In this document: piece after piece, positions 1-64,000 of the stretch
How the letters are laid out: each line of letters starts with the position of its first letter
Position numbering within the stretch: the first letter of the stretch is position 1
From: Spirochaetales bacterium
GTDB taxonomy: Bacteria; Spirochaetota; Spirochaetia; Sphaerochaetales; Sphaerochaetaceae
Assembly (NCBI GenBank): GCA_028722305.1
Contig: JAQYHB010000045.1
Location: 62,001-126,000 of the forward strand
Direction of reading: 5' to 3'
Length of the DNA: 64,000 nucleotides
Made by a program: the position numbers and the translations under genes
The notes under the pieces: generated by a model
Told to the model about the DNA's origin: nothing
What the model saw: only the letters and a program-made list of their open reading frames with translations
Databases searched by the model: none

Positions 1-152
1 AAATAGCGGTGCCCCCACCCGCTAAGATGGCTTGGGTCGTCATGGAAACGAGAGGCGAACCCGTCGACCTCTTTCCGCATCTGCTCAATTGCGGTACGGA
101 AAAGAGCTTTTTTCATAACCGCGCCCGCAAAGCCATAATCCAACAATTGCAT
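1..152 (-). CDS. Heparinase II/III-like protein, N-terminal part (cut by window edge)
   Basis: Only about 50 codons are present. The reading frame opens with MQLLDYGFAGAVMKKALF and runs on past base 1 without a stop. The segment DDPSHLSGWGHRYF resembles the N-terminal part of intracellular heparinase II/III-like polysaccharide lyases, where a WGHxYFC motif precedes a Cys-rich turn; this is recalled family knowledge and the diagnostic remainder lies outside the window. The ATG overlaps the stop codon of the lyase gene upstream (TAATG), which implies translational coupling and makes this the last visible gene of the importer/lyase operon. It would be a second lyase acting on the same imported glycan. 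Confidence is limited by length. Confidence 0.55.
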   Translation of the reverse strand, partial: MQLLDYGFAGAVMKKALFRTAIEQMRKEVDGFASRFHDDPSHLSGWGHRY

Positions 153-2068
153 TACCGCACCTCCCCATCCTGATGCAATGGAATCTGATAGCTCCTGCCA
201 TCAACGCGAAGCTCTTCCTTCCCGAGGCAGAAGTCGACAGAGACTCCAGCTACGGTGAACAACTCCGCAAAAACCGTCCGGGTATTCCTTGTCGTCGTAG
301 AAAGTTGCAACGAATGTTCATCCACATGCGTAACTATGTCCGGTTCCTGTGGAGTCATCATCGCGGAAATGGTTTGCACCTCCGTCCGGACCCGATATGG
401 GTGGTCGCAAAGCACCCGATAGGAGACATCGCTCGCGGGATACTTCCAGTGGCCCTCGCCAGTCAAGGTCGGATGTTCATAGGTGTTGGTAACCAGCGTA
501 TAGATGTGTTCTTCCTCGGAGTCCAAGATGGTCACCATGCAAAGCCATGTTCCTGGCAGGATAAGGAATGTGCGACTAACCCTCTTCATCTTCAAGTCAA
601 GAGGATATGTCTCTTCCGTCCGGCCCTCGCACGAGTAGACGCCATCATGTTCACGCAACGGGCTCATCGACCCGCACATCGACTCGTCCGGTCTGTATTC
701 CGGGTTGGCCTTGATCCGCGCCTCGGCGCTCGCCCTCCACACGTCGCTGACGTGCATCACATCAGCGTACTTTCCATCGACAAGAGGAACGCAATGAACG
801 CTCGGATCGATTGTACGGTTGTAACCGTCATCCGCAATGATATAGTGACTGCCAAGAACCAGCTGATAGGCAAGGTTGTCGGGATGCTGGTGTCCTAGGG
901 ACATGCATTTCCAACCATGTTCGCGATTGATCTTCCAGCCCTGTTTCCACTGGCTCTCACCGCCCGGACAACCACACTTGGCTGAAAAGACCATCGCATC
1001 CTTCTTCCAGCTTGAGCGAATAGAAACCAAACCAAGATCAGGGAATTCCCTTGCAAGAGGCAAATTCTGGAAATCAGATTCCTTCACCGAGGAATCGAAC
1101 CAGATGAATTCAAGACCAGCTTCCGGTTGAATGCCGGGATGGACCTTGCTCTTCGCTATCTCGTCTTTTAGGAATACCGTTGTAGTCAAATTTCCCAATC
1201 TCTGGGCATATCCGTTACGGTACATGCGAGCGACCAGGTAATAGACACAGGCAGGATGGCTCGAGTAGAGGTCGTGAGTATCCCCGAAATTCAGGTTGCG
1301 GGCAAGATCCGGACTACTCTGGTACAAACGGTAGAAAAACGTATTCTGCAAGTATCCACTCTGCAGGAAGTAATCTTTCCCTCCCTCGCCGCGTTCCATC
1401 CATGCGTAAACGAAAAGCCACATGCCACCGTATCTCCAGTAGCAACAACCTTCGTAATTGCTCCCATCGCTCGCAAGAACAGAGAATACCTTTTCGAAAT
1501 TAGCTCGGACAAGACCTATTGCTCCTTGGTCGGAAAGACCATGGTGCTGCAAATAGTAACCAGCAGCTGCGATACCGGTCATGTTGATCCAGTTATGATT
1601 TTGCCAATACTCTGTCGGCCAGCCGCTTCCCTGATGGCTCGCAATATGGGAAAGGAAAATGGCGAGGTGACGGCTGATTGTCTGGTTATAGGTTGTTTTC
1701 CTTGTTCCATCCAATTCATCGTACAACCAGTCGCAGGCACAGCTCATGCCCCAAAGCACCCAGGAAGCGGAAAGGTCGACGTCAATGTTCCGGGAATCAC
1801 TGCCCCACCCCGGATAGGATGTAAGCGCATCCAGCCATGCATAAGCATGGTCGCGATACGCTTCCTTTCCCGTCAGCTTATAGGCAAGGGAAAGATTAAA
1901 GACGTAAAGGGCCATGAAGGTGATACTCATGGAAGGATGTGTGGCAGGCGGTACAATTTCCATTTCCCGCTGGACCTCAGCCAACAATCGCTCTCTTTGA
2001 GGAAAACAGTCATTCCATGCCTTACCCAATCTTGTCCAATCATCAATCATCAGTGCTTGATATCGCAT
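152..2068 (-). CDS. Heparinase II/III family polysaccharide lyase, probably cytoplasmic
   Basis: A 638-residue protein predicted to cleave uronic-acid-containing oligosaccharides by beta-elimination. An alpha-helical toroid-like N-terminal half carries NHNWIN at about residues 157-162 and the Tyr-containing YWRYGG at about 210-215. The C-terminal heparinase_II_III region starts near GHQHPDN (392-398) and YIIADDGYN. In heparinase II-type lyases an Asn/His, a Tyr and a His at such positions form the active site; that assignment is by analogy. No signal peptide is visible, so it probably acts on imported oligomers. The ATG at 2068 is preferred over an in-frame start 45 bases upstream because a purine-rich AAAGGA precedes it. 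It overlaps the end of the membrane gene upstream by 19 bases. The exact substrate (heparin-like, alginate, ulvan) cannot be told. Confidence 0.82.
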   Translation of the reverse strand: MRYQALMIDDWTRLGKAWNDCFPQRERLLAEVQREMEIVPPATHPSMSITFMALYVFNLSLAYKLTGKEAYRDHAYAWLDALTSYPGWGSDSRNIDVDLSASWVLWGMSCACDWLYDELDGTRKTTYNQTISRHLAIFLSHIASHQGSGWPTEYWQNHNWINMTGIAAAGYYLQHHGLSDQGAIGLVRANFEKVFSVLASDGSNYEGCCYWRYGGMWLFVYAWMERGEGGKDYFLQSGYLQNTFFYRLYQSSPDLARNLNFGDTHDLYSSHPACVYYLVARMYRNGYAQRLGNLTTTVFLKDEIAKSKVHPGIQPEAGLEFIWFDSSVKESDFQNLPLAREFPDLGLVSIRSSWKKDAMVFSAKCGCPGGESQWKQGWKINREHGWKCMSLGHQHPDNLAYQLVLGSHYIIADDGYNRTIDPSVHCVPLVDGKYADVMHVSDVWRASAEARIKANPEYRPDESMCGSMSPLREHDGVYSCEGRTEETYPLDLKMKRVSRTFLILPGTWLCMVTILDSEEEHIYTLVTNTYEHPTLTGEGHWKYPASDVSYRVLCDHPYRVRTEVQTISAMMTPQEPDIVTHVDEHSLQLSTTTRNTRTVFAELFTVAGVSVDFCLGKEELRVDGRSYQIPLHQDGEVR

Positions 2069-2544
2069 GTTTTTTCCTTTTTCAAAGCAAGACGGACTTT
2101 TTCCGTCACCCAATACAAAGTCACATACAATGTGGCGAACAAGAACGGCTCTCCTTTCAATGCCACCGTACCTTCAGGCAAATGGAACAGCTGGAGTATG
2201 CAGATATTGGCCACGTGGTAAATCAAGGCCACCATTGCCACACACAGCATGCATCGGAAAAGCTGGGCAAGTTTATAGAGGTATGCAACACGTCTGGATC
2301 GGGCGAAATAGGCGATATTGGCCACCTTTCCGTGCTCGGTCAAGTCGAACATCCGCCAAAGAATCGGGTCCAGCACGAAAACCGTCAGGCATCCCGTACC
2401 TGTAGCCAACGTGAAGACCAAGTCAATCGTTGTCAACCGTGATCCAAGCGGAGTTCCGAACGCCACAAAAAAGTAGACGACTCCTGCCAGGTACCAGCGG
2501 CAGACCATTGCCTTCGCATTATCCGACAACCTGTGTCTTTTCAT
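2050..2544 (-). CDS. Unknown small membrane protein D of the lyase/ABC operon
   Basis: 164 residues with about four hydrophobic segments (near YLAGVVYFFVAFG, CLTVFVLDPILW, CMLCVAMVALIYHVA and LFATLYVTLYWV), a Lys/Arg-rich N-terminus (MKRHRLSDNAK) and a basic tail (ALKKEKTCDIKH). No family is recognised; the size and context recall YesL/DUF624-type proteins found beside LplABC importers, but no signature could be confirmed. The start at 2544 is supported by an ATGA overlap with the stop of the gene upstream and by a GGAAA sequence before it. It sits between another membrane gene and the lyase, so it probably assists the importer or senses its state. Function unknown. Confidence 0.7.
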   Translation of the reverse strand: MKRHRLSDNAKAMVCRWYLAGVVYFFVAFGTPLGSRLTTIDLVFTLATGTGCLTVFVLDPILWRMFDLTEHGKVANIAYFARSRRVAYLYKLAQLFRCMLCVAMVALIYHVANICILQLFHLPEGTVALKGEPFLFATLYVTLYWVTEKVRLALKKEKTCDIKH

Positions 2545-3014
2545 GCTGTTTCCTTTCCATGGAAAAGGAAGCTCAGGATGGTCAGTACGAACGAAACACC
2601 GTAGCAGACAAGCATGGAGACGGTAAGGGTAACCGCACGGGTGACCACCTCCGGCTCCCGAAGCGTCTGCTGGTACCCAAGCGCGTAACGGTAAATGCCC
2701 AGCAGCCAGAACAGCAACAAGCAATCTGCCAGCATGAACACCATAAATAGGATCTTGCTTGCCGTTTCATCATCCTTCACCCTCGTTGCCTCGAAAAGTA
2801 CAACCAGCCCGACTAGGACAGAAAGGAACATGACGAAACCACAAATCTGATCCTCAAGTTTGAGGAGCGCGGCAACATGAACCGGAGTGAGAATCAGGTG
2901 AAGAAGAGGAACGACCACCATGACCAGCTTGGCCCAGTCGATCGGTCCCTTCTCCTTGAGGGCCACAACGAAACGACGCTTGCGCTCGAATGCTGTCAAC
3001 TTTACTTCTTCCAT
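2541..3014 (-). CDS. Unknown small membrane protein C of the lyase/ABC operon
   Basis: 157 residues with a charged N-terminus (MEEVKLTAFERKRRFVVALK) followed by about four transmembrane segments and a short tail. No domain is recognised. The gene begins one base after the ATPase stop at 3016 and ends in an ATGA overlap with membrane protein D, so the two are almost surely co-translated. Its shape (short cytoplasmic start, four helices, about 160 residues) resembles proteins A and B encoded on the other side of the ATPase gene, which suggests a set of related accessory subunits; sequence identity by eye is low. Confidence 0.7.
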   Translation of the reverse strand: MEEVKLTAFERKRRFVVALKEKGPIDWAKLVMVVVPLLHLILTPVHVAALLKLEDQICGFVMFLSVLVGLVVLFEATRVKDDETASKILFMVFMLADCLLLFWLLGIYRYALGYQQTLREPEVVTRAVTLTVSMLVCYGVSFVLTILSFLFHGKETA

Positions 3015-3015
3015 C

Positions 3016-4086
3016 TCATACCTCCAGTCTCATCGTCGTGTTGCCATCGAAGAAATGTGCGTTCTCCATCGAAAAGGAGACCCATTCCTTGGCGTTATTC
3101 GGCACATAGTCTGGAATGGATCCGGTAATCACCAAATTCCCCAGTTTGAACAGCACGTAAAAGCGACTGCCGATAAATTGGGTATCCATCACCACCAGTT
3201 CCATGCCTTCATCTTGCCTGGTCGTTGCAATTTGTAGGTGCTCGGGGCGGATGCCGATGATTACCGGCTTCCCCTCTTCGCGTCCGACCTTGGCAGGCAC
3301 GGCCAAGTTGATTCCCAAATCCTTGTTGACGAAACGTCCTCCAAGAATCTTTCCAGGAATAAAATTCATCGGCGGAGTCCCGATAAACCCGGCAACAAAG
3401 GTATTCGCCGGCTTCGTGTAGATTTCCTGGGGAGTCCCCACTTGCTGGATGACTCCGTGATCAATCACGACTATGCGATCTGCCATGGTCATTGCCTCAA
3501 CCTGGTCGTGGGTTACGTACAGCGTGGTGATGGCAAGCTGTCGTTGCAACTTGACAATTTCTGCACGAGTGTGTGCCCGAAGCTTTGCATCCAAGTTGGA
3601 GAGCGGTTCATCCATCAAGAAAACTCTCGTCTTGCGTGCGACAGCTCGTCCGAGCGAGACTCGTTGTTTCTGTCCGCCCGAAAGTTGTCCGGGAAGCCGG
3701 GTCAAGTAATTCTGGATTTGCAGGAACCTGCTAGTATCCATGACCCGGTCAAAAATCTCGCCCTTGTCGACATGCCTGACCCTCAGACTCATGCCGACGT
3801 TGTCATAGACGGTCAGTTGAGGATACAACGCGTAATCCTGGAATACGACAGAAATATCGCGCTCCACCGGTGGCTGGTCGTTGATTCTGACTCCGTCAAG
3901 GTATAGGTCGCCTTCCGAAATTTCCTCAAGTCCCGCGGTCATACGAAGCACGGTTGACTTTCCACAGCCGGAAGGCCCGACAATCACGATAAACTCACCA
4001 TCGTGGATTGACAGGTTGAAGTCACTGACCGCACGCACCACACCGTTGTAGATCTTTCCGATATGCTTGTATTCCAACATGCCCAT
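3016..4086 (-). CDS. Sugar ABC transporter ATP-binding protein, UgpC/MsmK type
   Basis: 356-residue ATPase energising a sugar importer. Walker A GPSGCGKST, a Q-loop (VVFQDYALYPQ), the ABC signature LSGGQKQR, Walker B VFLMDEPLSNLD and the switch His in YVTHDQVEAM are all visible. A C-terminal OB-fold regulatory (TOBE) part follows FVAGFIGTPPMNFI, as in MalK/UgpC. The start at 4086 is chosen because GGAGG lies just upstream; the longer frame overlaps the preceding gene. LplABC-type importers often lack their own ATPase and share one, so a dedicated copy inside this operon is notable. It lies between two pairs of unknown membrane genes and probably serves the permeases at 7281-9117. Confidence 0.92.
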   Translation of the reverse strand: MGMLEYKHIGKIYNGVVRAVSDFNLSIHDGEFIVIVGPSGCGKSTVLRMTAGLEEISEGDLYLDGVRINDQPPVERDISVVFQDYALYPQLTVYDNVGMSLRVRHVDKGEIFDRVMDTSRFLQIQNYLTRLPGQLSGGQKQRVSLGRAVARKTRVFLMDEPLSNLDAKLRAHTRAEIVKLQRQLAITTLYVTHDQVEAMTMADRIVVIDHGVIQQVGTPQEIYTKPANTFVAGFIGTPPMNFIPGKILGGRFVNKDLGINLAVPAKVGREEGKPVIIGIRPEHLQIATTRQDEGMELVVMDTQFIGSRFYVLFKLGNLVITGSIPDYVPNNAKEWVSFSMENAHFFDGNTTMRLEV

Positions 4087-4087
4087 C

Positions 4088-4537
4088 TCACACCTCCTGC
4101 CCCACAAGTTCCTTCCCTTCTGGCGTGGCAAGGAACCTCGCGCGTCTCTTGGAACACACGAGGCTTATCAGACTGGCGGCAAGCTCCACCATCCCCTCCA
4201 AAAGAGTCACCACAAACAAGACGCGCTGGTTCGAGGTTGGCTTCAGGAAAACCGGCAAGAGGACGAAAGCCCTGAGGAGCGCATACCCGGCGCAGGCAAG
4301 CCCCACATAGGCCCATCCGACTTGGTAGACATTTACTTTCACACCCACGCTGAACAGCACAAAGAGGAGAATGATATTGATGCCGCAGGAGATTCCCATC
4401 ATGATTCCGACCGGAATCGAATCAAGAATCCGAATCGAGAAAACCAACTCGAAGAGAATTGCTGTCAGAGTCAGGCCATAGCCGGTCGAGTTCTTGCAGA
4501 AGACCGACACTTTGACATTCTTGGAAACTTCGCTCAT
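4088..4537 (-). CDS. Unknown small membrane protein B of the lyase/ABC operon
   Basis: 149 residues: a short N-terminus (MSEVSKNVKVSVFCKNSTG), about four hydrophobic helices and a basic tail (CSKRRARFL). No recognised domain. The start at 4537 shares an ATGA overlap with the stop of membrane protein A, and a longer frame lacks support. The stop lies one base before the ATPase start. Its tight coupling with A and the ATPase points to a role in or around the transport complex; the function is unknown. Confidence 0.7.
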   Translation of the reverse strand: MSEVSKNVKVSVFCKNSTGYGLTLTAILFELVFSIRILDSIPVGIMMGISCGINIILLFVLFSVGVKVNVYQVGWAYVGLACAGYALLRAFVLLPVFLKPTSNQRVLFVVTLLEGMVELAASLISLVCSKRRARFLATPEGKELVGQEV

Positions 4538-5070
4538 TTCTTTCCAGCCTCCACCCTGACGAACAATGCATGTGATACGGCAAGCATGACGCCAAAGGCC
4601 AAACACACCAACGCAAAGAGCGATTCCACCAAATATCCCAGCAGAAACGTCCTTGTCCTCGGGACATAGTCGAAACCGCCTTCCAGACGGACCTTTGAGT
4701 AGTCCGCCGACAGGTATACCGGTTCGAGACCTGCCAGCGTCGCGATAAGCATCACCGTCCGTACGAAGAGAGCGGCAAGGAGCACATCCATCACCACAAG
4801 CGCAATCATGTCAGGCACTTTGCGGTTTGTCTCAAAGACAAAAGAGAGAACGGCCACCAACAAAGCACAGACTGCCAAATGAAACAGACTGCGGTTATAG
4901 CCTTGCAGAAGCACATCATGCAGGTATGCCACCGGCTTGTTCGCCTTCAACTGGAGACCGAACAGATCCTTGAAATCCGTCATGAATCCAAGCGACAGCA
5001 CAAATAAAGCGATGCCCATCACCAAGAACAGCACAGCACATATTCTCTGCAAACGGAACGTTCTCTCCAT
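4534..5070 (-). CDS. Unknown small membrane protein A of the lyase/ABC operon
   Basis: 178 residues. The N-terminus (MERTFRLQR) is basic and leads straight into a hydrophobic helix; three further helices follow, with an extracytoplasmic-looking loop around residues 115-140 (EPVYLSADYSKVRLEGGFDYV). A Shine-Dalgarno-like GGAAAG lies before the ATG. No family is recognised. It is the first gene after the binding-protein gene, separated from it by a strong hairpin (5090-5115), so its expression is probably lower than that of the binding protein. Its location suggests an accessory component of the oligosaccharide importer. Confidence 0.7.
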   Translation of the reverse strand: MERTFRLQRICAVLFLVMGIALFVLSLGFMTDFKDLFGLQLKANKPVAYLHDVLLQGYNRSLFHLAVCALLVAVLSFVFETNRKVPDMIALVVMDVLLAALFVRTVMLIATLAGLEPVYLSADYSKVRLEGGFDYVPRTRTFLLGYLVESLFALVCLAFGVMLAVSHALFVRVEAGKK

Positions 5071-5089
5071 TTTCTTTCCTCTCTTCCCG

Positions 5090-5115
5090 TAGAGAGGAGA
5101 ATATTCCCCTCTCTA
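5090..5115 (-). terminator. Intercistronic hairpin after the binding-protein gene
   Basis: A nearly perfect 26-base palindrome with TAGAGAGG arms around a GAATATTC core lies 12 bases after the binding-protein stop and before the next gene. No long T-run follows. It is more likely a 3'-stabilising or partial-termination hairpin than a full terminator, as often seen after periplasmic binding-protein genes. Confidence 0.6.
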
Positions 5116-5127
5116 TGGAACAATCTC

Positions 5128-7266
5128 TCAGTTGCTATCCTTCATCACTTCGTAAGCAGCCTGAATGGTAGATACATAGGTATCCAGACCTTTGCTCTTG
5201 AAGTACTGGAGGTATTCATCATAATCCTGCGGAACCGTCGCACCGCTCGGTGCATTGCGCAGGCTCTTGTAGCGGATTATGTTGAACATCATCTCGACCA
5301 CATCCTCGCTCTCAATCGAGGTGGACTTCTTGATGATTTCGCTCTGGCGAGGAGTCAGGCTGTATGCCGGTGGAGTCAGGGTGTAATAGTAGGGGTTGTC
5401 TCCCTTTGGCCCCTCTCCAGCATAGGTCGGGATGGTCAGGGTGGAACTGGTCAACAGCTTCCAGGCATCAAAACCACGCTGAGAGGTGTATTGGTATTCG
5501 AAGCCGATTTCCTTCTGATAACCAATCGCCATCTGGCAACCGACCCAGTCGCGCAGGAAGGAGGAAAGGTCGCCCTTCTGATAAAGAGCAGCAGCCTTCG
5601 GGGTCCAATCCTTGTACAGCGGCCATTTCTTGCCATCCGGTCCGAGGTATCCATCCGTCGAAGCGATGTCGTCAAGCAAGCCATAGTTCTGCATCAGATG
5701 ACCTTCGTCCGTAAAGAAATAATCCATCACGGCCGCAGCACGCTCAATCTGTTCCGGAGTACCAGCCTTAGACAGCGCCCAACCATCGCTCTTGATGACA
5801 CGGCTGTTGTCCATGTAGTACTGCCAGACACCATTGACCTTAGCTACCGGAGGCAGAATGGTAATAATGTCGGGATTCAGGGCATCCGCTGTCGAAGAGG
5901 CGATGAAGTCGTACGTCATGAAGCCGTACCGCGGCTTGTCGGAAGAGTCGGTGCCCCACAGCGCACTGCGGAAGTTGCCTTTGTTGGACAGATCCATCAT
6001 GTCGCTATAGATCAAACCTTCAGCCTGCCAGTCGCTGAGCTTGCAAAGCAGGTCATAGACTTCAGGCATCGAGTAGGTATATTCGACCTGTCCGTCCTTA
6101 TCGATCATCCAGCGAGAGCTGTATGAATCGGAACCATGGACTTTGACGCCATCATAGTAGGTTCCCATACGGATCAGCTCCTCGCGGAACGAGGCTTGAC
6201 GAGCGAAATACGGCCAGACCTGGTCAGCCTTTCCGTCTGTCAGGAACTTCGGGTTGGCCTTGATGACGCGGTACAGGGCGACAAGTTCATCAACATCGTA
6301 GGCCGCCTTCTCTCCCAAGAACAGCTCGGAGGGATTCTCATAGTCGTAATTGCGCTTAATGTAGGAAATCAATGCGTCGGCAAGGGTCTTGCCATTCTTG
6401 ACTGGAAGGGCATTCTGAATCTCGACGATGTCCTCTGCAGTCTTTTTGGTAATACTGACACCCTCTTTTGGAGTGACAGTTCCACCATTGGCACCGGTAC
6501 GGGCGTTGGCTCCGACATAGAACGGCTTCACGTAAGTTGTGAAGGCGTCGGTATCGAAAGCGGCAGTATCCCCATCCAGAAGCCTGGATACCCAGCTACC
6601 ACGAATACAGAAAGTCCGTCCGATGGTGCCGATTTCCGCGATGTATGGGATGAAGTAGATATTGCCATCATAGCAGGTGATTGCCTTGCGAACGTTCGGA
6701 TTGGCATCCAGATATGCTTTGAAGTTAGGCATATACCCCTGTTCCATCAGCTCGGACAGATTGGTGAAGTAGCCTTGGGCACCGTATCCCATCAATTGGG
6801 TAGCGACATTGCTTCCACCGTAAATGTTTGCTCCAGTGAATCCGCTAGTCGACTCCGTATTGATCATGTCCGTGGATTTGGCATCCTGAATACCGACATC
6901 GTTGATCTTGACGTTGAACTTCTTTTCCACTTCCTGCCACATCGGCTTCAGCATGCCGGCGGTAATGACATCCCCGTTGGCAAGTGTCATGGGGGTACTC
7001 TGGTTGAATGTCATCGTGCGGTTCTTGTTTCCATATGCGAGGTTGAATTTCAACTCAACCTGCTTGGAGAGATCTACCGTTTTCGGTTGCACTTCTTCCT
7101 TCGTGGCCGCTGCTGTAGCTTGGGCGACCGGAGCTTTTGCTGTCGCAGCCTCACTGCTCTCTGGAGCCTGCGATCCCGCAGGAACGGACGCTTTCTTGGA
7201 ACAACCGGAAAGGAATGCCAAGGTAGCGCTCAACGCAATCACGCTCCACAAAACTGAACGTTTCAT
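5128..7266 (-). CDS. Extracellular solute-binding lipoprotein (LplA/YtcQ-like)
   Basis: 712-residue sugar-binding lipoprotein that delivers oligosaccharide to the permeases encoded just upstream. The signal peptide ends in lipobox LSGC with Cys22 as the lipidation site, followed by an Ala/Thr/Glu-rich linker to about residue 65. The mature part has the large mixed alpha/beta character of family 1 binding proteins of LplABC systems, but is longer than the usual 500-560 residues. The gap to the upstream permease gene is 14 bases, with GGAGGAA before the ATG. Assignment to uronate oligosaccharides rests on the lyase genes of the same operon, not on the binding site. Confidence 0.88.
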   Translation of the reverse strand: MKRSVLWSVIALSATLAFLSGCSKKASVPAGSQAPESSEAATAKAPVAQATAAATKEEVQPKTVDLSKQVELKFNLAYGNKNRTMTFNQSTPMTLANGDVITAGMLKPMWQEVEKKFNVKINDVGIQDAKSTDMINTESTSGFTGANIYGGSNVATQLMGYGAQGYFTNLSELMEQGYMPNFKAYLDANPNVRKAITCYDGNIYFIPYIAEIGTIGRTFCIRGSWVSRLLDGDTAAFDTDAFTTYVKPFYVGANARTGANGGTVTPKEGVSITKKTAEDIVEIQNALPVKNGKTLADALISYIKRNYDYENPSELFLGEKAAYDVDELVALYRVIKANPKFLTDGKADQVWPYFARQASFREELIRMGTYYDGVKVHGSDSYSSRWMIDKDGQVEYTYSMPEVYDLLCKLSDWQAEGLIYSDMMDLSNKGNFRSALWGTDSSDKPRYGFMTYDFIASSTADALNPDIITILPPVAKVNGVWQYYMDNSRVIKSDGWALSKAGTPEQIERAAAVMDYFFTDEGHLMQNYGLLDDIASTDGYLGPDGKKWPLYKDWTPKAAALYQKGDLSSFLRDWVGCQMAIGYQKEIGFEYQYTSQRGFDAWKLLTSSTLTIPTYAGEGPKGDNPYYYTLTPPAYSLTPRQSEIIKKSTSIESEDVVEMMFNIIRYKSLRNAPSGATVPQDYDEYLQYFKSKGLDTYVSTIQAAYEVMKDSN

Positions 7267-7280
7267 ACAATTCCTCCTTA

Positions 7281-8144
7281 TTAACCTTTCACACCACCCA
7301 AGTTGACACCTCGGGTGAAATATTTCTGTATGTACGGATAGACGACCAGAACAGGGACAATCGAACAGACGATGATGGCATACGCAAGACTATCAGCGCT
7401 GTAATCCAAGACAACGACCGATTCGTCATACATCTTCTGGTAGTTCTCTATCAGTTGTCTCAGATACACCTGCAACGGCTGCTCAAAAGAATTTGCAATC
7501 AATATGCGGGACCAGTAGTATCCGTTCCAGCGGCTGATGGCGTAGAAAAGCGTTACCGTGGCAATGGAAGCCTTGCTCATCGGCAAATAGACTTTTCCGA
7601 ACAACTGGAACTCGTTAGCGCCATCAACAATAGCTGCCTCTTCCAACTCTTTGGGAATGCTGGAGAAATAGTTACGCAACAAGATGATGTTATATGCCTG
7701 GATACCAAAGGCTATCACGATGCCCCATCGGTCGGTGATGCCCATTCCCTTGTAGTTCAGATACAGAGGAATCATGCCTGCGGAGAACCACATGGTCAGT
7801 ACAAGGAAGAAGTTCCACTGCCTGCTGAACATCAATCTCCTGCACTGCAGGGCATAAGCTCCAGGCAGGGAAATGGCCATGCTCCATGCGGTCCCAAGGA
7901 CCGTATAGAAAAGCGTATTGGTATAACTGATCCAAAATCCCTTGTCCAAGAGCACCATACGATAGGCTTTCAGCGTCACATCTTTGGGAAGCAGGACAAT
8001 CTGCCCACTCTCATAGGCGACCTTTCCACTGACAGAGACCGAGAAAGCATACAGCAATGGATACAGCGCCATCGCCGAAAACAAAATCACCAACGCATAT
8101 GCGAAAACCTTAAAAACAATCTCACTGCGGGAAAGACGTTCCAT
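7281..8144 (-). CDS. Carbohydrate ABC transporter permease (LplC/YtcP type)
   Basis: 287 residues, six predicted membrane helices. The conserved permease EAA loop appears as EELEEAAIVDGANEFQLFGK near residue 165-185, the contact point for the ATPase. The C-terminus PYIQKYFTRGVNLGGVKG is typical of the LplC/YtcP family. It is encoded 10 bases downstream of its partner permease, and GGAGG precedes the ATG. It forms the inner-membrane channel with the 8155-9117 product. Confidence 0.93.
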   Translation of the reverse strand: MERLSRSEIVFKVFAYALVILFSAMALYPLLYAFSVSVSGKVAYESGQIVLLPKDVTLKAYRMVLLDKGFWISYTNTLFYTVLGTAWSMAISLPGAYALQCRRLMFSRQWNFFLVLTMWFSAGMIPLYLNYKGMGITDRWGIVIAFGIQAYNIILLRNYFSSIPKELEEAAIVDGANEFQLFGKVYLPMSKASIATVTLFYAISRWNGYYWSRILIANSFEQPLQVYLRQLIENYQKMYDESVVVLDYSADSLAYAIIVCSIVPVLVVYPYIQKYFTRGVNLGGVKG

Positions 8145-8154
8145 GCCTACCTCC

Positions 8155-9117
8155 TTACCAAAGACTGGTCCTCGACACGTTGCGACTTATGGTATTTGCT
8201 CCAATGACCAGGACAAAGGCGATAAGCGAGTTGAACAAACTGGATGCCGCACCTGTTCCATAATTGCCTGAGAGAATACCGATACGTTGCTCAAAGGTGG
8301 ACAATACATCCGCAGTCACGTAGATGTTGGCGTTATACAAAAGCAAGACACGCTCGTAGCCGATGGTCAGCATCTTTCCGATGCGCATGATAATCATGAT
8401 GATCAAGGTCGGCGCCATACCAGGAATGGTGACATACCGAATCTCCTGGAACTTGTTCCCGCCATCAACCTTGAGCGCCTCGTACAAAGCAGGAGAAATA
8501 CCCATGATGGCCGCGAAGTAGACAATCGAATTGTAACCACTCTCCTTCCAGATGCCGGTAATCACATACAATGGCCGGAAATACTGGGCTTGTTGCATGA
8601 TGGAGGCATCAGGGCTTATCCAGCCGCTGTTAATCAGGAACTGGGCAATCACGCCGGTGGAGTTGACGCCATTATACACAAGCATAAGCACAATACCGGT
8701 AATCGTGACCTCGCTCAGAAAATGCGGGAGGTAGGTGACCGTCTGGGTAATCTTGCGAGCCACCTCGTTATTCATTTCACTGAACAACAGGGCAAGGATG
8801 ATAGGAACAGGGAAACCAAAGACCAGCGAGTAGGCACTGATGATGAAGGTATTACGGAACGCCTGCCAGAACTCGGTCTTGTTGACCCCTTCCATCAAGT
8901 TGAAGAAGTTGTCAAAACCGGTAAACTCGCTACCAAAAATTCCATCAATCGGATCAAACCGTTTGAAGGCAATCAGCAGTCCCACCATCGGCTTGTAGGC
9001 CCACATGCAAAACCAAATCACCATCGGAGCAAGCAGGACGTAAAGCCGCCACTCTTTTCGAATGTTTGCAAGAAACTCGCGGGCATGCCCCTTACGCATG
9101 CAAATCGGTTGCTTCAT
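8155..9117 (-). CDS. Carbohydrate ABC transporter permease (LplB/YteP type)
   Basis: 320 residues with an N-terminal cytoplasmic stretch, six helices and an EAA loop around PALYEALKVDGGNKFQEI. The ending NTISRNVSRTSLW matches the LplB class. The ATG at 9117 is chosen because AAGGAGGAACGG precedes it directly and because it overlaps the stop of the small gene upstream (ATGA). It pairs with the permease at 7281-8144. Confidence 0.93.
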   Translation of the reverse strand: MKQPICMRKGHAREFLANIRKEWRLYVLLAPMVIWFCMWAYKPMVGLLIAFKRFDPIDGIFGSEFTGFDNFFNLMEGVNKTEFWQAFRNTFIISAYSLVFGFPVPIILALLFSEMNNEVARKITQTVTYLPHFLSEVTITGIVLMLVYNGVNSTGVIAQFLINSGWISPDASIMQQAQYFRPLYVITGIWKESGYNSIVYFAAIMGISPALYEALKVDGGNKFQEIRYVTIPGMAPTLIIMIIMRIGKMLTIGYERVLLLYNANIYVTADVLSTFEQRIGILSGNYGTGAASSLFNSLIAFVLVIGANTISRNVSRTSLW

Positions 9118-9350
9118 CCGTTCCTCCTTCCCAAACAACAGATGCATATGCCAGCACACGACAACACGATAAAGCCAGAAAATTCTTTGAGGAAAAACAC
9201 GAGGGAGACGACCAAAAGAGAGAAAGCCAGCTCCATCGAAAGGGAAACCAAAAAACCAAATACTGCTCCAGGCAAGCAGCGGAGCAGGAACGTATTGGAG
9301 CAGAGCTCCTTTTCCAGTTTTAATTGTTCATAATTATGAATTACGTTCAT
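9114..9350 (-). CDS. Small predicted membrane protein or leader ORF at the head of the lyase operon
   Basis: 78 codons. The N-terminal third is polar; two hydrophobic stretches follow (VFGFLVSLSMELAFSLLVVS and FIVLSCAGICICCLG). The stop overlaps the permease start in ATGA form, the same arrangement as elsewhere in this operon, which argues for real translation. Against this, no clear Shine-Dalgarno sequence precedes the ATG, and codons 4-9 lie inside the 14-base IclR-type palindrome. It could be a genuine small importer subunit or a translated leader. No homologue is recognised. Confidence 0.45.
   Translation of the reverse strand: MNVIHNYEQLKLEKELCSNTFLLRCLPGAVFGFLVSLSMELAFSLLVVSLVFFLKEFSGFIVLSCAGICICCLGRRNG
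9327..9340. promoter_or_regulatory. Palindromic operator copy 2, probable IclR-regulator site
   Basis: A perfect 14-base palindrome, TTCATAATTATGAA, identical to the one at 10197-10210 over the IclR gene start. It lies at the head of the importer/lyase operon, inside the first codons of the small ORF. A half-match (TTCATAAT) also occurs at 9385-9392 within an inverted repeat GGTTTA-N11-TAAACC (9378-9400). The shared palindrome links regulator and operon. Confidence 0.72.
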
Positions 9351-9420
9351 TGTATATCCCAAAGAAAAACCAATGAAGGTTTAGTTCATAATAATAAACC
9401 AAGTTCTTCATTGCAGAATT

Positions 9421-9449
9421 ACCTTAAGTGCAAAAGAATCAGTTGTCAA
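9421..9449 (-). promoter_or_regulatory. Candidate sigma-70 promoter for the importer/lyase operon
   Basis: On the minus strand a consensus TTGACA (9449-9444) is followed after 17 bases by TAAGGT (9426-9421). The -10 box is weak. Transcription would start near 9414, upstream of both the inverted repeat and the 9327 palindrome, so a bound regulator would act as a roadblock unless another start is used. Confidence 0.4.
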
Positions 9450-9457
9450 GTGTATTT

Positions 9458-10201
9458 TTATCCGTTGTAGCCGAGGCTCCGGGAAATAGTCAGGGCAACC
9501 TGCTTCAGGTCCTCTCCCATCGCATCCACCGGCCCCTCATGTACATCGCTGAGCGAACAAGCGGCAATCACATGGCCAGTGAAGTCAAACAAAGGGGCGC
9601 CACAGCAAATGGTGTTCTGCATGTGCTCTTTGATATCGATAGAATAGCCCCGTTTCCGGGTCATATCCAAATCCTCGCGTAGCTTCCCCACACTCGTGAT
9701 GGTATTTGTGGTAAGTGAATCAAAATCTATTTCTGACAATATGTTGTCCAACTGGGATCGATCGGTGTAGGCGAGAATCGCCTTTCCGAGAGCCGTTGCA
9801 TACGCAGGCTTGCGAGAACCGAGTGCACAGGATGCCAATACGGCATCTTTTGAAACATATTTATGGACATAGACAACCGAAGTCCCTTCCAAGACACCAA
9901 CAAACGCTGTCTTCTTCCATTTGTCTGCAAGAGGATTCAGATACTGGACACACTGCTCAACTAAATTCAGGTCATCCACATAGCGCATGCCAAGTGTAAA
10001 GAGTTTGAGGCCAATCCGGTATTTCTTGTCGTTATATCGCATGGTAGTCAGGTAATGTTCTGAAAGAAGCGTCTGGACAATCACATATGCGCTGCTTTTC
10101 GGGATATCCAATTCGTCAGCAATTTCCTGAAGTGTTGTTCCGTCATTGTTTTTTGAGACGATTTGCAAAATCTGCATGGCACGTGCGACTGTTCTATTCA
10201 T
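9458..10201 (-). CDS. IclR family transcriptional regulator
   Basis: 247 residues. An N-terminal winged helix (MNRTVARAMQILQIVSKNND, then LQEIADELDIPKSSAYVIVQ) is followed by the IclR effector domain (ALGSRKPAYATALGKAILAY; CCGAPLFDFTGHVIAACSLSD). It probably senses a sugar-acid or oligosaccharide product and controls the importer/lyase operon downstream. The start at 10201 is preferred because GAGG lies upstream at good spacing and because an IclR helix normally begins at about this point. The start codon lies inside a perfect palindrome that recurs at the operon head, which implies autoregulation. Confidence 0.92.
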   Translation of the reverse strand: MNRTVARAMQILQIVSKNNDGTTLQEIADELDIPKSSAYVIVQTLLSEHYLTTMRYNDKKYRIGLKLFTLGMRYVDDLNLVEQCVQYLNPLADKWKKTAFVGVLEGTSVVYVHKYVSKDAVLASCALGSRKPAYATALGKAILAYTDRSQLDNILSEIDFDSLTTNTITSVGKLREDLDMTRKRGYSIDIKEHMQNTICCGAPLFDFTGHVIAACSLSDVHEGPVDAMGEDLKQVALTISRSLGYNG

Positions 10202-10210
10202 AATTATGAA
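10197..10210. promoter_or_regulatory. Palindromic operator copy 1 over the IclR start codon
   Basis: TTCATAATTATGAA, a perfect 14-base palindrome, lies between the Shine-Dalgarno sequence and the start codon of the IclR gene and includes the ATG. Binding here could block transcription or translation of the regulator's own message. The second copy is at 9327-9340. Confidence 0.72.
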
Positions 10211-10226
10211 CCTCTTCCACAATGGA

Positions 10227-10256
10227 AGACTACTCCGCCAGGTTGGATAAAGTCAA
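10227..10256 (-). promoter_or_regulatory. Candidate sigma-70 promoter of the IclR gene
   Basis: Minus strand TTGACT (10256-10251), an 18-base spacer, then TAGTCT (10232-10227). It gives a leader of about 20 bases that contains GAGG and the palindrome. The stretch 10257-10511 holds no convincing gene; small plus-strand frames there lack start signals. Confidence 0.5.
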
Positions 10257-10511
10257 TGCTGCTCATGCTCTTCCTGTCAAAGATTGTTGGGATTTACCTA
10301 TACGTATTGAGCATAATTGCGAGATATTACTCAGGGGGAAAATAAGAGAAATCATTATTATCCTTCCTATTGTTCACAGCCAAAAGAGAAAGGCAATTAA
10401 AGTGGCAAAGATTTTCGAACATGTCCTTTCCCTGTCTGTCCTAGCAGGACAAGAGAAGATGTTTTTTCATTCCGACCAGGCAGAGACAGGCTAAGACACT
10501 TTCCATTTGGG

Positions 10512-10542
10512 CAAAAAGAGACCGCCTCGCGGCGGCCTCTCT
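10512..10542 (-). terminator. Rho-independent terminator of gap
   Basis: Minus strand: ten-base-pair GC-rich stem (AGAGGCCGCC / GGCGGTCTCT, one G-T pair) with a GCGA loop followed by TTTTT, located 24 bases after the gap stop codon. Confidence 0.9.
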
Positions 10543-10565
10543 GAGAATCTCCATTCCTTGCTGGG

Positions 10566-11570
10566 TTAGTTCAGCTCGGAGAAGTACTTGATGGTGCGGA
10601 CCATCTGGCTGGTGTAGGAGTTCTCGTTGTCGTACCAGGACACGACCTGGACAAGGGTCTTGTCTCCCATCGGGAGGACCTTGGTCTGGGTGGCGTCGAA
10701 AATGGAACCGGCGGTGCTGTTGATGATGTCGGAAGAGACAATCTCGTCCTCGTTGTAGGCGAAGGACTCGGTGGACTCTTTCTTCATCTGGGCGTTGACC
10801 TGGTCGGCGGTCACCTTGCCCATGACGACAGCGTCAAGGATGGTGGTGGAACCGGTGGCGACAGGAACTCTCTGGGCTGCGCCATTCAGCTTGCCGTTCA
10901 GCTCAGGGATAACCAGGCCGATGGCCTTGGCGGCACCAGAGGAAGCCGGAACGATGTTCTGGGCGGCAGCTCTGGATCTGCGGAGGTTACCCTTTCTCTG
11001 CGGGCCATCGAGCACCATCTGGTCGCCAGTGTAGGCGTGGACGGTGGTCATGAAGCCGCTCTCGACCGGGCAAAGGTCGTTCAGGGCCTTGGCCATAGGA
11101 GCGAGGCAGTTGGTGGTGCAGGAAGCGGCGCTGATGATGGTATCGGTCGGCTTCAGGGTCTTGTGGTTGACGTTGAAGACGATGGTCGGGAGATCGTTGC
11201 CAGCCGGAGCGGAAATAACGACCTTGCGGGCACCAGCCTTGATATGGGCGGAAGCCTTCTCCTTGGAGGTGTAGAAACCAGTGCACTCCAGGACGACATC
11301 AATCTTCAGATCCTTCCAAGGCAGGTTGGCGGCGTCTTTCTCGGCGTAGATGGTGATCTTCTTGCCGTTGACGATGATGAAGTTCTCGCCAGCCTCGACA
11401 GTCCCCTGATAAGGACCATGGGTGGTGTCGTACTTCAGCAGGTAGGCCAGCATAGCGGGGCTGGTCAGGTCGTTGATCGCGACGACATCATAGCCAGGAG
11501 CCTGGAACATCTGGCGGAAAGCCAGACGGCCGATACGGCCAAACCCATTAATAGCAACTCTTACAGACAT
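10566..11570 (-). CDS. gap: Type I glyceraldehyde-3-phosphate dehydrogenase
   Basis: 334-residue cytosolic glycolytic enzyme converting glyceraldehyde 3-phosphate to 1,3-bisphosphoglycerate with NAD. The N-terminus [19 protein letters not shown] is the Rossmann dinucleotide-binding motif; the active-site segment [12 protein letters not shown] contains the catalytic Cys; [13 protein letters not shown] near the C-terminus is typical. The start at 11570 follows AAGGAGA at ideal spacing; the longer frame is non-conserved. The gene is alone between a terminator and its own promoter region. Confidence 0.98.
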
Positions 11571-11607
11571 TTTTGTCTCCTTATAAAAGTATGTTTGCTT
11601 TGTCATG

Positions 11608-11633
11608 ACCCCATCACAGGGGTACTCAATATA
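11608..11633 (-). promoter_or_regulatory. gap promoter (extended -10) and leader hairpin
   Basis: Minus strand TGG-TATATT (extended -10, 11636-11628) gives a leader of about 50 bases. The leader holds a small hairpin, ACCCC-N6-GGGGT (11608-11623), ahead of the Shine-Dalgarno sequence. No good -35 box is evident, as expected for an extended -10 promoter. Confidence 0.45.
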
Positions 11634-11852
11634 CCACAAACAGATATACCGAAAATCTTTCCTTGTGGCAAGGCTTCCGCCATGAAAACTGCTTGCCAGC
11701 AATGCATATACCTTTCTCCGGTGCACCAATTTTCACATGAAACAACCATCCCCCACAAATAATTCCAGAAAACAAGGAATAATTACCCGTTTCTTCCATT
11801 GTGCTTTACTAGTCGGGTTCCCTCCATCCCGTGCTTTCATGTCATTTTCACG

Positions 11853-11880
11853 ATGCAACAATTCCGCTCAATTGTTGCAT
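11853..11880. promoter_or_regulatory. Perfect inverted repeat upstream of carA
   Basis: ATGCAACAATT and its exact complement AATTGTTGCAT flank a 6-base centre (11 bp arms). No T-run follows on either strand, so it is not a normal terminator. The same core recurs as TTGTTGCAA at 11915-11923 (over the -35 box) and as ATGCAACAA at the carA start (11969). A regulator binding site is the likely reading. Confidence 0.55.
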
Positions 11881-11917
11881 AGAAAGAAAAATAGTCAGGA
11901 AAAATGAGCCCATTTTG

Positions 11918-11946
11918 TTGCAATTTACCCTGTGTTTTGGTAGAGT
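11918..11946 (+). promoter_or_regulatory. Candidate sigma-70 promoter of carAB
   Basis: TTGCAA (11918-11923), exactly 17 bases, then TAGAGT (11941-11946). The predicted start is about 15 bases before the carA ATG. The -35 box overlaps a copy of the GTTGCAA motif that forms the upstream inverted repeat. Confidence 0.55.
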
Positions 11947-11968
11947 GTCGTCAATTTGGGTACAAAAG

Positions 11969-13084
11969 ATGCAACAAACCATTCTCTTGCTTTCTGACGG
12001 AACCATATTTCCGGGAACGGGATTCGGCTATCTCGAGCCGGGCGTGGAGCGGACACCAATCGCAGAAATCGTCTTCAACACCAGCATGACCGGGTATCAG
12101 GAGATTCTCACCGACCCATCCTATAACGGGCAGATGGTGCTGATGACCTACCCGGAGATCGGCAACTACGGATGCGAGGGGCGCTTTTGCGAGAGCGGAG
12201 GAATCAAGGCCAGCGCGCTGGTGGTCCATGACCTGTACGACGGGCCGGTTCCCGAGGGACGGGTTTCCCTCTCTGCCTTCATGGAGAAAAGCGGAATCAG
12301 CGGCATCCAAGGGGTGGATACCCGCAGTCTTACGTTGCACCTGCGTGACCATGGCAGCCAGAACGCGATGATCCTCACCTATAACGATGCGAAGGAACTT
12401 GAGCTGGCAAAGGAACGACTCGCCTCCTTCCCTGCAATCACCGAGCGGGATTTGATCGCCGACGTGACGGTGGCCGAGCCCATCGTCGACCCGCTGATCG
12501 ACGGAAGCCGGCCGGAACACCCGCTCTGCCGTTTCGCCCTCGTCGATTTCGGGGTCAAACGCTCCATCATCCGCGAGCTCTACAAGCGTGGCGCCGCAGT
12601 CACGCTTCTGCCATCCACCGCCACGAAGGAGGATGTGATGGCAACCGGCTGCGACGCGCTCTTCCTTTCCAATGGACCGGGTGATCCGGCCCTGCTACGG
12701 GATGCCGTCGCCATGGTCAGGAGCCTGATCGGCGCCATGCCGGTCGTCGGCATCTGTCTCGGCCACCAGCTGATCACCTGGGCGCTTGGAGGCGCGACGG
12801 TGAAGATGAAGTTCGGGCACCATGGTGGCAACGAGCCGGTCTACGACCACCTGGCGGGACGCACCTTCGTCACCAGCCAGAACCATGGCTTCATGAGCGA
12901 CCCGAAGAGCCTTCCCGCTGGAGTAAAGATCTGGTACACCAATGCCAACGACGGGTCGATTGAGGGGCTTATCGACGAGGAGCGCAAAGTCGCCTCGGTC
13001 CAGTTCCATCCCGAGGCCTCACCCGGCCCCCATGACGCCTCGTCGATTTTCGACCGCTTCGTGCAAATGGGGGTAGCAAAATGA
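11969..13084 (+). CDS. carA: Carbamoyl-phosphate synthase small subunit
   Basis: 371 residues; the glutamine amidotransferase subunit that supplies ammonia to CarB for pyrimidine and arginine synthesis. The N-terminal CPSase small-chain domain (TILLLSDGTIFPGTGFG; SMTGYQEILTDPSY) is followed by a class I glutaminase domain with FLSNGPGDPA, the nucleophile-Cys elbow GICLGHQLI and the His-Glu part in VQFHPEASPGPHD. The ATG at 11969 is chosen from the conserved N-terminus; its Shine-Dalgarno sequence is weak. It overlaps carB by four bases (ATGA). Confidence 0.97.
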   Translation: MQQTILLLSDGTIFPGTGFGYLEPGVERTPIAEIVFNTSMTGYQEILTDPSYNGQMVLMTYPEIGNYGCEGRFCESGGIKASALVVHDLYDGPVPEGRVSLSAFMEKSGISGIQGVDTRSLTLHLRDHGSQNAMILTYNDAKELELAKERLASFPAITERDLIADVTVAEPIVDPLIDGSRPEHPLCRFALVDFGVKRSIIRELYKRGAAVTLLPSTATKEDVMATGCDALFLSNGPGDPALLRDAVAMVRSLIGAMPVVGICLGHQLITWALGGATVKMKFGHHGGNEPVYDHLAGRTFVTSQNHGFMSDPKSLPAGVKIWYTNANDGSIEGLIDEERKVASVQFHPEASPGPHDASSIFDRFVQMGVAK

Positions 13085-16000
13085 GCAAGAGAACGGATAT
13101 CCATCGCATTCTGGTCATCGGAAGCGGTCCAATCATCATCGGACAGGCCTGCGAGTTCGATTACAGCGGAACCCAAGCCGTCAAAGCCCTGAAGGAAGAA
13201 GGCTACGAGGTGATTCTGCTCAATCCCAACCCAGCCACCGTGCAGACCACCAACGGACTCGCCGACCATATCTATATGGAACCCCTGAAGACCGAATACG
13301 TCGAGGAGTTGTTCCAGCGCGAAAGACCCGACGCGATCCTGACCACCATGGGAGGACAGACCGGACTGAACCTTGCCATGGAACTCTCCCGGAAGGGAAT
13401 CCTGGACAAGTACGAAGTCCAAGTGATCGGGGCCTCGATCAAGAGCATCAATCTCGCCGAGGACCGCGAACGGTTCAAGGAGATTGTCGAGGGCCTCGGG
13501 CTTGAAAGCCCCCGCAGTGTCGGAGTCCACACCATCCAGGAGGGCATCCAGGCGAAGAACGCCATCGGATACCCTGTCATCATCCGCCCCAGCTTCACGT
13601 TGGGTGGATTCGGCGGCTCAATCGCCCATGACGACGACGAGTTCATGGAGAATATCGCCCGGGCCCTGGAAATCAGTCCGGTCCACGAGGCGCTGGTGGA
13701 GGAGTCTCTGATTGGATGGAAAGAGTTCGAGATGGAGGTGATGCGGGACCACAAGGACAACGCGATCATCGTCTGCTCGATCGAGAATATCGACCCGATG
13801 GGTGTCCACACCGGCGACTCGATCACCATCGCCCCGATCCAGACCTTGGACGACCGGGCCTACCAGAACATGCGGGACGCCTCCATAGCGATTCTCCGTG
13901 CTGTCGGCGTGGATTGCGGCGGCAGCAACGTCCAGTTCGCCGTCAACCCGAAGGACGGGCGCATGGTCGTCATCGAAATGAACCCGCGCGTTTCCCGCTC
14001 CTCCGCCTTGGCAAGCAAGGCGACCGGTTTCCCAATCGCCCGCTGCTCCGCCAAGCTTGCCGTCGGCTACACGCTGGACGAGGTCCTGAATGAGATCACC
14101 GGCAAGACCGCAAGCTGCTATGAGCCCGCTCTGGACTACTGCGCCGTCAAGGTTCCCCGCTTCGAACTGGAGAAATTTCCCCTTCCCTACAGCGCGCTCG
14201 GCACGCAGATGCGCAGTGTCGGCGAGGCCCTCTCGCTCGGACGTACCGCCTTGGAAGCGCTGAACAAGGCAATTCGTGCAAGCGAGCGCAAGCTTGAGGG
14301 GCTGGTCGACCTGAAGGAAGCAGGCTACGACGATGAGGAAATCGGCAAGTTCCTGCACAGCGCCCACCCTCTGCGGTTGCTTGCCGCCTATACCGCCATC
14401 GTCCGCGGGACGCATACCCTGGAGGAAATCAATCAGGTCACCGGCTTCGACCCCTGGTTCCTCCACCAGCTCCAGCGACAAGCAAAACTGGACGCGCGAC
14501 TTTCACAGGAAAAACTGGAGCGCGACCTGCTACTCGAGGCAAAACGTTATGGCATGAGCGACAAACGGATTGGCCAGCTTGCCGGCAAAAGCGAGCAGGA
14601 AATCTATGCGCTACGGCAACAGATGGAAATCTTCGCTGTCGCCCATCACGTGGATACCTGCGCGGGAGAGTTCGAGGCGCTGACTCCCTACTGCTATACC
14701 ACCTACGGCGAAGCCGATGAGACACGACCACTCGGGGAACAGGCGGTGATCATCATCGCAAGCGGCCCGAACCGGATTGGACAGGGGCTCGAGTTCGACA
14801 CCTGCTGCACCCTCTCCAGCCTTGCCTGGCGGAAACTCGGAGTGAAGACCATCATGGTCAACAGCAATCCCGAGACGGTATCCACCGATTTCAACACCAG
14901 CGACCGGCTGTACATCGAGCCGTTGACCGCCGAACACGTGAAGGAAATCATGCGGCTGGAGGGCACGAGAAACGTGATTGTCCAGCTTGGAGGCCAGACC
15001 CCGCTGAACATGGCCGACGAGCTCGAGGCGGCCGGGGCGAACATTCTGGGCACCAGTCTTGATGGTCTGGATGAGGCAGGCGACCGGGAACGCTTCAGCG
15101 CCTTAGTACGCAGGCTGGGCCTGCGTAACCCGACCAACCGTACCGCCCACAACCCCCGGGAAATCTATGAAAAAGCCAAAGAGGTGGGCTTCCCCGTCCT
15201 GCTCAGGCCTTCGTTCGTCCTGGGCGGCAGAGGCATGTTCATCGTCGACGACGAGGCAGGCCTGACCGACTTCATCGAGCACAGCGGGGTGGAGACTTCG
15301 GAAAAGAAGCCGGTCCTGATCGACCAGTTCCTCGAGGACGCTTTCGAGTATGACTTGGATGCCGTCAGCGACGGAAAGAGCCTCTACATAGGCGGAATCG
15401 TCCAGCACATCGAGGCGGCGGGAATCCACTCTGGAGACTCCGCGGCGGTCTTCCCTCCTTACAAGTCGCGGCCCCACGTCCTAGCGCAGATGCGGCAGTG
15501 GGCTCTTCTACTCGCCAGAGAACTCAAGGTCAAGGGACTGATGAACATCCAGTTCGCCAGCAAGGGAGACGACCTGTTCATCATCGAGGTCAACCCGAGA
15601 GGGAGCCGAACCGTCCCCTTCATCAGCAAGACCAGCGGGGTCAACCTCATCGAGGCTGCCGTCCGCGTCTGGCATGGAGAGGACCTGGTCGGTCAAGGGC
15701 TGGTTCCCGCCGAGGGGGCTGTCGCCGAGGGCAAGCCGTTGATGGGATGGGCAATCAAGGAGGCGGTATTCAGCTTCGACCGCTTCAGCAACGTCGATCC
15801 GGCTCTCGGCCCGGAGATGCGTTCCACCGGCGAGGCGATCGGCATGGGCAGGACCTTTGGCGAGGCCTACGCGAAGAGCCAGGCGTCCGCAGGGAACCTG
15901 CTCCCCAAGAGCGGGACGGTGGTCATCACGGTCAACCACAACGACCACCAGACCATCATCCCGATTGCACGCGATTTGGAGAAGATGGGCTTCACCCTGC

Positions 16001-16311
16001 TCGCCACCCGCGGTACGGCGCGGGCGCTGTTCGAGGCCGGCATCCTGTGCGGCGTCGTCCTGAAGACGCAGGACGGACATCCCAACATCGTCGACTTGAT
16101 GCGAGCCCACAAGGTGGACTTGGTCATCAACACGCCGATGGGATTCCACGCCAGGCGTAGCGACGACGACATCCGCTCCATGGCCATGAGACTCCACATC
16201 CCCTACACCACAACCACCAGCGCGGCGCGGGCGGCGGTCGAGGCGATCCGCTACGAGCAGGAGGGGTACTACACGGTCCGCGAGTTGCCCCGCGGACGCT
16301 GGGAGGAGTGA
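13081..16311 (+). CDS. carB: Carbamoyl-phosphate synthase large subunit
   Basis: 1076 residues, full family length. Two homologous ATP-grasp synthetase halves are visible: the first begins ILVIGSGPIIIGQACEFDYS, the second VIIIASGPNRIGQGLEFD at about residue 555. Each half has the IRPSF/LRPSF-type glycine-rich loop and the NPRVSRSS / NPRGSRTVP metal-site segment. An MGS-like allosteric domain ends the protein (GFTLLATRGTARALFEAG; INTPMGFHARRSDDD). It forms carbamoyl phosphate with CarA. The start overlaps the carA stop. Confidence 0.98.
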   Translation: MSKRTDIHRILVIGSGPIIIGQACEFDYSGTQAVKALKEEGYEVILLNPNPATVQTTNGLADHIYMEPLKTEYVEELFQRERPDAILTTMGGQTGLNLAMELSRKGILDKYEVQVIGASIKSINLAEDRERFKEIVEGLGLESPRSVGVHTIQEGIQAKNAIGYPVIIRPSFTLGGFGGSIAHDDDEFMENIARALEISPVHEALVEESLIGWKEFEMEVMRDHKDNAIIVCSIENIDPMGVHTGDSITIAPIQTLDDRAYQNMRDASIAILRAVGVDCGGSNVQFAVNPKDGRMVVIEMNPRVSRSSALASKATGFPIARCSAKLAVGYTLDEVLNEITGKTASCYEPALDYCAVKVPRFELEKFPLPYSALGTQMRSVGEALSLGRTALEALNKAIRASERKLEGLVDLKEAGYDDEEIGKFLHSAHPLRLLAAYTAIVRGTHTLEEINQVTGFDPWFLHQLQRQAKLDARLSQEKLERDLLLEAKRYGMSDKRIGQLAGKSEQEIYALRQQMEIFAVAHHVDTCAGEFEALTPYCYTTYGEADETRPLGEQAVIIIASGPNRIGQGLEFDTCCTLSSLAWRKLGVKTIMVNSNPETVSTDFNTSDRLYIEPLTAEHVKEIMRLEGTRNVIVQLGGQTPLNMADELEAAGANILGTSLDGLDEAGDRERFSALVRRLGLRNPTNRTAHNPREIYEKAKEVGFPVLLRPSFVLGGRGMFIVDDEAGLTDFIEHSGVETSEKKPVLIDQFLEDAFEYDLDAVSDGKSLYIGGIVQHIEAAGIHSGDSAAVFPPYKSRPHVLAQMRQWALLLARELKVKGLMNIQFASKGDDLFIIEVNPRGSRTVPFISKTSGVNLIEAAVRVWHGEDLVGQGLVPAEGAVAEGKPLMGWAIKEAVFSFDRFSNVDPALGPEMRSTGEAIGMGRTFGEAYAKSQASAGNLLPKSGTVVITVNHNDHQTIIPIARDLEKMGFTLLATRGTARALFEAGILCGVVLKTQDGHPNIVDLMRAHKVDLVINTPMGFHARRSDDDIRSMAMRLHIPYTTTTSAARAAVEAIRYEQEGYYTVRELPRGRWEE

Positions 16312-16343
16312 ACCCACAAGGTCTTTTCAGGTCTGTCGCAAGA

Positions 16344-16372
16344 TTGCAATTCCGCCTTCTTGCGAGTACACT
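16344..16372 (+). promoter_or_regulatory. Candidate sigma-70 promoter of aspS
   Basis: TTGCAA (16344-16349), 17-base spacer, TACACT (16367-16372). The predicted transcription start falls at about 16379, only a few bases before an in-frame ATG at 16382 and 21 before the conserved start at 16400. Confidence 0.55.
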
Positions 16373-16399
16373 GTGCTCATTATGGCAGAAGAAGCATTT

Positions 16400-18187
16400 A
16401 TGCAGCGGACCACCACATGTGGGGCGCTGACAAAAGCAGACAATGGCAAGACTGTCATCCTCAATGGATGGGTACATCGCGACCGCAACCATGGCGCCCT
16501 GCACTTCATCAACCTGCGTGACCGCTACGGCATCACCCAGGTCGTCGTTGACGATGACGCCTCTAGCGAGTTGGTGGAAACGGCCAAGCAGTTGCACCTT
16601 GAGTACTGCATCGCCGTCAAGGGTACCGTACGTCTTCGTCCCGAAAGCATGGTCAACAAGGACATGCCTACCGGCGAAATCGAGGTCAAGGCGGAACAGA
16701 TCCAGATCCTGAGCAAGTGCGCTCCGCTTCCTTTCATGATCGATGATGACGAGCATGTGCCTAACGAGGACATCCGTCTGCGCTACCGCTATCTCGACCT
16801 GCGTAGCAAGGGCATGCAGGAGCGCATCCGGCTCCGCCACGAGTTCGTCCACTCCATCAGGGATTACCTCTGCGGCCAAGGGTTCTACGAAATCGAGACT
16901 CCGACGCTGGTCCGCAAGACCCCCGAGGGTGCCCGCGACTTCGTCGTACCCTCCCGTCTGTGGCCGGGCAAGTTCTATGCCCTCCCCCAGAGTCCGCAGC
17001 TCTACAAGCAGTTGCTCATGGTCGGCGGCATGGACAAGTACTTCCAGATCGCCCGCTGCTACCGCGACGAAGACGCCCGGGGCGACCGCCAGCTTGAGTT
17101 CACCCAGCTGGATGTCGAGATGAGCTTCGTCCATCGCGACGACGTGCTCGACATGATGGAAAAGTGCATGCGCCATGTCTTCAAGGAAGTGGTCCACTAC
17201 GAGTTGCCCGAGCATTTCAGAAGAATCAAGTGGTATGACTCGATGAACATCTACGGCTGCGACAAGCCGGACCTCCGCTTCGGCGTCGAGATGAAGGACC
17301 TGAACGACTTGGTGTCGAGGTCTTCCTTCCAGGTCTACAAGGACCTCGTCGCTGCCAAGGGAAGCGTCAAGGGCATCTGTGTGCCGAAAAACGAGCACCA
17401 GGAGTTCACCCGCAAGTACATCGACAGCCTGAACGAGGTGGCCAAGACCTATAAGGCCCATGGCATCGCTTGGACCAAGGTCGGGGCTGGCAATACCCTT
17501 TCCGGTGGCTGCGCCAAGTATTTCGCCGGTCTCGAGGCTGAGCTCATCAGCCTGTTTGGGGCCAAGGAGGGGGACCTGATCGTCCTGCTGGCCGACGCGA
17601 AATGGAAAGTCTGCTGCACGGCTCTGGGCGCAGTCCGCACCCAGGTCGGCAAGGACCTGAAGCTTGCCAAACCGCACACCTTCGCCTTCTGCTGGATCAT
17701 CGACTTCCCGCTCTTTGAGTTCAACGAGGACGAGGGCCACTGGGAGGCCGCCCACCACATGTTCAGCATGCCTCAGGTCGAGTACATCCCGAACATGGAG
17801 AAGGATCCCGGTGCTGTCATCGGAGACCTGTACGACATGGTCTGCAACGGCTATGAGTGCGCTTCCGGGTCAATCCGTATCCACGACATCGAGTTGCAGA
17901 AACGGGTGTTCGCCATTTGCAACTACCCTGAGGAGAAGGCGCAAAAGGCCTTCGGGTTCCTGCTTGAAGCGTTCAAGTATGGTCCCCCTCCGCATGGTGG
18001 CATCGCCCCGGGAATCGATCGTCTTGTGATGATCGTCAGCGAGCAGACTTCCATCCACGAGGTCATCGCCTTCCCGAAGAACACGGTCGGCGTCTGTTCC
18101 ATGGACAACTCCCCGAGCGAGCTTGAGCCGGAGAACCTGAAGGAACTCCACATCAACGTGGTCATGCCTGAAGAAAAGAAAAACTGA
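16400..18187 (+). CDS. aspS: Aspartyl-tRNA synthetase
   Basis: 595 residues, class II synthetase of the bacterial type. The N-terminal OB-fold anticodon domain (NGWVHRDRNHGALHFINLRD) is followed by motif 2 (FQIARCYRDEDARGDRQLEF), the bacterial insertion domain and motif 3 (GGIAPGIDRLVMI). MQRTTTCGAL at 16400 matches the usual N-terminus and has a purine-rich AGAAGAAG upstream; an in-frame ATG at 16382 would add six residues and be near-leaderless given the promoter position. A strong terminator follows. Confidence 0.97.
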   Translation: MQRTTTCGALTKADNGKTVILNGWVHRDRNHGALHFINLRDRYGITQVVVDDDASSELVETAKQLHLEYCIAVKGTVRLRPESMVNKDMPTGEIEVKAEQIQILSKCAPLPFMIDDDEHVPNEDIRLRYRYLDLRSKGMQERIRLRHEFVHSIRDYLCGQGFYEIETPTLVRKTPEGARDFVVPSRLWPGKFYALPQSPQLYKQLLMVGGMDKYFQIARCYRDEDARGDRQLEFTQLDVEMSFVHRDDVLDMMEKCMRHVFKEVVHYELPEHFRRIKWYDSMNIYGCDKPDLRFGVEMKDLNDLVSRSSFQVYKDLVAAKGSVKGICVPKNEHQEFTRKYIDSLNEVAKTYKAHGIAWTKVGAGNTLSGGCAKYFAGLEAELISLFGAKEGDLIVLLADAKWKVCCTALGAVRTQVGKDLKLAKPHTFAFCWIIDFPLFEFNEDEGHWEAAHHMFSMPQVEYIPNMEKDPGAVIGDLYDMVCNGYECASGSIRIHDIELQKRVFAICNYPEEKAQKAFGFLLEAFKYGPPPHGGIAPGIDRLVMIVSEQTSIHEVIAFPKNTVGVCSMDNSPSELEPENLKELHINVVMPEEKKN

Positions 18188-18209
18188 TCGAACATCGATT
18201 GGCTACCGG

Positions 18210-18237
18210 GGCTCCCTCGAAAGAGGGGGCCTTTTTT
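18210..18237 (+). terminator. Rho-independent terminator of aspS
   Basis: Nine-pair stem GGCTCCCTC / GAGGGGGCC with a GAAA tetraloop and TTTTTT directly after, 22 bases past the aspS stop. Confidence 0.93.
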
Positions 18238-18388
18238 ACCACCGCCGTGCGGCAAATCGCGATCGCAGGAACACCAACGATAGAACACAGGCGTGACCCA
18301 TTCGTAGGGGTTGGATGCCGGTTCTCTTGCTTCGCCTTGCATAGGCATTATTTCGTGAAAAATGCGATTCATACCAGTATTTCATTTG

Positions 18389-18434
18389 TAAAAATGTAAA
18401 TAACAACATTTTATCATTGATAAAAATGTAAATA
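18389..18434. repeat. Paired repeats upstream of the DUF4143 ATPase gene
   Basis: Two direct copies of TAAAAATGTAAATA (18389-18402 and 18421-18434) start 32 bases apart, about three helical turns. Between them ACATTTTATC (18406-18415) is the near-complement of GATAAAAATGT (18419-18429). The rest of 18238-18388 holds nothing recognised. Repeats of this kind next to a single gene suggest autoregulatory sites. Confidence 0.6.
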
Positions 18435-18479
18435 CACCGTATCATCCGAATTGGATAGACACCTGTCTGGAGGAACGTC

Positions 18480-19796
18480 ATGTACCGCCATGCTTTGCAT
18501 GATTTGAAACAGTGGAAGGAAAGCTCGCGAAGAAAACCGCTCATCATCGAGGGCGCGCGTCAGGTAGGAAAGACCTGGTTGATGAAAGAATTCGGAGCAC
18601 AGGAATACAAAAATACCGTTTATATCAACTTTGACCATAACGAAATCATGACCAATCTCTTTGCCGGTGATCTGAGCATCCAGCGGATCATGCAAGGAAT
18701 CGAGCTCTACTGCGGCCATACGATAACACCCGATGATACCCTGCTCATCTTTGATGAAATCCAGGAAGTTCCGGCAGCCCTCGCCTCTCTTAAGTATTTT
18801 TGCGAGAATGCACCGGAATATCACATTATCTGTGCCGGTTCTCTTCTCGGGATCGCCTTGCACCGAGGAACATCATTCCCGGTGGGAAAAGTGGATTTTT
18901 TGAAACTCTATCCGCTCTCCTTCCGCGAATTTCTGATTGCTGACGGCATGAAGGACTGTGCCGACATGATTGAGCGGAAGGACTTCGAAATGATGAAGGT
19001 CTTCCGACTGAAGCTGACCGATGCACTGAAGAAATACTACTATGTTGGAGGAATGCCTGAGGCTGTGCTTGCCTTCAGCGCGAATCACGACTACCATCAG
19101 GTCGCGCAGATACAAGACAACATTCTCGCTGCCTACGATCAGGATGTTTCCAAACATGCGCCCAATGATCAGGTCCCCAGAATCCGTGCTGTCTGGAACA
19201 GCATCCCGTCCCAACTTGCCAAAGAAAATCGAAAATTCGTGTATGGGCTTTTGCGTCAAGGAGGTCGTGCCAAGGAATATGAAACAGCCATTATGTGGCT
19301 GTGCGACTGTGGACTCGCACGCAAGATCAGCCGCATCAGCGCGCCTAAACTTCCTCTCAAGGCGTATGAAGATCTCAAGGCCTTCAAGCTGTATTTCCTT
19401 GATGTCGGACTCCTCTCCCGCCTGTCAGGTCTCACTCCGATGACTCTGCTTGAAAAGAACGCCCTGTTCTCAGAGTTCAAAGGAGCACTCACAGAGCAGT
19501 ACGTCCAGCAGGAGCTTACAGCAAATGGCGTTCAGAACATCTATTACTACACAAATGAGCGTAGTACGTTGGAAATCGATTTTATTCTCGGACTTGACGC
19601 CAGCATCATTCCCATTGAAGTCAAGGCAGAAGAGAACTTACGGGCAAAGAGCCTTAAAAGCTTCCAAGAAAAGTACGAGTGCCCCCTTGCAATCAGGACT
19701 TCAATGAGCGATTACCGCAAAGAATCGTGGCTCACCAACCTGCCATTATATGCGGTCTCCGCCCTCGCCGATCCAGACGGCCTTGCCTTATCGTGA
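18480..19796 (+). CDS. DUF4143-type AAA ATPase
   Basis: 438 residues. An AAA_14-type P-loop domain has Walker A GARQVGKT (25-32) and Walker B LLIFDEIQE (88-96); GSLLG is the sensor-like turn. The C-terminal DUF4143 part holds a nuclease-like core with EIDFIL and IPIEVKA, reminiscent of the PD-(D/E)XK fold. GGAGG precedes the ATG. Such genes are scattered and often horizontally acquired; their cellular role is poorly known, with nucleic-acid related or toxin-like functions proposed. It stands alone between the aspS terminator and a convergent terminator. A broken relative lies at 41703-41946. Confidence 0.85.
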   Translation: MYRHALHDLKQWKESSRRKPLIIEGARQVGKTWLMKEFGAQEYKNTVYINFDHNEIMTNLFAGDLSIQRIMQGIELYCGHTITPDDTLLIFDEIQEVPAALASLKYFCENAPEYHIICAGSLLGIALHRGTSFPVGKVDFLKLYPLSFREFLIADGMKDCADMIERKDFEMMKVFRLKLTDALKKYYYVGGMPEAVLAFSANHDYHQVAQIQDNILAAYDQDVSKHAPNDQVPRIRAVWNSIPSQLAKENRKFVYGLLRQGGRAKEYETAIMWLCDCGLARKISRISAPKLPLKAYEDLKAFKLYFLDVGLLSRLSGLTPMTLLEKNALFSEFKGALTEQYVQQELTANGVQNIYYYTNERSTLEIDFILGLDASIIPIEVKAEENLRAKSLKSFQEKYECPLAIRTSMSDYRKESWLTNLPLYAVSALADPDGLALS

Positions 19797-19821
19797 TCCA
19801 ATCCTTTTGAGAAGAAAATCC

Positions 19822-19850
19822 CGACTAAAACGACAGTCGATTGCTTTTTT
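19822..19850. terminator. Terminator between convergent genes
   Basis: CGACT-N8-AGTCG hairpin followed by a T6 run on the plus strand; the minus strand also has a hairpin followed by GGGATTTTC. It separates the DUF4143 gene from the phosphodiesterase gene. Confidence 0.65.
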
Positions 19851-19871
19851 GGTCGGACTATTTCAAATATC

Positions 19872-21185
19872 TTATTCCAGCAGTTCGTCCATGCAGATAC
19901 CGTCGATATCCTCCGGCATCGCAAGACCCAGTACTTTCGCGAACGTGGGAGCCTCGTCGACAATCGGTCTTCTCGCAAGCGTCACCCCGTTCTTGAAGGC
20001 GGGACCTTTCGCCAAGAAGAAAGGTTGCGGCCCTTTGTCTGGCAGGTACCCGTGCGTTGCACGCCCGAGACGGAAGTCGGAGTTGTCCAATGGAACCACC
20101 AAGGGACGATGGATTCCACTGGCAAGGCTGGAGTAGCCATCACTCTCCAGCACAAAGCTGAAGGAACCGGCAAGGTGGTATGTTTCCTCGGCCTCACGGG
20201 CGGTGAACACCTGCCCGATTCCGTAAACCCCCTCGTCGCGCAACTGGTATAGTAGCTCGCCCACCACCGGCTCGTCCCTCTTGTCCTTCACGTACACAAG
20301 GCTGCTGAAGGCGTTGGAAAGATTCCAAGCTCTCCAATCACGCACTACTCCAGTCTTCTCGTCTATGTCGATGAACCCCCGTTCCCGAAGCAACGCATTG
20401 ATGTTGACCGCCCGGACGATGTTCATCTGTCCATGGTCGGACAGCAATACGATATTGGTGTCCTCCAGATGCCCGATCTCGACCAACGTCTGCATGATCT
20501 GGCCGATCCATTGGTCACAGCGTTGCACATATTCGGTCACCAGCGGACTGAACATGCCGCTCTGGTGTCTTGCCCCATCGACCGACCCTCCATGGAGGAA
20601 GACAACTTCTGCTCCATCACGGAGCACATCACAAGTACAGGCTGTAATGAAATCGTCGAGATACGGTTGCTGGACAAACGCCTTACGTCCTCCATGCTCC
20701 CACCCCGCAGGCAACAGATAGCTGTTCTTGCGAAGGATTCGGCACATCCGTTCATCGCTTCCGGTTCTCCCGAATCCACCTTCCAGCGTCCCACCCGGCT
20801 GGATCCAATACTCGTCAATCAAATCATCGATAGCCGGATGGCAACCGGTCACCGGCCAAAATACGGCTCCGGTCTTGTAGCCAGCGTCATGGGCGACCTG
20901 GAAAATATCGGTACGCTTGATGTCCTTCTGGAACCAGTACCATGGATATTCGCCAGATTCGGTATGGAATGGCTGGTTATTGGTGATACCATGCTTGTCC
21001 GGGTAACAACCGGTGATGATGGAAGTATGCACCGGATAGGTAATCGTCGGATACACGGACCTGATGGTCCTCACCTCGCTGTACTGATTACCGAAATACC
21101 GGCGGAAATTCGGCAATGTCTTCAAATACGCAACATCCTCGCCTACCATAGCGTCGAGCGAACACACAATCAATCTGGTACGCAC
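19872..21185 (-). CDS. Alkaline-phosphatase-superfamily phosphodiesterase/nucleotide pyrophosphatase
   Basis: 437 residues. The fold signature of type I phosphodiesterases is clear: metal Asp in VCSLDAM, nucleophile Thr in the segment YPTITYPVHTSIITGCYP, metal ligands in LLSDHGQM and in ATHGYLPD. No signal peptide is present, so it acts in the cytoplasm. It is the last gene of a Ugp-like importer operon; a natural reading is hydrolysis of an imported phosphodiester (for example a glycerophosphodiester) or sugar-nucleotide-like compound. The substrate is inferred from context only. Confidence 0.85.
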   Translation of the reverse strand: MRTRLIVCSLDAMVGEDVAYLKTLPNFRRYFGNQYSEVRTIRSVYPTITYPVHTSIITGCYPDKHGITNNQPFHTESGEYPWYWFQKDIKRTDIFQVAHDAGYKTGAVFWPVTGCHPAIDDLIDEYWIQPGGTLEGGFGRTGSDERMCRILRKNSYLLPAGWEHGGRKAFVQQPYLDDFITACTCDVLRDGAEVVFLHGGSVDGARHQSGMFSPLVTEYVQRCDQWIGQIMQTLVEIGHLEDTNIVLLSDHGQMNIVRAVNINALLRERGFIDIDEKTGVVRDWRAWNLSNAFSSLVYVKDKRDEPVVGELLYQLRDEGVYGIGQVFTAREAEETYHLAGSFSFVLESDGYSSLASGIHRPLVVPLDNSDFRLGRATHGYLPDKGPQPFFLAKGPAFKNGVTLARRPIVDEAPTFAKVLGLAMPEDIDGICMDELLE

Positions 21186-21216
21186 AAGACTCTCCTTCTC
21201 TCATACGATGGCAGAA

Positions 21217-21236
21217 GGCCGGGGCGACCCCCGGCC
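21217..21236 (-). terminator. Strong intercistronic hairpin after the binding-protein gene
   Basis: GGCCGGGG / CCCCGGCC stem with a four-base loop, 19 bases after the binding-protein stop and before the phosphodiesterase gene. Only TTCTG follows, so partial termination or 3'-end protection is likelier than full stop. Confidence 0.6.
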
Positions 21237-21255
21237 TGCGTAAATATGGTAATGG

Positions 21256-22587
21256 TCATTTGGTGGGGAAGATTTGGACAGCTTCCGCTTTCAGCTCCTC
21301 AATCGCCTGTTCCGGAGAAATGCTACGATCCTGAATCAACCTGCTACAGACTACCGTCATCTGCTCTTCGTATTGGCTCTTGTAGATTGAGTAGGGAATC
21401 TCTTGGGCAATCGATAGCTGGTCGAAAGCAACTCTGAATTCAGGATGCTCCGCCCACTGTTGTTTCAAGATTGGATGATTGATCGAACTCTTGGTAGAGG
21501 GAAGATAGCCGGTATGCGCGGAATTGTTTGCAACCTGCTCATCTTCCATCAGGAACTTCATGAACTCCCAAGCGGCTGCCTGTTCCTGTTTGGAAGTATT
21601 CACACTCAGGATGCCCAAGTTGCCACCTCCGACTGGAGCCGCTGGCTTGTCCCAAGTGGGAAGGAACGCTACACCGAGCTCAATGCCTGCTTCCGCAGAA
21701 TTCTTGATGATATTGGCCATTCCACCCGTGGAGTAGAAGAACGCTCCCACACGCTTGTTATAGAAATCATCCAACAAGGCATTACTTGCGTTCGTAACTG
21801 CCGGTGCAGCGCACCATCCCTCATCTACCCAACTTCTCCATGCTGAAAGAACCTTCAGGAGAGTACCGTCTTCCAAGGATGGCGCACTTTTACCATCGGC
21901 GCTGAGCATGTTCGAGCCAAGCTGATAGGTCATGTTCTGGATGAACCAAGCCGGATCATTGAGCAACTCGAAACCGAAGACAACAGTCTTACCGTTCTCG
22001 ACTTTCGTGATTTTCTTGCTGGCGGCAATTAGCTCATCGATGGTTTTCGGCGCATCGACGATACCAGCCTCCCTGTACATGCCTTTGTTGTAATAGAATA
22101 CTGGTGTTGAACGGACATACGGCAAAGTGATGAGCTTGCCATCAACCAAGGAGTATTTCATCAGGGCTTCGGGGAAGTTGGCCAGGTCCATTCCATCACG
22201 TTTGGCATACGGCATCATATCCAGCAATGCACCCGCATCATTGACTACCGGCACTCCAGCGGCTCTTTCTAAAAGGACCATAGTGGGATTGGTTCCGGCA
22301 GCGATGGCCTGCATGGTTTTGGCCAATGTGGCAACATAATTACCTTGGTAGGATTCCTCAACGGTAATACCAAGTTTATTGGTTTCGTTGAATTTTTTAG
22401 TGACGGCTGTCATCTCCTCACCGTTTTTCCCTGCACCACGAGTATGCCATAGGGTAATGGTGACAGGTGCATTCACCGTCACAGTGTCTCCGCTCTGTGC
22501 GGAAGAGCCACTTTCTTTCGCTCCATTCGCAAAAACGAATGATCCAGCTAACAACATGGTCAGCAACAACACAGAACGTTTTCTCAT
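21256..22587 (-). CDS. Extracellular solute-binding protein family 1 (UgpB-like)
   Basis: 443 residues. A signal peptide (MRKRSVLLLTMLLAGSFVFA, then NGAKESGSS) lacks a lipobox Cys, so a free periplasmic form is expected. ITLWHTRGAGKNGEEMTAVTKKFNE and later EFMKFLMEDEQVANNSAHTGYLPS are typical of family 1 sugar and glycerol-phosphate binding proteins. The ATG at 22587 follows GGAGG at six bases; an in-frame TTG further upstream is part of that site. It feeds the two permeases encoded upstream. The ligand is probably phosphorylated, judged from the phosphodiesterase next door. Confidence 0.9.
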   Translation of the reverse strand: MRKRSVLLLTMLLAGSFVFANGAKESGSSAQSGDTVTVNAPVTITLWHTRGAGKNGEEMTAVTKKFNETNKLGITVEESYQGNYVATLAKTMQAIAAGTNPTMVLLERAAGVPVVNDAGALLDMMPYAKRDGMDLANFPEALMKYSLVDGKLITLPYVRSTPVFYYNKGMYREAGIVDAPKTIDELIAASKKITKVENGKTVVFGFELLNDPAWFIQNMTYQLGSNMLSADGKSAPSLEDGTLLKVLSAWRSWVDEGWCAAPAVTNASNALLDDFYNKRVGAFFYSTGGMANIIKNSAEAGIELGVAFLPTWDKPAAPVGGGNLGILSVNTSKQEQAAAWEFMKFLMEDEQVANNSAHTGYLPSTKSSINHPILKQQWAEHPEFRVAFDQLSIAQEIPYSIYKSQYEEQMTVVCSRLIQDRSISPEQAIEELKAEAVQIFPTK

Positions 22588-22613
22588 ACGTACCTCCAAA
22601 ATGAATTCGTTCC

Positions 22614-23447
22614 TTATTTAATGCCTCTGTAAGCAAAGGCACTGATAATCTTCCTACTGGCGAAGATGAAAACGATAAGAATCGGAGCTACAAGCACGAT
22701 ATTACCCGCCATGATAAGAGGCCAATCAATACCAACCTCCACGTCCTTTAACTTGTCCATTGCGATGGTCAATGGTTGTACAGCCTCACTATTAGTCATG
22801 ACAAGAGGCCAGAAATAGTTGTTCCAGTGGCTTACAAAGCTGAACAAAGCGATGGTGACAATCGTGCTCTTGCACATCGGCAACATCACCTGCAACATGA
22901 TTTTCGATTCGGAGGCATTGTCCAGCCTGGCACTTTCAACAATCTCTTCGGGAATTTGCATGAATGCCTGTCTCAACAAAAAGATGCCAAAGGCATTGGC
23001 TCCGAACGGGATAATCTGTGGCAAGAGCGTCTTCAGCAGGCGAGCCCGCGCCATCATGATGTAGACCGTAATGAAAGTGACCTGAGTGGGAATCATGAAG
23101 GCAACCAATACAAGGCTGAACATCAAAGATTTGCCTGCAAATTCGTATTTTGCAAACGCATAGGCGGCTGGCACAAGAACCACCATTTCCATTGCAATGC
23201 ACGATAGCGTTACAATCAACGTGTTTTTCATGTATCTGAGCACATTCATCTTTTCCAACAAAGTCACATAACTTGTCATGTTGAAGTGTTGGGGCCATAG
23301 AGATGGCGGGAATCGGATGGCTTCTGTGTAGGTTTTGAAACTCGTAATCAACATCCAATAAAACGGAAATAGGAACAATAAAACCACTGCAAACTTGATT
23401 AAATCGGAAGGGAGCCTCCGCAAGCGTCTCTCTGTATCGTGTGTCAT
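22614..23447 (-). CDS. ABC transporter permease, MalG/UgpE type
   Basis: 277 residues, six helices, with the EAA loop at IPEEIVESARLDNASESKIM. The ending FASRKIISAFAYRGIK is typical of the MalG/UgpE class. It is encoded 13 bases after the partner permease gene. Confidence 0.92.
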   Translation of the reverse strand: MTHDTERRLRRLPSDLIKFAVVLLFLFPFYWMLITSFKTYTEAIRFPPSLWPQHFNMTSYVTLLEKMNVLRYMKNTLIVTLSCIAMEMVVLVPAAYAFAKYEFAGKSLMFSLVLVAFMIPTQVTFITVYIMMARARLLKTLLPQIIPFGANAFGIFLLRQAFMQIPEEIVESARLDNASESKIMLQVMLPMCKSTIVTIALFSFVSHWNNYFWPLVMTNSEAVQPLTIAMDKLKDVEVGIDWPLIMAGNIVLVAPILIVFIFASRKIISAFAYRGIK

Positions 23448-23460
23448 CTTCGACTCCTCT

Positions 23461-24381
23461 TCACTGGTAATAGACTTTCTTGGAAAGTCCTTTGAAATAG
23501 ACGGCAGTCAGGATAATCAAAACCAACATCAACACGACTCCACTGGCAGAGGCAATACCAATACGGAAGTGAATGAATGCGTACCGATAGATGTAGAAGG
23601 AAATCACATCTGTAGAAGATCCTGGCCCTCCATTGGTCATGACCCTGATAGTATCGAACACCTTGAATGAATTGATGGTGATGGTAATCAGTAAGAAGAA
23701 AAGTTGAGGACTAAGCATGGGAAGCGTAATTTTGAAAAACTCACGTCGTTTGGGTGTATTGTCCAAGGCGGCCGCCTCATAAATTTCGGCAGGAATAGCC
23801 TCAAGCGCACTAAGTACAATCAATGAGTAATACCCAAGGCTTTTCCAAACCGAAACAATAACGACTGACAACATGGCTGTCTTCGAACTGTTCAGCCAAC
23901 GGAGAGTAGGAAGATGGAAGAAAGAAAGAACTGCATTGAGGACCCCTGCATTCTCGTCCATCAACCACGCCCAAATCATCCCACAACTAATCATTGCGAT
24001 GATATGTGGAGTAAAAAAAGCTGTTGTGGCAAAATCGTTCAACCAACCTTTGTCCTTGCACCAGACCGCAACCATCACAGCAAAAAGAATCAACAGAATG
24101 ACAACAGAAACAGTATAGATGGCTGTGTTGTAAAAGCAGGCACGAAAATCGGTCTTCACGAAAAGGATATTGCGGAAATTCTCAAATCCGACGAACTTCT
24201 TTTTCGGATTGACCAAGTTGTATTCAAAAAAGCTAAGATAGAGCAAGTTCAACATCGGATAAAAGACGAAAACCAGCAGAAATACCATGGCGGGAGCCAC
24301 CATCAAGTAGGGAATAAAACGACTCAAACGGCGCTCGCCAAGCCGGTGCTCGACGAATTGTTGTTTCTCCTTACGCTTCAT
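23461..24381 (-). CDS. ABC transporter permease, MalF/UgpA type
   Basis: 306 residues. LMVAPAMVFLLVFVFYPMLN opens the first helix; the EAA loop reads IPAEIYEAAALDNTPKRREF; NGGPGSSTDVISFYIYRYAF is a hallmark of this class. The ATG at 24381 follows GGAGGCTAGCC and overlaps the end of the ATPase gene by 11 bases, so the two are translationally coupled. Confidence 0.93.
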   Translation of the reverse strand: MKRKEKQQFVEHRLGERRLSRFIPYLMVAPAMVFLLVFVFYPMLNLLYLSFFEYNLVNPKKKFVGFENFRNILFVKTDFRACFYNTAIYTVSVVILLILFAVMVAVWCKDKGWLNDFATTAFFTPHIIAMISCGMIWAWLMDENAGVLNAVLSFFHLPTLRWLNSSKTAMLSVVIVSVWKSLGYYSLIVLSALEAIPAEIYEAAALDNTPKRREFFKITLPMLSPQLFFLLITITINSFKVFDTIRVMTNGGPGSSTDVISFYIYRYAFIHFRIGIASASGVVLMLVLIILTAVYFKGLSKKVYYQ

Positions 24382-25423
24382 GGCTAGCCTCCAGCTCGGC
24401 ATTGCATTCAGCAATCTCCTTCTTATCCCGGATGCGCAACCCCTCTTTATCGAAGAAATAGAGATGTTCTTCCTGTAACTGAATATAAACAGTCTCTCCA
24501 ACCTGGAACTTCTCATTCAGCGATTTAACCATCAAACTGCCTTCGGGAATCTTGATTTGGTATTGGGTCTCGCTTCCCAACATCTCCCGTGTGATAATCG
24601 AGCCCTTTCGTTCAAAAAAGGCTTGCTTGTTCGCTTGATAAGAAAGCGTTACCCGCTCACTACGAAACCCCATGCGGTTTTCATGAGCACCAAAGGAAAA
24701 GATGTTCATGGGTGGGGTCCCGATGAATTGAGCGGTGAAAACATTATCCGGATCATAGTAGATTTTCTCCGGAGCATCTTCCTGCTGGATTTTCCCATGA
24801 TCAAGCAACACAATATCATCGGCCATGCTCATGGCTTCAATTTGGTCGTGCGTGACATATACAAACGTGGTTTGTAGCTTTTTATATAGCTCAATCAACT
24901 CAGTGCGCATGGCAACCCGTAGCTTTGCGTCCAAATTGGATAGCGGTTCATCCATCAAGAACACTTTGGGTTTCTTCACCATGGCGCGAGCAAGCGCTAT
25001 ACGCTGACGTTGCCCTCCACTAAGCGTGGAAGGTTTACGGTCCAACAACTCAGAGAGGCCAACAGATAAGGCAACTTCTGAAATCAACCGAGAACGTTCT
25101 TCTTTCGGCACATGGTTATTCTTCAGTCCGAATTCGATGTTCTCTCTAACTGTCATGGTTGGATAAATGGCATAGTTTTGGAATACCATGGCAACTCCCC
25201 TTTTCCCCGGGGCCTTGTCGGTGATGTCCTCGCCATCCAGCAAAATCTGACCACTGGAAGCGGGCCCAATACCAGCAATCATACGCAATAAAGTTGTCTT
25301 CCCGCAACCAGAAGGACCAACCAGAACGGTAAACGATCCATCCTTTATTGTCAGATTCATGTGCTCGATGATTTTGTTGTCTCCAAATGACTTACCAACG
25401 TCTACAAACTTAATTTCAGCCAT
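24371..25423 (-). CDS. Sugar/glycerol-phosphate ABC transporter ATP-binding protein, UgpC type
   Basis: 350 residues with Walker A GPSGCGKTT, signature LSGGQRQR, Walker B VFLMDEPLSNLD and the switch His in YVTHDQ, followed by a shortened C-terminal regulatory domain after FIGTPPMNIF. The start at 25423 (MAEIKFVDVGKSF) is set by homology and a weak AGGT upstream. It is the first gene of the operon and lies opposite the DeoR gene across a 339-base A+T-rich region. Confidence 0.93.
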   Translation of the reverse strand: MAEIKFVDVGKSFGDNKIIEHMNLTIKDGSFTVLVGPSGCGKTTLLRMIAGIGPASSGQILLDGEDITDKAPGKRGVAMVFQNYAIYPTMTVRENIEFGLKNNHVPKEERSRLISEVALSVGLSELLDRKPSTLSGGQRQRIALARAMVKKPKVFLMDEPLSNLDAKLRVAMRTELIELYKKLQTTFVYVTHDQIEAMSMADDIVLLDHGKIQQEDAPEKIYYDPDNVFTAQFIGTPPMNIFSFGAHENRMGFRSERVTLSYQANKQAFFERKGSIITREMLGSETQYQIKIPEGSLMVKSLNEKFQVGETVYIQLQEEHLYFFDKEGLRIRDKKEIAECNAELEASHEA

Positions 25424-25543
25424 GCGTTTTACCTGCTTTCTTAAAGTCTTACCATCGGGCGAACAAACACCAGCCAACAACATACAATGCAAATTCAACT
25501 GTACGGATGAAACATTGTATCTTGAGCGGTAACCAACGTATAT

Positions 25544-25575
25544 GTTCACTTTATATCTAAAAAGTTCACTGTCAA
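25544..25575 (-). promoter_or_regulatory. Promoter and repeated operator-like motif of the Ugp-like operon
   Basis: Minus strand TTGACA (25575-25570) with TAAAGT 16 bases on. Two direct copies of GTTCACT (plus strand, 25544-25550 and 25564-25570), exactly 20 bases apart, flank the -10 and abut the -35 box. Direct repeats at two helical turns fit a DeoR-family operator. The rest of 25424-25750 is A+T-rich without recognised features. Confidence 0.5.
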
Positions 25576-25750
25576 GAAACTTATTACTACTGAAATGCAC
25601 ATTTTCAAACAATTATTATAACATAGATATATCTCGATATTTCACAAGTAACTATTTTCATTACAATAAAAAAGACAGAATAAAAACACAATACATTTAT
25701 CGAACAAAAAGAAAATCTGAACCTGTGTGTCATCAATCAGTATCTTGCGA

Positions 25751-25756
25751 TACACT
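25751..25756 (+). promoter_or_regulatory. -10 box of the DeoR gene, six bases before the ATG
   Basis: TACACT, then six bases, then the ATG at 25763, with no Shine-Dalgarno sequence. Transcription starting 6-7 bases after the box would make the message leaderless. The -35 region (TGTCAT at 17 bases) is poor. Confidence 0.45.
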
Positions 25757-25762
25757 AACGAT

Positions 25763-26539
25763 ATGGAAACCACTGAAGGAAAACTCAGCTTGCTTCGAAG
25801 GGAACAGATTTACCAAGTGATTCAGAAACAATCGATGGCAAAGGTCGAAGAACTTGCCAAGTTGACAGGTATGACCACGATGACCATCAGAAGAGATTTA
25901 GAATACCTAGAAAAAAGAGGATTGGTGGAACGGGTACGGGGTGGTGCGGTCTTGATTAACCGGAATTTGCTTGCCACCGCCTATAACCAAAAGAACATGT
26001 TGCACTTCACAGAGAAAAACGCCATTGCAGCCCGGGCTGCCGACTATATAAAAGACAACGACACTATCTTCATTAACGGAGGTTCTACCACATTACGACT
26101 GTTCGGGAGTATCTCTGCCCAATATGTCAAAATAGTCAGCAACAATGCATATTTCCCGTTTGAGCACATACATCCAGGCGTTTCGGTCATTTCAACTGGA
26201 GGCCAATTCAATGCAGAAAGTTATACCTTCGTAGGGGATTTCGGCACTCAGTCAGTTGCGGGAGTATGGGCTGACAAAGCATTCATTGGTCTCGACGGGA
26301 TTGACGCCAAAAGAGGATTGACAACAAATATCCAAAGCGAAGGGCAAATCAACAGACTGATGATTGCCCATACAAAAGGCGATATCACTGTGTTGGCCGA
26401 CTCCACCAAAATCGGCAACGTGGCGAACTTTCTCTTCTCTCCAATCTCAAGTGTCAAACGACTGATTACAGACCATGGTATTTCCGTGCAACACCAAAGA
26501 GGGTTGGAAGAATGTGGAATAGAAGTAATTGTTGTCTGA
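25763..26539 (+). CDS. DeoR family transcriptional regulator
   Basis: 258 residues. The N-terminal HTH (RREQIYQVIQKQSMAKVEEL; MTTMTIRRDLEYLEKRGLVERV) and RGGAVL hinge are diagnostic; the C-terminal DeoR sensor domain (NDTIFINGGSTTLRLF; ADKAFIGLDGIDAKRGLTT; TVLADSTKIG) binds a phosphorylated sugar. It is divergent from the importer/phosphodiesterase operon, so it likely represses it and responds to a phosphorylated product such as glycerol 3-phosphate; the effector is inferred. A longer frame to 25727 lacks support. Confidence 0.93.
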   Translation: METTEGKLSLLRREQIYQVIQKQSMAKVEELAKLTGMTTMTIRRDLEYLEKRGLVERVRGGAVLINRNLLATAYNQKNMLHFTEKNAIAARAADYIKDNDTIFINGGSTTLRLFGSISAQYVKIVSNNAYFPFEHIHPGVSVISTGGQFNAESYTFVGDFGTQSVAGVWADKAFIGLDGIDAKRGLTTNIQSEGQINRLMIAHTKGDITVLADSTKIGNVANFLFSPISSVKRLITDHGISVQHQRGLEECGIEVIVV

Positions 26540-26684
26540 AGACAAGTGCAATCGTTTTCTCGACCTTACCAACACGTACCCGTATTCCGACCCTTCCGTA
26601 CTCTCAGGGAAGACATGTTGCATGCGTCCCCTTGTACGTGCGCAATCACAAAACCCTTTCTGTTTTATTTGTACTTTAGCACAA

Positions 26685-26712
26685 TTGTTTTTCCTGTTTT
26701 CTCCGATAGACT
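26685..26712 (+). promoter_or_regulatory. Weak candidate promoter of the metallo-hydrolase operon
   Basis: TTGTTT, 16-base spacer, TAGACT, giving a short leader with GGGAAGG before the ATG at 26740. Intergenic 26540-26684 shows only a weak TTGTC-TGAA-GACAA hairpin overlapping the DeoR stop. Confidence 0.3.
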
Positions 26713-26739
26713 TAGAGACAAGCACAGGGAAGGTCCCAG

Positions 26740-27564
26740 ATGGTTACGTGTACATGGCTCGTTGAGAACGGTCAGTCGGAATTGCGTTCCACGCATATCG
26801 TGCATGGCTTGGCCTGTTTCATCCACAGTGAGGAAGAAGCCTTGCTCTTCGACTGCGGCCCTGACGCGACGATTCTGTACAATGCGCCGCTGATGGGAAT
26901 CGACCTTTGTTCAGTCAGGACCGTCGTGCTCAGCCACAGCCATTATGACCATGCCGGCGGCTTCCCATTCCTCGTCGAACGGGCACCAGTCCAGTTGCTC
27001 TACACGGGTCCTCATTTCTTTGAACCCAAATATGCGAAAAACGGCGAGGTGCTCACCTATCTTGGCTGTGGTTTCGATACAGCCTTCCTCCAAAAGAAAG
27101 ATATCCTTGTGGAGGAGGTTCCGCTTCGTAAGGAAATTGCCAAAGGACTCTGGGTAGTCGGAGGATTCCAGTCATCCCATCTCTACGAGCAGATTCCCTC
27201 CCGCTTTGTCAAACAAACGGGAAACGGTATTGTCCCCGACCGGTTCGAGGACGAGGTATGTCTGGTCGTCGACCACGAAGACTCGCTCAGCATGCTGGTA
27301 GGCTGTTCCCATGTCGGAGTGGCAAGCATGGTAGCCCGGGTCGAGCAACTTTTTGGCATTCCTGTGACCAAGCTGTATGGAGGCTTCCATCTTGGCGCCT
27401 CTGATGACAAGACAATCGCCTCCACCTTGGCCGAACTAGCCGCCTGCCAGGTGAAGACTCTCGGTATGTGCCATTGTTCAGGTTCCCATGCAGTCGACAT
27501 GGCCTGTAGCGGACAGCAATTTGCCATCAGCGTCGTCCATACCGGAGACACGGTGGTCCTATGA
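26740..27564 (+). CDS. MBL-fold metallo-hydrolase
   Basis: 274 residues. The metal-binding motif HSHYDHAGG and the later GCSHVG and MCHCSGSHA segments mark the metallo-beta-lactamase fold, in the branch annotated as 7,8-dihydropterin-6-yl-methyl-4-(beta-D-ribofuranosyl)aminobenzene-5'-phosphate synthase-like; that label is not a proven function. No signal peptide. Its stop overlaps the start of the CdaR-like regulator (ATGA), an unusual operon partner, so it may act on a sugar-acid lactone or ester; this is a guess. Confidence 0.8.
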   Translation: MVTCTWLVENGQSELRSTHIVHGLACFIHSEEEALLFDCGPDATILYNAPLMGIDLCSVRTVVLSHSHYDHAGGFPFLVERAPVQLLYTGPHFFEPKYAKNGEVLTYLGCGFDTAFLQKKDILVEEVPLRKEIAKGLWVVGGFQSSHLYEQIPSRFVKQTGNGIVPDRFEDEVCLVVDHEDSLSMLVGCSHVGVASMVARVEQLFGIPVTKLYGGFHLGASDDKTIASTLAELAACQVKTLGMCHCSGSHAVDMACSGQQFAISVVHTGDTVVL

Positions 27565-28658
27565 GAAGCGAACTCTCCCGCATCGCCCAAGACATCGTGG
27601 ATGCCACCAGCATCTTCGTCCGCACGCGCACGATCAACATCATGGATACCGAGGGCATCATCATAGCCTCTTCCGACCACAGCAGGATCGGAACCTGGCA
27701 TGCGGGAGCCGCCGAAGTCATCAAAACCGGGGAAACCGTCGAGATCAAACCGGAAGAAGTCTCCCGCTATGCAGGAGCCAAAGAGGGAATCAACTCACCG
27801 GTCGTCCAAGACGGGGCCATCGTCGGAGTAGTCGGCATCTACGGCGTCCCGGACGAGGTACGGGACACTGCAGCCCTGCTGTCCGTCTGTGTCGGCCTCT
27901 ATTTGAAACAGGCGGATCGGACCGAACGGAAAGGCAGGCGAAGGGAAAACCGGAGAAGTCTGTACGAATTGCTCCTTTCCGGCGGCGAGGCCTCCCGCAT
28001 CAATCAGCTCTGGTCAATGCTGGGTAAGGAGCTCCACTTCCCCTACACGCCTGTCTTGATTGTGATGGAAGATTTCTCCGACCGGGACGCCGACAGCTTC
28101 AGCCACCGTCTCATCGACCATCACCTGATGGACTCCAGGCTCGACCTTGCCATCGAATGTACCGACGGCTATCTGCTCCTGCAGCAGAAAGCTTCTTCTT
28201 TGTCCATTCAGCAAATCGTCAGCCTGCCAGGAGTATCCAAAGTCATCAAAGGCAGGCCGGTGGAATCGCACGGCACGGCAGAAGCCGCGATCAGAGAAAT
28301 CCAGATGCTCGCCTCCGCAAGCCCGGAGCGGACTGCGGACATGGAAAACCCTGACGACCTCTACCTGCTCAACTTCCTCCCTGACGGAGCTCCCGTCGTC
28401 ACCCAGGCAGCCCAGCGGTACGCCTCGCGGCTGGAGTCGATGGCGGGAACATGGGTTCCGGAGACAGTCCAAGCCTACCTGCAGGACGATGGCAACCAGC
28501 AGGCGCTGACGAAACACCTGGGAATCCATAAGAACACCAGTCTCTACCGGATGCACCGGATCTGGAAGGAGCTGGGACTGGAAGACGCTCGGATGGAGAG
28601 CCGGATGTTCTTCCTACGCTACGCCTGGTACCTGCATAACGCTCATGCTCCGGCATGA
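27561..28658 (+). CDS. CdaR-type sugar-diacid regulator
   Basis: 365 residues. An N-terminal putative sugar-diacid recognition domain (ELSRIAQDIVDAT; IIIASSDHSRIGTWHAGA; GINSPVVQDGAIVGVVGIYG) is joined to a PucR-type C-terminal helix-turn-helix (QALTKHLGIHKNTSLYRMHRIWKELG). CdaR proteins activate uptake and use of galactarate, glucarate or glycerate. It overlaps the metallo-hydrolase gene and lies 49 bases before the GntP-type permease gene, its probable target. Confidence 0.9.
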   Translation: MRSELSRIAQDIVDATSIFVRTRTINIMDTEGIIIASSDHSRIGTWHAGAAEVIKTGETVEIKPEEVSRYAGAKEGINSPVVQDGAIVGVVGIYGVPDEVRDTAALLSVCVGLYLKQADRTERKGRRRENRRSLYELLLSGGEASRINQLWSMLGKELHFPYTPVLIVMEDFSDRDADSFSHRLIDHHLMDSRLDLAIECTDGYLLLQQKASSLSIQQIVSLPGVSKVIKGRPVESHGTAEAAIREIQMLASASPERTADMENPDDLYLLNFLPDGAPVVTQAAQRYASRLESMAGTWVPETVQAYLQDDGNQQALTKHLGIHKNTSLYRMHRIWKELGLEDARMESRMFFLRYAWYLHNAHAPA

Positions 28659-28707
28659 GCAGAGATAGAGAAGAGATAGACAGTTAGAACAAAAAGGAGG
28701 TTCTTGT

Positions 28708-30051
28708 ATGTCTGGCTTGTACATGTTTACCGTCATCATCCTGGCGGTCGTGCTGATGATCGTCGCCATCAGCAAATGGAAGATCAACCCGTTCATCACG
28801 ATGATCATCATCGCGGTTCTGGTCGGTCTTGCCTGCGGAATGGACACGGAAACCGTCATCAACAAAGTGAAGGGCGGATTCGGAAGCATTCTCGCCTCCA
28901 TCGGTATCGTCATCCTCTGCGGCACCATCATCGGCACCATCCTTGAGAAGACCGGAGCGGCGCTGACCATGGCCAACACGATCCTCAAGGCGGTCGGCAA
29001 AAAGCGTGCCGTCCTGACCATGGCGATCACCGGCTACATCACCGGCATCCCGGTCTTCTGCGACAGCGGTTTCGTCATCCTCTCCCCCATCAGCCGCTCG
29101 CTGGCGGCCCAAAGCGGAACCTCGCTCGCCGTCATGGCGACCGCGCTTTCCGCCGGTTTGTACGCGACCCACTGCCTTGTCCCGCCCACTCCCGGCCCGA
29201 TCGCCATGGCAGGAACCTTGGGCGCCGACCTCGGCCTGACCATCGGCATCGGACTCATCATCTCCATCCCCGCCACCTTGGCCGGCCTATGGTATGCCAA
29301 GCACATATCCAGCAAGATCGATATCCCTGCCAACCCCGAATACACCGTGGAGGAACTGACGGAGAAATACGGGAAGCTCCCGGGAGCGCTGCACTCGTTC
29401 AGCCCTATCCTGCTTCCCATCATCCTGATCGCGTTGAAGTCGGTCAGCGACTTTCCTTCCCACCCGCTCGGGGACGGCGGCCTGCATGCGTTCTGCTCGT
29501 TCATCGGAAACCCCGTCATCGCCCTGATGCTGGGTGTCGGGCTGGCCGTCACGCTGGTGCCCGCCACCAGCAAGGGACAGGTTCCCGACTGGGTGGGCGA
29601 GGGGATCCTGAACTCCGCCTCGATTCTCGCCATCACCGGTGCCGGCGGCTCTTTCGGGGAAATCCTGAAGTCGCTGCCAATCGCCGATGTGCTCCAGAAC
29701 TCGCTGCTCTCGCTGAACATCGGCGTCCTGATTCCCTTCATCATCGCCGCATTGTTGAAGACCGCCATGGGCGCCTCCACGGTCGCCATGATCGTGACCA
29801 GCGCCATGGTCGCCCCGATGTTGGAGGCGATGGGCATGACCAGTCCAATCGCCAGAGTGCTTGTCATCATGGCCATCGGCGCCGGTTCCATGACCGTCAG
29901 CCACGCCAACGACTCGTACTTCTGGGTCGTCTCCCAGTTCTCCGACATGAAGACCGAGCAAGCGTACAAATGCCAGACCGGCGTGACCGGAGTGATGGGA
30001 GTCGTCACCATCCTCGTCGTGTTCATCCTCTCCCTGTTCATCAGAGGGTAA
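28708..30051 (+). CDS. GntP family gluconate/glycerate permease
   Basis: 447 residues, about 12-14 membrane helices. FGSILASIGIVILCGTIIG, GYITGIPVFCDSGFVIL, ATHCLVPPTPGPIAMAG and GAGSMTVSHANDSYFWVVSQF are conserved GntP family blocks. It imports a sugar acid by proton symport. AAAGGAGG precedes the ATG. With CdaR upstream, glycerate or a related acid is the best guess; no glycerate kinase follows in this window. Confidence 0.94.
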   Translation: MSGLYMFTVIILAVVLMIVAISKWKINPFITMIIIAVLVGLACGMDTETVINKVKGGFGSILASIGIVILCGTIIGTILEKTGAALTMANTILKAVGKKRAVLTMAITGYITGIPVFCDSGFVILSPISRSLAAQSGTSLAVMATALSAGLYATHCLVPPTPGPIAMAGTLGADLGLTIGIGLIISIPATLAGLWYAKHISSKIDIPANPEYTVEELTEKYGKLPGALHSFSPILLPIILIALKSVSDFPSHPLGDGGLHAFCSFIGNPVIALMLGVGLAVTLVPATSKGQVPDWVGEGILNSASILAITGAGGSFGEILKSLPIADVLQNSLLSLNIGVLIPFIIAALLKTAMGASTVAMIVTSAMVAPMLEAMGMTSPIARVLVIMAIGAGSMTVSHANDSYFWVVSQFSDMKTEQAYKCQTGVTGVMGVVTILVVFILSLFIRG

Positions 30052-30112
30052 CCAACCACCCAAGAGAGGGCACACATCGCACGCTCTGCCTGACGGCGGA
30101 GCATGCTTCGCA

Positions 30113-31468
30113 TCACTGGATTTGCTTGAGGATTTTCGGGAATCGATAGGCGAAAATCAGCGAGCAAAGGATGGCGCATAGTCCATCCGCTATCGCCTCC
30201 CCCATGAAGACACCTTTCAGCCCCAGCAACCGGGAAAGCGCGATTACCAATGGAATCAGCAGAATCACCTTCCGCAACAAGGCGATAAAGAGGGAAATTC
30301 CAGCCTGGCCAAGTGCCACGAAGGTCTGCTGGCAGGCTCTCTGCAAACCGAAAATCAGAAAACCGGAAAGGAAGAGCGGCATCCACTTCCCCACGGTGTC
30401 GATCAGCTCTGGATCGCTGGTGAAAATCCGGGCGACGGATTTCGGAGCGAGCATCATCAATCCGGTCATGATGAAGGTGAAGGAGAACATGACGCGCAGC
30501 ACCACCCAAAAGGCCTCCCGGACCCTGCCGGCGTCCCTATGTCCGTAGTTGTAGCTGATCACAGGGTTGGCTCCTTGTGAGAATCCGACCGAAGGAGTCG
30601 AAGTGAACAGCATGGCACTCTGCATGATCGCCAAGGCGCCGACATAGACATCCCCGTAGCGTACCAGTTCCCGGTTGAGGACGAACCCCACCAGGCTCTC
30701 GGTGCTGGCCATGGCGAACGGGGAAATCCCCAAGGAAAAGATCCGCCAGACCAAGGTGCCTTCAAACCGTATCCGCCTCGGAAGCAGCCGCAGGCCCGCG
30801 TTCGGGCTGACCAGCAGAGCAAGGATCAGAACCGCGCTGGCTGCCTGGCTTGCCACGGAGGCGATCGCGGCCCCCTGTACGCCCAATCCGAAACCAAACA
30901 TGAACAAAGGGTCGAGAAGGATGTTCAGGATAGCGCCAAGAACAATGGAAAGCATGGCTGCCTTGGGTTTGCCCTGCACGTTGAGAAACGGGTTGAGGGC
31001 TACCGTCACCATGACAAACGGAGTGCCAAGCAGATACCAGGAAAAATAGGCGCTCGCATAGGGGAGCGTCTCCACCGACGCTCCGCAGAGACGGAGCAAA
31101 GGCAGCAGGTTCGCGCCGATGCCAACGATCAGCGCTATCGAAAAGAACGCCAGCATCGCGCAACCGGTACCCAGAATCCTCTCCGCCTTCTCCTTTTCGC
31201 CGGAACCCAAAGCGATCGAGGCGAGGGGCGCTCCTCCACCGCCGACAATCATCGGGAACGAGGAGACCAAGGTAATCAACGTCGAGCAGATGCCGACTCC
31301 CGCGAGGGCTCGGGAGCCGATTCCAGGAATATGGCCGATATACATCCGGTCGACGATGCTGTACAACAAGTTGACCAGTTGGGCCACCACAGCGGGAAGC
31401 GCCATCCCAAGAATCAATGGCAGGATGGGTTCGGTAGAAAAACGGGTATCCAGGGAATCTTGAGCCAT
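30113..31468 (-). CDS. MATE family multidrug/cation antiporter
   Basis: 451 residues with the twelve-helix MATE pattern (ILPLILGMALPAVVAQLVNLLYSIVDRMYIGHIPG; a repeated half begins near SLGISPFAMASTESLVGFVLN). It exports cationic compounds using an ion gradient; the substrate is unknown. The ATG at 31468 lies exactly six bases after a consensus TATAAT with no Shine-Dalgarno sequence, so a leaderless message is likely. Convergent with the GntP gene, 61 bases between stops. Confidence 0.92.
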   Translation of the reverse strand: MAQDSLDTRFSTEPILPLILGMALPAVVAQLVNLLYSIVDRMYIGHIPGIGSRALAGVGICSTLITLVSSFPMIVGGGGAPLASIALGSGEKEKAERILGTGCAMLAFFSIALIVGIGANLLPLLRLCGASVETLPYASAYFSWYLLGTPFVMVTVALNPFLNVQGKPKAAMLSIVLGAILNILLDPLFMFGFGLGVQGAAIASVASQAASAVLILALLVSPNAGLRLLPRRIRFEGTLVWRIFSLGISPFAMASTESLVGFVLNRELVRYGDVYVGALAIMQSAMLFTSTPSVGFSQGANPVISYNYGHRDAGRVREAFWVVLRVMFSFTFIMTGLMMLAPKSVARIFTSDPELIDTVGKWMPLFLSGFLIFGLQRACQQTFVALGQAGISLFIALLRKVILLIPLVIALSRLLGLKGVFMGEAIADGLCAILCSLIFAYRFPKILKQIQ

Positions 31469-31474
31469 GGCATG

Positions 31475-31480
31475 ATTATA
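31475..31480 (-). promoter_or_regulatory. Consensus -10 box six bases before the MATE start
   Basis: Minus-strand TATAAT, then CATGCC, then the ATG. GAGACA lies 18 bases upstream as a fair -35 box. The spacing puts the transcription start at or next to the start codon. Confidence 0.6.
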
Positions 31481-31511
31481 GGGACAAGCGGATTTCTTTG
31501 TCTCCTCACGA

Positions 31512-31541
31512 TTGGAGAAAAGCGATATAGTTAGGTATAGG
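31512..31541 (+). promoter_or_regulatory. Candidate promoter of the unknown gene at 31549
   Basis: TTGGAG (31512-31517), 18-base spacer, TATAGG (31536-31541), then seven bases to the ATG. An AGGTGAAGCC sequence could also serve as a weak ribosome site from an upstream start. It is back to back with the MATE promoter. Confidence 0.45.
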
Positions 31542-31548
31542 TGAAGCC

Positions 31549-32103
31549 ATGAGGAAATTGCTGTCAAACAAACAATCCGCCGCCATCAACCTGTTCGATG
31601 CCTTCCAGGAAGCGCTTGGGGACCTGCACGAGCGGGACTCCTATCTTTTCTCCAAATCCAAAACCAAGGGTGCTATCTGCCACAAGCTGGCCATGTACAT
31701 GGAACAGCACTTGCAGGCCAAGCAGCTCTCCTACGATGGATACTCCTTCGACGTGCTGCTGGACCACACCGACATCCTGCTTCACGACCGGGCGGGGAAA
31801 GTGCTTGTCTCCATCATGGTCTTCCATGACTACATTCCCAAGAACGAAATCGAGCTGTTGAAGCGGAAAATGGTCGAAGGAGCGGTACTGACATTGGCCG
31901 TCGCCCTTCTCTCCGGGAAGGACTATCTGCTGATCTACCGTGTCGGCAGGGAGACGATCGACTACTACCACTACAACTTGGCGGAAAACCTCTCCAGCCT
32001 GAAGATGTCAAAGAACCGCATGGAGCGCTATGACAAGGAGCAGCTATCCCTGCTCAAGACTCCGAGGAAACGGCGGATACAGAAAACTCCCTCCACCACC
32101 TAA
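31549..32103 (+). CDS. Protein of unknown function, 184 residues
   Basis: No family recognised. It is soluble, with a charged N-terminus, a central alpha/beta stretch (YDGYSFDVLLDHTDILLHDRAGKVLVSI, split here only by reading) and a helical ILLKRKMVEG-like region followed by a beta strand YLLIYRVG, and ends in a Lys/Arg/Thr-rich tail (KTPRKRRIQKTPSTT). The central D-x-L-x-H-x-D-I-L pattern loosely recalls restriction-like folds, but this is not demonstrable by eye. It is divergent from the MATE gene and followed by a terminator-like hairpin, so it is probably monocistronic. Confidence 0.65.
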   Translation: MRKLLSNKQSAAINLFDAFQEALGDLHERDSYLFSKSKTKGAICHKLAMYMEQHLQAKQLSYDGYSFDVLLDHTDILLHDRAGKVLVSIMVFHDYIPKNEIELLKRKMVEGAVLTLAVALLSGKDYLLIYRVGRETIDYYHYNLAENLSSLKMSKNRMERYDKEQLSLLKTPRKRRIQKTPSTT

Positions 32104-32171
32104 CCTACTATCTTTCATTACTTGAGACGGTCTACCGGGCCGAGGAGGAGATGGTTGTGTCTCCACGGGAT

Positions 32172-32201
32172 GGCACTTTTTCGGGGTGCCTTGTTTTTTT
32201 C
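32172..32201 (+). terminator. Probable terminator of the unknown gene at 31549
   Basis: GGCAC / GTGCC five-pair stem, possibly extended by T-G pairs, followed by TTGTTTTTTT. It lies 68 bases past the stop. Confidence 0.55.
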
Positions 32202-32250
32202 TTGCATTTTTCGCTGAATAGGCTGATTCTTTTCCTGATTTATACATACA

Positions 32251-32335
32251 ATACAGTTTTCTGTATAAAAATAAATTTTTTATACCAATAATTTCGTTTT
32301 TTCGATTGACACACTCTATTTGTTTTCTCTATATT
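32251..32335 (+). promoter_or_regulatory. cstA-type gene control region
   Basis: A perfect hairpin/palindrome ATACAG-TTTT-CTGTAT (32251-32266) precedes a near-consensus promoter: TTGACA (32306-32311), 18-base spacer, TATATT (32330-32335). The region is strongly A+T-rich. The palindrome may be an operator; the leader of about 80 bases before the ATG holds no recognised riboswitch. Confidence 0.6.
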
Positions 32336-32420
32336 TGCTCCCAATACGCTACAGGTAGTTGTTTTGATGGGGAAAGAAAAACAGGCCTGGGCAGATTGTT
32401 CCGCATACAGGAGGCAAGTT

Positions 32421-34100
32421 ATGAACGGAATGGCAATCATGATCGTTGCTATCGTCGCAGTAATCGCCGGGTATGCGTTCTATGGCAAGTTCTTGGAGAA
32501 AACCTGGGGTATCGACGACAAACGTCCTACTCCCGCTGTCGCTCTCAAGGACGGACAGGATTACATGCCGACAAAACGGCAGGTCGTCTTCGGCCACCAG
32601 TTCGCATCAATCGCCGGTGCCGGTCCGATCAATGGACCGATTCAAGCCGCGGTATTCGGTTGGGTACCGGTACTGCTATGGTGTCTGATTGGCGGCATTT
32701 TCATTGGAGCCGTCCAAGACTATAGCGCAATGTACGCTTCGGTGCACAACAAGGGCAAATCGATTGGTTTCATCATTGAGAAGTACGTCGGCAAGACCGG
32801 CAAGAGACTCTTCCTGCTGTTCTGCTACCTCTTTTCCATCCTCGTCGTCGCGGCATTCGCCGACATCTGCGCCAAGAGCTTCGGCACTTCGGCTGGTTTC
32901 ACCGCCGCAGTCAACCATTCCAACGGGCAGGTGGCGACCACCTCGGTGCTCTTCATCGCCGCGGCAGTCTTCCTTGGGCTGCTGTTCAAGAAACTGCCGA
33001 ACCTGAGTACCGCGAAGAACACGGTCATCTCCCTGGTGCTGCTCGTCGCGTGTATCGCACTGGGCTATGTCATGCCGATGAACGTCAGTGTCGAGAACTG
33101 GAGGAACCTGGTCTTCTTCTACATCCTGATCGCCAGCGTCGCCCCGGTCTGGATCCTGCTCCAGCCCCGCGACTACCTGAACAGCTATCTGTTGGTCATC
33201 ATGATTCTGGCCGCGGTGCTCGGCATCCTCGTCGCCCGCCCGGTGATGAACCTGCCGGCCTTCACCGGCTTCACCGCTTCAACCGGCAGCCTGTTCCCGA
33301 TCCTCTTCGTGACGGTCGCCTGTGGCGCTGTCAGCGGATTCCATTCGCTGGTCTCCTCCGAGACGGCCAGCAAGCAGGTCGCCAAAGAAAGCGACATGCT
33401 CCCGGTTTCCTACGGCGCCATGTTGCTCGAGGTGGTGCTTGGTGTCATCAGCCTTGTCGCTGCCGGCTCCGTCGCCTCTGCGAGCGGCGCTCTTCCCAAG
33501 GGGACCCCGCAGGTCATCTTCGCCGGTGCTGTCGCGGGTTTCCTGCAGAAGATCGGCCTGCCGAACGACCTTTCCTTCGAACTGATCTCGCTGGCCGTCA
33601 GTGCCTTCGCCCTGACCAGCCTCGACTCGGTCGCCCGTGTCGGCCGCCTTTCCTGGCAGGAGCTCTTCACTGACAGCGACCATCCGGAGAAAGGACCGGT
33701 CGCGACCGTCCTGAGCAACAAATGGGTTGCCACCATCCTTGTCCTGATTCCGGGCTATATGCTCTCGCTGGGCGGGTATGGTTCCATTTGGGCCTTGTTC
33801 GGCTCTTCCAACCAGCTTTTGTCCGTACTTGCGCTTAGTGCGGCCGCGGTGTTCCTTCGCCGTAGCGGACGGAAGTACAAGATGATGGTGCTGCCGATGT
33901 TCTTCATGCTGGCGGTCACCCTGACTGCGCTGGTGCAGACGATGGTCAAGAACTTCCGCACGATTGCGGCCAAAGGCCCGTCCCTTGCCCCGGTCATGCA
34001 GAACACGCTGGCCATTCTCTTGATTGGCTTGGCAATCGTCGTAGCCGTCTCCTGCTTCAAGAAGATCTTCTCCAAGCAGGCAGAACCTATTGTAGGATAA
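32421..34100 (+). CDS. CstA family carbon-starvation/peptide or pyruvate transporter
   Basis: 559 residues, many membrane helices. The CstA signature is strong: FEKTWGIDD-like start region (YGKFLEKTWGIDDKRPTPA), VVFGHQFASIAGAGPINGPI, FIGAVQDYSAMYASVHNKGKSIG and FHSLVSSETASKQVAKESD. It is shorter than E. coli CstA, as in the short clade. Family members import peptides or pyruvate when carbon is scarce. The ATG at 32421 follows AGGAGG; a longer frame lacks conservation. A terminator follows. Confidence 0.92.
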   Translation: MNGMAIMIVAIVAVIAGYAFYGKFLEKTWGIDDKRPTPAVALKDGQDYMPTKRQVVFGHQFASIAGAGPINGPIQAAVFGWVPVLLWCLIGGIFIGAVQDYSAMYASVHNKGKSIGFIIEKYVGKTGKRLFLLFCYLFSILVVAAFADICAKSFGTSAGFTAAVNHSNGQVATTSVLFIAAAVFLGLLFKKLPNLSTAKNTVISLVLLVACIALGYVMPMNVSVENWRNLVFFYILIASVAPVWILLQPRDYLNSYLLVIMILAAVLGILVARPVMNLPAFTGFTASTGSLFPILFVTVACGAVSGFHSLVSSETASKQVAKESDMLPVSYGAMLLEVVLGVISLVAAGSVASASGALPKGTPQVIFAGAVAGFLQKIGLPNDLSFELISLAVSAFALTSLDSVARVGRLSWQELFTDSDHPEKGPVATVLSNKWVATILVLIPGYMLSLGGYGSIWALFGSSNQLLSVLALSAAAVFLRRSGRKYKMMVLPMFFMLAVTLTALVQTMVKNFRTIAAKGPSLAPVMQNTLAILLIGLAIVVAVSCFKKIFSKQAEPIVG

Positions 34101-34106
34101 TTTCCC

Positions 34107-34140
34107 AGCACCAGCCGGTTTCCCCACGGCTGGTGCTTTC
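34107..34140 (+). terminator. Rho-independent terminator of the cstA-type gene
   Basis: Eleven-pair stem AGCACCAGCCG / CGGCTGGTGCT with a nine-base loop, then TTCT, starting 6 bases after the stop. Confidence 0.85.
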
Positions 34141-34183
34141 TCCCTTCTAGACTTTTTCCTTATAAGAGATTAGTTTCCAAAGC

Positions 34184-35572
34184 ATGACGAAGGACCTTAC
34201 CCAAGGCAGCCCGACGCGGCTGATCCTCGCATTCATGTTTCCCGTGCTGGTGGGCTACCTGTTCCAACAGTTCTATACCGTGACCGACACGATCATTGTC
34301 GCCAAATGCCTCGGGGTCCAAGCCTTGGCGGCGGTAGGGGCGACCGGGTCGGTCAACTTCCTGATCATCGGTTTCTGCATGGGACTGACCAGCGGCTTCT
34401 CCATTCCAGTCAGCCAACGATTTGGCGCAAAGGACGAGTCGGGACTGCGCCAATACCTCTACAACATCATCCCCCTCTGCCTGCTCTTCGCCGCGGTCTT
34501 CACCACGCTGACCGCCATCTTCTGCCAGCAGATCTTCCAGGCCATGCTGACGCCAGGGGACATCATCGACGGGGCGGTTGCCTACATGCGCATACTCTTC
34601 TTGGGCATCCCTTTCACCATCCTCTACAACATGGTCTCCGCCATTCTCCGTGCCCTCGGCGACAGCAAGACGCCGGTCTATTTTCTCCTGCTTTCCTCGG
34701 TGCTGAACATCTTCCTTGACCTTTTCCTCATCCTGGTAATCCCCATGGGAGTCGCCGGTGCCTCGTTGGCGACGGTGATCAGCCAGGCTGTCGCCGGCAT
34801 CATTAGCCTTTTCTATATGATTGGCCACTTCCCGATCCTTCGCATGCGGCCATCGGAACGAAAAGTGCAGATGTCCAAGTGGAGCGTGCTGCTGTACAAC
34901 GGGGTTCCGATGGGGTTGCAGTACTCGATTACCGCCATTGGAAGCGTCATCCTGCAGACCTCGGTCAACACGCTGGGCTCTGCGGCGGTCGCCAGTGTCA
35001 CCGCCGGCAACCGTATCGGCATGTTCTTCTGCTGCCCGTACGACGCCATGGGAACCACGATGGCCACCTACGGAGGGCAGAATACCGGAGCGGGAGACAT
35101 TCCCCGTCTCAGGAAAGGTCTTCTTTCCTGCTGCTTCATCGGTCTTTGCTACTCGGTGGTCGCTTTCGTGGTGCTTTTCCTCTTCGGTGGCAAGCTCAGC
35201 ACGCTCTTCGTCGACCCCAGCCAGGAGGAACTGATCCGCAACGCGCACTTGTTCCTGACCATCCAGAGTTCCTTCTATTTCCCGCTCGCCCTGGTCAACA
35301 TCATCAGATTCATGATCCAGGGCATGGGCTTCGGGGTCTTCGCCATTCTCTCCGGAGTCTTCGAGATGGTGGCAAGGGCCTTTGACGGTATCGTCCTGGT
35401 CCCCCTCTGGGGCTATGTGGCTGCATGCTTCGCCAGCCCGTTCGCCTGGATCTTGGCCGACTGCTTCCTGGTTCCCGCCGTCCTGCATTGTTTCCGCAGG
35501 CTTCAGAAGATGCTGGAAACGCACGCGGCGGGAACAGGAACGGAACCGCCTACGCTTTCACCGAAACCCTGA
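34184..35572 (+). CDS. MATE family efflux transporter
   Basis: 462 residues. GSPTRLILAFMFPVLVGYLFQQFYTVTDTIIVAK (in parts) and the repeated half near WSVLLYNGVPMGLQYSITAIG show the MATE fold; it differs clearly from the 30113-31468 protein. No Shine-Dalgarno sequence is seen; a weak TAGTTT lies seven bases before the ATG with TAGACT 17 further up. Its 3' end overlaps the convergent nitroreductase gene by 23 bases. Confidence 0.93.
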   Translation: MTKDLTQGSPTRLILAFMFPVLVGYLFQQFYTVTDTIIVAKCLGVQALAAVGATGSVNFLIIGFCMGLTSGFSIPVSQRFGAKDESGLRQYLYNIIPLCLLFAAVFTTLTAIFCQQIFQAMLTPGDIIDGAVAYMRILFLGIPFTILYNMVSAILRALGDSKTPVYFLLLSSVLNIFLDLFLILVIPMGVAGASLATVISQAVAGIISLFYMIGHFPILRMRPSERKVQMSKWSVLLYNGVPMGLQYSITAIGSVILQTSVNTLGSAAVASVTAGNRIGMFFCCPYDAMGTTMATYGGQNTGAGDIPRLRKGLLSCCFIGLCYSVVAFVVLFLFGGKLSTLFVDPSQEELIRNAHLFLTIQSSFYFPLALVNIIRFMIQGMGFGVFAILSGVFEMVARAFDGIVLVPLWGYVAACFASPFAWILADCFLVPAVLHCFRRLQKMLETHAAGTGTEPPTLSPKP

Positions 35573-36122
35573 GAGAAATATCCTCGGATGGCTTCGGGCC
35601 GGGAAGAGCGACGATGCCGCCAAACGGCATCTGGGCGACCAGCTGGTAGGTTTCCGGCACCTTGAAGAGCTCCCGCACCTTCTGGTCGATGACGGGGTTA
35701 TAGTGCTGCAGGTTGGCGCCGATGTCCATGTCGCGCAACGCCGACCAGATGGAGAACTGGAGCATGCCGTTCGCCTGCTGGGCCCAGACGGGAAAGTTGG
35801 CGGCATAGAGGGGAAATTGTTTCTGCATTCCCTCCACCACCGCCATGTCGATGAAATAAAGGATGGTGCCCGCTCCTTTCTTGAACCCGTCGATCTTTTC
35901 TCGGGGAACCTTGCCCCCGAACACTTCGTAGATGGCATCCCAAAGCATGTCCTGCTGTGCTCCGAGGACAACCACCACCCGGGCGCTTTTCATGTTGAAG
36001 GCGTCCGGCACAAGCGCCGTAACCTTCTCCACCGTGGCGACGACCTGCTGCGGGGGAACAGGAAGTTGTTTGTCGATCTGATAGACGCTTCTGCGTTTCT
36101 CAAGGGAATCAATGATGCTCAT
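35550..36122 (-). CDS. Nitroreductase family protein
   Basis: 190 residues. MSIIDSLEKRRSVYQIDKQL is the FMN-binding start of the family; later NGMLQFSIWSALRDMDIGANLQHYNP and MPFGGIVALPGPKP fit the small oxygen-insensitive nitroreductases. It reduces quinones or nitro compounds with NAD(P)H in the cytosol. GGAG precedes the ATG at 36122; the long frame upstream is non-conserved. It lies 44 bases after the DUF6062 stop and may be co-transcribed with it. Confidence 0.88.
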   Translation of the reverse strand: MSIIDSLEKRRSVYQIDKQLPVPPQQVVATVEKVTALVPDAFNMKSARVVVVLGAQQDMLWDAIYEVFGGKVPREKIDGFKKGAGTILYFIDMAVVEGMQKQFPLYAANFPVWAQQANGMLQFSIWSALRDMDIGANLQHYNPVIDQKVRELFKVPETYQLVAQMPFGGIVALPGPKPSEDISLRVSVKA

Positions 36123-36166
36123 ATGTTGCTCCTTCCCGCCCATGGTCGGGCAACATCGCGGGCAAG

Positions 36167-36877
36167 TCAAGAGAAACCGCCCAGTTTCCCCACCACCCGT
36201 TTCTGGGCGTCCTCGCACCCGTTCCACGGCTTGTCGAAGTTTTCGGCCTTGAACTTCTGGGTTTGCCAGAGGACGTCGTCCTGCAACCTCTCCAGGTTCC
36301 GCAGCTCCACTTCGGTCAGGTCCGTCACGAAACGCTTGCGGCTCTCGGCATCGAGAGCCTCTTTGCTCCATACAAGGAGCATCTGGTAGTGGGGCAGGCA
36401 GAAGCCCTTGCTCTCCTTCAACGCTTTCTGGAAATCGGGGTCATGGCCATAGAGATAGGCTGTCGTGTAGGTGTAGCGGATATCGTGTTCCTCCACCTGC
36501 CGGCAAATCAGGCACTGGGGCTTGCGCTTCCCGACTGCTTCCTGGAAGGCGGCGACCGCCTTGTCGACCTTTCGCCCCGCCTTGGCGTCAAGGATGCCCT
36601 TCATCGCCTTCTCCAGGCTCTCGCGGGTCTCGCGCAGGTAGGTGTCGCTCATCAGCGCCATTCCTTGGACCTTCCCTGCCGCGAGCAATTGCTGTACATG
36701 GTCGTGGCAGAACCATGATTGGTTGACTTTGACCCTTGTTTCCGGGTTCATGACCGACGGCCCGAGATAGAACTTGACGGATTGGGACTCGGCCTTCTTT
36801 TTCAAGTCGCAGAGAAAGCACTCCCCTCCGGACTTGATGGCGTCCCATACGGGAATGGTGTCTAGCTGGATGTGCAT
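36167..36877 (-). CDS. DUF6062 family protein, Cys-rich
   Basis: 236 residues. Paired motifs CFLCDLKKKAE (about 20-30), FCHDH, PQCLICRQVEEHD and GFCLPHYQML give two CxxC-plus-CxxH-like sets, suggesting a metal site (zinc or iron-sulphur). I recall this pattern as the family annotated DUF6062; its function is not established. GGGGGACGAC precedes the ATG at 36877. It is separated from the transketolase genes by a terminator and followed by the nitroreductase, hinting at redox chemistry. Confidence 0.75.
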   Translation of the reverse strand: MHIQLDTIPVWDAIKSGGECFLCDLKKKAESQSVKFYLGPSVMNPETRVKVNQSWFCHDHVQQLLAAGKVQGMALMSDTYLRETRESLEKAMKGILDAKAGRKVDKAVAAFQEAVGKRKPQCLICRQVEEHDIRYTYTTAYLYGHDPDFQKALKESKGFCLPHYQMLLVWSKEALDAESRKRFVTDLTEVELRNLERLQDDVLWQTQKFKAENFDKPWNGCEDAQKRVVGKLGGFS

Positions 36878-36917
36878 GTCGTCCCCCTTGGGGGTAAGTA
36901 TCGCACTCCTTCCCGGA

Positions 36918-36947
36918 CAAAGCAAAGGGGACCGCGATGCGGTCCCC
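36918..36947 (-). terminator. Rho-independent terminator of the transketolase operon
   Basis: Nine-pair stem GGGGACCGC / GCGGTCCCC with a three-base loop followed by TTTGCTTTG on the minus strand, 25 bases after the transketolase stop. Confidence 0.85.
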
Positions 36948-36971
36948 GGGAAACCTTGTCCGATTCCAGGC

Positions 36972-37919
36972 TCAGCGCTTTGCCAGCGACTCGCCCACCT
37001 CGGCGATATGCTCGGGAGTGAACCCGAACGTCTTGGTCAGATAGTCCAGGTTGCCGACCTCGCCGAAGCGCTCGCCGACATTGACGAAGTCCATCTTGAC
37101 CGGGTAGGTCTTGGCCAGGTATCCGGCAATCATCTCGCCTACGCCACCGGCGTAGCGGCCGTTCTCGCAGACCAGGACGTGTCCGGTCCGCTTGGCCACC
37201 TTGTCGATCAGGTCCGTATCCAGCGGGCGGATTGTGTGCAGGTCGACCAAGGTCGCCTTGATTCCCTTTTGGGCGAGCAGCTCGACCGCCTTGGTCGCTG
37301 CGTCCACCATCACCTGGCCGGTCGCGACAATCGCCAAGTCGCCGCCATCGGCAAGCTCGATGCCCTTGCCCAGCTCGATCTTGGTGCCGAGCGGATAGCG
37401 ATGGGCGATGGTCTTGCGCGGGAAGCGGGTATAGCTGGCCTTTCCGCTGTCATAAACCTGCAGGGTCAGCTCGTACAGGCTCTGCGCGTCGCTGGGCTCG
37501 ATCACGATCATGCCCGGAATCTGGCGCATCAGGGCGATGTCCTCGAACGGCATATGGGTGCCGCCGTTGTAGGTAGCGTTGACGCCGGGGTCGGAGCCGA
37601 GCAGGTGCACGCACCGTTTGGCGTAACCAACGCTGAGGAAGGCCTGGTCATACGCCCTGCGGCTGGCGAAAACGCCAAAGCTGTGGGCGAACGGAGTCAG
37701 GCCGGCCGAGGAAAGGCCCGCAGCGACAGCGACCATGTTGCCCTCGGCGATACCGCAGTTGTAGAAGCGGTCCGGATAGAGCTTCTGGAAGGATCCGGCC
37801 CCGATGCAGGAAGAAAGGTCTGCATCAAGGTAGACGACATCCTCATGGATGGCGGCCAAGTCGTTGATCGCCGCCATCATCACGTCTCTCATGAATTTGA
37901 AATCTTTGGTGTCCCTCAT
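36972..37919 (-). CDS. Transketolase, C-terminal subunit
   Basis: 315 residues: the pyrimidine-binding domain (VYLDADLSSCIGAG; NCGIAEGNMVAVAAGLSSAG with the catalytic Glu) and the C-terminal domain (LVDLHTIRPLDTDLIDKVA; CENGRYAGGVGEMIAGYL). With the N-terminal subunit it makes a split transketolase that moves two-carbon units between sugar phosphates. Its ATG overlaps the stop of the N-terminal gene (ATGA). Confidence 0.93.
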   Translation of the reverse strand: MRDTKDFKFMRDVMMAAINDLAAIHEDVVYLDADLSSCIGAGSFQKLYPDRFYNCGIAEGNMVAVAAGLSSAGLTPFAHSFGVFASRRAYDQAFLSVGYAKRCVHLLGSDPGVNATYNGGTHMPFEDIALMRQIPGMIVIEPSDAQSLYELTLQVYDSGKASYTRFPRKTIAHRYPLGTKIELGKGIELADGGDLAIVATGQVMVDAATKAVELLAQKGIKATLVDLHTIRPLDTDLIDKVAKRTGHVLVCENGRYAGGVGEMIAGYLAKTYPVKMDFVNVGERFGEVGNLDYLTKTFGFTPEHIAEVGESLAKR

Positions 37920-38755
37920 GCCTGCACCCCCTCGCGCTCGTACAGTTCCTTGACGGCTTCCTTCGCCTGCTCAAGGTTGAATGCCATGCTGTGGTTCTTC
38001 TCGGTCTTCTCACCCGGGATGAACCCATGGGATTTCTGCGTGTCCATGATGATCATGTGGGGCCTTCCCGGAGTTCTTTTGGCTCTCTGCACGGCGTCAT
38101 CAATCATTTCGAAGTTGTGGCCGCAGATTCTCTGCACGTGCCATCCGAAACCCTGCCATCGGGTCTCGATTCCATCCATGCAGATGATGTCCTCGGTCCT
38201 GCCGTCCAGCTGCAGGCGGTTGAAATCGGTAAAGGCGATCAGGTTGTCCAGCTTCCACATGGCGGCCGTCTCGGCGGCCTCCCAGATCTCTCCCTCCTGG
38301 CTCTCGCCGTCGCCGATGACGGCGAACGTGCGGCTCTGGTCGAAATGGCGGATCTTCTGGCCGAGCGCGATGCCCACGGCGGCGCTGAAGCCCTGTCCGA
38401 GCGACCCGCCGGTGAAATCAACGCCCGGAGTCTTGGTCATATCGCAGTGGCTGGGAAGCTTGGTGCCGCCTTGGTTGAGCGTCATCAGCATCTCGACGGG
38501 GAAGTATCCCTTGCTGGCCAGGGTGGCATAGACCGCCGGACCGGCGTGGCCCTTGGAGCAGACGAAGCGGTCGCGGTCCTCCTTCTGGGGATTCTTCGGG
38601 TCGATGCGCATCTCATGATAGTACAGATAGGTCAGCATCTCGACGATCGACATGCTCCCTCCGATATGTCCGGAACCGAAATTCCCAATCTCCTCGATTG
38701 TCAGTTTCCGGATCTCCAACGCTTTCAGTTTCAAGGTCTGGAGATCTTCCAGCAT
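37916..38755 (-). CDS. Transketolase, N-terminal thiamine-diphosphate-binding subunit
   Basis: 279 residues. GHIGGSMSIVEMLTYLYYHEM, GSLGQGFSAAVGIALGQK and the ThDP motif GDGESQEGEIWEAAETAA ending in DFNR are clear. GGGAGG precedes the ATG. Encoded 13 bases after the class II aldolase gene, so the aldolase and split transketolase form one operon, probably for a pentose or a short sugar phosphate. Confidence 0.94.
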   Translation of the reverse strand: MLEDLQTLKLKALEIRKLTIEEIGNFGSGHIGGSMSIVEMLTYLYYHEMRIDPKNPQKEDRDRFVCSKGHAGPAVYATLASKGYFPVEMLMTLNQGGTKLPSHCDMTKTPGVDFTGGSLGQGFSAAVGIALGQKIRHFDQSRTFAVIGDGESQEGEIWEAAETAAMWKLDNLIAFTDFNRLQLDGRTEDIICMDGIETRWQGFGWHVQRICGHNFEMIDDAVQRAKRTPGRPHMIIMDTQKSHGFIPGEKTEKNHSMAFNLEQAKEAVKELYEREGVQA

Positions 38756-38768
38756 ACGTTGTTCCTCC

Positions 38769-39404
38769 CTATGTTCTCAGGGCATCGCGCTGGGCCTGGT
38801 CCAGGTCCCGTACCGCAATTCCCTTCTGTGTTGCTTGCCATGCGATGACCGTCATCTGGCAGCACCTCTCGAGCACATCGATTTTCTCGAAGGCCTCAAG
38901 CAGGCTTCTGCCCAAGCAGGTCACGCCATGATTCTCCATCACCAGCACATCGGAACGCAAGGACTTTTCCGCCACTTTTCGCGCCAGCTCCTCCGTCCCC
39001 ATCTTCGCGTACGGCACGACGGCGACCTCGCCCAGCTGCCACCATGCCTCGGCGGTCAGGCGGGTATCGACCGGGCAGCCGGCCAAAGCGCTGAAGGCGG
39101 AGGCATACAGCGGATGGGCGTGCACGATGGCCTGCACATCCATCCTGGCCAGATAGACCAGACGGTGCATCCCGGTCTCGATGGAAAGCTTCAACGAGGA
39201 AAGATTCCTCCCTTCCATCGTCACCTGGGCGATCTGGTCACCCGAAAGCGAACTCTTGTCCAGCCCGCTTGGGGTAATCAGAAAGCTGTTCCCGTCCACC
39301 CGTACGCTGACATTTCCACCCAAGCTGGTGGTCAGGCCACGCCGATACAGACGCGCCATTGTCTCAGCCACGCTTGAGCGCGCTTGTGCCAATGCATCTT
39401 CCAT
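38769..39404 (-). CDS. Class II aldolase/adducin family protein
   Basis: 211 residues. The family blocks TSLGGNVSVRVDGNSFLITPSG, the zinc ligands in VHAHPLYASAFSAL and the ENHGVTCLG segment are present. Relatives are L-fuculose-1-phosphate aldolase and L-ribulose-5-phosphate 4-epimerase; which reaction is catalysed cannot be told. The ATG at 39404 lies seven bases after an extended -10 (TGG-TATACT) with no Shine-Dalgarno sequence. The partner split transketolase suggests the product enters pentose phosphate metabolism. Confidence 0.88.
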   Translation of the reverse strand: MEDALAQARSSVAETMARLYRRGLTTSLGGNVSVRVDGNSFLITPSGLDKSSLSGDQIAQVTMEGRNLSSLKLSIETGMHRLVYLARMDVQAIVHAHPLYASAFSALAGCPVDTRLTAEAWWQLGEVAVVPYAKMGTEELARKVAEKSLRSDVLVMENHGVTCLGRSLLEAFEKIDVLERCCQMTVIAWQATQKGIAVRDLDQAQRDALRT

Positions 39405-39411
39405 AGTACGG

Positions 39412-39417
39412 AGTATA
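39412..39417 (-). promoter_or_regulatory. Extended -10 box seven bases before the aldolase start
   Basis: Minus-strand TGG-TATACT, then seven bases, then ATG. Transcription would start at or just before the start codon. Confidence 0.55.
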
Positions 39418-39624
39418 CCATGAACTGCCTCTCCCATGCGATGCTTCACATCTTTATGGAAGAAGGTTTCGTGCAGTCGTGGCGGTTACCCCTTTCGGAC
39501 CGTCCGTACCGGCACGGGCTGGTTCACACAGCCGCTGTCCCGGGTATCAGCCGGTTACCTTTCTTGCACAGGTACAGGTCCCCGTATCTGACCACCTACA
39601 TCAGGAACCAGTGACGACATGCAT

Positions 39625-39659
39625 CCACACCCATGCGGCCTACGGCCCTATGGATGTGG
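39625..39659. other. Long imperfect hairpin in the intergenic region before proS
   Basis: CCACA-c-CCAT-gc-GGCC pairs with GGCC-ct-ATGG-a-TGTGG around a TAC loop (13 pairs, two internal mismatched bulges). Shorter hairpins occur nearby (GGCTG-N7-CAGCC near 39520-39535). No T-run, tRNA-like cloverleaf or known riboswitch core is evident in 39421-39740. A structured RNA or leader is possible. Confidence 0.45.
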
Positions 39660-39764
39660 TACTCTGCTGATTGTGATAGAGAACTGTGAACGTGTATCGT
39701 AAGGGAATCTTTTCCCAAACGAGACAAATCGCTACAATGTCCATGGTTCTAAGGAGAGGCAATC

Positions 39765-41537
39765 ATGCGAATGTCCAAACTGTTTTCCAAGACCCTTCGC
39801 GAGGCACCCAGCGGCGCAGACTCCAAGGGATATGAGTATCTTCTGCGGGCGGGTTTCATCAATCAGATGGGAGCCGGGCTCTTCAGCCTGCTTCCTCTCG
39901 GCTTCCGTTCCAACACGAAGATCGAGACGATCATCCGTGAGGAGATGGATGCCATCGGGGCCCAGGAAATGCAGATGCCGGTAGTCAATACCGCGGACAT
40001 CTGGAAGAAGACGGGGCGTTTCTACTCGATTGACAAGGAGATGACCCGCTTCCAGGACCGTGTCGGACGCGACATGGTGCTTGCCATGACCCATGAGGAG
40101 GCTGTCACCGACGCCGCTTTGGACGAGCTCGACTCCTACAAGAAGCTCCCGGTCCTGGTCTACCAGATCCAGACCAAGTGGAGGGACGATCCTCGTCCGC
40201 GAGCGGGTTTGATCCGCGTACGTGAGTTCACCATGCTCGACTCCTACAGTTTCGACAAGGACCAAGAGGGTCTGGACAAGGTCTACGGCGACCACTACAA
40301 GGCCTATTTCCGCATCTACGGTCGTTGTGGGCTCCCCGTCATCGCTGTCGGCGCCGACAGCGGCATGATGGGCGGCAAGATCAGCCACGAGTACATGTAC
40401 CTCTCTCCGATTGGCGAAGACACGATCATCCACTGCGACGAGTGCGGCTACACCGCCAATCGCCAGGTCGCCAAGTTCCAGAAGGAGTACCTGCCCGAGG
40501 AGCCGAAGCCGCTGGAGAAGGTCAAGACTCCCGAGTGCAAGACAATCGAGGAGTTGTGCGCGTTCCTGAAGATTGACGCGAAGAAGACTGCCAAGGCGGT
40601 CTTCATGGTCGGCGCCTTCATCAACGACAAGAACGGACAGGAAGAGGACAAGCTGATCGTCGCAATCATCCGTGGCGACATGGATGTCGAGGAAAGCAAG
40701 CTGCAGAACGCAGTGAAGGCCAACAGCCTGCGCCCCGCCAGGGAAGAGGAAATCCTTGCCGGCGGCATGGTTCCCGGATTCGGCAGCCCAATCGGGGCCA
40801 AGGAAGGCGTCGTCAAGGTCATCGACGACAGCGTCGCCAAGAGCAACAACTTCGTCGCGGGAGCCAACGAGGAAGGCTACCACTTCCTGAACACCAACTA
40901 CGGCCGCGACTATGACGGCATGGTCGCCGACATCGCCAGCGCGCAGGAAGGGTATCTCTGCCCGAAGTGCCATAAGCCGATGCACTCCGACAAGGGTATC
41001 GAGGCTGGCAACATCTTCCAGCTGGGAACCCGCTACTCCGAGGCCATGAATCTGGCCTTCCAGGATGAAAGCGGTCTCCGCAAGCCGGTCATCATGGGCT
41101 CCTACGGCATCGGCGTCGGCCGCCTGCTGGCCTGTCTGGCCGAGGAATACCACGACGACAAGGGCCTGAAGCTCCCCATCACCGTCGCCCCCTACCAGGT
41201 CGAGCTGGTCAGTCTTGTCAAAGATCCGGAAGTCGGCGAGAAGCTCTACGACGAGCTGACCAAGAGCGGCATCGAGGTGCTCTACGACGACCGCAAGGAG
41301 ACGGCGGGAGTCAAGTTCGCTGACGCGGACCTGATCGGCATCCCGGTACGCATCACCATCGGCAACCGCTCCCTGAAGGAGGGTAAGGCCGAAGTCAAGA
41401 CCAGGGACAACCTGGACGAGACGATGATGTTCGACCTGGACAACCTGACCGGCGAGGTCAAGGACCTGGTCGCCAAGATGACCAAGAGGGTCTACGACAA
41501 GATCCAGGACAAAACCTGGATCAAGAACGTGAACTGA
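39765..41537 (+). CDS. proS: Prolyl-tRNA synthetase, bacterial type with editing domain
   Basis: 590 residues, class II. The N-terminus MRMSKLFSKTLREAPSGADS and FINQMGAGLFSLLPLG, motif 2 (YQIQTKWRDDPRPRAGLIRVREF), an insertion editing domain (about 225-400) and motif 3 (GSYGIGVGRLLACLAEEYHDD) are visible, then the anticodon-binding domain. AAGGAGAGGC precedes the ATG, and TACAAT at 39735-39740 is a likely -10 box. A terminator follows. Confidence 0.97.
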   Translation: MRMSKLFSKTLREAPSGADSKGYEYLLRAGFINQMGAGLFSLLPLGFRSNTKIETIIREEMDAIGAQEMQMPVVNTADIWKKTGRFYSIDKEMTRFQDRVGRDMVLAMTHEEAVTDAALDELDSYKKLPVLVYQIQTKWRDDPRPRAGLIRVREFTMLDSYSFDKDQEGLDKVYGDHYKAYFRIYGRCGLPVIAVGADSGMMGGKISHEYMYLSPIGEDTIIHCDECGYTANRQVAKFQKEYLPEEPKPLEKVKTPECKTIEELCAFLKIDAKKTAKAVFMVGAFINDKNGQEEDKLIVAIIRGDMDVEESKLQNAVKANSLRPAREEEILAGGMVPGFGSPIGAKEGVVKVIDDSVAKSNNFVAGANEEGYHFLNTNYGRDYDGMVADIASAQEGYLCPKCHKPMHSDKGIEAGNIFQLGTRYSEAMNLAFQDESGLRKPVIMGSYGIGVGRLLACLAEEYHDDKGLKLPITVAPYQVELVSLVKDPEVGEKLYDELTKSGIEVLYDDRKETAGVKFADADLIGIPVRITIGNRSLKEGKAEVKTRDNLDETMMFDLDNLTGEVKDLVAKMTKRVYDKIQDKTWIKNVN

Positions 41538-41561
41538 CCGAAAAAGATCAGGCATCATACA

Positions 41562-41596
41562 ACGGTGGATTGCGGTGTGCGGTCCACCGTCTTTTC
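41562..41596 (+). terminator. Rho-independent terminator of proS
   Basis: ACGGTGGA / TCCACCGT eight-pair stem with a 13-base loop followed by CTTTTCT, 24 bases past the stop. Confidence 0.85.
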
Positions 41597-41702
41597 TGCT
41601 TCGGCATTTCTTCTTTTCGCTTCTGCACCGCTCATCACGGCATGGACAACAGAACGCTCAATCTTTATGAACCGCCGTCGACAGGTTGGAAGTGTTTATA
41701 TG

Positions 41703-41946
41703 CTATTTCGGAGCTATTTGCCACTCATCGATCATGTGGGGCGTATCGCCATCAAGCAACATGCCCGGCTCAATTTCCTCCATCTGCTGATATTGTTCAA
41801 TCTTGTCAGGTCGGTCCATAAGAATCATGCTCTTCGCTATATACCTCCCGTTGTAGTCCTGCCACACCATTTCGAGCCAATTATCAGTGCGGCGAACGTC
41901 TTTCCTTTAGCTCACCATCCGCAATTCCAGGCATATATTCCTTCAT
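41703..41946 (-). pseudogene. Broken DUF4143-type ATPase gene
   Basis: Three pieces of one AAA_14/DUF4143 protein lie in order in three minus-strand frames: MKEYMPGIADGELKERRSP (from 41946), then AALIIGSKWCGRTTT with the Walker A loop, then RYIAKSMILMDRPDKIEQYQ and LLDGDTPHMIDEWQIAPK, which ends in TAG at 41703. IDEWQ is the Walker B block of this family. At least two frameshifts plus loss of the C-terminal two thirds make it non-functional. It differs in type from the intact gene at 18480. The segment 41597-41702 shows no further match. Confidence 0.8.
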
Positions 41947-41949
41947 TAA

Positions 41950-42018
41950 ATCCGGTGATTTGGCGAGTAATTATCCAGGAATTTGGCAAATATTTATCCA
42001 GAGATTTGGTGTTTAGCG
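41950..42018. repeat. Three tandem 23-base degenerate repeats
   Basis: Units at 41950-41972, 41973-41995 and 41996-42018 share the frame ATCCrGnnATTTGG followed by A/T-rich bases. They lie four bases upstream of the start of the broken DUF4143 gene, in its presumed promoter. Plus-strand frames through them give a repeated peptide-like pattern by chance of the 23-base period. Region 42019-42303 shows nothing else. Confidence 0.7.
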
Positions 42019-42303
42019 AATGGGGTACCCAGGAAGACCCGAGAAAGGGAGCGTGCAGAAAGCAAATGGCAACGCGATGTGCCCGATCAGACGGGTCTGC
42101 TTTACCGCATTCCAAGAATCCGCCGCATCTACTCCTTTCAGGACATGTTATTTGATCTTGTCACAATAGAGATACGCATCATTGTTTTTTTGTATTTCAA
42201 AGGCACAGTCCGGGTTCGCAAGAATATGGAGCACATGGTATGTGGTATGCGTTTTTCTGTTTCGAAGGTGATTCTATTATGCTTCGAATATGGCATCCCA
42301 GGA

Positions 42304-42325
42304 AAAACAAGGGGAATTTTCCCCT
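42304..42325 (-). terminator. Terminator-like hairpin after the binding-protein remnant
   Basis: AGGGGA-N4-TCCCCT (42310-42325) followed on the minus strand by TGTTTTTCC. It lies downstream of the truncated binding-protein tail and was probably its terminator. Confidence 0.6.
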
Positions 42326-42376
42326 ATTTTCTCTCATATGGACAGCATTGCTTGCCAATACAACCGAAGGATCGAC

Positions 42377-42643
42377 TTACCTGCGTTGGCTGAGCTGGAA
42401 GGCTGCAATCTGTGTTGCGTATTTGTCCAAGGTGCTCTTCCCATCGGTGCAATTCAAGAGAATCTCCTTGCCGACATCGTTGACCAGCTGCTGGATCTTG
42501 GACCAGTTGGCGACACGCGGAAGCGGCTCTGCGACAGCCATCGCCTTGGCGAGCGCCTCCATGTAGGGCTTCTGCCTCTCCGTACATCCCCTTCCGTTTC
42601 CCGGATTGTGAGGTCCATCATGAAAAAAGATGCCGTCCCGATA
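42377..42643 (-). pseudogene. C-terminal remnant of an ABC sugar-binding protein
   Basis: An open minus-strand frame of 88 residues, closed upstream by TAG at 42644-42646. The part MEALAKAMAVAEPLPRVANW, then SKIQQLVNDVGKEILL and TLDKYATQIAAF, matches the usual C-terminal helix pattern of family 1 binding proteins (AMKYAxPRPxVPxW... then an ending Q-I-x-A-F). The N-terminal four fifths, including the signal peptide, are absent and nothing upstream supplies them before the ushA-like stop at 42687. Judged a decayed gene. Confidence 0.6.
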
Positions 42644-42686
42644 CTATTTCGAGACAGCACCTGGAACATCCGCTAGAGGATGCCCA

Positions 42687-44336
42687 TCAAATCACGGTGA
42701 TGCGGCCTTGCGGCTCTGCGTATTCCGCGGTGACCTCGTTTCCGAGCTTCTCAATCACGTAGGTCATCAGCACCTGGTTGTCCAGCATGCCTTCGTTGAT
42801 CAATAGCTCGTCGTTCTGGAACATCGTGAAACCGTCTCCAGCATCCTTGAGCATGTAGTTGTGGCTGGCAAGCTTGTAGGTGGCATCAGGGTCGATCGGC
42901 GTCCACTGCCCGTCCTTCTCCACCACGACGTCCTTGACCCTGCGCGCGCCCTTGACGGCGACGAACATGTTTTTGCCATCCAGCTCGACCGAGGTGGGGA
43001 TGCTGGTGTCGATGGTGTACTTCAAGCCGGAGACCTGCAGGAATCCGCCACACTCTCCGATGGCGTTCTTTCCGTCGCTGGTGTGCTTCTGGGTGGAGCG
43101 GCTCGCCAGCTCCAGAGCATCGAGAATCTGCTGTCCCGTGGCTTTGACCATGGTCAGCGTGTTGCCGTACGGATGGACTTTGATCAGGTCGCCATAGGTG
43201 ATCGGTCCCTTCTTCAGGGGAGCGCGGATACCGCCGCCGTTGACGAAGGCGATATCGGCGTCGGCAACCGTGCGGTAGGCATCGGCGCACAGGTCGCCAA
43301 GGTTGGTCTCGCGGGTGCGGACCAGACGCACGCCGTTCGTATCGGCAATCGTCAGGTCGACATCGGTCTTGCCGATGACCTCGGCAAGGCTTTCCTTGTA
43401 CTTCGCCTCGATCGAGTCGACGAACGCGGCGACATCGGGATCCTTGTCCGGGTACGCCCCAATCAATCCCGTCTCCATCACCCCGTCAGGGCCAATCAGG
43501 AGCATGCCAATATTGGCGAACTTCGTTCCGGTCGAGGAAAGCAGGACCTTCCCGCCGTCCTTCGCGGCGACAACCTCGCAGGGGATGACGCTGTGGGAAT
43601 GGCCGTCAAGCACCACATCGACGCCGGTCGTATTGGCGATCAGGTCGGTGGAACGGAACGGGGCGGAAGACTCGTCAGTACCCAGGTGGGCGAGCAAGAC
43701 GATATACTGGGCACCCTCGGCGCGGGCCTTGTCGACATTCTCCTGGACGACGCCATAAAAGGCCTGAGGGTCGTCACCGTAGAAGTCGTAGACGAACGCA
43801 TCCCCTTCCTTGAAATAGGTCGGAGTGGATTTGGCGATGCTCTCCGGGGTTGAGACGCCCACAAAGCCCACCTTGAGGGCGCCATAGGTCGCCACCTCGT
43901 AGGGTTTCACCTTCTCGAGCAAGTTTCCTTTGGTCCCCGTGTACTTGATGTTGCAGGCCAGATACTGGTAATCGGCCTCGCCGATCAGCTGGGAAAGGCG
44001 GTCCATGCCATAGTCGAACTCATGGTTGCCGATGGCGGCATAGTCATATCCGACCTTGTTCATGAGCTCCACAGGGTACTCACCCTTGGAAATGGTCCCC
44101 ATCGCTTCGCCTTGGATGGAGTCCCCATCATCCACCATGACCACATACGGTGTCTTCCTCAACACCTCCTGCTTCAAGGCTACAAGCGACTCGTACCCTA
44201 ACGTGGAACGAATTCCGCAGTGCACGTCATTGGTGTACAGCACCACGACGCTGTTCTGCTTCTCGGTAATCGGTTGCGCGAACAGGGAACCAATAGCGAC
44301 AAGCAGTACCAGCAGCACATTCTTGAATTTTTTCAT
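42687..44336 (-). CDS. Secreted 5'-nucleotidase/UshA-type metallophosphatase
   Basis: 549 residues. The signal peptide MKKFKNVLLVLLVAIGSLFA is followed by the calcineurin-like domain: LYTNDVHCG, DDGDSIQGE, GNHEFDYG, and HLGTDE, GHSH. The C-terminal 5'-nucleotidase domain has FVNGGGIRAPLKKG, KVHPYGNTLTMV and the ASHNYMLKDAGDGFTMF substrate clamp. It dephosphorylates nucleotides or UDP-sugars outside the cytoplasm. GGAGG with six-base spacing supports the ATG at 44336. The start region matches, at 19 of 20 bases, the antisense of the candidate small RNA at 62905. Confidence 0.92.
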   Translation of the reverse strand: MKKFKNVLLVLLVAIGSLFAQPITEKQNSVVVLYTNDVHCGIRSTLGYESLVALKQEVLRKTPYVVMVDDGDSIQGEAMGTISKGEYPVELMNKVGYDYAAIGNHEFDYGMDRLSQLIGEADYQYLACNIKYTGTKGNLLEKVKPYEVATYGALKVGFVGVSTPESIAKSTPTYFKEGDAFVYDFYGDDPQAFYGVVQENVDKARAEGAQYIVLLAHLGTDESSAPFRSTDLIANTTGVDVVLDGHSHSVIPCEVVAAKDGGKVLLSSTGTKFANIGMLLIGPDGVMETGLIGAYPDKDPDVAAFVDSIEAKYKESLAEVIGKTDVDLTIADTNGVRLVRTRETNLGDLCADAYRTVADADIAFVNGGGIRAPLKKGPITYGDLIKVHPYGNTLTMVKATGQQILDALELASRSTQKHTSDGKNAIGECGGFLQVSGLKYTIDTSIPTSVELDGKNMFVAVKGARRVKDVVVEKDGQWTPIDPDATYKLASHNYMLKDAGDGFTMFQNDELLINEGMLDNQVLMTYVIEKLGNEVTAEYAEPQGRITVI

Positions 44337-44413
44337 CAACTACCTCCCTTTGTGGTAATTCTGTTCTCAGAATAACAAGGAAATATCCACGGCACAACAG
44401 GAGAAGCGGATTG

Positions 44414-44818
44414 TTAAACCAATTGATGCTCTTTCACAAACCCGTCGAAAAGCTCGGCGGCAAGCTCGACTGTCTGCAGACAGCGTACCCCGGGGACGAA
44501 GTATTTCGGTTTCAATGCCGAGCAGTCCACCGCTCCTTCCCGCTTGCGGAATGCAGCCACGTATTCCGCGCAGAGCTCCTTGAATCCCGCCGTCTCATGG
44601 GCTTTCGAACCGATGCAGAGTTTCCCCAAGGCGGCAATCGCCGCCGCGAGGGCGCCACATGTGAGGCCACAGCCCATGCCTCCCCCAAAGCCTCCGACAA
44701 GTTTCATTCCCGCTTCGTCAAGGGCAAGGTGGTATTCGTCGTTGATGGCGCGGATCATCGTCTCGGCACAGTTGTAGTTTTTCTCTAGGTAATAGGATCC
44801 AACTCGGTCCTTCAGCAT
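44414..44818 (-). CDS. C_GCAxxG_C_C family redox-type protein
   Basis: 134 residues. The family motif appears as NYNCAETMIRA, then GFGGGMGCGLTCGALAAAIAALG, C in SKAHETAGFKELC, and DCSALKPKYFVPGVRC. These conserved Cys residues suggest a metal or disulphide redox role; the biochemical function is not established. AAGGAG precedes the ATG. It sits after the metallo-hydrolase terminator and before the ushA-type gene, with 75-95 bases on each side. Confidence 0.88.
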   Translation of the reverse strand: MLKDRVGSYYLEKNYNCAETMIRAINDEYHLALDEAGMKLVGGFGGGMGCGLTCGALAAAIAALGKLCIGSKAHETAGFKELCAEYVAAFRKREGAVDCSALKPKYFVPGVRCLQTVELAAELFDGFVKEHQLV

Positions 44819-44862
44819 AACGTTCTCCTTGCCGCAAGTATAACGGAAAGCCCGGATACAAG

Positions 44863-44897
44863 GAAAAGGCCCCTCCGGACGAAGCCGAAGAGGGCCT
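44863..44897 (-). terminator. Rho-independent terminator of the metallo-hydrolase gene
   Basis: Minus strand GGCCCTCTTCGG pairs with CCGGAGGGGCC (imperfect, loop CTTCGT), then TTTTCCTTG; 17 bases past the stop. Confidence 0.85.
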
Positions 44898-44914
44898 GTG
44901 AAAAGAGGATTCGG

Positions 44915-45799
44915 TCAGTTTTGTGCCGGGTCCGCCATCAGTTTCAGCAGTTCGTCCCGCTTGAAGTCCAGGTATTCGCCCCAGAGCTTGTCGTCCAGGA
45001 ATGGGTTGTGGGAGGGATCCTTCCGGAGCTGAGCCATCTTTCCCAGCGTGTCGTTGTTGATGCAGTGGTTGGCAAGGAAAAGCTCCACCCTCTCGTCCCG
45101 CACCTTTCTCAAGGAATCCAGATAGGTCTGGCGCATGGTATGCCTCACGTCGCCGATATCATCCAGATAGGCTTTCTGCAGGGTATTGAATCCGAAACCA
45201 CCGTAGTAGCCGGCACGCTTGACGCCTTCGTTCCCCTTCACGTCGAAGAAGGTGGCGATGACGCCGGCAGTGTGGCCGGGACAAAGGCGGAAAAAGAAAT
45301 CCATTCCCCCGAAAACGATGTGTTCCTTGTCCTCGATCGCGTGGTCGACCGCAAAGAGCTCGTCTGCAAGGTTGCCGGTATCCTGAATCGCCGAGATTTC
45401 CGGACGGCGCTGGAAATCCTCGGCATCCGGCTTTCCCAGATACAGCTTGGTCCCAAACATCCGCCTGAAGAAGAGGGCTCCGCCAATATGGTCCAGGTGC
45501 CCATGGGAAAGGATGATCCATCGCACGTTGGCGGGATTGAAACCCGCCTCCCAAATGGCGTTGACCAGCATTGCCGTGGCGCCGCAGTTGCCGGCATCAA
45601 TCAGCAACAATCCGTTTCCCGTATCAATCAAATGCACACAGACCCAGCTGTCACCCACGTACCAGACGTTCCCGTATATGTGGAACGGATGGACGTAGCG
45701 CCGCTCCTGATTATAAAAATATGTTGGCACCATCGGATTGGAAAGCCAGCGTTTCCGCTCCTTTTCGTACCGGTCATAGGCGATTCTCAGTTCCGACAT
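44915..45799 (-). CDS. MBL-fold metallo-hydrolase
   Basis: 294 residues. LSHGHLDHIGGA is the metal motif; LLLIDAGNCGATAMLVNA and LCPGHTAGVIATFFDV add the other conserved strands and His. Metallo-beta-lactamase-like hydrolase, possibly of the lactone or glyoxalase II type; the substrate is unknown. AGGAGAGGAGG precedes the ATG at 45799, and the frame overlaps the end of the truncated hydrolase gene by 13 bases, so the two were once coupled. Confidence 0.85.
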   Translation of the reverse strand: MSELRIAYDRYEKERKRWLSNPMVPTYFYNQERRYVHPFHIYGNVWYVGDSWVCVHLIDTGNGLLLIDAGNCGATAMLVNAIWEAGFNPANVRWIILSHGHLDHIGGALFFRRMFGTKLYLGKPDAEDFQRRPEISAIQDTGNLADELFAVDHAIEDKEHIVFGGMDFFFRLCPGHTAGVIATFFDVKGNEGVKRAGYYGGFGFNTLQKAYLDDIGDVRHTMRQTYLDSLRKVRDERVELFLANHCINNDTLGKMAQLRKDPSHNPFLDDKLWGEYLDFKRDELLKLMADPAQN

Positions 45800-45983
45800 G
45801 TTTCCTCCTCTCCTTGTCGCAGGTATGTGTTGAAAAATGCCAGGACTGCCCTTCTTGTCCCGTCCTGGACGAACTCCCTCGTGCCATGTCCCGCGCCACG
45901 GACGATATACAGCTCGCTGGGAATTCCCTGCTTCTGGAGCACCTCGTAGAAGAGCTCGCTTTGGGAAAGAGGAACCAGCGGGG
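45787..45983 (-). pseudogene. C-terminal fragment of an alpha/beta hydrolase
   Basis: About 65 residues match the end of an acyl-peptidase/esterase-type alpha/beta hydrolase: LVPLSQSELFYEVLQKQGIP, then IVRGAGHGTREFVQDGTRRA with the catalytic His in GAGHG. The nucleophile Ser and Asp parts are missing. Immediately upstream (higher coordinates) the sequence changes to the antisense of a LysR-type gene, so the 5' part was removed by deletion. Confidence 0.75.
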
Positions 45984-46650
45984 CGAGATCCATATCGCAT
46001 ATACTCCGGAACGAGGTGCGGAACAGTTCGCCAAAACCTACCCGGTCTTTCATGCGAAATATCCCGACGTCACCTTTGTCATCCACGAGGAACGGGTCAA
46101 GGAGATGGAGAAGCACCTGGCCGACGGCACGGTCGATATCGCCCACATCTCCATCCGGCAACCCCAACCGGCCTTCGATTACGAGTGGATCGACAGCGAA
46201 CAGATGGTGCTTGCCGTTCCACGAGGCAACCCGTTGGCAAGGAAAGCCGACGAGGCGAAAGGACCGGGGCTGCCACTGCTCGACCCCGCTTGGCTCGCGG
46301 GAGAGAAAATCGTCTTGAATTCCCAAGAGACGCTGATGCGGGACATGGTGGACGATCTCTACCGGCAGGCAGGGCTCAAGCCGGACGTGCTCTTCGAGAC
46401 ATCATCCAGCAAGACCATCATCAGCGTGGTGGAAAACGGTATCGCCGTCGGCTTCGTACCCCAGTCCTATGTGGTTCCCTCACGGAAGATGGTGTTCTTT
46501 ACCGCCGGCCACCGTTACGAATGGATGCTGACGGTCGCCCACCGAAGGGACTACTATCTCTCCAACGCCGAGCGGGAGTTTATCCGGACCTTCAAGGAAA
46601 TCTACCAGGCCTCCCGCCAGGACCGTCAGTCGGCGACGAGGGTAAGGTAG
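45980..46650 (+). pseudogene. LysR-type regulator lacking its DNA-binding domain
   Basis: About 220 residues starting at RGEIHIAYTPERGAEQFAKT match the LysR substrate-binding domain (VFHAKYPDVTFVIHEERVKE; AVPRGNPLAR; ETSSSKTIISVVENGIAVGFVPQS). The N-terminal winged-helix part and linker are absent; an open frame continues to 45571 but it is antisense to the neighbouring genes and not LysR-like. The end overlaps the convergent secreted-protein gene by 25 bases. The remnant could not bind DNA as a normal LysR protein. Confidence 0.78.
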
Positions 46651-47888
46651 ATCGAGGAACTGTACCAGCCTGCGGTCAGGCTGCTGGCGTCGTCAATGTC
46701 CTCGAAGCTGAAGTCAAGGTCACCCTCCAGCCGGTACAGGGCGAAGTATCCGTTGTTGGATTTTTCCGTCACCGAGCAGGGGACGACAATGTAGTCGGCA
46801 TTGTCGCCCTTGAACACATGGGTCACCTGCGTCGAGGCATAGTCGGCATAGCTGGTGAAGGTGGTCGACGATGCTGCGGCATTCCCCTTGTAGGTTATGA
46901 TGAAGGGAATCGAATTATAGGCGTTCTCGTAGGTCGTCCCCACCTTCCTGAGCTTGAAGACGCTTTCCGCGTTGGTGACCGTGTTGGGCTGGGCCGAGAT
47001 ATAGAGCTTGTAGGGGGTCAGGCTCGTGGCTGCCGGCTTGCTCCGGTAGACCATGTAGTTGGTCGCCTGGATATCGGCGATCTTCACGACGTTGCTCGCC
47101 GTACTTGCGGTGAGGGAAGCGATATCGAGCTGCTTTGCCGCGTCGGTGGCGTTCACAAAGAAGCTGAAATTGGAGCTCTTGTCGGGAGTCTTGCCCCCGA
47201 CGTATCCCCACAGGGTCATGTCGAAGCTCTGTGTCTGGGGGGAGACGGAGGGATCCGTCGTGGTCATGGTGATGTGCAGGTCGCTCCGGTAATCATTGTA
47301 CTCGGCCAGGTCCTCGTCCGTCCCTTCAAGGATGATGATGAAGTCCGCCCAGCGGTCATTCGCCTTGTCAGAGGCACTTCCGTCGCTCGGCTGCAGGACG
47401 AACGAATAGGACTGGCCAGGGTTGGTGGTCACGTAGAACGACGAGGAGGAATTGCCGTACTTGGTGGCATCGCTGGTCATGGTGGTGTCGTTCTTGTTTC
47501 CTCCGCCCCCGCTGATGTTGCGGCGGCCGTTGACGGCGATCTTGTACTTCTTGAACTTGCCGTGGTCGGTCTGGGAGGTGAACTGGAAGTCGCCCGAAAA
47601 GGTGACCGTCGTGGTTCCTGAGACTCCGAGGGCACCGAAGACACCAATCATCGTGTCGTCATAATACCCCATCGAGTCATTGTATGAGGTCCTTCCGTTG
47701 TTCGGGGTCATGGAGCCGACCCATTGCAAGTTGGTGGAGAAGTCGTGGTACTTGTACTCGGGGTCGGTCAGGTCGATACTGCTTGCCGTCTGGGACATGA
47801 ACTCGACCCAGAACTCGTGTTCCGCGAAAAGGGGCGCGAGCAGGAGCCCGGAGAACAGCAACAACAGGGTGGAACATTTGCGGATCAT
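46626..47888 (-). CDS. Secreted beta-rich protein of unknown function, operon member 4
   Basis: 420 residues, largest of four overlapping genes. The signal peptide (MIRKCSTLLLLFSGLLLAPLFA) is followed by a Ser/Thr/Asn-rich sequence with many predicted short beta strands; two similar-sized halves may exist, the second around TPDKSSNFSFFVNATDAA. The tail, SSLTAGWYSSSIYLTLVAD, has the same G-x-Y-x3-I-x-L-T pattern as the other three products. GGAGG at six bases supports 47888; an ATG at 47903 overlaps the previous stop. No family recognised; a surface or periplasmic fibre or adhesin subunit is possible. Confidence 0.75.
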   Translation of the reverse strand: MIRKCSTLLLLFSGLLLAPLFAEHEFWVEFMSQTASSIDLTDPEYKYHDFSTNLQWVGSMTPNNGRTSYNDSMGYYDDTMIGVFGALGVSGTTTVTFSGDFQFTSQTDHGKFKKYKIAVNGRRNISGGGGNKNDTTMTSDATKYGNSSSSFYVTTNPGQSYSFVLQPSDGSASDKANDRWADFIIILEGTDEDLAEYNDYRSDLHITMTTTDPSVSPQTQSFDMTLWGYVGGKTPDKSSNFSFFVNATDAAKQLDIASLTASTASNVVKIADIQATNYMVYRSKPAATSLTPYKLYISAQPNTVTNAESVFKLRKVGTTYENAYNSIPFIITYKGNAAASSTTFTSYADYASTQVTHVFKGDNADYIVVPCSVTEKSNNGYFALYRLEGDLDFSFEDIDDASSLTAGWYSSSIYLTLVAD

Positions 47889-47899
47889 GCGATTCCTCC

Positions 47900-48463
47900 T
47901 CATTCGCCGTTGGTCAGGGTGAACAGGATCGAACCGGTATAATAGCCCGATCCGTACGACGACGCGTCTTTCTGGTACAGGCGGAAATAAATCGGGTTGT
48001 CCGTGTAGGTCATGATCCGATCTGTGCTGCCCAGCGTGTAGACGCCCCCGCTACCGAGATTCCAATCAGCGTCGGAGCCGGTATTGTTGATATAGGCGAT
48101 CTTGGTCGCAGAAGGCGACTCGGCATTTGTCGGATATTGGATGCCGATCTGGTAGGAGATGGCGGACTGGGAGTCCGAACTCTTCACCATCGGCTTGGTG
48201 GTCACCTTGACGTTGACCAGGGCGTTGGTCATCAGCGTCCAGGTACCAATCTGCAGGCCGGCAATTTGGTCCTTCGGCGCAACGTTGCTGTCCGTCAGGT
48301 CGAAGGAGGACGCTGCCTCGGTCCGGCCGATGATCAGTGTCGTCTTCGGGTCAAGAAAGCCATACAGGTCGACACTCTCGTTTCCGTAGACATTGACGGC
48401 ACCCAGGCTCCTGGAGGCCAGGAGCACCATCATCAATACACTTGTGCAAGAAAGGTACTTCAT
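47900..48463 (-). CDS. Secreted beta-rich protein of unknown function, operon member 3
   Basis: 187 residues with signal peptide MKYLSCTSVLMMVLLASRSLGA. The mature part is Asp/Ser/Thr-rich; GTWTLMTNALVNVKVTTKP and NPIYFRLYQKDA look like beta strands. The end, SGYYTGSILFTLTNGE, carries the shared C-terminal pattern; IYFRL resembles IPIYFNRE in member 1. Both ends overlap neighbours in ATGA form. No domain recognised. Confidence 0.72.
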   Translation of the reverse strand: MKYLSCTSVLMMVLLASRSLGAVNVYGNESVDLYGFLDPKTTLIIGRTEAASSFDLTDSNVAPKDQIAGLQIGTWTLMTNALVNVKVTTKPMVKSSDSQSAISYQIGIQYPTNAESPSATKIAYINNTGSDADWNLGSGGVYTLGSTDRIMTYTDNPIYFRLYQKDASSYGSGYYTGSILFTLTNGE

Positions 48464-49173
48464 TTGGTCGCCACACTTAGGATGATCGTTCCGTGGTAGT
48501 TCTGAGCCGGCAGGCCGGTGGTCTGCATGTCGATATCGACCGAGCCTCCCCACTTCCATGTGCAGGAGTCACCGCCTCCTTTCAGCGTGTTGACGGTATA
48601 GTCGAGAGCCCAGACCTTGGTATCCTCCAACGAGGAGAAATCCAGGCTGCCGGATTTGGTCTCTGTGACTGTCTCGCTGACAATCTTTTTCTTGCCAGAC
48701 AAGAAGACGGTGGTGTTGCCATGCACCGAGCGGGAGAGCGTCGCCCCTTTCCGGGTATAGACGGTATCCTCCCGGGTAAACGCAACGGAACCAGGCACGT
48801 AGGTTTCGGCGTCCTCTCCCACCAGCGGGGAGATGGAAAGACTGAAATGCAGATGCAGGGAGGAGTTTTCGGAATTGCCGAGGGTACCTGTAGCTGACCA
48901 GGTCAGCAACGTACCCTTCACCTCGTCCGTGGTACCCAGGTTGGCGATGGAGTAGGAACTCCCGTTGCTTGCCGCCACGCTTCCCTGCCAATAGGCGCCG
49001 AAACTGTCAAGCGCGCTGATCTTCTCGGTGATGTAGCCGGTGAAAGAGAGCGTGTCCGATCCTCGCTTGTTCCTTCCTTCAAGCTCGTAGCTTTGGGTGG
49101 AGACAATGGGGTCGGCACACAAGGGGAATGCGACGGCAATCAGTGCGAGAACGACAGGAAGAAGACGTTTCAT
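48460..49173 (-). CDS. Secreted beta-rich protein of unknown function, operon member 2
   Basis: 237 residues. Signal peptide MKRLLPVVLALIAVAFPLCA precedes a mature protein without Cys clusters until the single CTWKWGG near the end. The C-terminus (AQNYHGTIILSVATK) fits the shared pattern G/N-x-Y-x2-x-I-x-L. ATGA overlaps join it to members 1 and 3. No domain recognised. Confidence 0.72.
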   Translation of the reverse strand: MKRLLPVVLALIAVAFPLCADPIVSTQSYELEGRNKRGSDTLSFTGYITEKISALDSFGAYWQGSVAASNGSSYSIANLGTTDEVKGTLLTWSATGTLGNSENSSLHLHFSLSISPLVGEDAETYVPGSVAFTREDTVYTRKGATLSRSVHGNTTVFLSGKKKIVSETVTETKSGSLDFSSLEDTKVWALDYTVNTLKGGGDSCTWKWGGSVDIDMQTTGLPAQNYHGTIILSVATK

Positions 49174-49709
49174 GTGGCACTCTCCGTAATCTGGACCGTC
49201 GAGACGTAGCTGCCTGCGCGGGCTGCCGAGCTATCTCCTACCCGCACATAGAAGGTACAGACTTGGCTCCCAGACTGCTCCCGGTTGAAATAAATGGGAA
49301 TCGCGTCGCTCTCCTGCCCCATAGGCAACATCGTCGTTGCGTCACCGCGGGAAGTCTTGTAGCCGATGATCAGGGTGTAGTCGATCGAATCGACCACAGT
49401 CCCGTTCTCGCTATCGTACTGTTCGAGCGGGGTATAGGAGAAACGGAAGTCATGCGTCTTGGTCTCGTTCATGAAGGCGACCATATGGGCGACTTCCTGG
49501 GTAGAATTCTTCAGCTCGATTGCCGCTTCGGTGAGCACGGAGGCACCGGAGACATCCATGATTCTCCACTCGGACAGTCCTTCCTGCTGGTAGTTCCAGC
49601 CAAGCGAGATGGCGGTGTTGTCCAATGCCCCTAGTGCCGGCAAAGGCAAGGCAAGCATGATGAGCAATCCCAGACATCGAGCAGAAAACAGGCGCAAACG
49701 TATGCTCAT
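49170..49709 (-). CDS. Secreted beta-rich protein of unknown function, operon member 1
   Basis: 179 residues. A signal peptide (MSIRLRLFSARCLGLLIMLA, cleavage near PALG-A) leads to a beta-rich domain with IPIYFNREQSGSQVCTFYVR and the end AGSYVSTVQITESAT, resembling the final strand of spore-coat-U/pilin-like domains. GGAG with five-base spacing supports the ATG at 49709. First gene of the operon. Confidence 0.75.
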   Translation of the reverse strand: MSIRLRLFSARCLGLLIMLALPLPALGALDNTAISLGWNYQQEGLSEWRIMDVSGASVLTEAAIELKNSTQEVAHMVAFMNETKTHDFRFSYTPLEQYDSENGTVVDSIDYTLIIGYKTSRGDATTMLPMGQESDAIPIYFNREQSGSQVCTFYVRVGDSSAARAGSYVSTVQITESAT

Positions 49710-49957
49710 TCCAACTCCAAACGGGCACTTGCATTTCGTGTCCCAGCTCCAATATAGGGAAAAAGCACACACATTACAAGACATATGTCATAACATTTTA
49801 AAAAATCATGCTTTTTCCGAATAGAGAACACATATCCACCGACAAAGAATACCATGCTAATAACGCAATAAGCGGAATTATATTTCAAAAAAACACGTTT
49901 TCTTCACCGACAAACTTATCTCATATGTTCCAATTTATTCTATCAATAGATATATAT

Positions 49958-49987
49958 TTGGAATTATTCCGAATAATAAAATATACT
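49958..49987 (+). promoter_or_regulatory. Candidate promoter and operator of the GH43 importer operon
   Basis: TTGGAA (49958-49963), 18-base spacer, TATACT (49982-49987). The spacer holds the palindrome ATTATTC-C-GAATAAT, placed where a repressor or AraC-type protein could act. The leader to the ATG at 50205 is about 210 bases; no riboswitch was recognised in it. The rest of 49710-49957 is A+T-rich and must contain the divergent promoter of the secreted operon, not identified. Confidence 0.5.
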
Positions 49988-50204
49988 AAAAGCGTTTATT
50001 TACTCACTATTGACATAAAAAACGCACACAACTCCACCGAGAAATCCCTAGTTGGTGGCGAAAAACGCCCGTTGTCACGAAGCCTCCCGCAAAGCAGAAA
50101 TTGTCATACACAGAAAAAACTGGTTACTTGCCGACATACAAGTCGCGTGATAGAGGAAGACCATTAGCCAAAAGCAATATGATTGGCGACAAAAGGAGTT
50201 GAAA

Positions 50205-51812
50205 ATGAAGAAGTATCGACATCTGGTTCCCCTTGCGCTTTGTGTGACAGCGAGCCTCTTCGCCCAAGGAGGGAAAGAGCAGCAAGTTGTGGCAAAGCCC
50301 CAACCGGCACAAACGGACAGTGGAAAACCTTTCGAGGGTGTGACTCTTTCCTGGTGGACGAAACTGAACGGAAATGTCTCCGTCAATTACACCAACCTTG
50401 GCGATACCCCATGGGCACAGTATGTGGAAGAACAGACAGGAATCCACATCAACTTCATCCATCCCACCCAAGGATCAGAAAAAGAAGAGTTCGCCATCAT
50501 GCTGGCTGATGGCGACTATCCCGACATCATCGAACATACCTGGACCACCTATCCCGGCGGACCTTCTCAAGCCATCAATGACGGCGTTATCCTCAACTTG
50601 GACAATCTCATGAAAAAGAATGCTCCCAACTTCTCCGGCCTTATGGCAGCCCACCCCGATGTGGATAAGATGGTCAAGGATTCCAATGGCGACTACTATT
50701 GCTTCCCGTTCCTGCGCGGTCTGGAAAACCCGAACCTGACGCTCTTCTCCGGTGGCTTGATCGTCCGCAAAGACGTGCTGGACAAGTTGGGGCTTCCCAT
50801 GCCCGAGACCATCGACGATTGGGATATGGTACTTAGAGCGTACAAGGCGAACGGCTTTGCCGTCCCCTTCTGTACTCGTTCGGAATGGATGCTGGACTGC
50901 TGGTCCGGAGGCTTCGACAACTGGGGATATTTCTATGTGGATGACGGTGTCGTCAAGAACGGCATCATCGAAGACTCGCGGAAGGCAATGCTGTCCAAAC
51001 TGCGAGAGTGGTACAAGGATGGCTTGATCGACAACGACTACCTTGTGGCGAACAAGAAGTCCAACCAGACCTATTTCACCACCGGAAAGTCCGCTGCGGT
51101 GAATGCCCCATTCGGGCAGGGTCTGGGAAATTACACGCAAATCATGCATGCCAAAGATCCCTCCATCACTCAGGAGGACATCCGTTGCACGGTGCCGGTC
51201 ACTTCAACGAGGGGCAAAAATGCAAAGTTCTCGAAGATGAACGCCATCTACGACGCATCCGGAGTCTCCGCAGCCATTTCCACCAATTGCAAGAACAGGG
51301 AAGCCGCCGCATATCTGCTTGACTGGATGTACAGCAAAGAAGGCAATCTGGCCTGCAATTTCGGTATTGAAGGCAAGACCTATACAATGGTAGACGGCAA
51401 TCCGGTCTATACCGACTTCGTGTTGCACAACCCGGACGGCAAGACTGCGAGCGAAATCCTGGCAGCCTATTCTCGGGCTTCCACCAGCGGCGTCTGCGTA
51501 CAGGATCCTCGATACATCGAGCAGTACTACGCCCAGGACAACCAGAAAGAAGCCTTGCGGCTCAGCATGAAGACCGACATGGGCAAGCACGCATTTCCTC
51601 CGTGCTCCGTCGATTCAAAGGATGCAGAGCGCTTCAGCGAAATCATGAGCAACGTGGAAACCCTGCAGGATGAGATGGAGGCTCAGTTCATCTCTGGCGC
51701 GGTCGACATCAATACGGAGTGGAACAGTTACCAGAAACAGTTGCGCGCGTTCGGCATCGACGAGGCTATTGGGATGATGCAGAAGGCATACGACAATTAC
51801 ATGGCCCATTGA
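50205..51812 (+). CDS. Extracellular solute-binding protein for an LplABC-type importer
   Basis: 535 residues. The signal sequence MKKYRHLVPLALCVTASLFA is followed by QGGKEQQ, with no lipobox Cys at the cleavage point, unlike the lipoprotein at 5128. VTLSWWTKLNGN, EFAIMLADGDYPDIIE and AAYLLDWMYSKEGNLACNFG are typical of LplA/YtcQ-type binding proteins. AAAAGGAG precedes the ATG at 50205. First gene of the operon; followed by a hairpin terminator, so it is probably the most highly expressed. Confidence 0.9.
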   Translation: MKKYRHLVPLALCVTASLFAQGGKEQQVVAKPQPAQTDSGKPFEGVTLSWWTKLNGNVSVNYTNLGDTPWAQYVEEQTGIHINFIHPTQGSEKEEFAIMLADGDYPDIIEHTWTTYPGGPSQAINDGVILNLDNLMKKNAPNFSGLMAAHPDVDKMVKDSNGDYYCFPFLRGLENPNLTLFSGGLIVRKDVLDKLGLPMPETIDDWDMVLRAYKANGFAVPFCTRSEWMLDCWSGGFDNWGYFYVDDGVVKNGIIEDSRKAMLSKLREWYKDGLIDNDYLVANKKSNQTYFTTGKSAAVNAPFGQGLGNYTQIMHAKDPSITQEDIRCTVPVTSTRGKNAKFSKMNAIYDASGVSAAISTNCKNREAAAYLLDWMYSKEGNLACNFGIEGKTYTMVDGNPVYTDFVLHNPDGKTASEILAAYSRASTSGVCVQDPRYIEQYYAQDNQKEALRLSMKTDMGKHAFPPCSVDSKDAERFSEIMSNVETLQDEMEAQFISGAVDINTEWNSYQKQLRAFGIDEAIGMMQKAYDNYMAH

Positions 51813-51823
51813 CATGAAGAGGA

Positions 51824-51860
51824 AGCGGGCCCTCACGAGGAGAGCCCGCTTTCCTTTTCT
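51824..51860 (+). terminator. Hairpin with T-rich tail between binding-protein and regulator genes
   Basis: AGCGGGC / GCCCGCT stem with a 13-base loop, then TTCCTTTTCT. Placed inside the operon 12 bases past the binding-protein stop, it probably terminates most transcripts and sets a high binding-protein to regulator ratio. Confidence 0.75.
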
Positions 51861-51875
51861 CTCGGAGGAACGAGA

Positions 51876-54011
51876 ATGACTGGTGTAAGCAGACGGAACT
51901 TGATGAGGCAAATGGCACGGTGGAGTCTTTCCTACCTTACCATCTGCAGCATCGCCACGCTTATGATGACAGTCTTCACGTTCCACTTCTCCCGGGTTCT
52001 CCGCCAGAACATCGAGGAAACAAACAACCTCCAACTTGCCGCGGTTCAGGACCGAGCGGACACCTATCTGGAGGATTCCCAGAAATTCGCTGTCACGATG
52101 AATCTCAACCCCATCGTCAGCGACCTACGCAAAGCGAAAGAAGAAGACGACTTTTCCCGCTACCAGCTGTTCCGGTTGGTCAAGGATATCGCAGCTCAGA
52201 ATCTGGCCGGTCAAAGTACCGAGCGGAGGCTACTCTATTTCCCTCGTAACGGTCTGTTTGTCTCTGGCCAAACCTACGGAAGGAGCAACGCGTTTTACGA
52301 TATGGAACTAGAAGGATGGGGAGTAAACCAGCAGGTACTGGAGAAAGAGTTGCGGCCGATGCTGGACGAACGGCAGGGTATCGAAACGCTTCCAGGAGGA
52401 ATAATCGCCATCTGGCAACTCCTGCAAGCCCCGGGACGGGAAAAGGAATCAGCGTATTCACTGATTTTAGCCCCCGAACGAGACATCTTGGGCTATCGTG
52501 GCAACAAGCCCTACGACTTGGTTTTCCTGGTAAACCCTGCACGACAGAAGATTATTGGCGGCACATCGGAGGGACTTGACGCCGACACGCTTCTTTCTGC
52601 AGCGTCTCAGAATCAAACAATTGTTGCCCATGGTTGGCGCCTGATCACCCCCATTCCCTCGCTCATCCCTGGTTGGTCATATGTGGTGGCAAGCAGGAAG
52701 AACCCCTATTTATCTCCACTTCAGCGGCTCTATCTGGTGCTTGCCATCATGTTGGGTATCTATATCTTCACAAGTGTCTACATTATCATCCACGCGCTTT
52801 TGAAAGAAGCCAAGGTCTTCCATCAGACTATTGACGACAGAAATGTCATTGAAGCGCAACAAACCGCCATCCGACGATTCATCCTCAGCCGCCTTCTTAC
52901 CGAAAAGAATTTTGCGGCGGTTACCAGCGCATCAACGCTAGAACATTATGGACTGAACGTCGAGTCCAACACGTTTGTGTTGCTTGGCGTCGCGAGCGGC
53001 AATTCCCTGCAAGACAAGGAATGGGAAGCGCTTCGAACGGAAATCATTGGACTCGCTAAGGAGCAGGGCCTCTCGTATAGCTCGACCCGGGAGGAAGGGC
53101 GGTTGCTCCTTTTGCTCTGGGAATCCTATCCGGAGAGCAGGGACTTGGTGGGCATCGCGCTCGACATCGGCTCGCGTGTCATGGAGAAACACCCTGCCTT
53201 CCTGATAGCGGTCAGTAGCCCACACCAAGGAAAAGAACATATCACATCGGCCTTCAGCGAGGTACGAAGCGTGTTCCCACATGTCACGGGAAAACCGCTC
53301 GCTTGGCAGGACATGAACCTGTTGCCGGAAGAGACTAAGCTTTCCTTTCCAGCCGACAAAGAGCAACGACTGCTCAATTGCCTGAAGAGCGGGGATGCGG
53401 TAGGCGCCATCAACGAAATCAGGGAAATTGTCCAGGAAAACACGAGTAAATCCCTCTCGGATGAATCACAGACCTTTCTTCTTTCCGTCATCGCGAGCGC
53501 AATCTTCCGGGGCATCGACCATATGCATCTCTCCCAGAAAGCCACCCTTTCCTACCAACAAAGGCTCGAAGCAGCGGACCAGTTGCAAAATCTGGAAGGA
53601 GTTGCCCAGGATGCGTGCGACGAACTCTGCCAGATACGGAGTCAAGAAATGGAGAACGAAAGGAACCAAATGTATCTCACCATCAAACGGATGGTGGATA
53701 CCGGGTATCAGGACATCTCGCTCAACGTGAACTCCTTGGCGGAACGGATGGGGGCGAGACCTTCGGAAATATCCAGGTTGTTCAATGAAAGGCATCCCGT
53801 GAAGCTCTACCAATACATCCAGCAGGTCCGTATCGCCCACAGCAAGGCCATGCTCATGAAGGAAGACAAACTTGAGGTGGTCGCCCGGCAATGCGGGTTC
53901 GGCAGCAATCGGACCTTTCTCAGGATTTTCAAACAGTATGAAGGAGTAACCCCGACAACATATCGGGAACTCACAGGAATAAAGGGAGGCTCTCAGAGTG
54001 AGAAAAACTAA
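51876..54011 (+). CDS. AraC-type regulator with membrane-anchored sensor domain (YesS-like)
   Basis: 711 residues. The first membrane helix (about 18-40, YLTICSIATLMMTVFTFHFS) and a second (about 288-308, LYLVLAIMLGIYIFTSVYII) bracket a large extracytoplasmic sensor. After a cytoplasmic linker, the C-terminal 100 residues form an AraC double HTH (DISLNVNSLAERMGARPSEI; LEVVARQCGFGSNRTFLRIF). Such proteins sense an extracellular sugar and control the adjacent importer. GGAGGAACGAG precedes the ATG, and the end overlaps the permease start by 14 bases. Confidence 0.9.
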   Translation: MTGVSRRNLMRQMARWSLSYLTICSIATLMMTVFTFHFSRVLRQNIEETNNLQLAAVQDRADTYLEDSQKFAVTMNLNPIVSDLRKAKEEDDFSRYQLFRLVKDIAAQNLAGQSTERRLLYFPRNGLFVSGQTYGRSNAFYDMELEGWGVNQQVLEKELRPMLDERQGIETLPGGIIAIWQLLQAPGREKESAYSLILAPERDILGYRGNKPYDLVFLVNPARQKIIGGTSEGLDADTLLSAASQNQTIVAHGWRLITPIPSLIPGWSYVVASRKNPYLSPLQRLYLVLAIMLGIYIFTSVYIIIHALLKEAKVFHQTIDDRNVIEAQQTAIRRFILSRLLTEKNFAAVTSASTLEHYGLNVESNTFVLLGVASGNSLQDKEWEALRTEIIGLAKEQGLSYSSTREEGRLLLLLWESYPESRDLVGIALDIGSRVMEKHPAFLIAVSSPHQGKEHITSAFSEVRSVFPHVTGKPLAWQDMNLLPEETKLSFPADKEQRLLNCLKSGDAVGAINEIREIVQENTSKSLSDESQTFLLSVIASAIFRGIDHMHLSQKATLSYQQRLEAADQLQNLEGVAQDACDELCQIRSQEMENERNQMYLTIKRMVDTGYQDISLNVNSLAERMGARPSEISRLFNERHPVKLYQYIQQVRIAHSKAMLMKEDKLEVVARQCGFGSNRTFLRIFKQYEGVTPTTYRELTGIKGGSQSEKN

Positions 54012-54930
54012 TCATGTCAGACCGTTGAGGATCCGGCTTCGCAATGATTTCAAAGAGAATTGGCTGCTATACCTCATGTTGGTGCCGGTTGTCCTTTTTT
54101 ACCTTATTTTCCACTACGGACCTATGTTCGGCCTTTCCATCGCGTTTCTGGACTATAGACCCGCCCGGGGCATCCTTGGCAGCCGCTTCGTAGGCTTCAA
54201 GCACTTTTACAACTTCTTCACTAATTACTACTTTTGGCGATTGTTACGCAATACGATCCGAATCAGCCTTTGGTCCCTGGCGACCTTTCCGCTTCCCATC
54301 ATCTTTGCGCTCCTGATCAACGAGTTGAGGTCGCCCAAATTCTCAAAAACCGCCCAAACCATCGCGTACATTCCCCATTTCATCTCCACCGTCGTCATCT
54401 GCGGCATGATTGTCGAGCTGACCAGCAGCGATGGAGCCATCACCTCAATCCTCCACACGCTCTTCGGCGTCGAAAGGGTTTCGCTCCTGACCAAGAAAGA
54501 GAACTTCATCCCCATCTATGTGCTCAGCGGCATATGGCAGGCATTGGGCTGGGACGCAATCATCTACATTTCGGCCCTTGCCGGTATCAGTCCCGAACTG
54601 TACGACGCGGCGGAAATCGATGGCGCCGGACGCTGGCAGCAGATGCTGCATGTCACCCTTCCTGGCCTCGCCTCGACCATCATCATCATGCTGATCCTCA
54701 AGGTGGGCAAGATCTTCAACGTCGGCTACGAGAAGATCATTCTTCTCTATAATCCGGCCATCTACGAAACCGCAGATGTGATCAACACGTATGTCTATCG
54801 CAAAGGCATGATCGACGCCCAGTACAGCTACAGCGCGGCGGTAGGGCTGTTCAACAACATCGTCAGCTTCCTGCTGGTGAACATCACCAACCACATCAGC
54901 AAGAAAACAAGCGATACAGGCCTGTGGTAA
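53998..54930 (+). CDS. Carbohydrate ABC transporter permease (LplB type), GTG start
   Basis: 310 residues, six helices. YHYGPMFGLSIAFLDYRPARG-like start, EAA loop ISPELYDAAEIDGAGRWQQM and the ending ITNHISKKTSDTGLW identify the LplB class. The GTG at 53998 follows GGGAGG at eight bases; no in-frame ATG exists near it. Coupled to the regulator gene by overlap. Confidence 0.92.
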   Translation: MRKTNHVRPLRIRLRNDFKENWLLYLMLVPVVLFYLIFHYGPMFGLSIAFLDYRPARGILGSRFVGFKHFYNFFTNYYFWRLLRNTIRISLWSLATFPLPIIFALLINELRSPKFSKTAQTIAYIPHFISTVVICGMIVELTSSDGAITSILHTLFGVERVSLLTKKENFIPIYVLSGIWQALGWDAIIYISALAGISPELYDAAEIDGAGRWQQMLHVTLPGLASTIIIMLILKVGKIFNVGYEKIILLYNPAIYETADVINTYVYRKGMIDAQYSYSAAVGLFNNIVSFLLVNITNHISKKTSDTGLW

Positions 54931-54944
54931 GGAGGTAGCAAACA

Positions 54945-55832
54945 ATGACAAAGAAATACCTTCGCGAGAGCCTAAGCAGCAGAATATTTGATGGACTGGA
55001 TGTGTTGCTCATCCTCTCATTCCTGGCCATCGTTCTTCTGCCGTTGATCCATGTAGTGATGGCATCCTTCTCCAGCCCGATGTATTACGCGAGCCATGAG
55101 GGTCTACTGCTTTACCCTCTCCATCCGACACTCGCCGCTTACAAGGCGGTCGCCCGCAACAAGAACATCCTGATTGGTTATGGGAATACGCTCTTCGTCG
55201 TCTTTTCCGGCACGGCGATCAACATGGTCATGACCATTGTCGCGGCCTATTGCCTCTCCCGTAAGAACGTGATGTTCCGTAATTTCATCATGCTCGCCAT
55301 TGTCTTCACCATGTATTTTTCTGGAGGCATGATTCCCTTTTACCTGGTTGTAAAGAGTGTCGGGCTTACCCACACCCGCTGGTCGCTCATCATTCCCAGC
55401 GCCATGAGCACCTACAACCTGATCATCATGCGCACAGCTATGGCTTCCGTTCCAGAAAGCTTGGAGGAATCCGCTAAGCTGGACGGGGCAAACCACTGGC
55501 AGATTCTCTGGAAAATCATGGTGCATCTCGTCAAGCCCACTATCGCGGTCATCCTTCTTTACTATGTGGTCTCCAACTGGAACGCGTGGTTCAACGCGAT
55601 GCTCTTCATCAGGGACCGCAACCAGTACCCACTCCAGCTGATTCTCCGGGAAATCCTGATTCAGAATGACACCACGGAAATGACAGCGAGCATGGAGGGA
55701 GATGAATACCTCATCAGCGAGACCATCCAATTCGCCACCATTGTCGCGGCTACCGCGCCAGTTCTCTGCTTGTACCCCTTCATCCAGAAATACTTTGTCA
55801 AAGGGGTCATGATTGGAGCTGTAAAGGAATAA
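54945..55832 (+). CDS. Carbohydrate ABC transporter permease (LplC type)
   Basis: 295 residues. EAA loop VPESLEESAKLDGANHWQIL and the ending FIQKYFVKGVMIGAVKE mark the LplC class. AAGGAGG precedes the ATG. No ATPase gene is present in this operon, so a shared one (for example 3016-4086 or 24371-25423) must energise it. Confidence 0.93.
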   Translation: MTKKYLRESLSSRIFDGLDVLLILSFLAIVLLPLIHVVMASFSSPMYYASHEGLLLYPLHPTLAAYKAVARNKNILIGYGNTLFVVFSGTAINMVMTIVAAYCLSRKNVMFRNFIMLAIVFTMYFSGGMIPFYLVVKSVGLTHTRWSLIIPSAMSTYNLIIMRTAMASVPESLEESAKLDGANHWQILWKIMVHLVKPTIAVILLYYVVSNWNAWFNAMLFIRDRNQYPLQLILREILIQNDTTEMTASMEGDEYLISETIQFATIVAATAPVLCLYPFIQKYFVKGVMIGAVKE

Positions 55833-55835
55833 GCT

Positions 55836-57599
55836 ATGCTCAACCAAGACGAAACATCCATTTTCCGCCTGGCAGGGGATCCTTCTCAGACCGAAACAGT
55901 GATTTCTGACATCTGCCAGAAGGGTTCAATCAATTTAGCCGATCGGGACCAGAATGGCGATACGCTGCTTGCGGCCGCGTGCAAGGGAGGAAATCTTCCT
56001 TTGGCCCGTTTCCTGATTGAACGCTGCGGAATGAACCCCTTCGAGGGAAACCACTATGGACGCACCCCATTCGACCATGCGACCGCTGGGATACGTAGCG
56101 CTTTTGGATTCCGCCCTGAAGAGTACATCAGGAACCCGGTATTCCGTGGTTTTCATCCCGATCCCTCTGTGCTCAAGGTAGGAAGCGACTATTATCTTGT
56201 CAACTCTTCCTTTGCCTACTTCCCCGCTATCCCAATCTCCCATTCCCGAGACCTGGTCCATTGGCATACCATCGGCTACGCGCTCACCAACGCAAACTGG
56301 TCCCGCCTCTCCGGCAAGGCAGGCGGTCGTGGTTATTGGGCTGCCGATATCTCCTATGACGGCTCTTTCTTCTTTGTGACAGCCACGCTCCGGGATAATG
56401 ACGGCTCCACGGAACCTAGGATTCAGATGGTTGTCCGTTCCCGGAAACCGGAAGGACCCTATGGGGAACCATCATGGTTCGCGATCGACGGAATCGACCC
56501 CGCATTGTTCCACACTCATGGCCGCCACTACATGGTACTCAACAGAGGATGCAGGATTGTCCAGTTGAACGACGACTGTACCAGACTCGTCAGCAAGCCG
56601 ACTCTTCTCTGGTACGGCAGTGGCACGCGCACGCCGGAAGGCCCGCACCTGATGGAACACGATGGTTGGTACTATATCTTCCTTGCCGAGGGAGGCACAG
56701 GTCGTGGCCATCAGGAAAGCTGTGCGCGCTCGCGAACGCTAGAGGGGCCCTATACCCCCTGCCCCCACAATCCAATCCTCAAACAACAAGACGAGGATGG
56801 ATACCTTTCCTGCTGTGGTCATGGGGAGCCGGTCGAAGGGCCGGACGGATCCTGGTATTTCTTTTTCCTTGGAACCCGAAACGGCGGAACTCCCTTCTCC
56901 ATTCTCGGACGGGAAACCTGTCTAGCCCCCATGCGTTGGGATGGTGATGGATGGCCGGTTGTGGATAGGCCTCAGGCGTTAATTCGGATTCCCAAAACCA
57001 TTCCTGTCAATCCTTCTCCTTTGTGTTCTCCTTACCCCGCATGGAAAGGCAGGGAATGGCTGACATGCCGGCCTTTGGATCCCGGACGCTTCAGGCAGGA
57101 AGCGGATGGATCTCTTGTTGTTCTGGGTTCCTCCTCGAATCTCATGGAGATGGACGCGACACTATTTCTCGAACGACAGAGTGAATTCAAGGGGGTGGCA
57201 AGCCTTTCCTTTGAAAAACCTGATTTGCAGGAGGGGAATGACGTAGGAATCACCGCCTATTACGATGAACACAGCTTTCTGAAGTACGGGCTTGCGCGAA
57301 GGGGTGGAACCTACGGTTTGCTTCTCACCGAGTTTGTGGGAGACCATATCCGTAGCGAGCGGTTCCTGCCTGTTCCCGAAAGGAATGAGTTCACCCTCAC
57401 TATGCGGATCGATGGCCTGAAACGGACATTCTTCTGCCAAGAAGTCGAGACGCTTACACTTCAGGACACTCGATATCTCGCGAGCGAGGGGCTCTTGTGG
57501 GGGAAGCGGTTTACCGGAGCGATGCTCGGGTTGTACGTGCATGGACAGTTTCCCGTCCGCTTCCTCTCTTGGTCCTATACTCCTACAGAGGCCGTCTGA
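55836..57599 (+). CDS. Ankyrin-repeat/GH43 glycosidase fusion
   Basis: 587 residues, no signal peptide. Residues 1-85 carry ankyrin-type helices (DRDQNGDTLLAAACKGGNLP, 37-56; then a second unit with HYGRTPFDHA, 73-82). From about residue 99 a glycoside hydrolase family 43 five-bladed propeller begins (NPVFRGFHPDPSVLKVGSDY) with the catalytic Asp in HPDPS and the acid Glu in VEGPDGSW; the last 200 residues resemble the C-terminal beta-sandwich of beta-xylosidases. It would trim imported xylo- or arabino-oligosaccharides. Three bases separate it from the permease gene. Ankyrin fused to GH43 is unusual. Confidence 0.9.
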   Translation: MLNQDETSIFRLAGDPSQTETVISDICQKGSINLADRDQNGDTLLAAACKGGNLPLARFLIERCGMNPFEGNHYGRTPFDHATAGIRSAFGFRPEEYIRNPVFRGFHPDPSVLKVGSDYYLVNSSFAYFPAIPISHSRDLVHWHTIGYALTNANWSRLSGKAGGRGYWAADISYDGSFFFVTATLRDNDGSTEPRIQMVVRSRKPEGPYGEPSWFAIDGIDPALFHTHGRHYMVLNRGCRIVQLNDDCTRLVSKPTLLWYGSGTRTPEGPHLMEHDGWYYIFLAEGGTGRGHQESCARSRTLEGPYTPCPHNPILKQQDEDGYLSCCGHGEPVEGPDGSWYFFFLGTRNGGTPFSILGRETCLAPMRWDGDGWPVVDRPQALIRIPKTIPVNPSPLCSPYPAWKGREWLTCRPLDPGRFRQEADGSLVVLGSSSNLMEMDATLFLERQSEFKGVASLSFEKPDLQEGNDVGITAYYDEHSFLKYGLARRGGTYGLLLTEFVGDHIRSERFLPVPERNEFTLTMRIDGLKRTFFCQEVETLTLQDTRYLASEGLLWGKRFTGAMLGLYVHGQFPVRFLSWSYTPTEAV

Positions 57600-58146
57600 T
57601 CCAGCCATCCAGCGAGGAGAACTGCAGTCCCTGAAGTTTCTGTATCTGGGTATCCTGGAAAATCGCATCGAACAGATGTTGCCCCGTAGGTGTCTTGATC
57701 ATCTTCTGGCGCACTGCACGGATCTCCTCCTCAGGGGCGCCGTCCTCGTACAGGTTGACCAGGAAGTCGGCCTCGACAAGAATCTGCCAGGAGAGCGTGG
57801 AGATATGGGCATAGGTATGGTGGTGGGCGATCAGGAAGCGGACCTGCTCGATCTCTTCCCGGCTGAAGCATCCCACCGACCGCATCACCTTCTCGGCTTC
57901 GTCAGGGCCGTACAGTTCCTGATTCTTCCCGTTGTTGCCGCCATGCTCGCGCTCGCTGACATGGATGCCGACATCGTGGAGGATCGCCGCCTCCTCAAGG
58001 ACAGCCAGATCCTGGGCGGAAAGCCCCTCGAGGGTCCCGATTGTCGCAGCGAAATCGTGCACTTTCACGAAATGCTCGATTCTGCGCGCGTCGCCTTGGT
58101 CATAGACGACCATCGCTTCCATCAGTCTCGCCAAACGAATATCCAT
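57583..58146 (-). CDS. HD-domain phosphohydrolase
   Basis: 187 residues. H in VKVHDFAATIG, the HD pair in AAILHDVGIHVSE, and HH in LIAHHHTYAHIS form the metal-binding HD pattern; D in LVEADFLVNL completes it. A small nucleotide- or phosphate-ester hydrolase of unknown substrate. TACAAC lies six bases before the ATG at 58146 and no Shine-Dalgarno sequence is present. The end overlaps the convergent GH43 gene by 17 bases. Confidence 0.85.
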   Translation of the reverse strand: MDIRLARLMEAMVVYDQGDARRIEHFVKVHDFAATIGTLEGLSAQDLAVLEEAAILHDVGIHVSEREHGGNNGKNQELYGPDEAEKVMRSVGCFSREEIEQVRFLIAHHHTYAHISTLSWQILVEADFLVNLYEDGAPEEEIRAVRQKMIKTPTGQHLFDAIFQDTQIQKLQGLQFSSLDGWIRRPL

Positions 58147-58152
58147 GGCTCG

Positions 58153-58158
58153 GTTGTA
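58153..58158 (-). promoter_or_regulatory. -10-like box six bases before the HD gene
   Basis: Minus-strand TGG-TACAAC, six bases, ATG. The TG dinucleotide one base upstream fits an extended -10. Start-codon-proximal transcription start predicted. Confidence 0.4.
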
Positions 58159-58215
58159 CCACAATCCGGCTGTTTTTCACGAGTGGGCTTCATGCTTTTT
58201 TTCTGGAAAACCATG

Positions 58216-58221
58216 GATACT
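58216..58221 (+). promoter_or_regulatory. -10-like box six bases before the nitroreductase start
   Basis: GATACT, six bases (GGAACC), ATG at 58228. The GGAA could act as a weak ribosome site if transcription began upstream, so the leaderless reading is uncertain. Confidence 0.3.
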
Positions 58222-58227
58222 GGAACC

Positions 58228-58710
58228 ATGAATCCCATCTACCATCGCACCAGTATCAGGAAATTCAGGACAGAACCTGTCAGCAAGGCCATCGTCACCA
58301 AGTTGCTCAGGGCAGCCATGACCGCCCCGTCAGCTGGAAACCAGCAACCTTGGGAGTTCTGCGTCGTCACCGACGGACAGCTCTCTCATTGCTCGCCCTA
58401 CGCAGGGCCAGCCGCCAAGGCCCCGCTGGTAATCGTCCCCTGCGTGAAGGCCGGAGAACTCCACTTCCCGGAATACGCCGACATCGACCTCTCCATAGCC
58501 AGCGAGCACATCCTGCTCGAGGCGGACCGGCTCGGACTCGGCGCTGTCTGGCTGGGAATCGCCCCGATCACGGAGAGAATCGACAAGGTCGCGCAGGTGC
58601 TTGGACTGAACGAACTCAGGCCCTTTGCCCTGCTCGCCATCGGCTATCCTGCCGAGCACCGTCTTCCCAAAGACCGCTTCGACGTGAGACGCGTGCACTA
58701 TTATTCGTAA
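58228..58710 (+). CDS. Nitroreductase family protein, short form
   Basis: 160 residues. MNPIYHRTSIRKFRTEPVSK, then APSAGNQQPWEFCVV, form the FMN-phosphate and ring contacts; LEADRLGLGAVWLGIAP and ALLAIGYPAEHRLPKDRF complete the fold. An FMN-dependent NAD(P)H reductase of unknown substrate. In-frame ATGs at 58213 and earlier would lengthen it slightly; 58228 fits the family start. It is 81 bases from the divergent HD gene and its tail overlaps the lnt gene by 10 bases. Confidence 0.9.
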   Translation: MNPIYHRTSIRKFRTEPVSKAIVTKLLRAAMTAPSAGNQQPWEFCVVTDGQLSHCSPYAGPAAKAPLVIVPCVKAGELHFPEYADIDLSIASEHILLEADRLGLGAVWLGIAPITERIDKVAQVLGLNELRPFALLAIGYPAEHRLPKDRFDVRRVHYYS

Positions 58711-60362
58711 AACTCCGCGGCCCTGTCGTCGAACAGATGGCCCCACCGCTTCCAAAGGCGGCGTCTTTCACGCCAAGCCAGGAAGCAGGAGCGCCCGTAG
58801 CCGACCAAGGCGCAAAGGGCGAGGACCAGAAAGAGCTTGCCGAAGAAATCGGGCAGCAAGGTATAGAAGGTCAATCCTTCCTTCTGCCCGAGGGGCACCT
58901 CGTACAGATGCCACCCTTTGGTGAATGGCTCCATGGTCTGACGGGGCTTTCCGGTCACGTCCACCAGCGTGGTCATGCCACTGTTGGTGCCCCGGATCAG
59001 TGGACGCCGGTTCTCGATGGCACGGAAGACCGACTGGCTCATGTGCTGCATCTCGGCGCATACGCTTCCCGACCAGCTGTCGTTGGTCAGGTTGACCAGC
59101 ATGTCCGCTCCATTTTTGACAAAGCCGGCTGACAGGTAGCCGAAGATATCCTCGAAGCAGATCGGGGTGGAGAAATCGATTCCGTCATAATGGAAGACCG
59201 TCGCCTCGGTACCCGGCTCCCACCACTTGTAGTCGTTGGCCAACAGCAGGTTGTAGAGCTTGGGGAACTGCTTCTCGTAGGGAAAATACTCGGTGAAAGG
59301 AACCAGATGCTGCTTGCGGTAGGTGCCAAGGATCTGCCCTTGGCCGAAGAGGATGACGGTGTTGTAGGTCTTCCAGTTCCAGGTTCCGTCGCGGAGAACC
59401 GCTGGTAGCGTCTCGTCCTTGACCAACCCCTCCGGGTTGCCGGTAATCAGGGGGACACCGAGGGTTTTGCCGAAGTTGACGAAGTCGTCGACCAAGGCGC
59501 GGGTCCGCCAGTCGGTCGGATGGGCAAGGTGCCAGCTGACGCTAGGCACGAAGGCGGTCTCGCTCCAGAGGACCATGTCGGGCTTGGGCTCCCCCGCCAT
59601 CGCCTCCAGGCTGAAGCCGCGCAGAGTCTCGTAGTTCTCCTTGTAGGTATCGTACCCACCCTTCCAACTGTCTGCGGAGTGCTGGACGGCCGCGATGCGG
59701 ACAACCCGTTTCGGCGCCTTGGCGTCGTAGTAGGCGATTGTGGAGAAACCGAAGAGAAGCGAGACGAAAACAGCCGCGAAATACAGGCCGATATCGACCC
59801 GGTAGCCGCTCCATACCTTGTGTTTCTGGGCAAAGAAGGCCTGTGGCAGGACCATAAGGAAGCAGATGACCCACACACCCCCGATCGAAGCGATCTGGAT
59901 CAGCGGCCGGTACGCCCAGATGGAAGTGGCCATGTTTCCGTACGGATAGGCGAGGAAGCCCTGCTGGGTCAAGTACTCGTAGGCCACGAAGACCAACGAC
60001 TGGACAAGGTAGCCACGCTTCTCCCCTACCTTTCCCGCCAGCTTCAGCGTGAGGAACAGCAGGATGTATTGGAAGGATTCCAGCGTCGGGGCAAGCAGGA
60101 TCGCCAAGGGATGGAAGGTCTTCAGCCAGTAATTGTAGACCAGATAGAATCCAAAGCCGTACGCCATTCCCTCGAACCAGACGGTCTTCCATTTGGCCCG
60201 GTTGATTACCCAGAAGACAGGAATCCAAGAGAAAAAGGCAAGGAACCCCCACCCCTGGACATTCAGGAAATTCGGGAACGCCATGGCATAAACGAACGCG
60301 CTGGCGGCCAGCACCAGCAATTCCAGGGAAAAGGACAGCATGGACTTCAGAAAGTGTCGCAT
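58701..60362 (-). CDS. lnt: Apolipoprotein N-acyltransferase
   Basis: 553 residues. Six to eight N-terminal membrane helices (to about 210) precede a periplasmic carbon-nitrogen hydrolase domain with the Glu-Lys-Cys triad: E268 in LWSETAF, K350 in TYRKQHLVPFTEYFP and C402 in PICFEDIFG. A last helix lies near the C-terminus. It N-acylates lipoproteins such as the binding protein at 5128 in the final step of maturation. The ATG lies six bases after TATCAT; only GGAAGA abuts it, too close for a normal ribosome site. Confidence 0.95.
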   Translation of the reverse strand: MRHFLKSMLSFSLELLVLAASAFVYAMAFPNFLNVQGWGFLAFFSWIPVFWVINRAKWKTVWFEGMAYGFGFYLVYNYWLKTFHPLAILLAPTLESFQYILLFLTLKLAGKVGEKRGYLVQSLVFVAYEYLTQQGFLAYPYGNMATSIWAYRPLIQIASIGGVWVICFLMVLPQAFFAQKHKVWSGYRVDIGLYFAAVFVSLLFGFSTIAYYDAKAPKRVVRIAAVQHSADSWKGGYDTYKENYETLRGFSLEAMAGEPKPDMVLWSETAFVPSVSWHLAHPTDWRTRALVDDFVNFGKTLGVPLITGNPEGLVKDETLPAVLRDGTWNWKTYNTVILFGQGQILGTYRKQHLVPFTEYFPYEKQFPKLYNLLLANDYKWWEPGTEATVFHYDGIDFSTPICFEDIFGYLSAGFVKNGADMLVNLTNDSWSGSVCAEMQHMSQSVFRAIENRRPLIRGTNSGMTTLVDVTGKPRQTMEPFTKGWHLYEVPLGQKEGLTFYTLLPDFFGKLFLVLALCALVGYGRSCFLAWRERRRLWKRWGHLFDDRAAEFYE

Positions 60363-60368
60363 TCTTCC

Positions 60369-60374
60369 ATGATA
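60369..60374 (-). promoter_or_regulatory. -10 box six bases before lnt
   Basis: Minus-strand TATCAT, six bases, ATG. No good -35 box is seen. Candidate leaderless start. Confidence 0.4.
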
Positions 60375-60432
60375 CTAAACATCCAGGACCATACACAGCT
60401 GGTCCTGGATGAATAATCGTGAAGAAGAAACC

Positions 60433-60945
60433 TCAGTTAGCCCCGAGCTTCTTCAACTCCTTGACGATATAGGTGCGCTGCTGGCTCTTGGCGTACTCAA
60501 GAACCGAGTGGCCCTGATAGTCCCTGGCGTTGATGTCCGCGCCCTTCTTGATTAGTTCGCTGACAACCCTGGTCTCCGGATTGGTGTTGACCGCCATGAT
60601 CAACGGGGTCTCGCCAAGGTAGTTGCGGGCGTTCAGGTCGGCGCCAGCGGCGAGCAGCGTGTCGATGATCTTCGGGCTGGAGGACTTGTTCGCCGCCAAA
60701 TGCAGAGCGTTGGATCGGTATTTGGGTTCCGTCTCGAAAATGTCGGCGCCGGCCTCCAGCAGAGCCTTCAGCACGCTGACATTCGGATTGTACTGGGCGG
60801 CGAGCATGACAGGTGTCATGCCCCATTCGTTCTGGGCATGCACATCGGCACCCTCTTTCAGCAGTGCCTTGATCTCAGAACCCTTGGTCGCTGAAACGAC
60901 CTTCTTCAACAATTCCTTGTTCAGACTCTCAACACTCTTAGCCAT
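60433..60945 (-). CDS. Ankyrin repeat protein
   Basis: 170 residues made of four to five ankyrin units, with repeated LLxxGADxxAxNxxGxTPxxLA-like blocks (ALLKEGADVHAQNEWGMTPV; ALLEAGADIF; TLLAAGADLNARNYLGETPL; ELIKKGADINARDYQGHSVL). No signal peptide, so a cytoplasmic protein-protein interaction scaffold. GGAGAGAAAG precedes the ATG at 60945. Monocistronic; its partner is unknown. Confidence 0.93.
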   Translation of the reverse strand: MAKSVESLNKELLKKVVSATKGSEIKALLKEGADVHAQNEWGMTPVMLAAQYNPNVSVLKALLEAGADIFETEPKYRSNALHLAANKSSSPKIIDTLLAAGADLNARNYLGETPLIMAVNTNPETRVVSELIKKGADINARDYQGHSVLEYAKSQQRTYIVKELKKLGAN

Positions 60946-61029
60946 CTTTCTCTCTCCTTGCTCCCAGAAGGGGCCAATTCCAGTATACAAATAAATTGGG
61001 AAAAATAGTATTTTTTCTTCCCCACAACT

Positions 61030-61671
61030 TCATCGGGAATCGCGGAAAATCTGAACTGGATCGATCCGGAGCCGAACCAGACAGTAAAGATAGGCAATCA
61101 GCAAGCCACCCAAATGGGTCAGGTGGCTGATTCCCCCTCGCACCCCGAAGACCTCGCTGTACAACTCGATGGCAGTGTAGATCACGATCAACACCGGAGC
61201 ACGCACCGGCAACAAGCCAAAGACGTAAATCCGGGCATAAGGATAGAAGACCGCGAAGAGCAACAGCACCCCGTAGATCGCCCCAGAGGCGCCCACCAGA
61301 ATCACGTTCCACCCCATCAGCAGATAGACCAGGAAGGAAAAGATTCCACTACCAAGGCCGACAGCCAGATAGAAGAGCAGAAACTCGTTCGAACCCAGCT
61401 TGTATTCCACCGCCCTCCCGAAGATGTAGAGGGAGAGCATGTTGAAGAAGATGTGGGACAGGCCACCATGGACGAACATGTAGGTGAAGAGCTGCCAGAC
61501 CCAGCCATGAAGCACAAAGCTGGGAATCATGGCAAGGTAATACTCCAGGCGGGGAATCGCCGCGCAAAAAACGAAGACCGCGAGGTTGACAATAATCAGC
61601 TTCTCGGTCATGCCCGTCTGGGTGTAGCGAAGGGTCCTCATGGACCTTGGGTTGTTTCGAAACCAGTTCAT
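61030..61671 (-). CDS. Rhomboid family intramembrane serine protease
   Basis: 213 residues, six membrane helices. The catalytic Ser is S129 in GASGAIYG and the His is H186 in HLTHLGG; VHGGLSHIFFNM (67-78) supplies the conserved His/Asn of helix 2. It cleaves membrane-anchored substrates within the bilayer. The start has a full TTGACC-17-TACCTT promoter ending six bases before the ATG and no Shine-Dalgarno sequence, the best leaderless candidate of the window. Confidence 0.94.
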   Translation of the reverse strand: MNWFRNNPRSMRTLRYTQTGMTEKLIIVNLAVFVFCAAIPRLEYYLAMIPSFVLHGWVWQLFTYMFVHGGLSHIFFNMLSLYIFGRAVEYKLGSNEFLLFYLAVGLGSGIFSFLVYLLMGWNVILVGASGAIYGVLLLFAVFYPYARIYVFGLLPVRAPVLIVIYTAIELYSEVFGVRGGISHLTHLGGLLIAYLYCLVRLRIDPVQIFRDSR

Positions 61672-61677
61672 ATCCTA

Positions 61678-61706
61678 AAGGTAGGCACCACCCCGCCAAA
61701 GGTCAA
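61678..61706 (-). promoter_or_regulatory. Promoter ending six bases before the rhomboid start codon
   Basis: Minus strand TTGACC (61706-61701), exactly 17 bases, TACCTT (61683-61678), TAGGAT, ATG. Confidence 0.55.
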
Positions 61707-62693
61707 TCACAAACGGACCCGATAGGGAGATTCCATTCCCCTGCTGAAGGCGAGGGCGGCGTCGAAGTTGCTCTGGATCTCGGCCCGGAGGTTGGCTTCC
61801 GTGTAGAAGGCGATATGGGGCGAGAGCAACACCCGCTCCATCGTCCGCAGCTTCCGGTACTCCGGATAGGGGATTTCCTCGCCCCTGCGGTCAAAGTAGT
61901 AGAGACTGTCCTCCTCTTCCTGTACGTCCAGCAGAGCAAAGCCAGGACGGCCGCCTTCCAAGGAGACAATCAGCGCGTCGGTATCGATCAGCTGACCACG
62001 AGCGGTATTGACCAAGACGGCGTCTGGTTTCATCAGCCCCAGCCGGCGGGCATCCAGCAGGTGGTAGGTCTGTGGATTGGAGGCAAGATGGAGCGTCACC
62101 ACGTCGCTGGCAGCCAACAACTTGTCGAGCGGAAGATAGGTAGCGATCTTATCCGCCTCAGGATTCGGCTTCCGGTTCCAATACAACAACTGGGAACCAA
62201 AGCCAGAAAGGTGGCGCAGGACAGTCAGTCCGATTCGTCCGGCGCCAACCACGCCGACAGCGACATCCCCCAGCGACCGGCCGATGCGGCCACGAAGGGT
62301 GAAATCCCCTTCCGCGCTCTTCTTCATGACCAGCGGCATCTTTCTCAGCCCCATCATCGCCAGCATGACTGCGTAGTCCGCCACTCCCTCGGGCGGGTAG
62401 GCGGCGTGATAGACGGTTAGCCCCAACGCCTCGGCCGCCTCCAAGTCGACATGGTCATAGCCGATCGAACGGCAGATGATGGCGCGCACACCCCGGATAG
62501 CAAAGGCTTCAAGCAGAGCCTTGTCCATCGAGCTGACGGTGAAGCTGATCGCGTCGTAGCCTTCCGCTAGGACCGCGTTTTGCAAGGACGGAGCCTCGCT
62601 GCAAAAACCGACCGTGAATCCATACCGGGTGGCGAGCTCCTCGCAAATGGGCTTCTCGTCGTAGGTCCGCAAGCTATACAGGAACAATTTCAT
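61707..62693 (-). CDS. D-2-hydroxyacid dehydrogenase (D-lactate dehydrogenase-like)
   Basis: 328 residues. The Rossmann motif GVVGAGRIGLTVLRHL, the substrate Arg in VNTARGQLID, the Glu near DVQEEED and the catalytic His in SPHIAFYT are placed as in the family. CRSIGYDHVDLEAAE in the N-terminal catalytic domain points to the D-lactate dehydrogenase/VanH branch. It would reduce pyruvate to D-lactate with NADH, useful for fermentation. TATCAT lies six bases before the ATG, with no Shine-Dalgarno sequence. Confidence 0.92.
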   Translation of the reverse strand: MKLFLYSLRTYDEKPICEELATRYGFTVGFCSEAPSLQNAVLAEGYDAISFTVSSMDKALLEAFAIRGVRAIICRSIGYDHVDLEAAEALGLTVYHAAYPPEGVADYAVMLAMMGLRKMPLVMKKSAEGDFTLRGRIGRSLGDVAVGVVGAGRIGLTVLRHLSGFGSQLLYWNRKPNPEADKIATYLPLDKLLAASDVVTLHLASNPQTYHLLDARRLGLMKPDAVLVNTARGQLIDTDALIVSLEGGRPGFALLDVQEEEDSLYYFDRRGEEIPYPEYRKLRTMERVLLSPHIAFYTEANLRAEIQSNFDAALAFSRGMESPYRVRL

Positions 62694-62699
62694 ACCAGC

Positions 62700-62705
62700 A
62701 TGATA
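62700..62705 (-). promoter_or_regulatory. -10 box six bases before the D-2-hydroxyacid dehydrogenase start
   Basis: Minus-strand TATCAT, GCTGGT, ATG. No strong -35 box. Candidate leaderless start. Confidence 0.4.
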
Positions 62706-62741
62706 CGAATATTCTCACCTTGAGTGTGAAAAACTTTCCGC

Positions 62742-62793
62742 TTGCGCAATTTCTGCACACCGGTTTTCGTCGAAGCAGCCAGATTTCGTGCAG
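62742..62793. promoter_or_regulatory. Possible activator sites upstream of the sigma-54 promoter
   Basis: TTGCGCAA (62742-62749) is a perfect palindrome, and CTGCAC (62753-62758) faces its complement GTGCAG (62788-62793). They lie about 85-135 bases upstream of the -24/-12 promoter, the usual distance for an enhancer-binding protein. No specific activator is implied. Confidence 0.35.
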
Positions 62794-62877
62794 TTTTTGC
62801 ATGGTCGAAAGGCGATTACCTTCCGAAAAACCTGCCTCCGACCCTCTTTTTCCCTAGTTTTGGCTCATTCCCGGAAA

Positions 62878-62894
62878 TTGGCACGGCTCTTGCA
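62878..62894 (+). promoter_or_regulatory. Perfect sigma-54 (RpoN) promoter
   Basis: The 17 bases fit TTGGCACGRNNNTTGCW at every position: GG at -25/-24 and GC at -13/-12, correctly spaced. The predicted transcription start is near 62905 on the plus strand. No plus-strand protein gene follows before the window edge, which points to a non-coding transcript. Confidence 0.75.
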
Positions 62895-62904
62895 TAGTAT
62901 TTGT

Positions 62905-62999
62905 CAGAGCAAAGCAAAAGTTTTTTCATCAACAACCTCCTTTAGAATGAAAATTCTGGCAAGCGCCAGTTCTCCCCCATAGGGCCGGCGCTTGTTCTT
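62905..62999 (+). ncRNA. Candidate sigma-54-dependent small RNA with anti-Shine-Dalgarno/anti-start region
   Basis: About 95 bases from the predicted sigma-54 start to a terminator-like hairpin. Bases 62905-62943 look unstructured and contain CATCAACAACCTCCTTT, the exact antisense of a model ribosome site and ATG. Then come a small hairpin AGAAT-GAAA-ATTCT (62944-62957) and an eight-pair stem CAAGCGCC / GGCGCTTG (62960-62967, 62987-62994) followed by TTCTTATGT. The antisense stretch on the minus strand reads as a 37-codon frame beginning MKKLLLCSDKYY (62929-62816) behind AAAGGAGG; that frame could instead be a dead gene start. The RNA is inferred, not shown. Confidence 0.5.
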
Positions 63000-63044
63000 A
63001 TGTATATCCAGCCCCGACAATACATCAGGCAGCCCGCCCATCGC

Positions 63045-64000
63045 TCAATAGGCCGCGACCATTCCGTCCGCCCTTGGCTCGGTCGCTCCCATCAGGCTCT
63101 CGCCATAGCGCATGATGATCTGGCCCCGCCCCATCTCCCTTCCATGGGGGACGACTACGATGTCGTGCCCCCTTCCGCGAAGACCTTCGATGACTTCAGG
63201 GCGGAAAGCTTTTTCCACCTCCACCCGTCTGCCTCCGGTCCACTGCCAGCGGGGCGCGTCCAGCGCCTCCTGCGGGTTCATGACGAAATCGACCAAGTTG
63301 GTCACCACCTGCAGGTGTCCCTGGGGCTGCATGAAGCCCCCCATCACCCCGAAGGGGCCAATCGGGTTTCCATCCTTGGTCAGGAAGCCGGGAATGATCG
63401 TGTGGTAGGGTCTCTTGCCGGGGGCCATGCAGTTCTCCATGGCAGGGTCAAGGGTGAAGTTGCATCCTCTGTTCTGTAAGGCGATACCGGTATGGGGAAC
63501 GACAAGGCCGCTGCCGAAGCCCATGTAGTTGGACTGGATGTAGCTGACCATGTTGCCCTCCCTGTCGGCCACGCACAGGTAGACGGTATCCCCGCTAGAC
63601 GGATTGCCTGGCTCTGGATCCAGGGCCCGCAGGCCGATCAGGCTTCTCCTGTGGGACATATAGTCGTCGCCAAGCAACTCCTCTACCCGCGCCTTCATGT
63701 ACCGCGGGTCAGCCACATACCGCTTGGCGTCGCTGAAGGCAAGCTTCAACGCCTCGATCTGCCGGTGCAGGGTATCGACGGTATCCCGCTTTCCAAAAGT
63801 GAAACCGGAGAGCATCCGTAGCGCCATCAAGGCGACGATGCCGTGGCCGTTGGGTGGAATTTCCCAGACCTGGCAGCCACGATAATCCGCGGCAATCGGC
63901 TCAACCCACTGAGGGTGGTAGGTGGCCAAGTCCTCGTAGCGGAGGTACCCGCCGCTTTCCCGAGAAAAGGCATCGATGCGCTTGGCGAGCTCACCCCGGT
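63045..64000 (-). CDS. Gamma-glutamyltransferase-family protein, C-terminal part (cut by window edge)
   Basis: About 318 residues up to the stop at 63045; the frame runs past 64000. SSGDTVYLCVADREGNMVSYIQS holds the autocleavage Thr and small-subunit start; NRGCNFTLDP, GKRPYHTIIPGFL, GVMGGFMQPQGHLQVV and APRWQW are conserved in gamma-glutamyltransferases and related cephalosporin acylase-like enzymes. It would transfer or hydrolyse gamma-glutamyl groups, for example from glutathione. The signal peptide and large-subunit start are outside the window. Confidence 0.9.
   Translation of the reverse strand, partial: RGELAKRIDAFSRESGGYLRYEDLATYHPQWVEPIAADYRGCQVWEIPPNGHGIVALMALRMLSGFTFGKRDTVDTLHRQIEALKLAFSDAKRYVADPRYMKARVEELLGDDYMSHRRSLIGLRALDPEPGNPSSGDTVYLCVADREGNMVSYIQSNYMGFGSGLVVPHTGIALQNRGCNFTLDPAMENCMAPGKRPYHTIIPGFLTKDGNPIGPFGVMGGFMQPQGHLQVVTNLVDFVMNPQEALDAPRWQWTGGRRVEVEKAFRPEVIEGLRGRGHDIVVVPHGREMGRGQIIMRYGESLMGATEPRADGMVAAY

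Follow-up and report, generated by a model that had tools for sequence, protein, structure and literature searches.

Carboxylates are the most common cargo of tripartite tricarboxylate transporter (TTT) systems, and it is not uncommon for a regulator gene to lie next to tctCBA, according to the parts of PMC5812351 drawn on here. The closest described arrangement is the Salmonella tctD-tctCBA system treated in the same passages. BD-FAE, after which a second relevant family (PF20434) is named, is a feruloyl and acetyl xylan esterase according to the cited portion of PMC8165983. In the sections of PMC2884548 used here, small-scale genome diversity in E. coli is predicted to arise mainly by illegitimate recombination.

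Here we analyse a site within a 64,000-nucleotide stretch of a Spirochaetales bacterium genome (GCA_028722305.1, contig JAQYHB010000045.1, positions 62,001 to 126,000), hereafter the window, and compare it with its counterpart in a relative of the same genus, uncultured Spirochaetaceae bacterium RUG023 (contig OMYY01000012.1; G002 below). The RUG prefix designates cow-rumen genomes in the text consulted (PMC5830445). The G002 locus shares with the Salmonella system, as far as the cited passages describe it (PMC5812351), the tctC-tctB-tctA order and an oppositely directed regulator gene, but its regulator is of the LysR type rather than TctD, its operon runs on into esterase-like and MBL-fold hydrolases, and the window lacks the transporter. 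Relative to the BD-FAE esterases of the cited portion of PMC8165983, the intact, BD-FAE-like G002 hydrolase matches positions 13-215 of 215 of the family profile, whereas the window retains only a C-terminal tail without the GRSAGG region. The joint itself resembles the bacterial illegitimate-recombination deletions of PMC2884548, in the parts cited, in that the joint lies at a short repeat, the genes to either side of it are truncated and no mobile element was noticed by eye; there is no difference in kind, although here a complete transporter was removed and both flanking genes were beheaded. No description of a LysR/tctCBA/hydrolase/MBL operon was found in the open-licence literature, as searched by titles and abstract openings.

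Results

Two headless genes meet at the junction

On the minus strand, positions 45787 to 45984 encode the last ~63-65 residues of an alpha/beta hydrolase of BD-FAE-like type, identified by a Peptidase_S9 match and by comparison with G002. The 65-residue remnant (45984-45787) matches the end of the Peptidase_S9 profile (158-211 of 213, E 3.7e-5) and is 83% identical to the G002 hydrolase. Only this tail is present in place of a complete alpha/beta hydrolase fold with a Ser-Asp-His triad: the GRSAGG motif (residue 142 in G002) is lost, GDLDPL (239) is cut through and GAGHG (271) is retained. We take GRSAGG and GDLDPL to carry the corresponding triad roles.

On the plus strand, positions 45979 to 46650 hold the effector domain of a LysR-type regulator. 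Its 223 residues (45979-46647, stop at 46648-46650) are free of internal stops and match Pfam LysR_substrate (PF03466) over nearly the whole profile (5-206 of 209, E 1.1e-31); the DNA-binding domain is missing, Pfam HTH_1 giving no match at E <= 0.001. The remnant corresponds to the intact 305-residue G002 protein from residue 90 on, where RGEIHI begins in that protein, and the two are 95% identical in amino acids and 92% identical in nucleotides over 1,024 bp from the junction onward. The position of the G002 stop codon (46627-46629) is read through in the window, adding 7 residues; this could be a sign of decay, and the change could have occurred in the window or in G002.

The initial annotation, which had a minus-strand hydrolase end meeting a plus-strand LysR effector domain at about 45980, is borne out by the Pfam matches of both remnants and by the joint seen in the sequence, and BLAST alignment with G002 places the junction at 45977-45991.

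Two open frames cross the junction, 45571-46650 on the plus strand and 46326-45787 on the minus strand. Both are largely antisense, and G002 has antisense frames of the same kinds over its intact genes (in the reversed G002 locus, L022rc, 1522-2607 on the plus strand over the hydrolase and 6282-5887 on the minus strand over LysR). A LysR fusion protein was accordingly rejected.

An intact counterpart with a direct repeat at both ends

The G002 coordinates in this section refer to L022rc, the G002 locus L022 in reversed orientation. In G002 the LysR gene (5668-6585, plus strand; 305 residues with HTH_1 at residues 4-62 followed by LysR_substrate, Pfam) is divergent from a minus-strand series of tctC (5589-4540), tctB (4534-4013) and tctA (4000-2492), each assigned by its Pfam family, the hydrolase (2508-1588; 306 residues, PF20434 BD-FAE, E 4.1e-52), the MBL-fold hydrolase (1600-716) and a C_GCAxxG gene (661-257), the last two being the counterparts of window genes. 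The three tct genes occupy about 3.1 kb between LysR and the hydrolase; the TTT transporter they encode is absent from the window locus.

The window is unbroken where G002 carries additional DNA: window 44159-45991 aligns with L022rc 2-1792, and window 45977-50058 with L022rc 5933-10014. The 4,155 bp of the G002 locus missing in the window comprise hydrolase residues 1 to ~243 of 306, the whole of tctA, tctB and tctC, the divergent intergenic region and LysR residues 1-89 of 305. Gene order in the flanks is the same in both genomes. That a single internal deletion took both 5' ends, together with the region of the divergent start sites, thus stands as originally proposed. The supposition that regulator and hydrolase formed a divergent pair does not hold in that form: LysR did have a divergent partner, but this was tctC, with tctC-tctB-tctA lying between LysR and the hydrolase. 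The intact LysR-hydrolase-metallo-hydrolase locus to be sought in relatives does exist in G002, where it allows the breakpoints to be located, but with an entire transporter in between.

The junction (45977..45991, no strand) falls within an imperfect 15-bp direct repeat. The left and right copies in G002, exactly at the junction, are identical at 13 of 15 positions, a figure that describes the G002 copies, as the left copy of the window lineage before the event may have differed. Their start-to-start spacing equals the 4,155 bp missing, and the window carries the right copy from its first base onward. The short-repeat deletion scar has an intact counterpart with direct-repeat copies, albeit imperfect ones, at both ends. 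Pairs of 15-mers matching at 13 or more positions are rare, at 9 of 6,180,196 between L022rc 1-2500 and 4501-7000 with overlapping registers counted separately, and a coincidence of breakpoints and repeat is therefore unlikely by chance. The location of the breakpoints in this repeat thus indicates one short-repeat (illegitimate) deletion. Inspection by eye of the joint sequences and of the G002 gene list revealed no mobile element.

Other differences between the window and G002 lie elsewhere. A nitroreductase-like frame (58319-58568, by eye, within 57541-58710) is ~216 bp longer than in G002; ~255 bp at 39422-39675, beside a prolyl-tRNA-synthetase-like gene (by eye), are absent from G002, and no second copy of this segment occurs within the window; and ~7.5 kb at 50059-57583, beginning with a sugar-binding-protein-like gene (by eye), faces ~190 bp in the G002 contig.

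The surviving MBL-fold gene and its neighbours

The MBL-fold hydrolase gene (44915..45799, minus strand; 294 residues, PF00753, E 1.8e-19) is intact, its start being set by comparison with G002 because the frame is open further upstream. A perfect AGGAGG, matching the Shine-Dalgarno sequence, lies upstream of its ATG inside the hydrolase remnant, and the hydrolase stop and the MBL start overlap by 13 bp in the window as in G002, which agrees with the earlier view that the gene is intact and was once coupled to the hydrolase. The best NCBIfam models are those of subclass B3, with a score of 128.1 bits against a cut-off of 240 (NF033105); as this lies far under the cut-off, the gene is not assigned to the subclass B3 metallo-beta-lactamases and is filed as an MBL-fold hydrolase only. 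Its sequence contains an HGHLDH motif. In both species the gene is followed on its 3' side by an intact C_GCAxxG_C_C family gene (in the window 44414..44818, minus strand; 134 residues, PF09719, E 7.4e-20).

Four adjacent minus-strand frames (46626-47903, 47900-48559, 48460-49173 and 49170-49784) are secreted-protein-like and similar in style, by eye; the frame 46626-47903 has no Pfam match at E <= 0.001.

A simple scan, weak as evidence, finds no promoter-like site at window 45500-46700, where 0.5 would be expected by chance. In G002 a promoter-like site (9/12) occurs at L022 6387-6414, between LysR and tctC, directed at tctC and within the segment missing from the window. It is a weak candidate for the lost tctC promoter: the scan of that stretch gives 2 sites against 2.8 expected by chance, and the end of the site overlaps the tctC start codon as annotated, a start that may have been set too early.

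Constraint and age

Between the window's genome (G000) and G002, the LysR remnant (215 codons, no gap) has dS 0.313 and dN 0.020, a dN/dS of 0.065, as compared with 0.068 for the MBL gene, 0.105 for the C_GCAxxG gene and 0.197 for the hydrolase tail (63 codons). A dN/dS value was obtained for 23 open reading frames of the window, of which the 17 retained range from 0.033 to 0.235. The other six (35382-36389, 36774-38531, 38652-39377, 39732-41558, 45837-47621 and 57541-58710), with values above 0.4, were left out because the longest-ORF rule had probably selected a wrong frame; inspection of four of them revealed other frames for those starting at 38652, 39732 and 45837 and a mixed frame for 57541. 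The set further includes 2 saturated rows without a value and 20 without a match.

Because the LysR stump is still strongly constrained, the deletion is probably recent, as judged from the sequence comparison. If each branch carries half of dS, if the ratio before the deletion was 0 to 0.068 and if the stump has evolved neutrally since, a Poisson bound on the stump dates the deletion to the final 9-22% of the branch leading to the window's genome. The less constrained hydrolase tail, a weak age bound, would alone allow 47-62% of the branch. The low ratio of the stump is equally what retained function would give.

Distribution among relatives

The genus sample consists of three species, G000, G001 and G002. 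At this locus G001 matches only the neighbouring gene 42687-44246 (5'-nucleotidase-like, by eye), with no trace of the deleted locus at the thresholds used. A search with the LysR remnant in 41 genomes (its own and 40 relatives) gives matches in 14 at E <= 0.001. Apart from the window itself, the sole close match is G002 (95% identity, E 4.4e-145), the next best having E 2.3e-15.

Among 139 genomes of the family, 7 match the G002 hydrolase at E <= 1e-25; those that look orthologous are confined to G002, a genome of another genus (G043, 70% identity) and the remnant in G000, the other matches being 34-36% identical. The MBL gene is found in 10 of the 139 at E <= 1e-60 and a TctC relative in 61 at E <= 1e-20, with more than 50% identity only in G002, G043 and G109; G000 retains four distant TctC paralogues (27-31% identical). 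In G043 the order is MBL, hydrolase, a second MBL-like gene, tctA, tctB and tctC, and the contig stops just past tctC with no regulator visible. In G109 a tctC-tctB-tctA-MBL2-MBL series adjoins genes of the dihydrodipicolinate-synthase, 3-hydroxyisobutyrate-dehydrogenase and lactate-racemase Pfam families, and no homologue of the G002 hydrolase or LysR occurs in this stretch at E <= 1e-5. Six genomes of genus g7 have the MBL gene, and the stretches retrieved around it, several of them cut short by contig ends, contain no match to tct genes or the hydrolase. A search of 392 genomes of the phylum with the G002 TctA gave no match at E <= 1e-150; at most three candidates per genome were scored, so this empty outcome is uninformative.

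The G109 locus (L060) holds further gene pieces. A 240-residue frame between its two MBL genes (9594-10316) starts tctA-like (71% over 28 residues, 9621-9704) and, by eye, goes on into a segment that resembles the lactate-racemase-like protein encoded at that locus, and a tctC-like piece lies at 11571-11807. A related operon may thus bear the scar of another deletion, independent of the first.

Discussion

Based on the above data, we propose that one recent deletion of ~4.16 kb in the lineage of the window's genome left this scar, a reading to which we assign a probability of roughly 0.88. The ancestral locus would have been a LysR gene divergent from a tctC-tctB-tctA-hydrolase-MBL operon, as is still seen in G002. 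Recombination or replication slippage between the 15-bp near-identical copies, one in the hydrolase gene and one in the LysR gene, would then have taken the 5' part of the hydrolase gene, the complete TTT transporter, the divergent intergenic region and the DNA-binding part of LysR; the length of the repeat is no more than suggestive of a RecA-independent or slippage-type mechanism, which we infer. Both remnants would be non-functional. A pathway for uptake of some carboxylate and for cleavage of an ester or related bond, by the hydrolase and the MBL enzyme, would thereby have been lost, with the MBL gene surviving without its original promoter. The initial annotation was right in kind and incomplete in content.

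The polarity of the event follows from the presence of two broken genes in the window against two full-length ones in G002, and from the similar operons in G043 and G109. The converse, that G002 gained the 4.16-kb segment by insertion and that the window preserves the older state, would be in keeping with the lack of any sign of it in G001, the remaining species of the genus. At its two ends, however, the segment carries the 5' portions of genes that in G002 are both complete and in frame, with proteins that match Pfam domains end to end or nearly so, and G043, in another genus, has a full-length, 70% identical hydrolase in a similar operon; we regard a gain in G002 as extremely improbable. 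An artefact of assembly (a collapse, a mis-join or a minority strain variant, in a species that has the intact locus) is unlikely, if the least improbable of the rival explanations. G000 is a 2.71-Mb draft of 56 contigs with 95.07% completeness, which leaves room for such an error. However, at 15 bp and with imperfect copies (13/15 in G002), the joint repeat is short for an assembly collapse, the usual assembly word lengths exceeding 15 bp, and the window flanks keep the G002 order. The co-assembly in the RUG rumen study used words of 27-87 according to the cited portion of PMC5830445, although the assembly of G000 may differ. Nor was a near copy of the 4.16-kb segment found elsewhere in G000: with 40 of 83 candidate places scored, the search gave four matches, 54-409 bp long and 66-80% identical, which is what paralogous transporters would be expected to give. 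With 40 of 52 candidates scored, the junction region has no match besides itself and a single 31-base stretch (90%).

The remaining alternative accepts the deletion and holds that the outcome is functional, an effector-only LysR protein being expressed under selection as a metabolite-binding or dominant-negative factor. This could account for a stop-free remnant with such a low dN/dS, and an internal TTG at 46234 is preceded by a 5/6 ribosome-site match. Recency accounts equally well for the constraint, however, and the region with the LysR start and its presumed promoter is deleted. None of the in-frame start codons between 45571 and 46207 has a ribosome-site match better than 4/6, the promoter scan across the junction came out empty, if weakly so, and the stop position of G002 is read through, in whichever of the two genomes the change occurred. 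We consider such remodelling very unlikely. With the single recent deletion as the preferred reading, this is ordinary gene loss and a very clean example of it.

The intact operon would import a carboxylate-bearing compound and cleave it through the hydrolase and the MBL-fold enzyme under LysR control, and the corresponding uptake would be lost in the window's genome. Deprived, by this reasoning, of its original operon promoter, the MBL gene in the window would be transcribed from some other promoter or not at all. More tentatively, and in our estimate somewhat on the unlikely side, the operon may represent a pathway, hitherto undescribed, that takes up and cleaves an esterified or otherwise conjugated carboxylate, intact in G002 and partial in two other genera, that was recently lost here while the terminal MBL enzyme was kept for a separate use, as may also hold in the related genus whose examined stretches contain the MBL gene but no tct genes.

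The site is a natural case of transporter-operon loss that can be resolved cleanly, since its breakpoints are exact and the same genus offers an intact counterpart. For annotators, neither a LysR regulator nor a hydrolase should be called here. Lastly, the G002 locus associates a TTT transporter with two hydrolases, one esterase-like and one of the MBL fold.

Follow-up and report, generated by a model that had tools for sequence, protein, structure and literature searches.

What do four adjacent genes for secreted proteins build when none of their products resembles anything in the usual family databases? This is the question raised by an operon at positions 46626-49709, on the minus strand of the window, the 64,000-nucleotide stretch of a Sphaerochaetaceae genome analysed here. 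Its genes, in the order A-B-C-D, encode proteins of 179 (A, 49170..49709), 237 (B, 48460..49173), 187 (C, 47900..48463) and 420 residues (D, 46626..47888), and these open reading frames agree with the lengths given in an earlier note on this DNA. In line with that note, all four proteins have signal-peptide-like N-termini with no lipobox, as judged by eye, and A and C have an IYFxR/L strand in common (PIYFNR and PIYFRL). None was said to be recognisable, and searches of A, B, C and D against Pfam and NCBIfam indeed returned nothing above threshold, the TraK_N match in D being weak and under its cut-off. The spore coat U domain (SCPU, PF05229) likewise found no match in A-D, phmmer found none for C in the PDB, and a scan of viral contigs with C yielded no relative. 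In our view, the four proteins are very probably the subunits of a chaperone-usher pilus, one of a divergent and non-classical type that is assembled in trans and has D as its two-domain tip.

The layout of the operon requires one amendment. The genes had been described as joined by ATGA overlaps throughout, which holds for the A/B and B/C junctions but not for C/D, and so for two of the three. At the latter, an ATGA is present at 47903, where an alternative in-frame ATG would give a 425-residue form of D, and an AGGAGG ribosome-binding site lies immediately 5' of the ATG at 47888 (47889..47903 for the whole element, minus strand). With this site just ahead of it, the start at 47888, giving a 420-residue D after a short gap, is likelier than the start at 47903.

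All four proteins had also been claimed to end in a similar strand. The segments concerned, all encoded on the minus strand, are AGSYVSTVQIT in A (49185..49217), QNYHGTIILSV in B (48472..48504), SGYYTGSILFTLT in C (47912..47950) and AGWYSSSIYLTLV in D (46635..46673). Defining the C-terminal motif as a glycine and an aromatic residue near -14 and -12, we compared 160 related subunits with 410 other open reading frames of the same loci. The full motif was present in 84% of the former versus 7% of the latter, and an aromatic residue 11-13 positions before the C-terminus in 87% versus 33%. The shared strand is not due to chance, and this claim stands. Classical pilins have a C-terminal strand with a glycine and a tyrosine near -14 and -12.

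The earlier note had proposed a search for the same operon in relatives. The cassette proves to be conserved, and in some loci it lies directly downstream of genes for a PapD-like chaperone and an usher. The A-B-C-D order, with similar protein sizes, recurs in several genera of Sphaerochaetaceae, relatives of D being found in few genomes of the family and relatives of C in more. When position profiles for A, B, C and D were made without same-genus sequences, each window protein scored best with the one for its own gene (A 38, B 31, C 66 and D 164 bits), with scores well above those for the other positions, and hhalign gave probabilities of 96.5 for A, a predicted single-domain pilin-like subunit, and 95.9 for B, also predicted to be pilin-like. 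Cassettes may stand in tandem, with three in a row in genome G010 and two in G009, and the window's genome carries three complete ones, in the window and on contigs C52 and C13. This multiplicity, together with the draft sister genome G083, in which the B gene is apparently split between frames, might suggest that the window cassette is decayed or silent and that one of the remaining two supplies the pilus subunits. Such a reading sits badly with four intact open reading frames, their overlaps, a good ribosome-binding site before D, and a D protein that is 92% identical to that of the sister genome; we give it next to no chance of being right.

If the window cassette does encode pilus subunits, a chaperone and an usher should serve it. 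The earlier note saw neither gene adjacent, which is correct for the window locus, but both are present elsewhere in the genome. In a related genome (G047), the cassette genes are preceded by those of a PapD-like chaperone and an usher of divergent sequence. Used as queries, these two found the usher in 104 of the 139 genomes of the family and the chaperone in 105, the window's own genome included in each case. There, a single orphan chaperone-usher pair is located on contig C6, adjoining genes for a V-type ATP synthase (V-type ATPase); the usher, found with the G047 usher as query, spans G000:C6:1334-4381. Cassette and pair are unlinked in the window's genus. A scan of public genomes provided 80 loci, all from Spirochaetota and among them OMYY01000046 of the rumen MAG RUG023. 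Chaperone, usher, B, C and D form one operon in 28 of the 80, with B-C-D directly 3' of the usher; the pair lies upstream of V-ATPase genes in 28, and most of the remaining loci reach a contig edge. Across 345 sampled genomes of the phylum, the usher family was nearly restricted to Sphaerochaetaceae. In Rectinema, a related chaperone and an 820-residue usher adjoin a subunit whose SCPU match exceeds the cut-off.

The chaperone of the window's genome matches PapD_N (PF00345) at 25.1 bits against a cut-off of 23 (E 1.8e-5), and those of its relatives, that of RUG023 included, also exceed the cut-off (best E 3.7e-8). As a family, these chaperones align with EcpB at an hhalign probability of 84, EcpB being the sole chaperone to give a profile match among the solved structures searched. 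The equivalent of EcpB Pro60 is kept in all 81 chaperones and that of CsuC/EcpB Arg89 in 79 of them, with one His and one gap in the others. Whereas the proline occurs superfamily-wide, the arginine marks the archaic and alternative, non-classical chaperones, and in CsuC it binds the C-terminal carboxylate of the subunit (PMC4654587). Binding of this kind would explain the conserved C-terminus of the subunits described above. The proposed non-classical placement is founded on the chaperone and would cover archaic or alternative pili alike; by sequence, the subunits are not SCPU proteins.

The usher of the window's genome, searched alone, has no Pfam Usher match, and we identify it as an usher from the alignment of its family, from its position and from the comparison of profiles. 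Within its family, the best member matches PF00577 at E 1.8e-8, and a TcfC-domain match was seen in one of 19 ushers (E 0.019). Searches of the PDB with the full usher profile matched only coiled or low-complexity proteins, via the linker, and were set aside; the usher core profile matched no usher there. Since neither search matched an usher, we used profile-profile comparison with controls. The family aligned near full length with a FimD/HtrE/SfmD profile (hhalign probability 92.5, E 4.8e-7), as against probabilities of at most 0.3 for the control proteins BamA, FhuA and LptD, and 5.5 for EcpC alone.

Structure prediction, which the earlier note had named as a check, was applied to C and D; pilin folds rank first or nearly so for both, and the result is neither a set of unrelated folds nor a clear known family. 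The AlphaFold2 model of mature C, made with 28 relatives, is all beta (pLDDT 74.6, pTM 0.73), and its residues 1-14, of low confidence and predicted to be disordered, are a candidate donor strand. Foldseek alone found no match below 0.001 for this model. With VIA-align, 38 of the 50 matches listed are chaperone-usher pilins, CfaE standing first in the list with a Z of 7.6 and an rmsd of 2.6 across 109 residues, and structures of CanA and TasA also rank high. The D model (pLDDT 72.7, pTM 0.55) comprises two pilin-like domains and has five Foldseek matches at E <0.001, all of them CFA/I pilus entries, with CfaE-CfaB best at 6e-7. Its N-terminal half resembles the pilin domain of CfaE (Z 9.5) and CsuA/B (Z 8.3), and its C-terminal half the pilin domains of PapE, PapG and FimH (Z ~6). 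Comparison of C and D by hhalign with single E. coli pilins, FimA and FimH included, gave no signal. Mature D opens with a predicted strand at residues 3-7; set against the flexible N-terminus of C, this fits a tip subunit that has no donor strand, although as a feature of the models it is only suggestive.

Taken alone, a Z below 8 for C and of about 6 for the C-terminal half of D, from models of middling confidence, could reflect a merely common arrangement, and the match lists do include unrelated beta-sandwich proteins. On such grounds A-D might be soluble beta-sandwich proteins, secreted or periplasmic, with no more than an Ig-like fold in common and a generic last strand. The motif's fixed distance from the C-terminus, the recurrence of the four-gene order in several genera, the tandem copies and the linkage to chaperone and usher genes all argue otherwise, and make this highly improbable. 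For the pilus, the pilin-like Z of C, weak alone, becomes persuasive once combined with the genetics.

The distribution of D bears on whether the cassette and the pair work together. Ignoring shared ancestry and draft gaps, strong D matches were counted in 58 of the 104 usher-bearing genomes versus 3 of the other 35 (Fisher 4e-7); within genus g2, on the same terms, the figures are 13 of 13 versus 0 of 3, and within genus g11 they are 31 of 36 versus 0 of 12. D is present in G118, G127 and G129, where the search found no usher, and G118, a draft that is 92% complete, possesses a full cassette. Conversely, the pair is present with no recognised cassette in Sphaerochaeta and in other genera. Together with the lack of linkage in the window's genus and the high rank of CanA and TasA for the C model, these cases would suit a fibre whose subunits exchange strands without this chaperone-usher pair, in the manner of TasA or the archaeal cannula protein CanA, the pair having other substrates. 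Yet B, C and D directly follow the usher in 28 loci, the co-occurrence holds within genera, and a two-domain D suits the tip of a chaperone-usher pilus, so that we judge a fibre of this kind to be very unlikely.

We thus return to the chaperone-usher pilus. The earlier proposal, of subunits that exchange strands in an undescribed surface assembly, gains support from the linkage to chaperone and usher genes, from the pair in trans and from the folds of C and D; what it describes, however, seems to be a divergent chaperone-usher pilus and not a wholly new principle of assembly, and strand exchange itself is something that we infer, as are the position of D at the tip, assembly in trans, the surface location and a role in adhesion. 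According to this model, each subunit would be exported by Sec, and the PapD-like periplasmic chaperone, encoded on the other contig, would cap it at its C-terminal strand, the conserved arginine anchoring the carboxylate. The outer-membrane usher, whose gene adjoins that of the chaperone, would then accept the subunits, link them by donor-strand exchange and secrete the fibre, with D first, as the tip, followed by A, B and C. As this is the only pair found in the genome, it would serve the window cassette in trans, and no fewer than three A-B-C-D cassettes would depend on one orphan pair.

The N-terminus of the usher suggests an additional departure from known systems. A transmembrane helix is predicted there in 45 of the 45 ushers examined, and two or more in 31 of them, the usher of the window's genome being a single-helix member. 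Most then have a long linker, acidic or rich in proline, ahead of the usher domains; its boundary was not located automatically in some ushers, that of the window's genome included. A lipoprotein N-terminus was considered and rejected, the cysteine after the helix being missing in many and a charged residue often standing at -2. An ordinary signal peptide fails for the 31 multi-helix members, but not for single-helix ones such as that of the window's genome. On the basis of these sequences, the usher, as the outer-membrane gate, seems to be linked to the inner membrane. Outgroup spirochaete ushers, e.g. that of Rectinema, are about 820 residues long with an apparently ordinary signal peptide and an SCPU subunit beside them, and the family is almost confined to Sphaerochaetaceae; provided that the helix stays uncleaved, which hydropathy cannot decide for single-helix members, the inner-membrane tether would therefore be derived in this clade. 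The wider proposal is of a new spirochaete clade of chaperone-usher systems. Its usher would keep a membrane domain, uncleaved, at the N-terminus and be tethered through this domain and a linker across the periplasm to the inner membrane; as a single orphan machine, the system would build several alternative pili, each of four subunits, from dispersed cassettes that encode subunits only. Here we see the chances as evenly balanced.

Among known systems, the archaic (sigma) pili offer a parallel in composition: Csu of Acinetobacter, the archaic model (CsuA/B, A, B, C, D, E), is made of four subunits, one of them a two-domain tip, and is served by a single chaperone and a single usher (PMC4654587, PMC9452303). 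Four subunits with a two-domain member, D being the candidate tip here, and a PapD-like chaperone with the proline and arginine are common to both systems, and in Rectinema, the nearest spirochaete outgroup, the related chaperone and usher adjoin an SCPU subunit. The window system differs in its lack of SCPU similarity, in a pair unlinked from the cassette, in the N-terminal membrane anchor and linker predicted for the usher, and in having several cassettes per pair. Alternative (alpha) pili provide the best structural matches for D (CfaE-CfaB of CFA/I, CfaA-B-C-E) and, among the matches listed, for C (CfaE), and the chaperone match to EcpB of the E. coli common pilus (EcpA-E); the usher family, however, aligns poorly with EcpC, and the gene organisation is different. 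Resemblance to the classical type 1 (Fim) pili lies in the near full-length usher alignment and the C-terminal glycine/aromatic strand, whereas the chaperones of the window's family carry the non-classical arginine and the subunits have no FimA/FimH sequence match. The type V pili of Bacteroidota are built of strand-exchanged subunits that are lipoproteins and are encoded in operons of several subunits. A several-subunit operon and, as proposed here, strand exchange are shared with the window, whose proteins, by contrast, have no lipobox by eye.

Archaic pili are known from Proteobacteria, Cyanobacteria and Deinococcus-Thermus (PMC4654587), and a search of the literature, paywalled papers aside, gave no report of a chaperone-usher pathway in spirochaetes. 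The system described here bears the testable marks of the chaperone-usher superfamily and is, as far as we found, new to spirochaetes. A membrane-anchored usher, if true, would be a new architecture, and raises the question of whether the inner membrane contributes energy or positioning to the secretion of the pilus. Sphaerochaetaceae inhabit the rumen and gut, and we found no description of how they attach there; several cassettes acting on one machine would provide them with alternative adhesins, and a large set of their unannotated secreted proteins would gain a probable function.

The orphan chaperone-usher pair, that is, the PapD-like chaperone and usher genes that lie away from the pilin-like subunit cassettes, is recurrently followed directly downstream by a V-type ATP synthase operon, as seen at L109:1124-12428 and at 28 named loci, which form part of the 80 Spirochaetota loci from the public genome scan. 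Pair and cassette were not always recovered together within the Sphaerochaetaceae. The usher was not found in G118, a genome that is 92% complete, although its A-B-C-D cassette of secreted subunit genes is complete (L219:811-3792), and relatives of C and D were not detected in the Sphaerochaeta-like genomes G091, G100 and G113, despite the presence of a chaperone-usher pair in each. A compact system of the archaic type, comprising a chaperone, an 820-aa usher and a spore coat U domain (SCPU) subunit of 310 aa, is encoded in Rectinema subterraneum and related spirochaetes (L203:2949-7188, with further loci at L199, L201 and L204).

In the draft assembly of the sister genome G083, the B gene is apparently divided over two frames (L030:7874-9146), so that the gene is disrupted or the reads contain an error at this point. 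At L031:7719-17149, three A-B-C-D cassettes adjoin one another, two forward and one inverted, an arrangement that could permit recombination between tip subunits. Finally, in the linked operon of G047 (L043:169-4354), D, the candidate two-domain tip subunit, is followed by seven more small secreted proteins, which suggests that this genus possesses many minor or alternative subunits.
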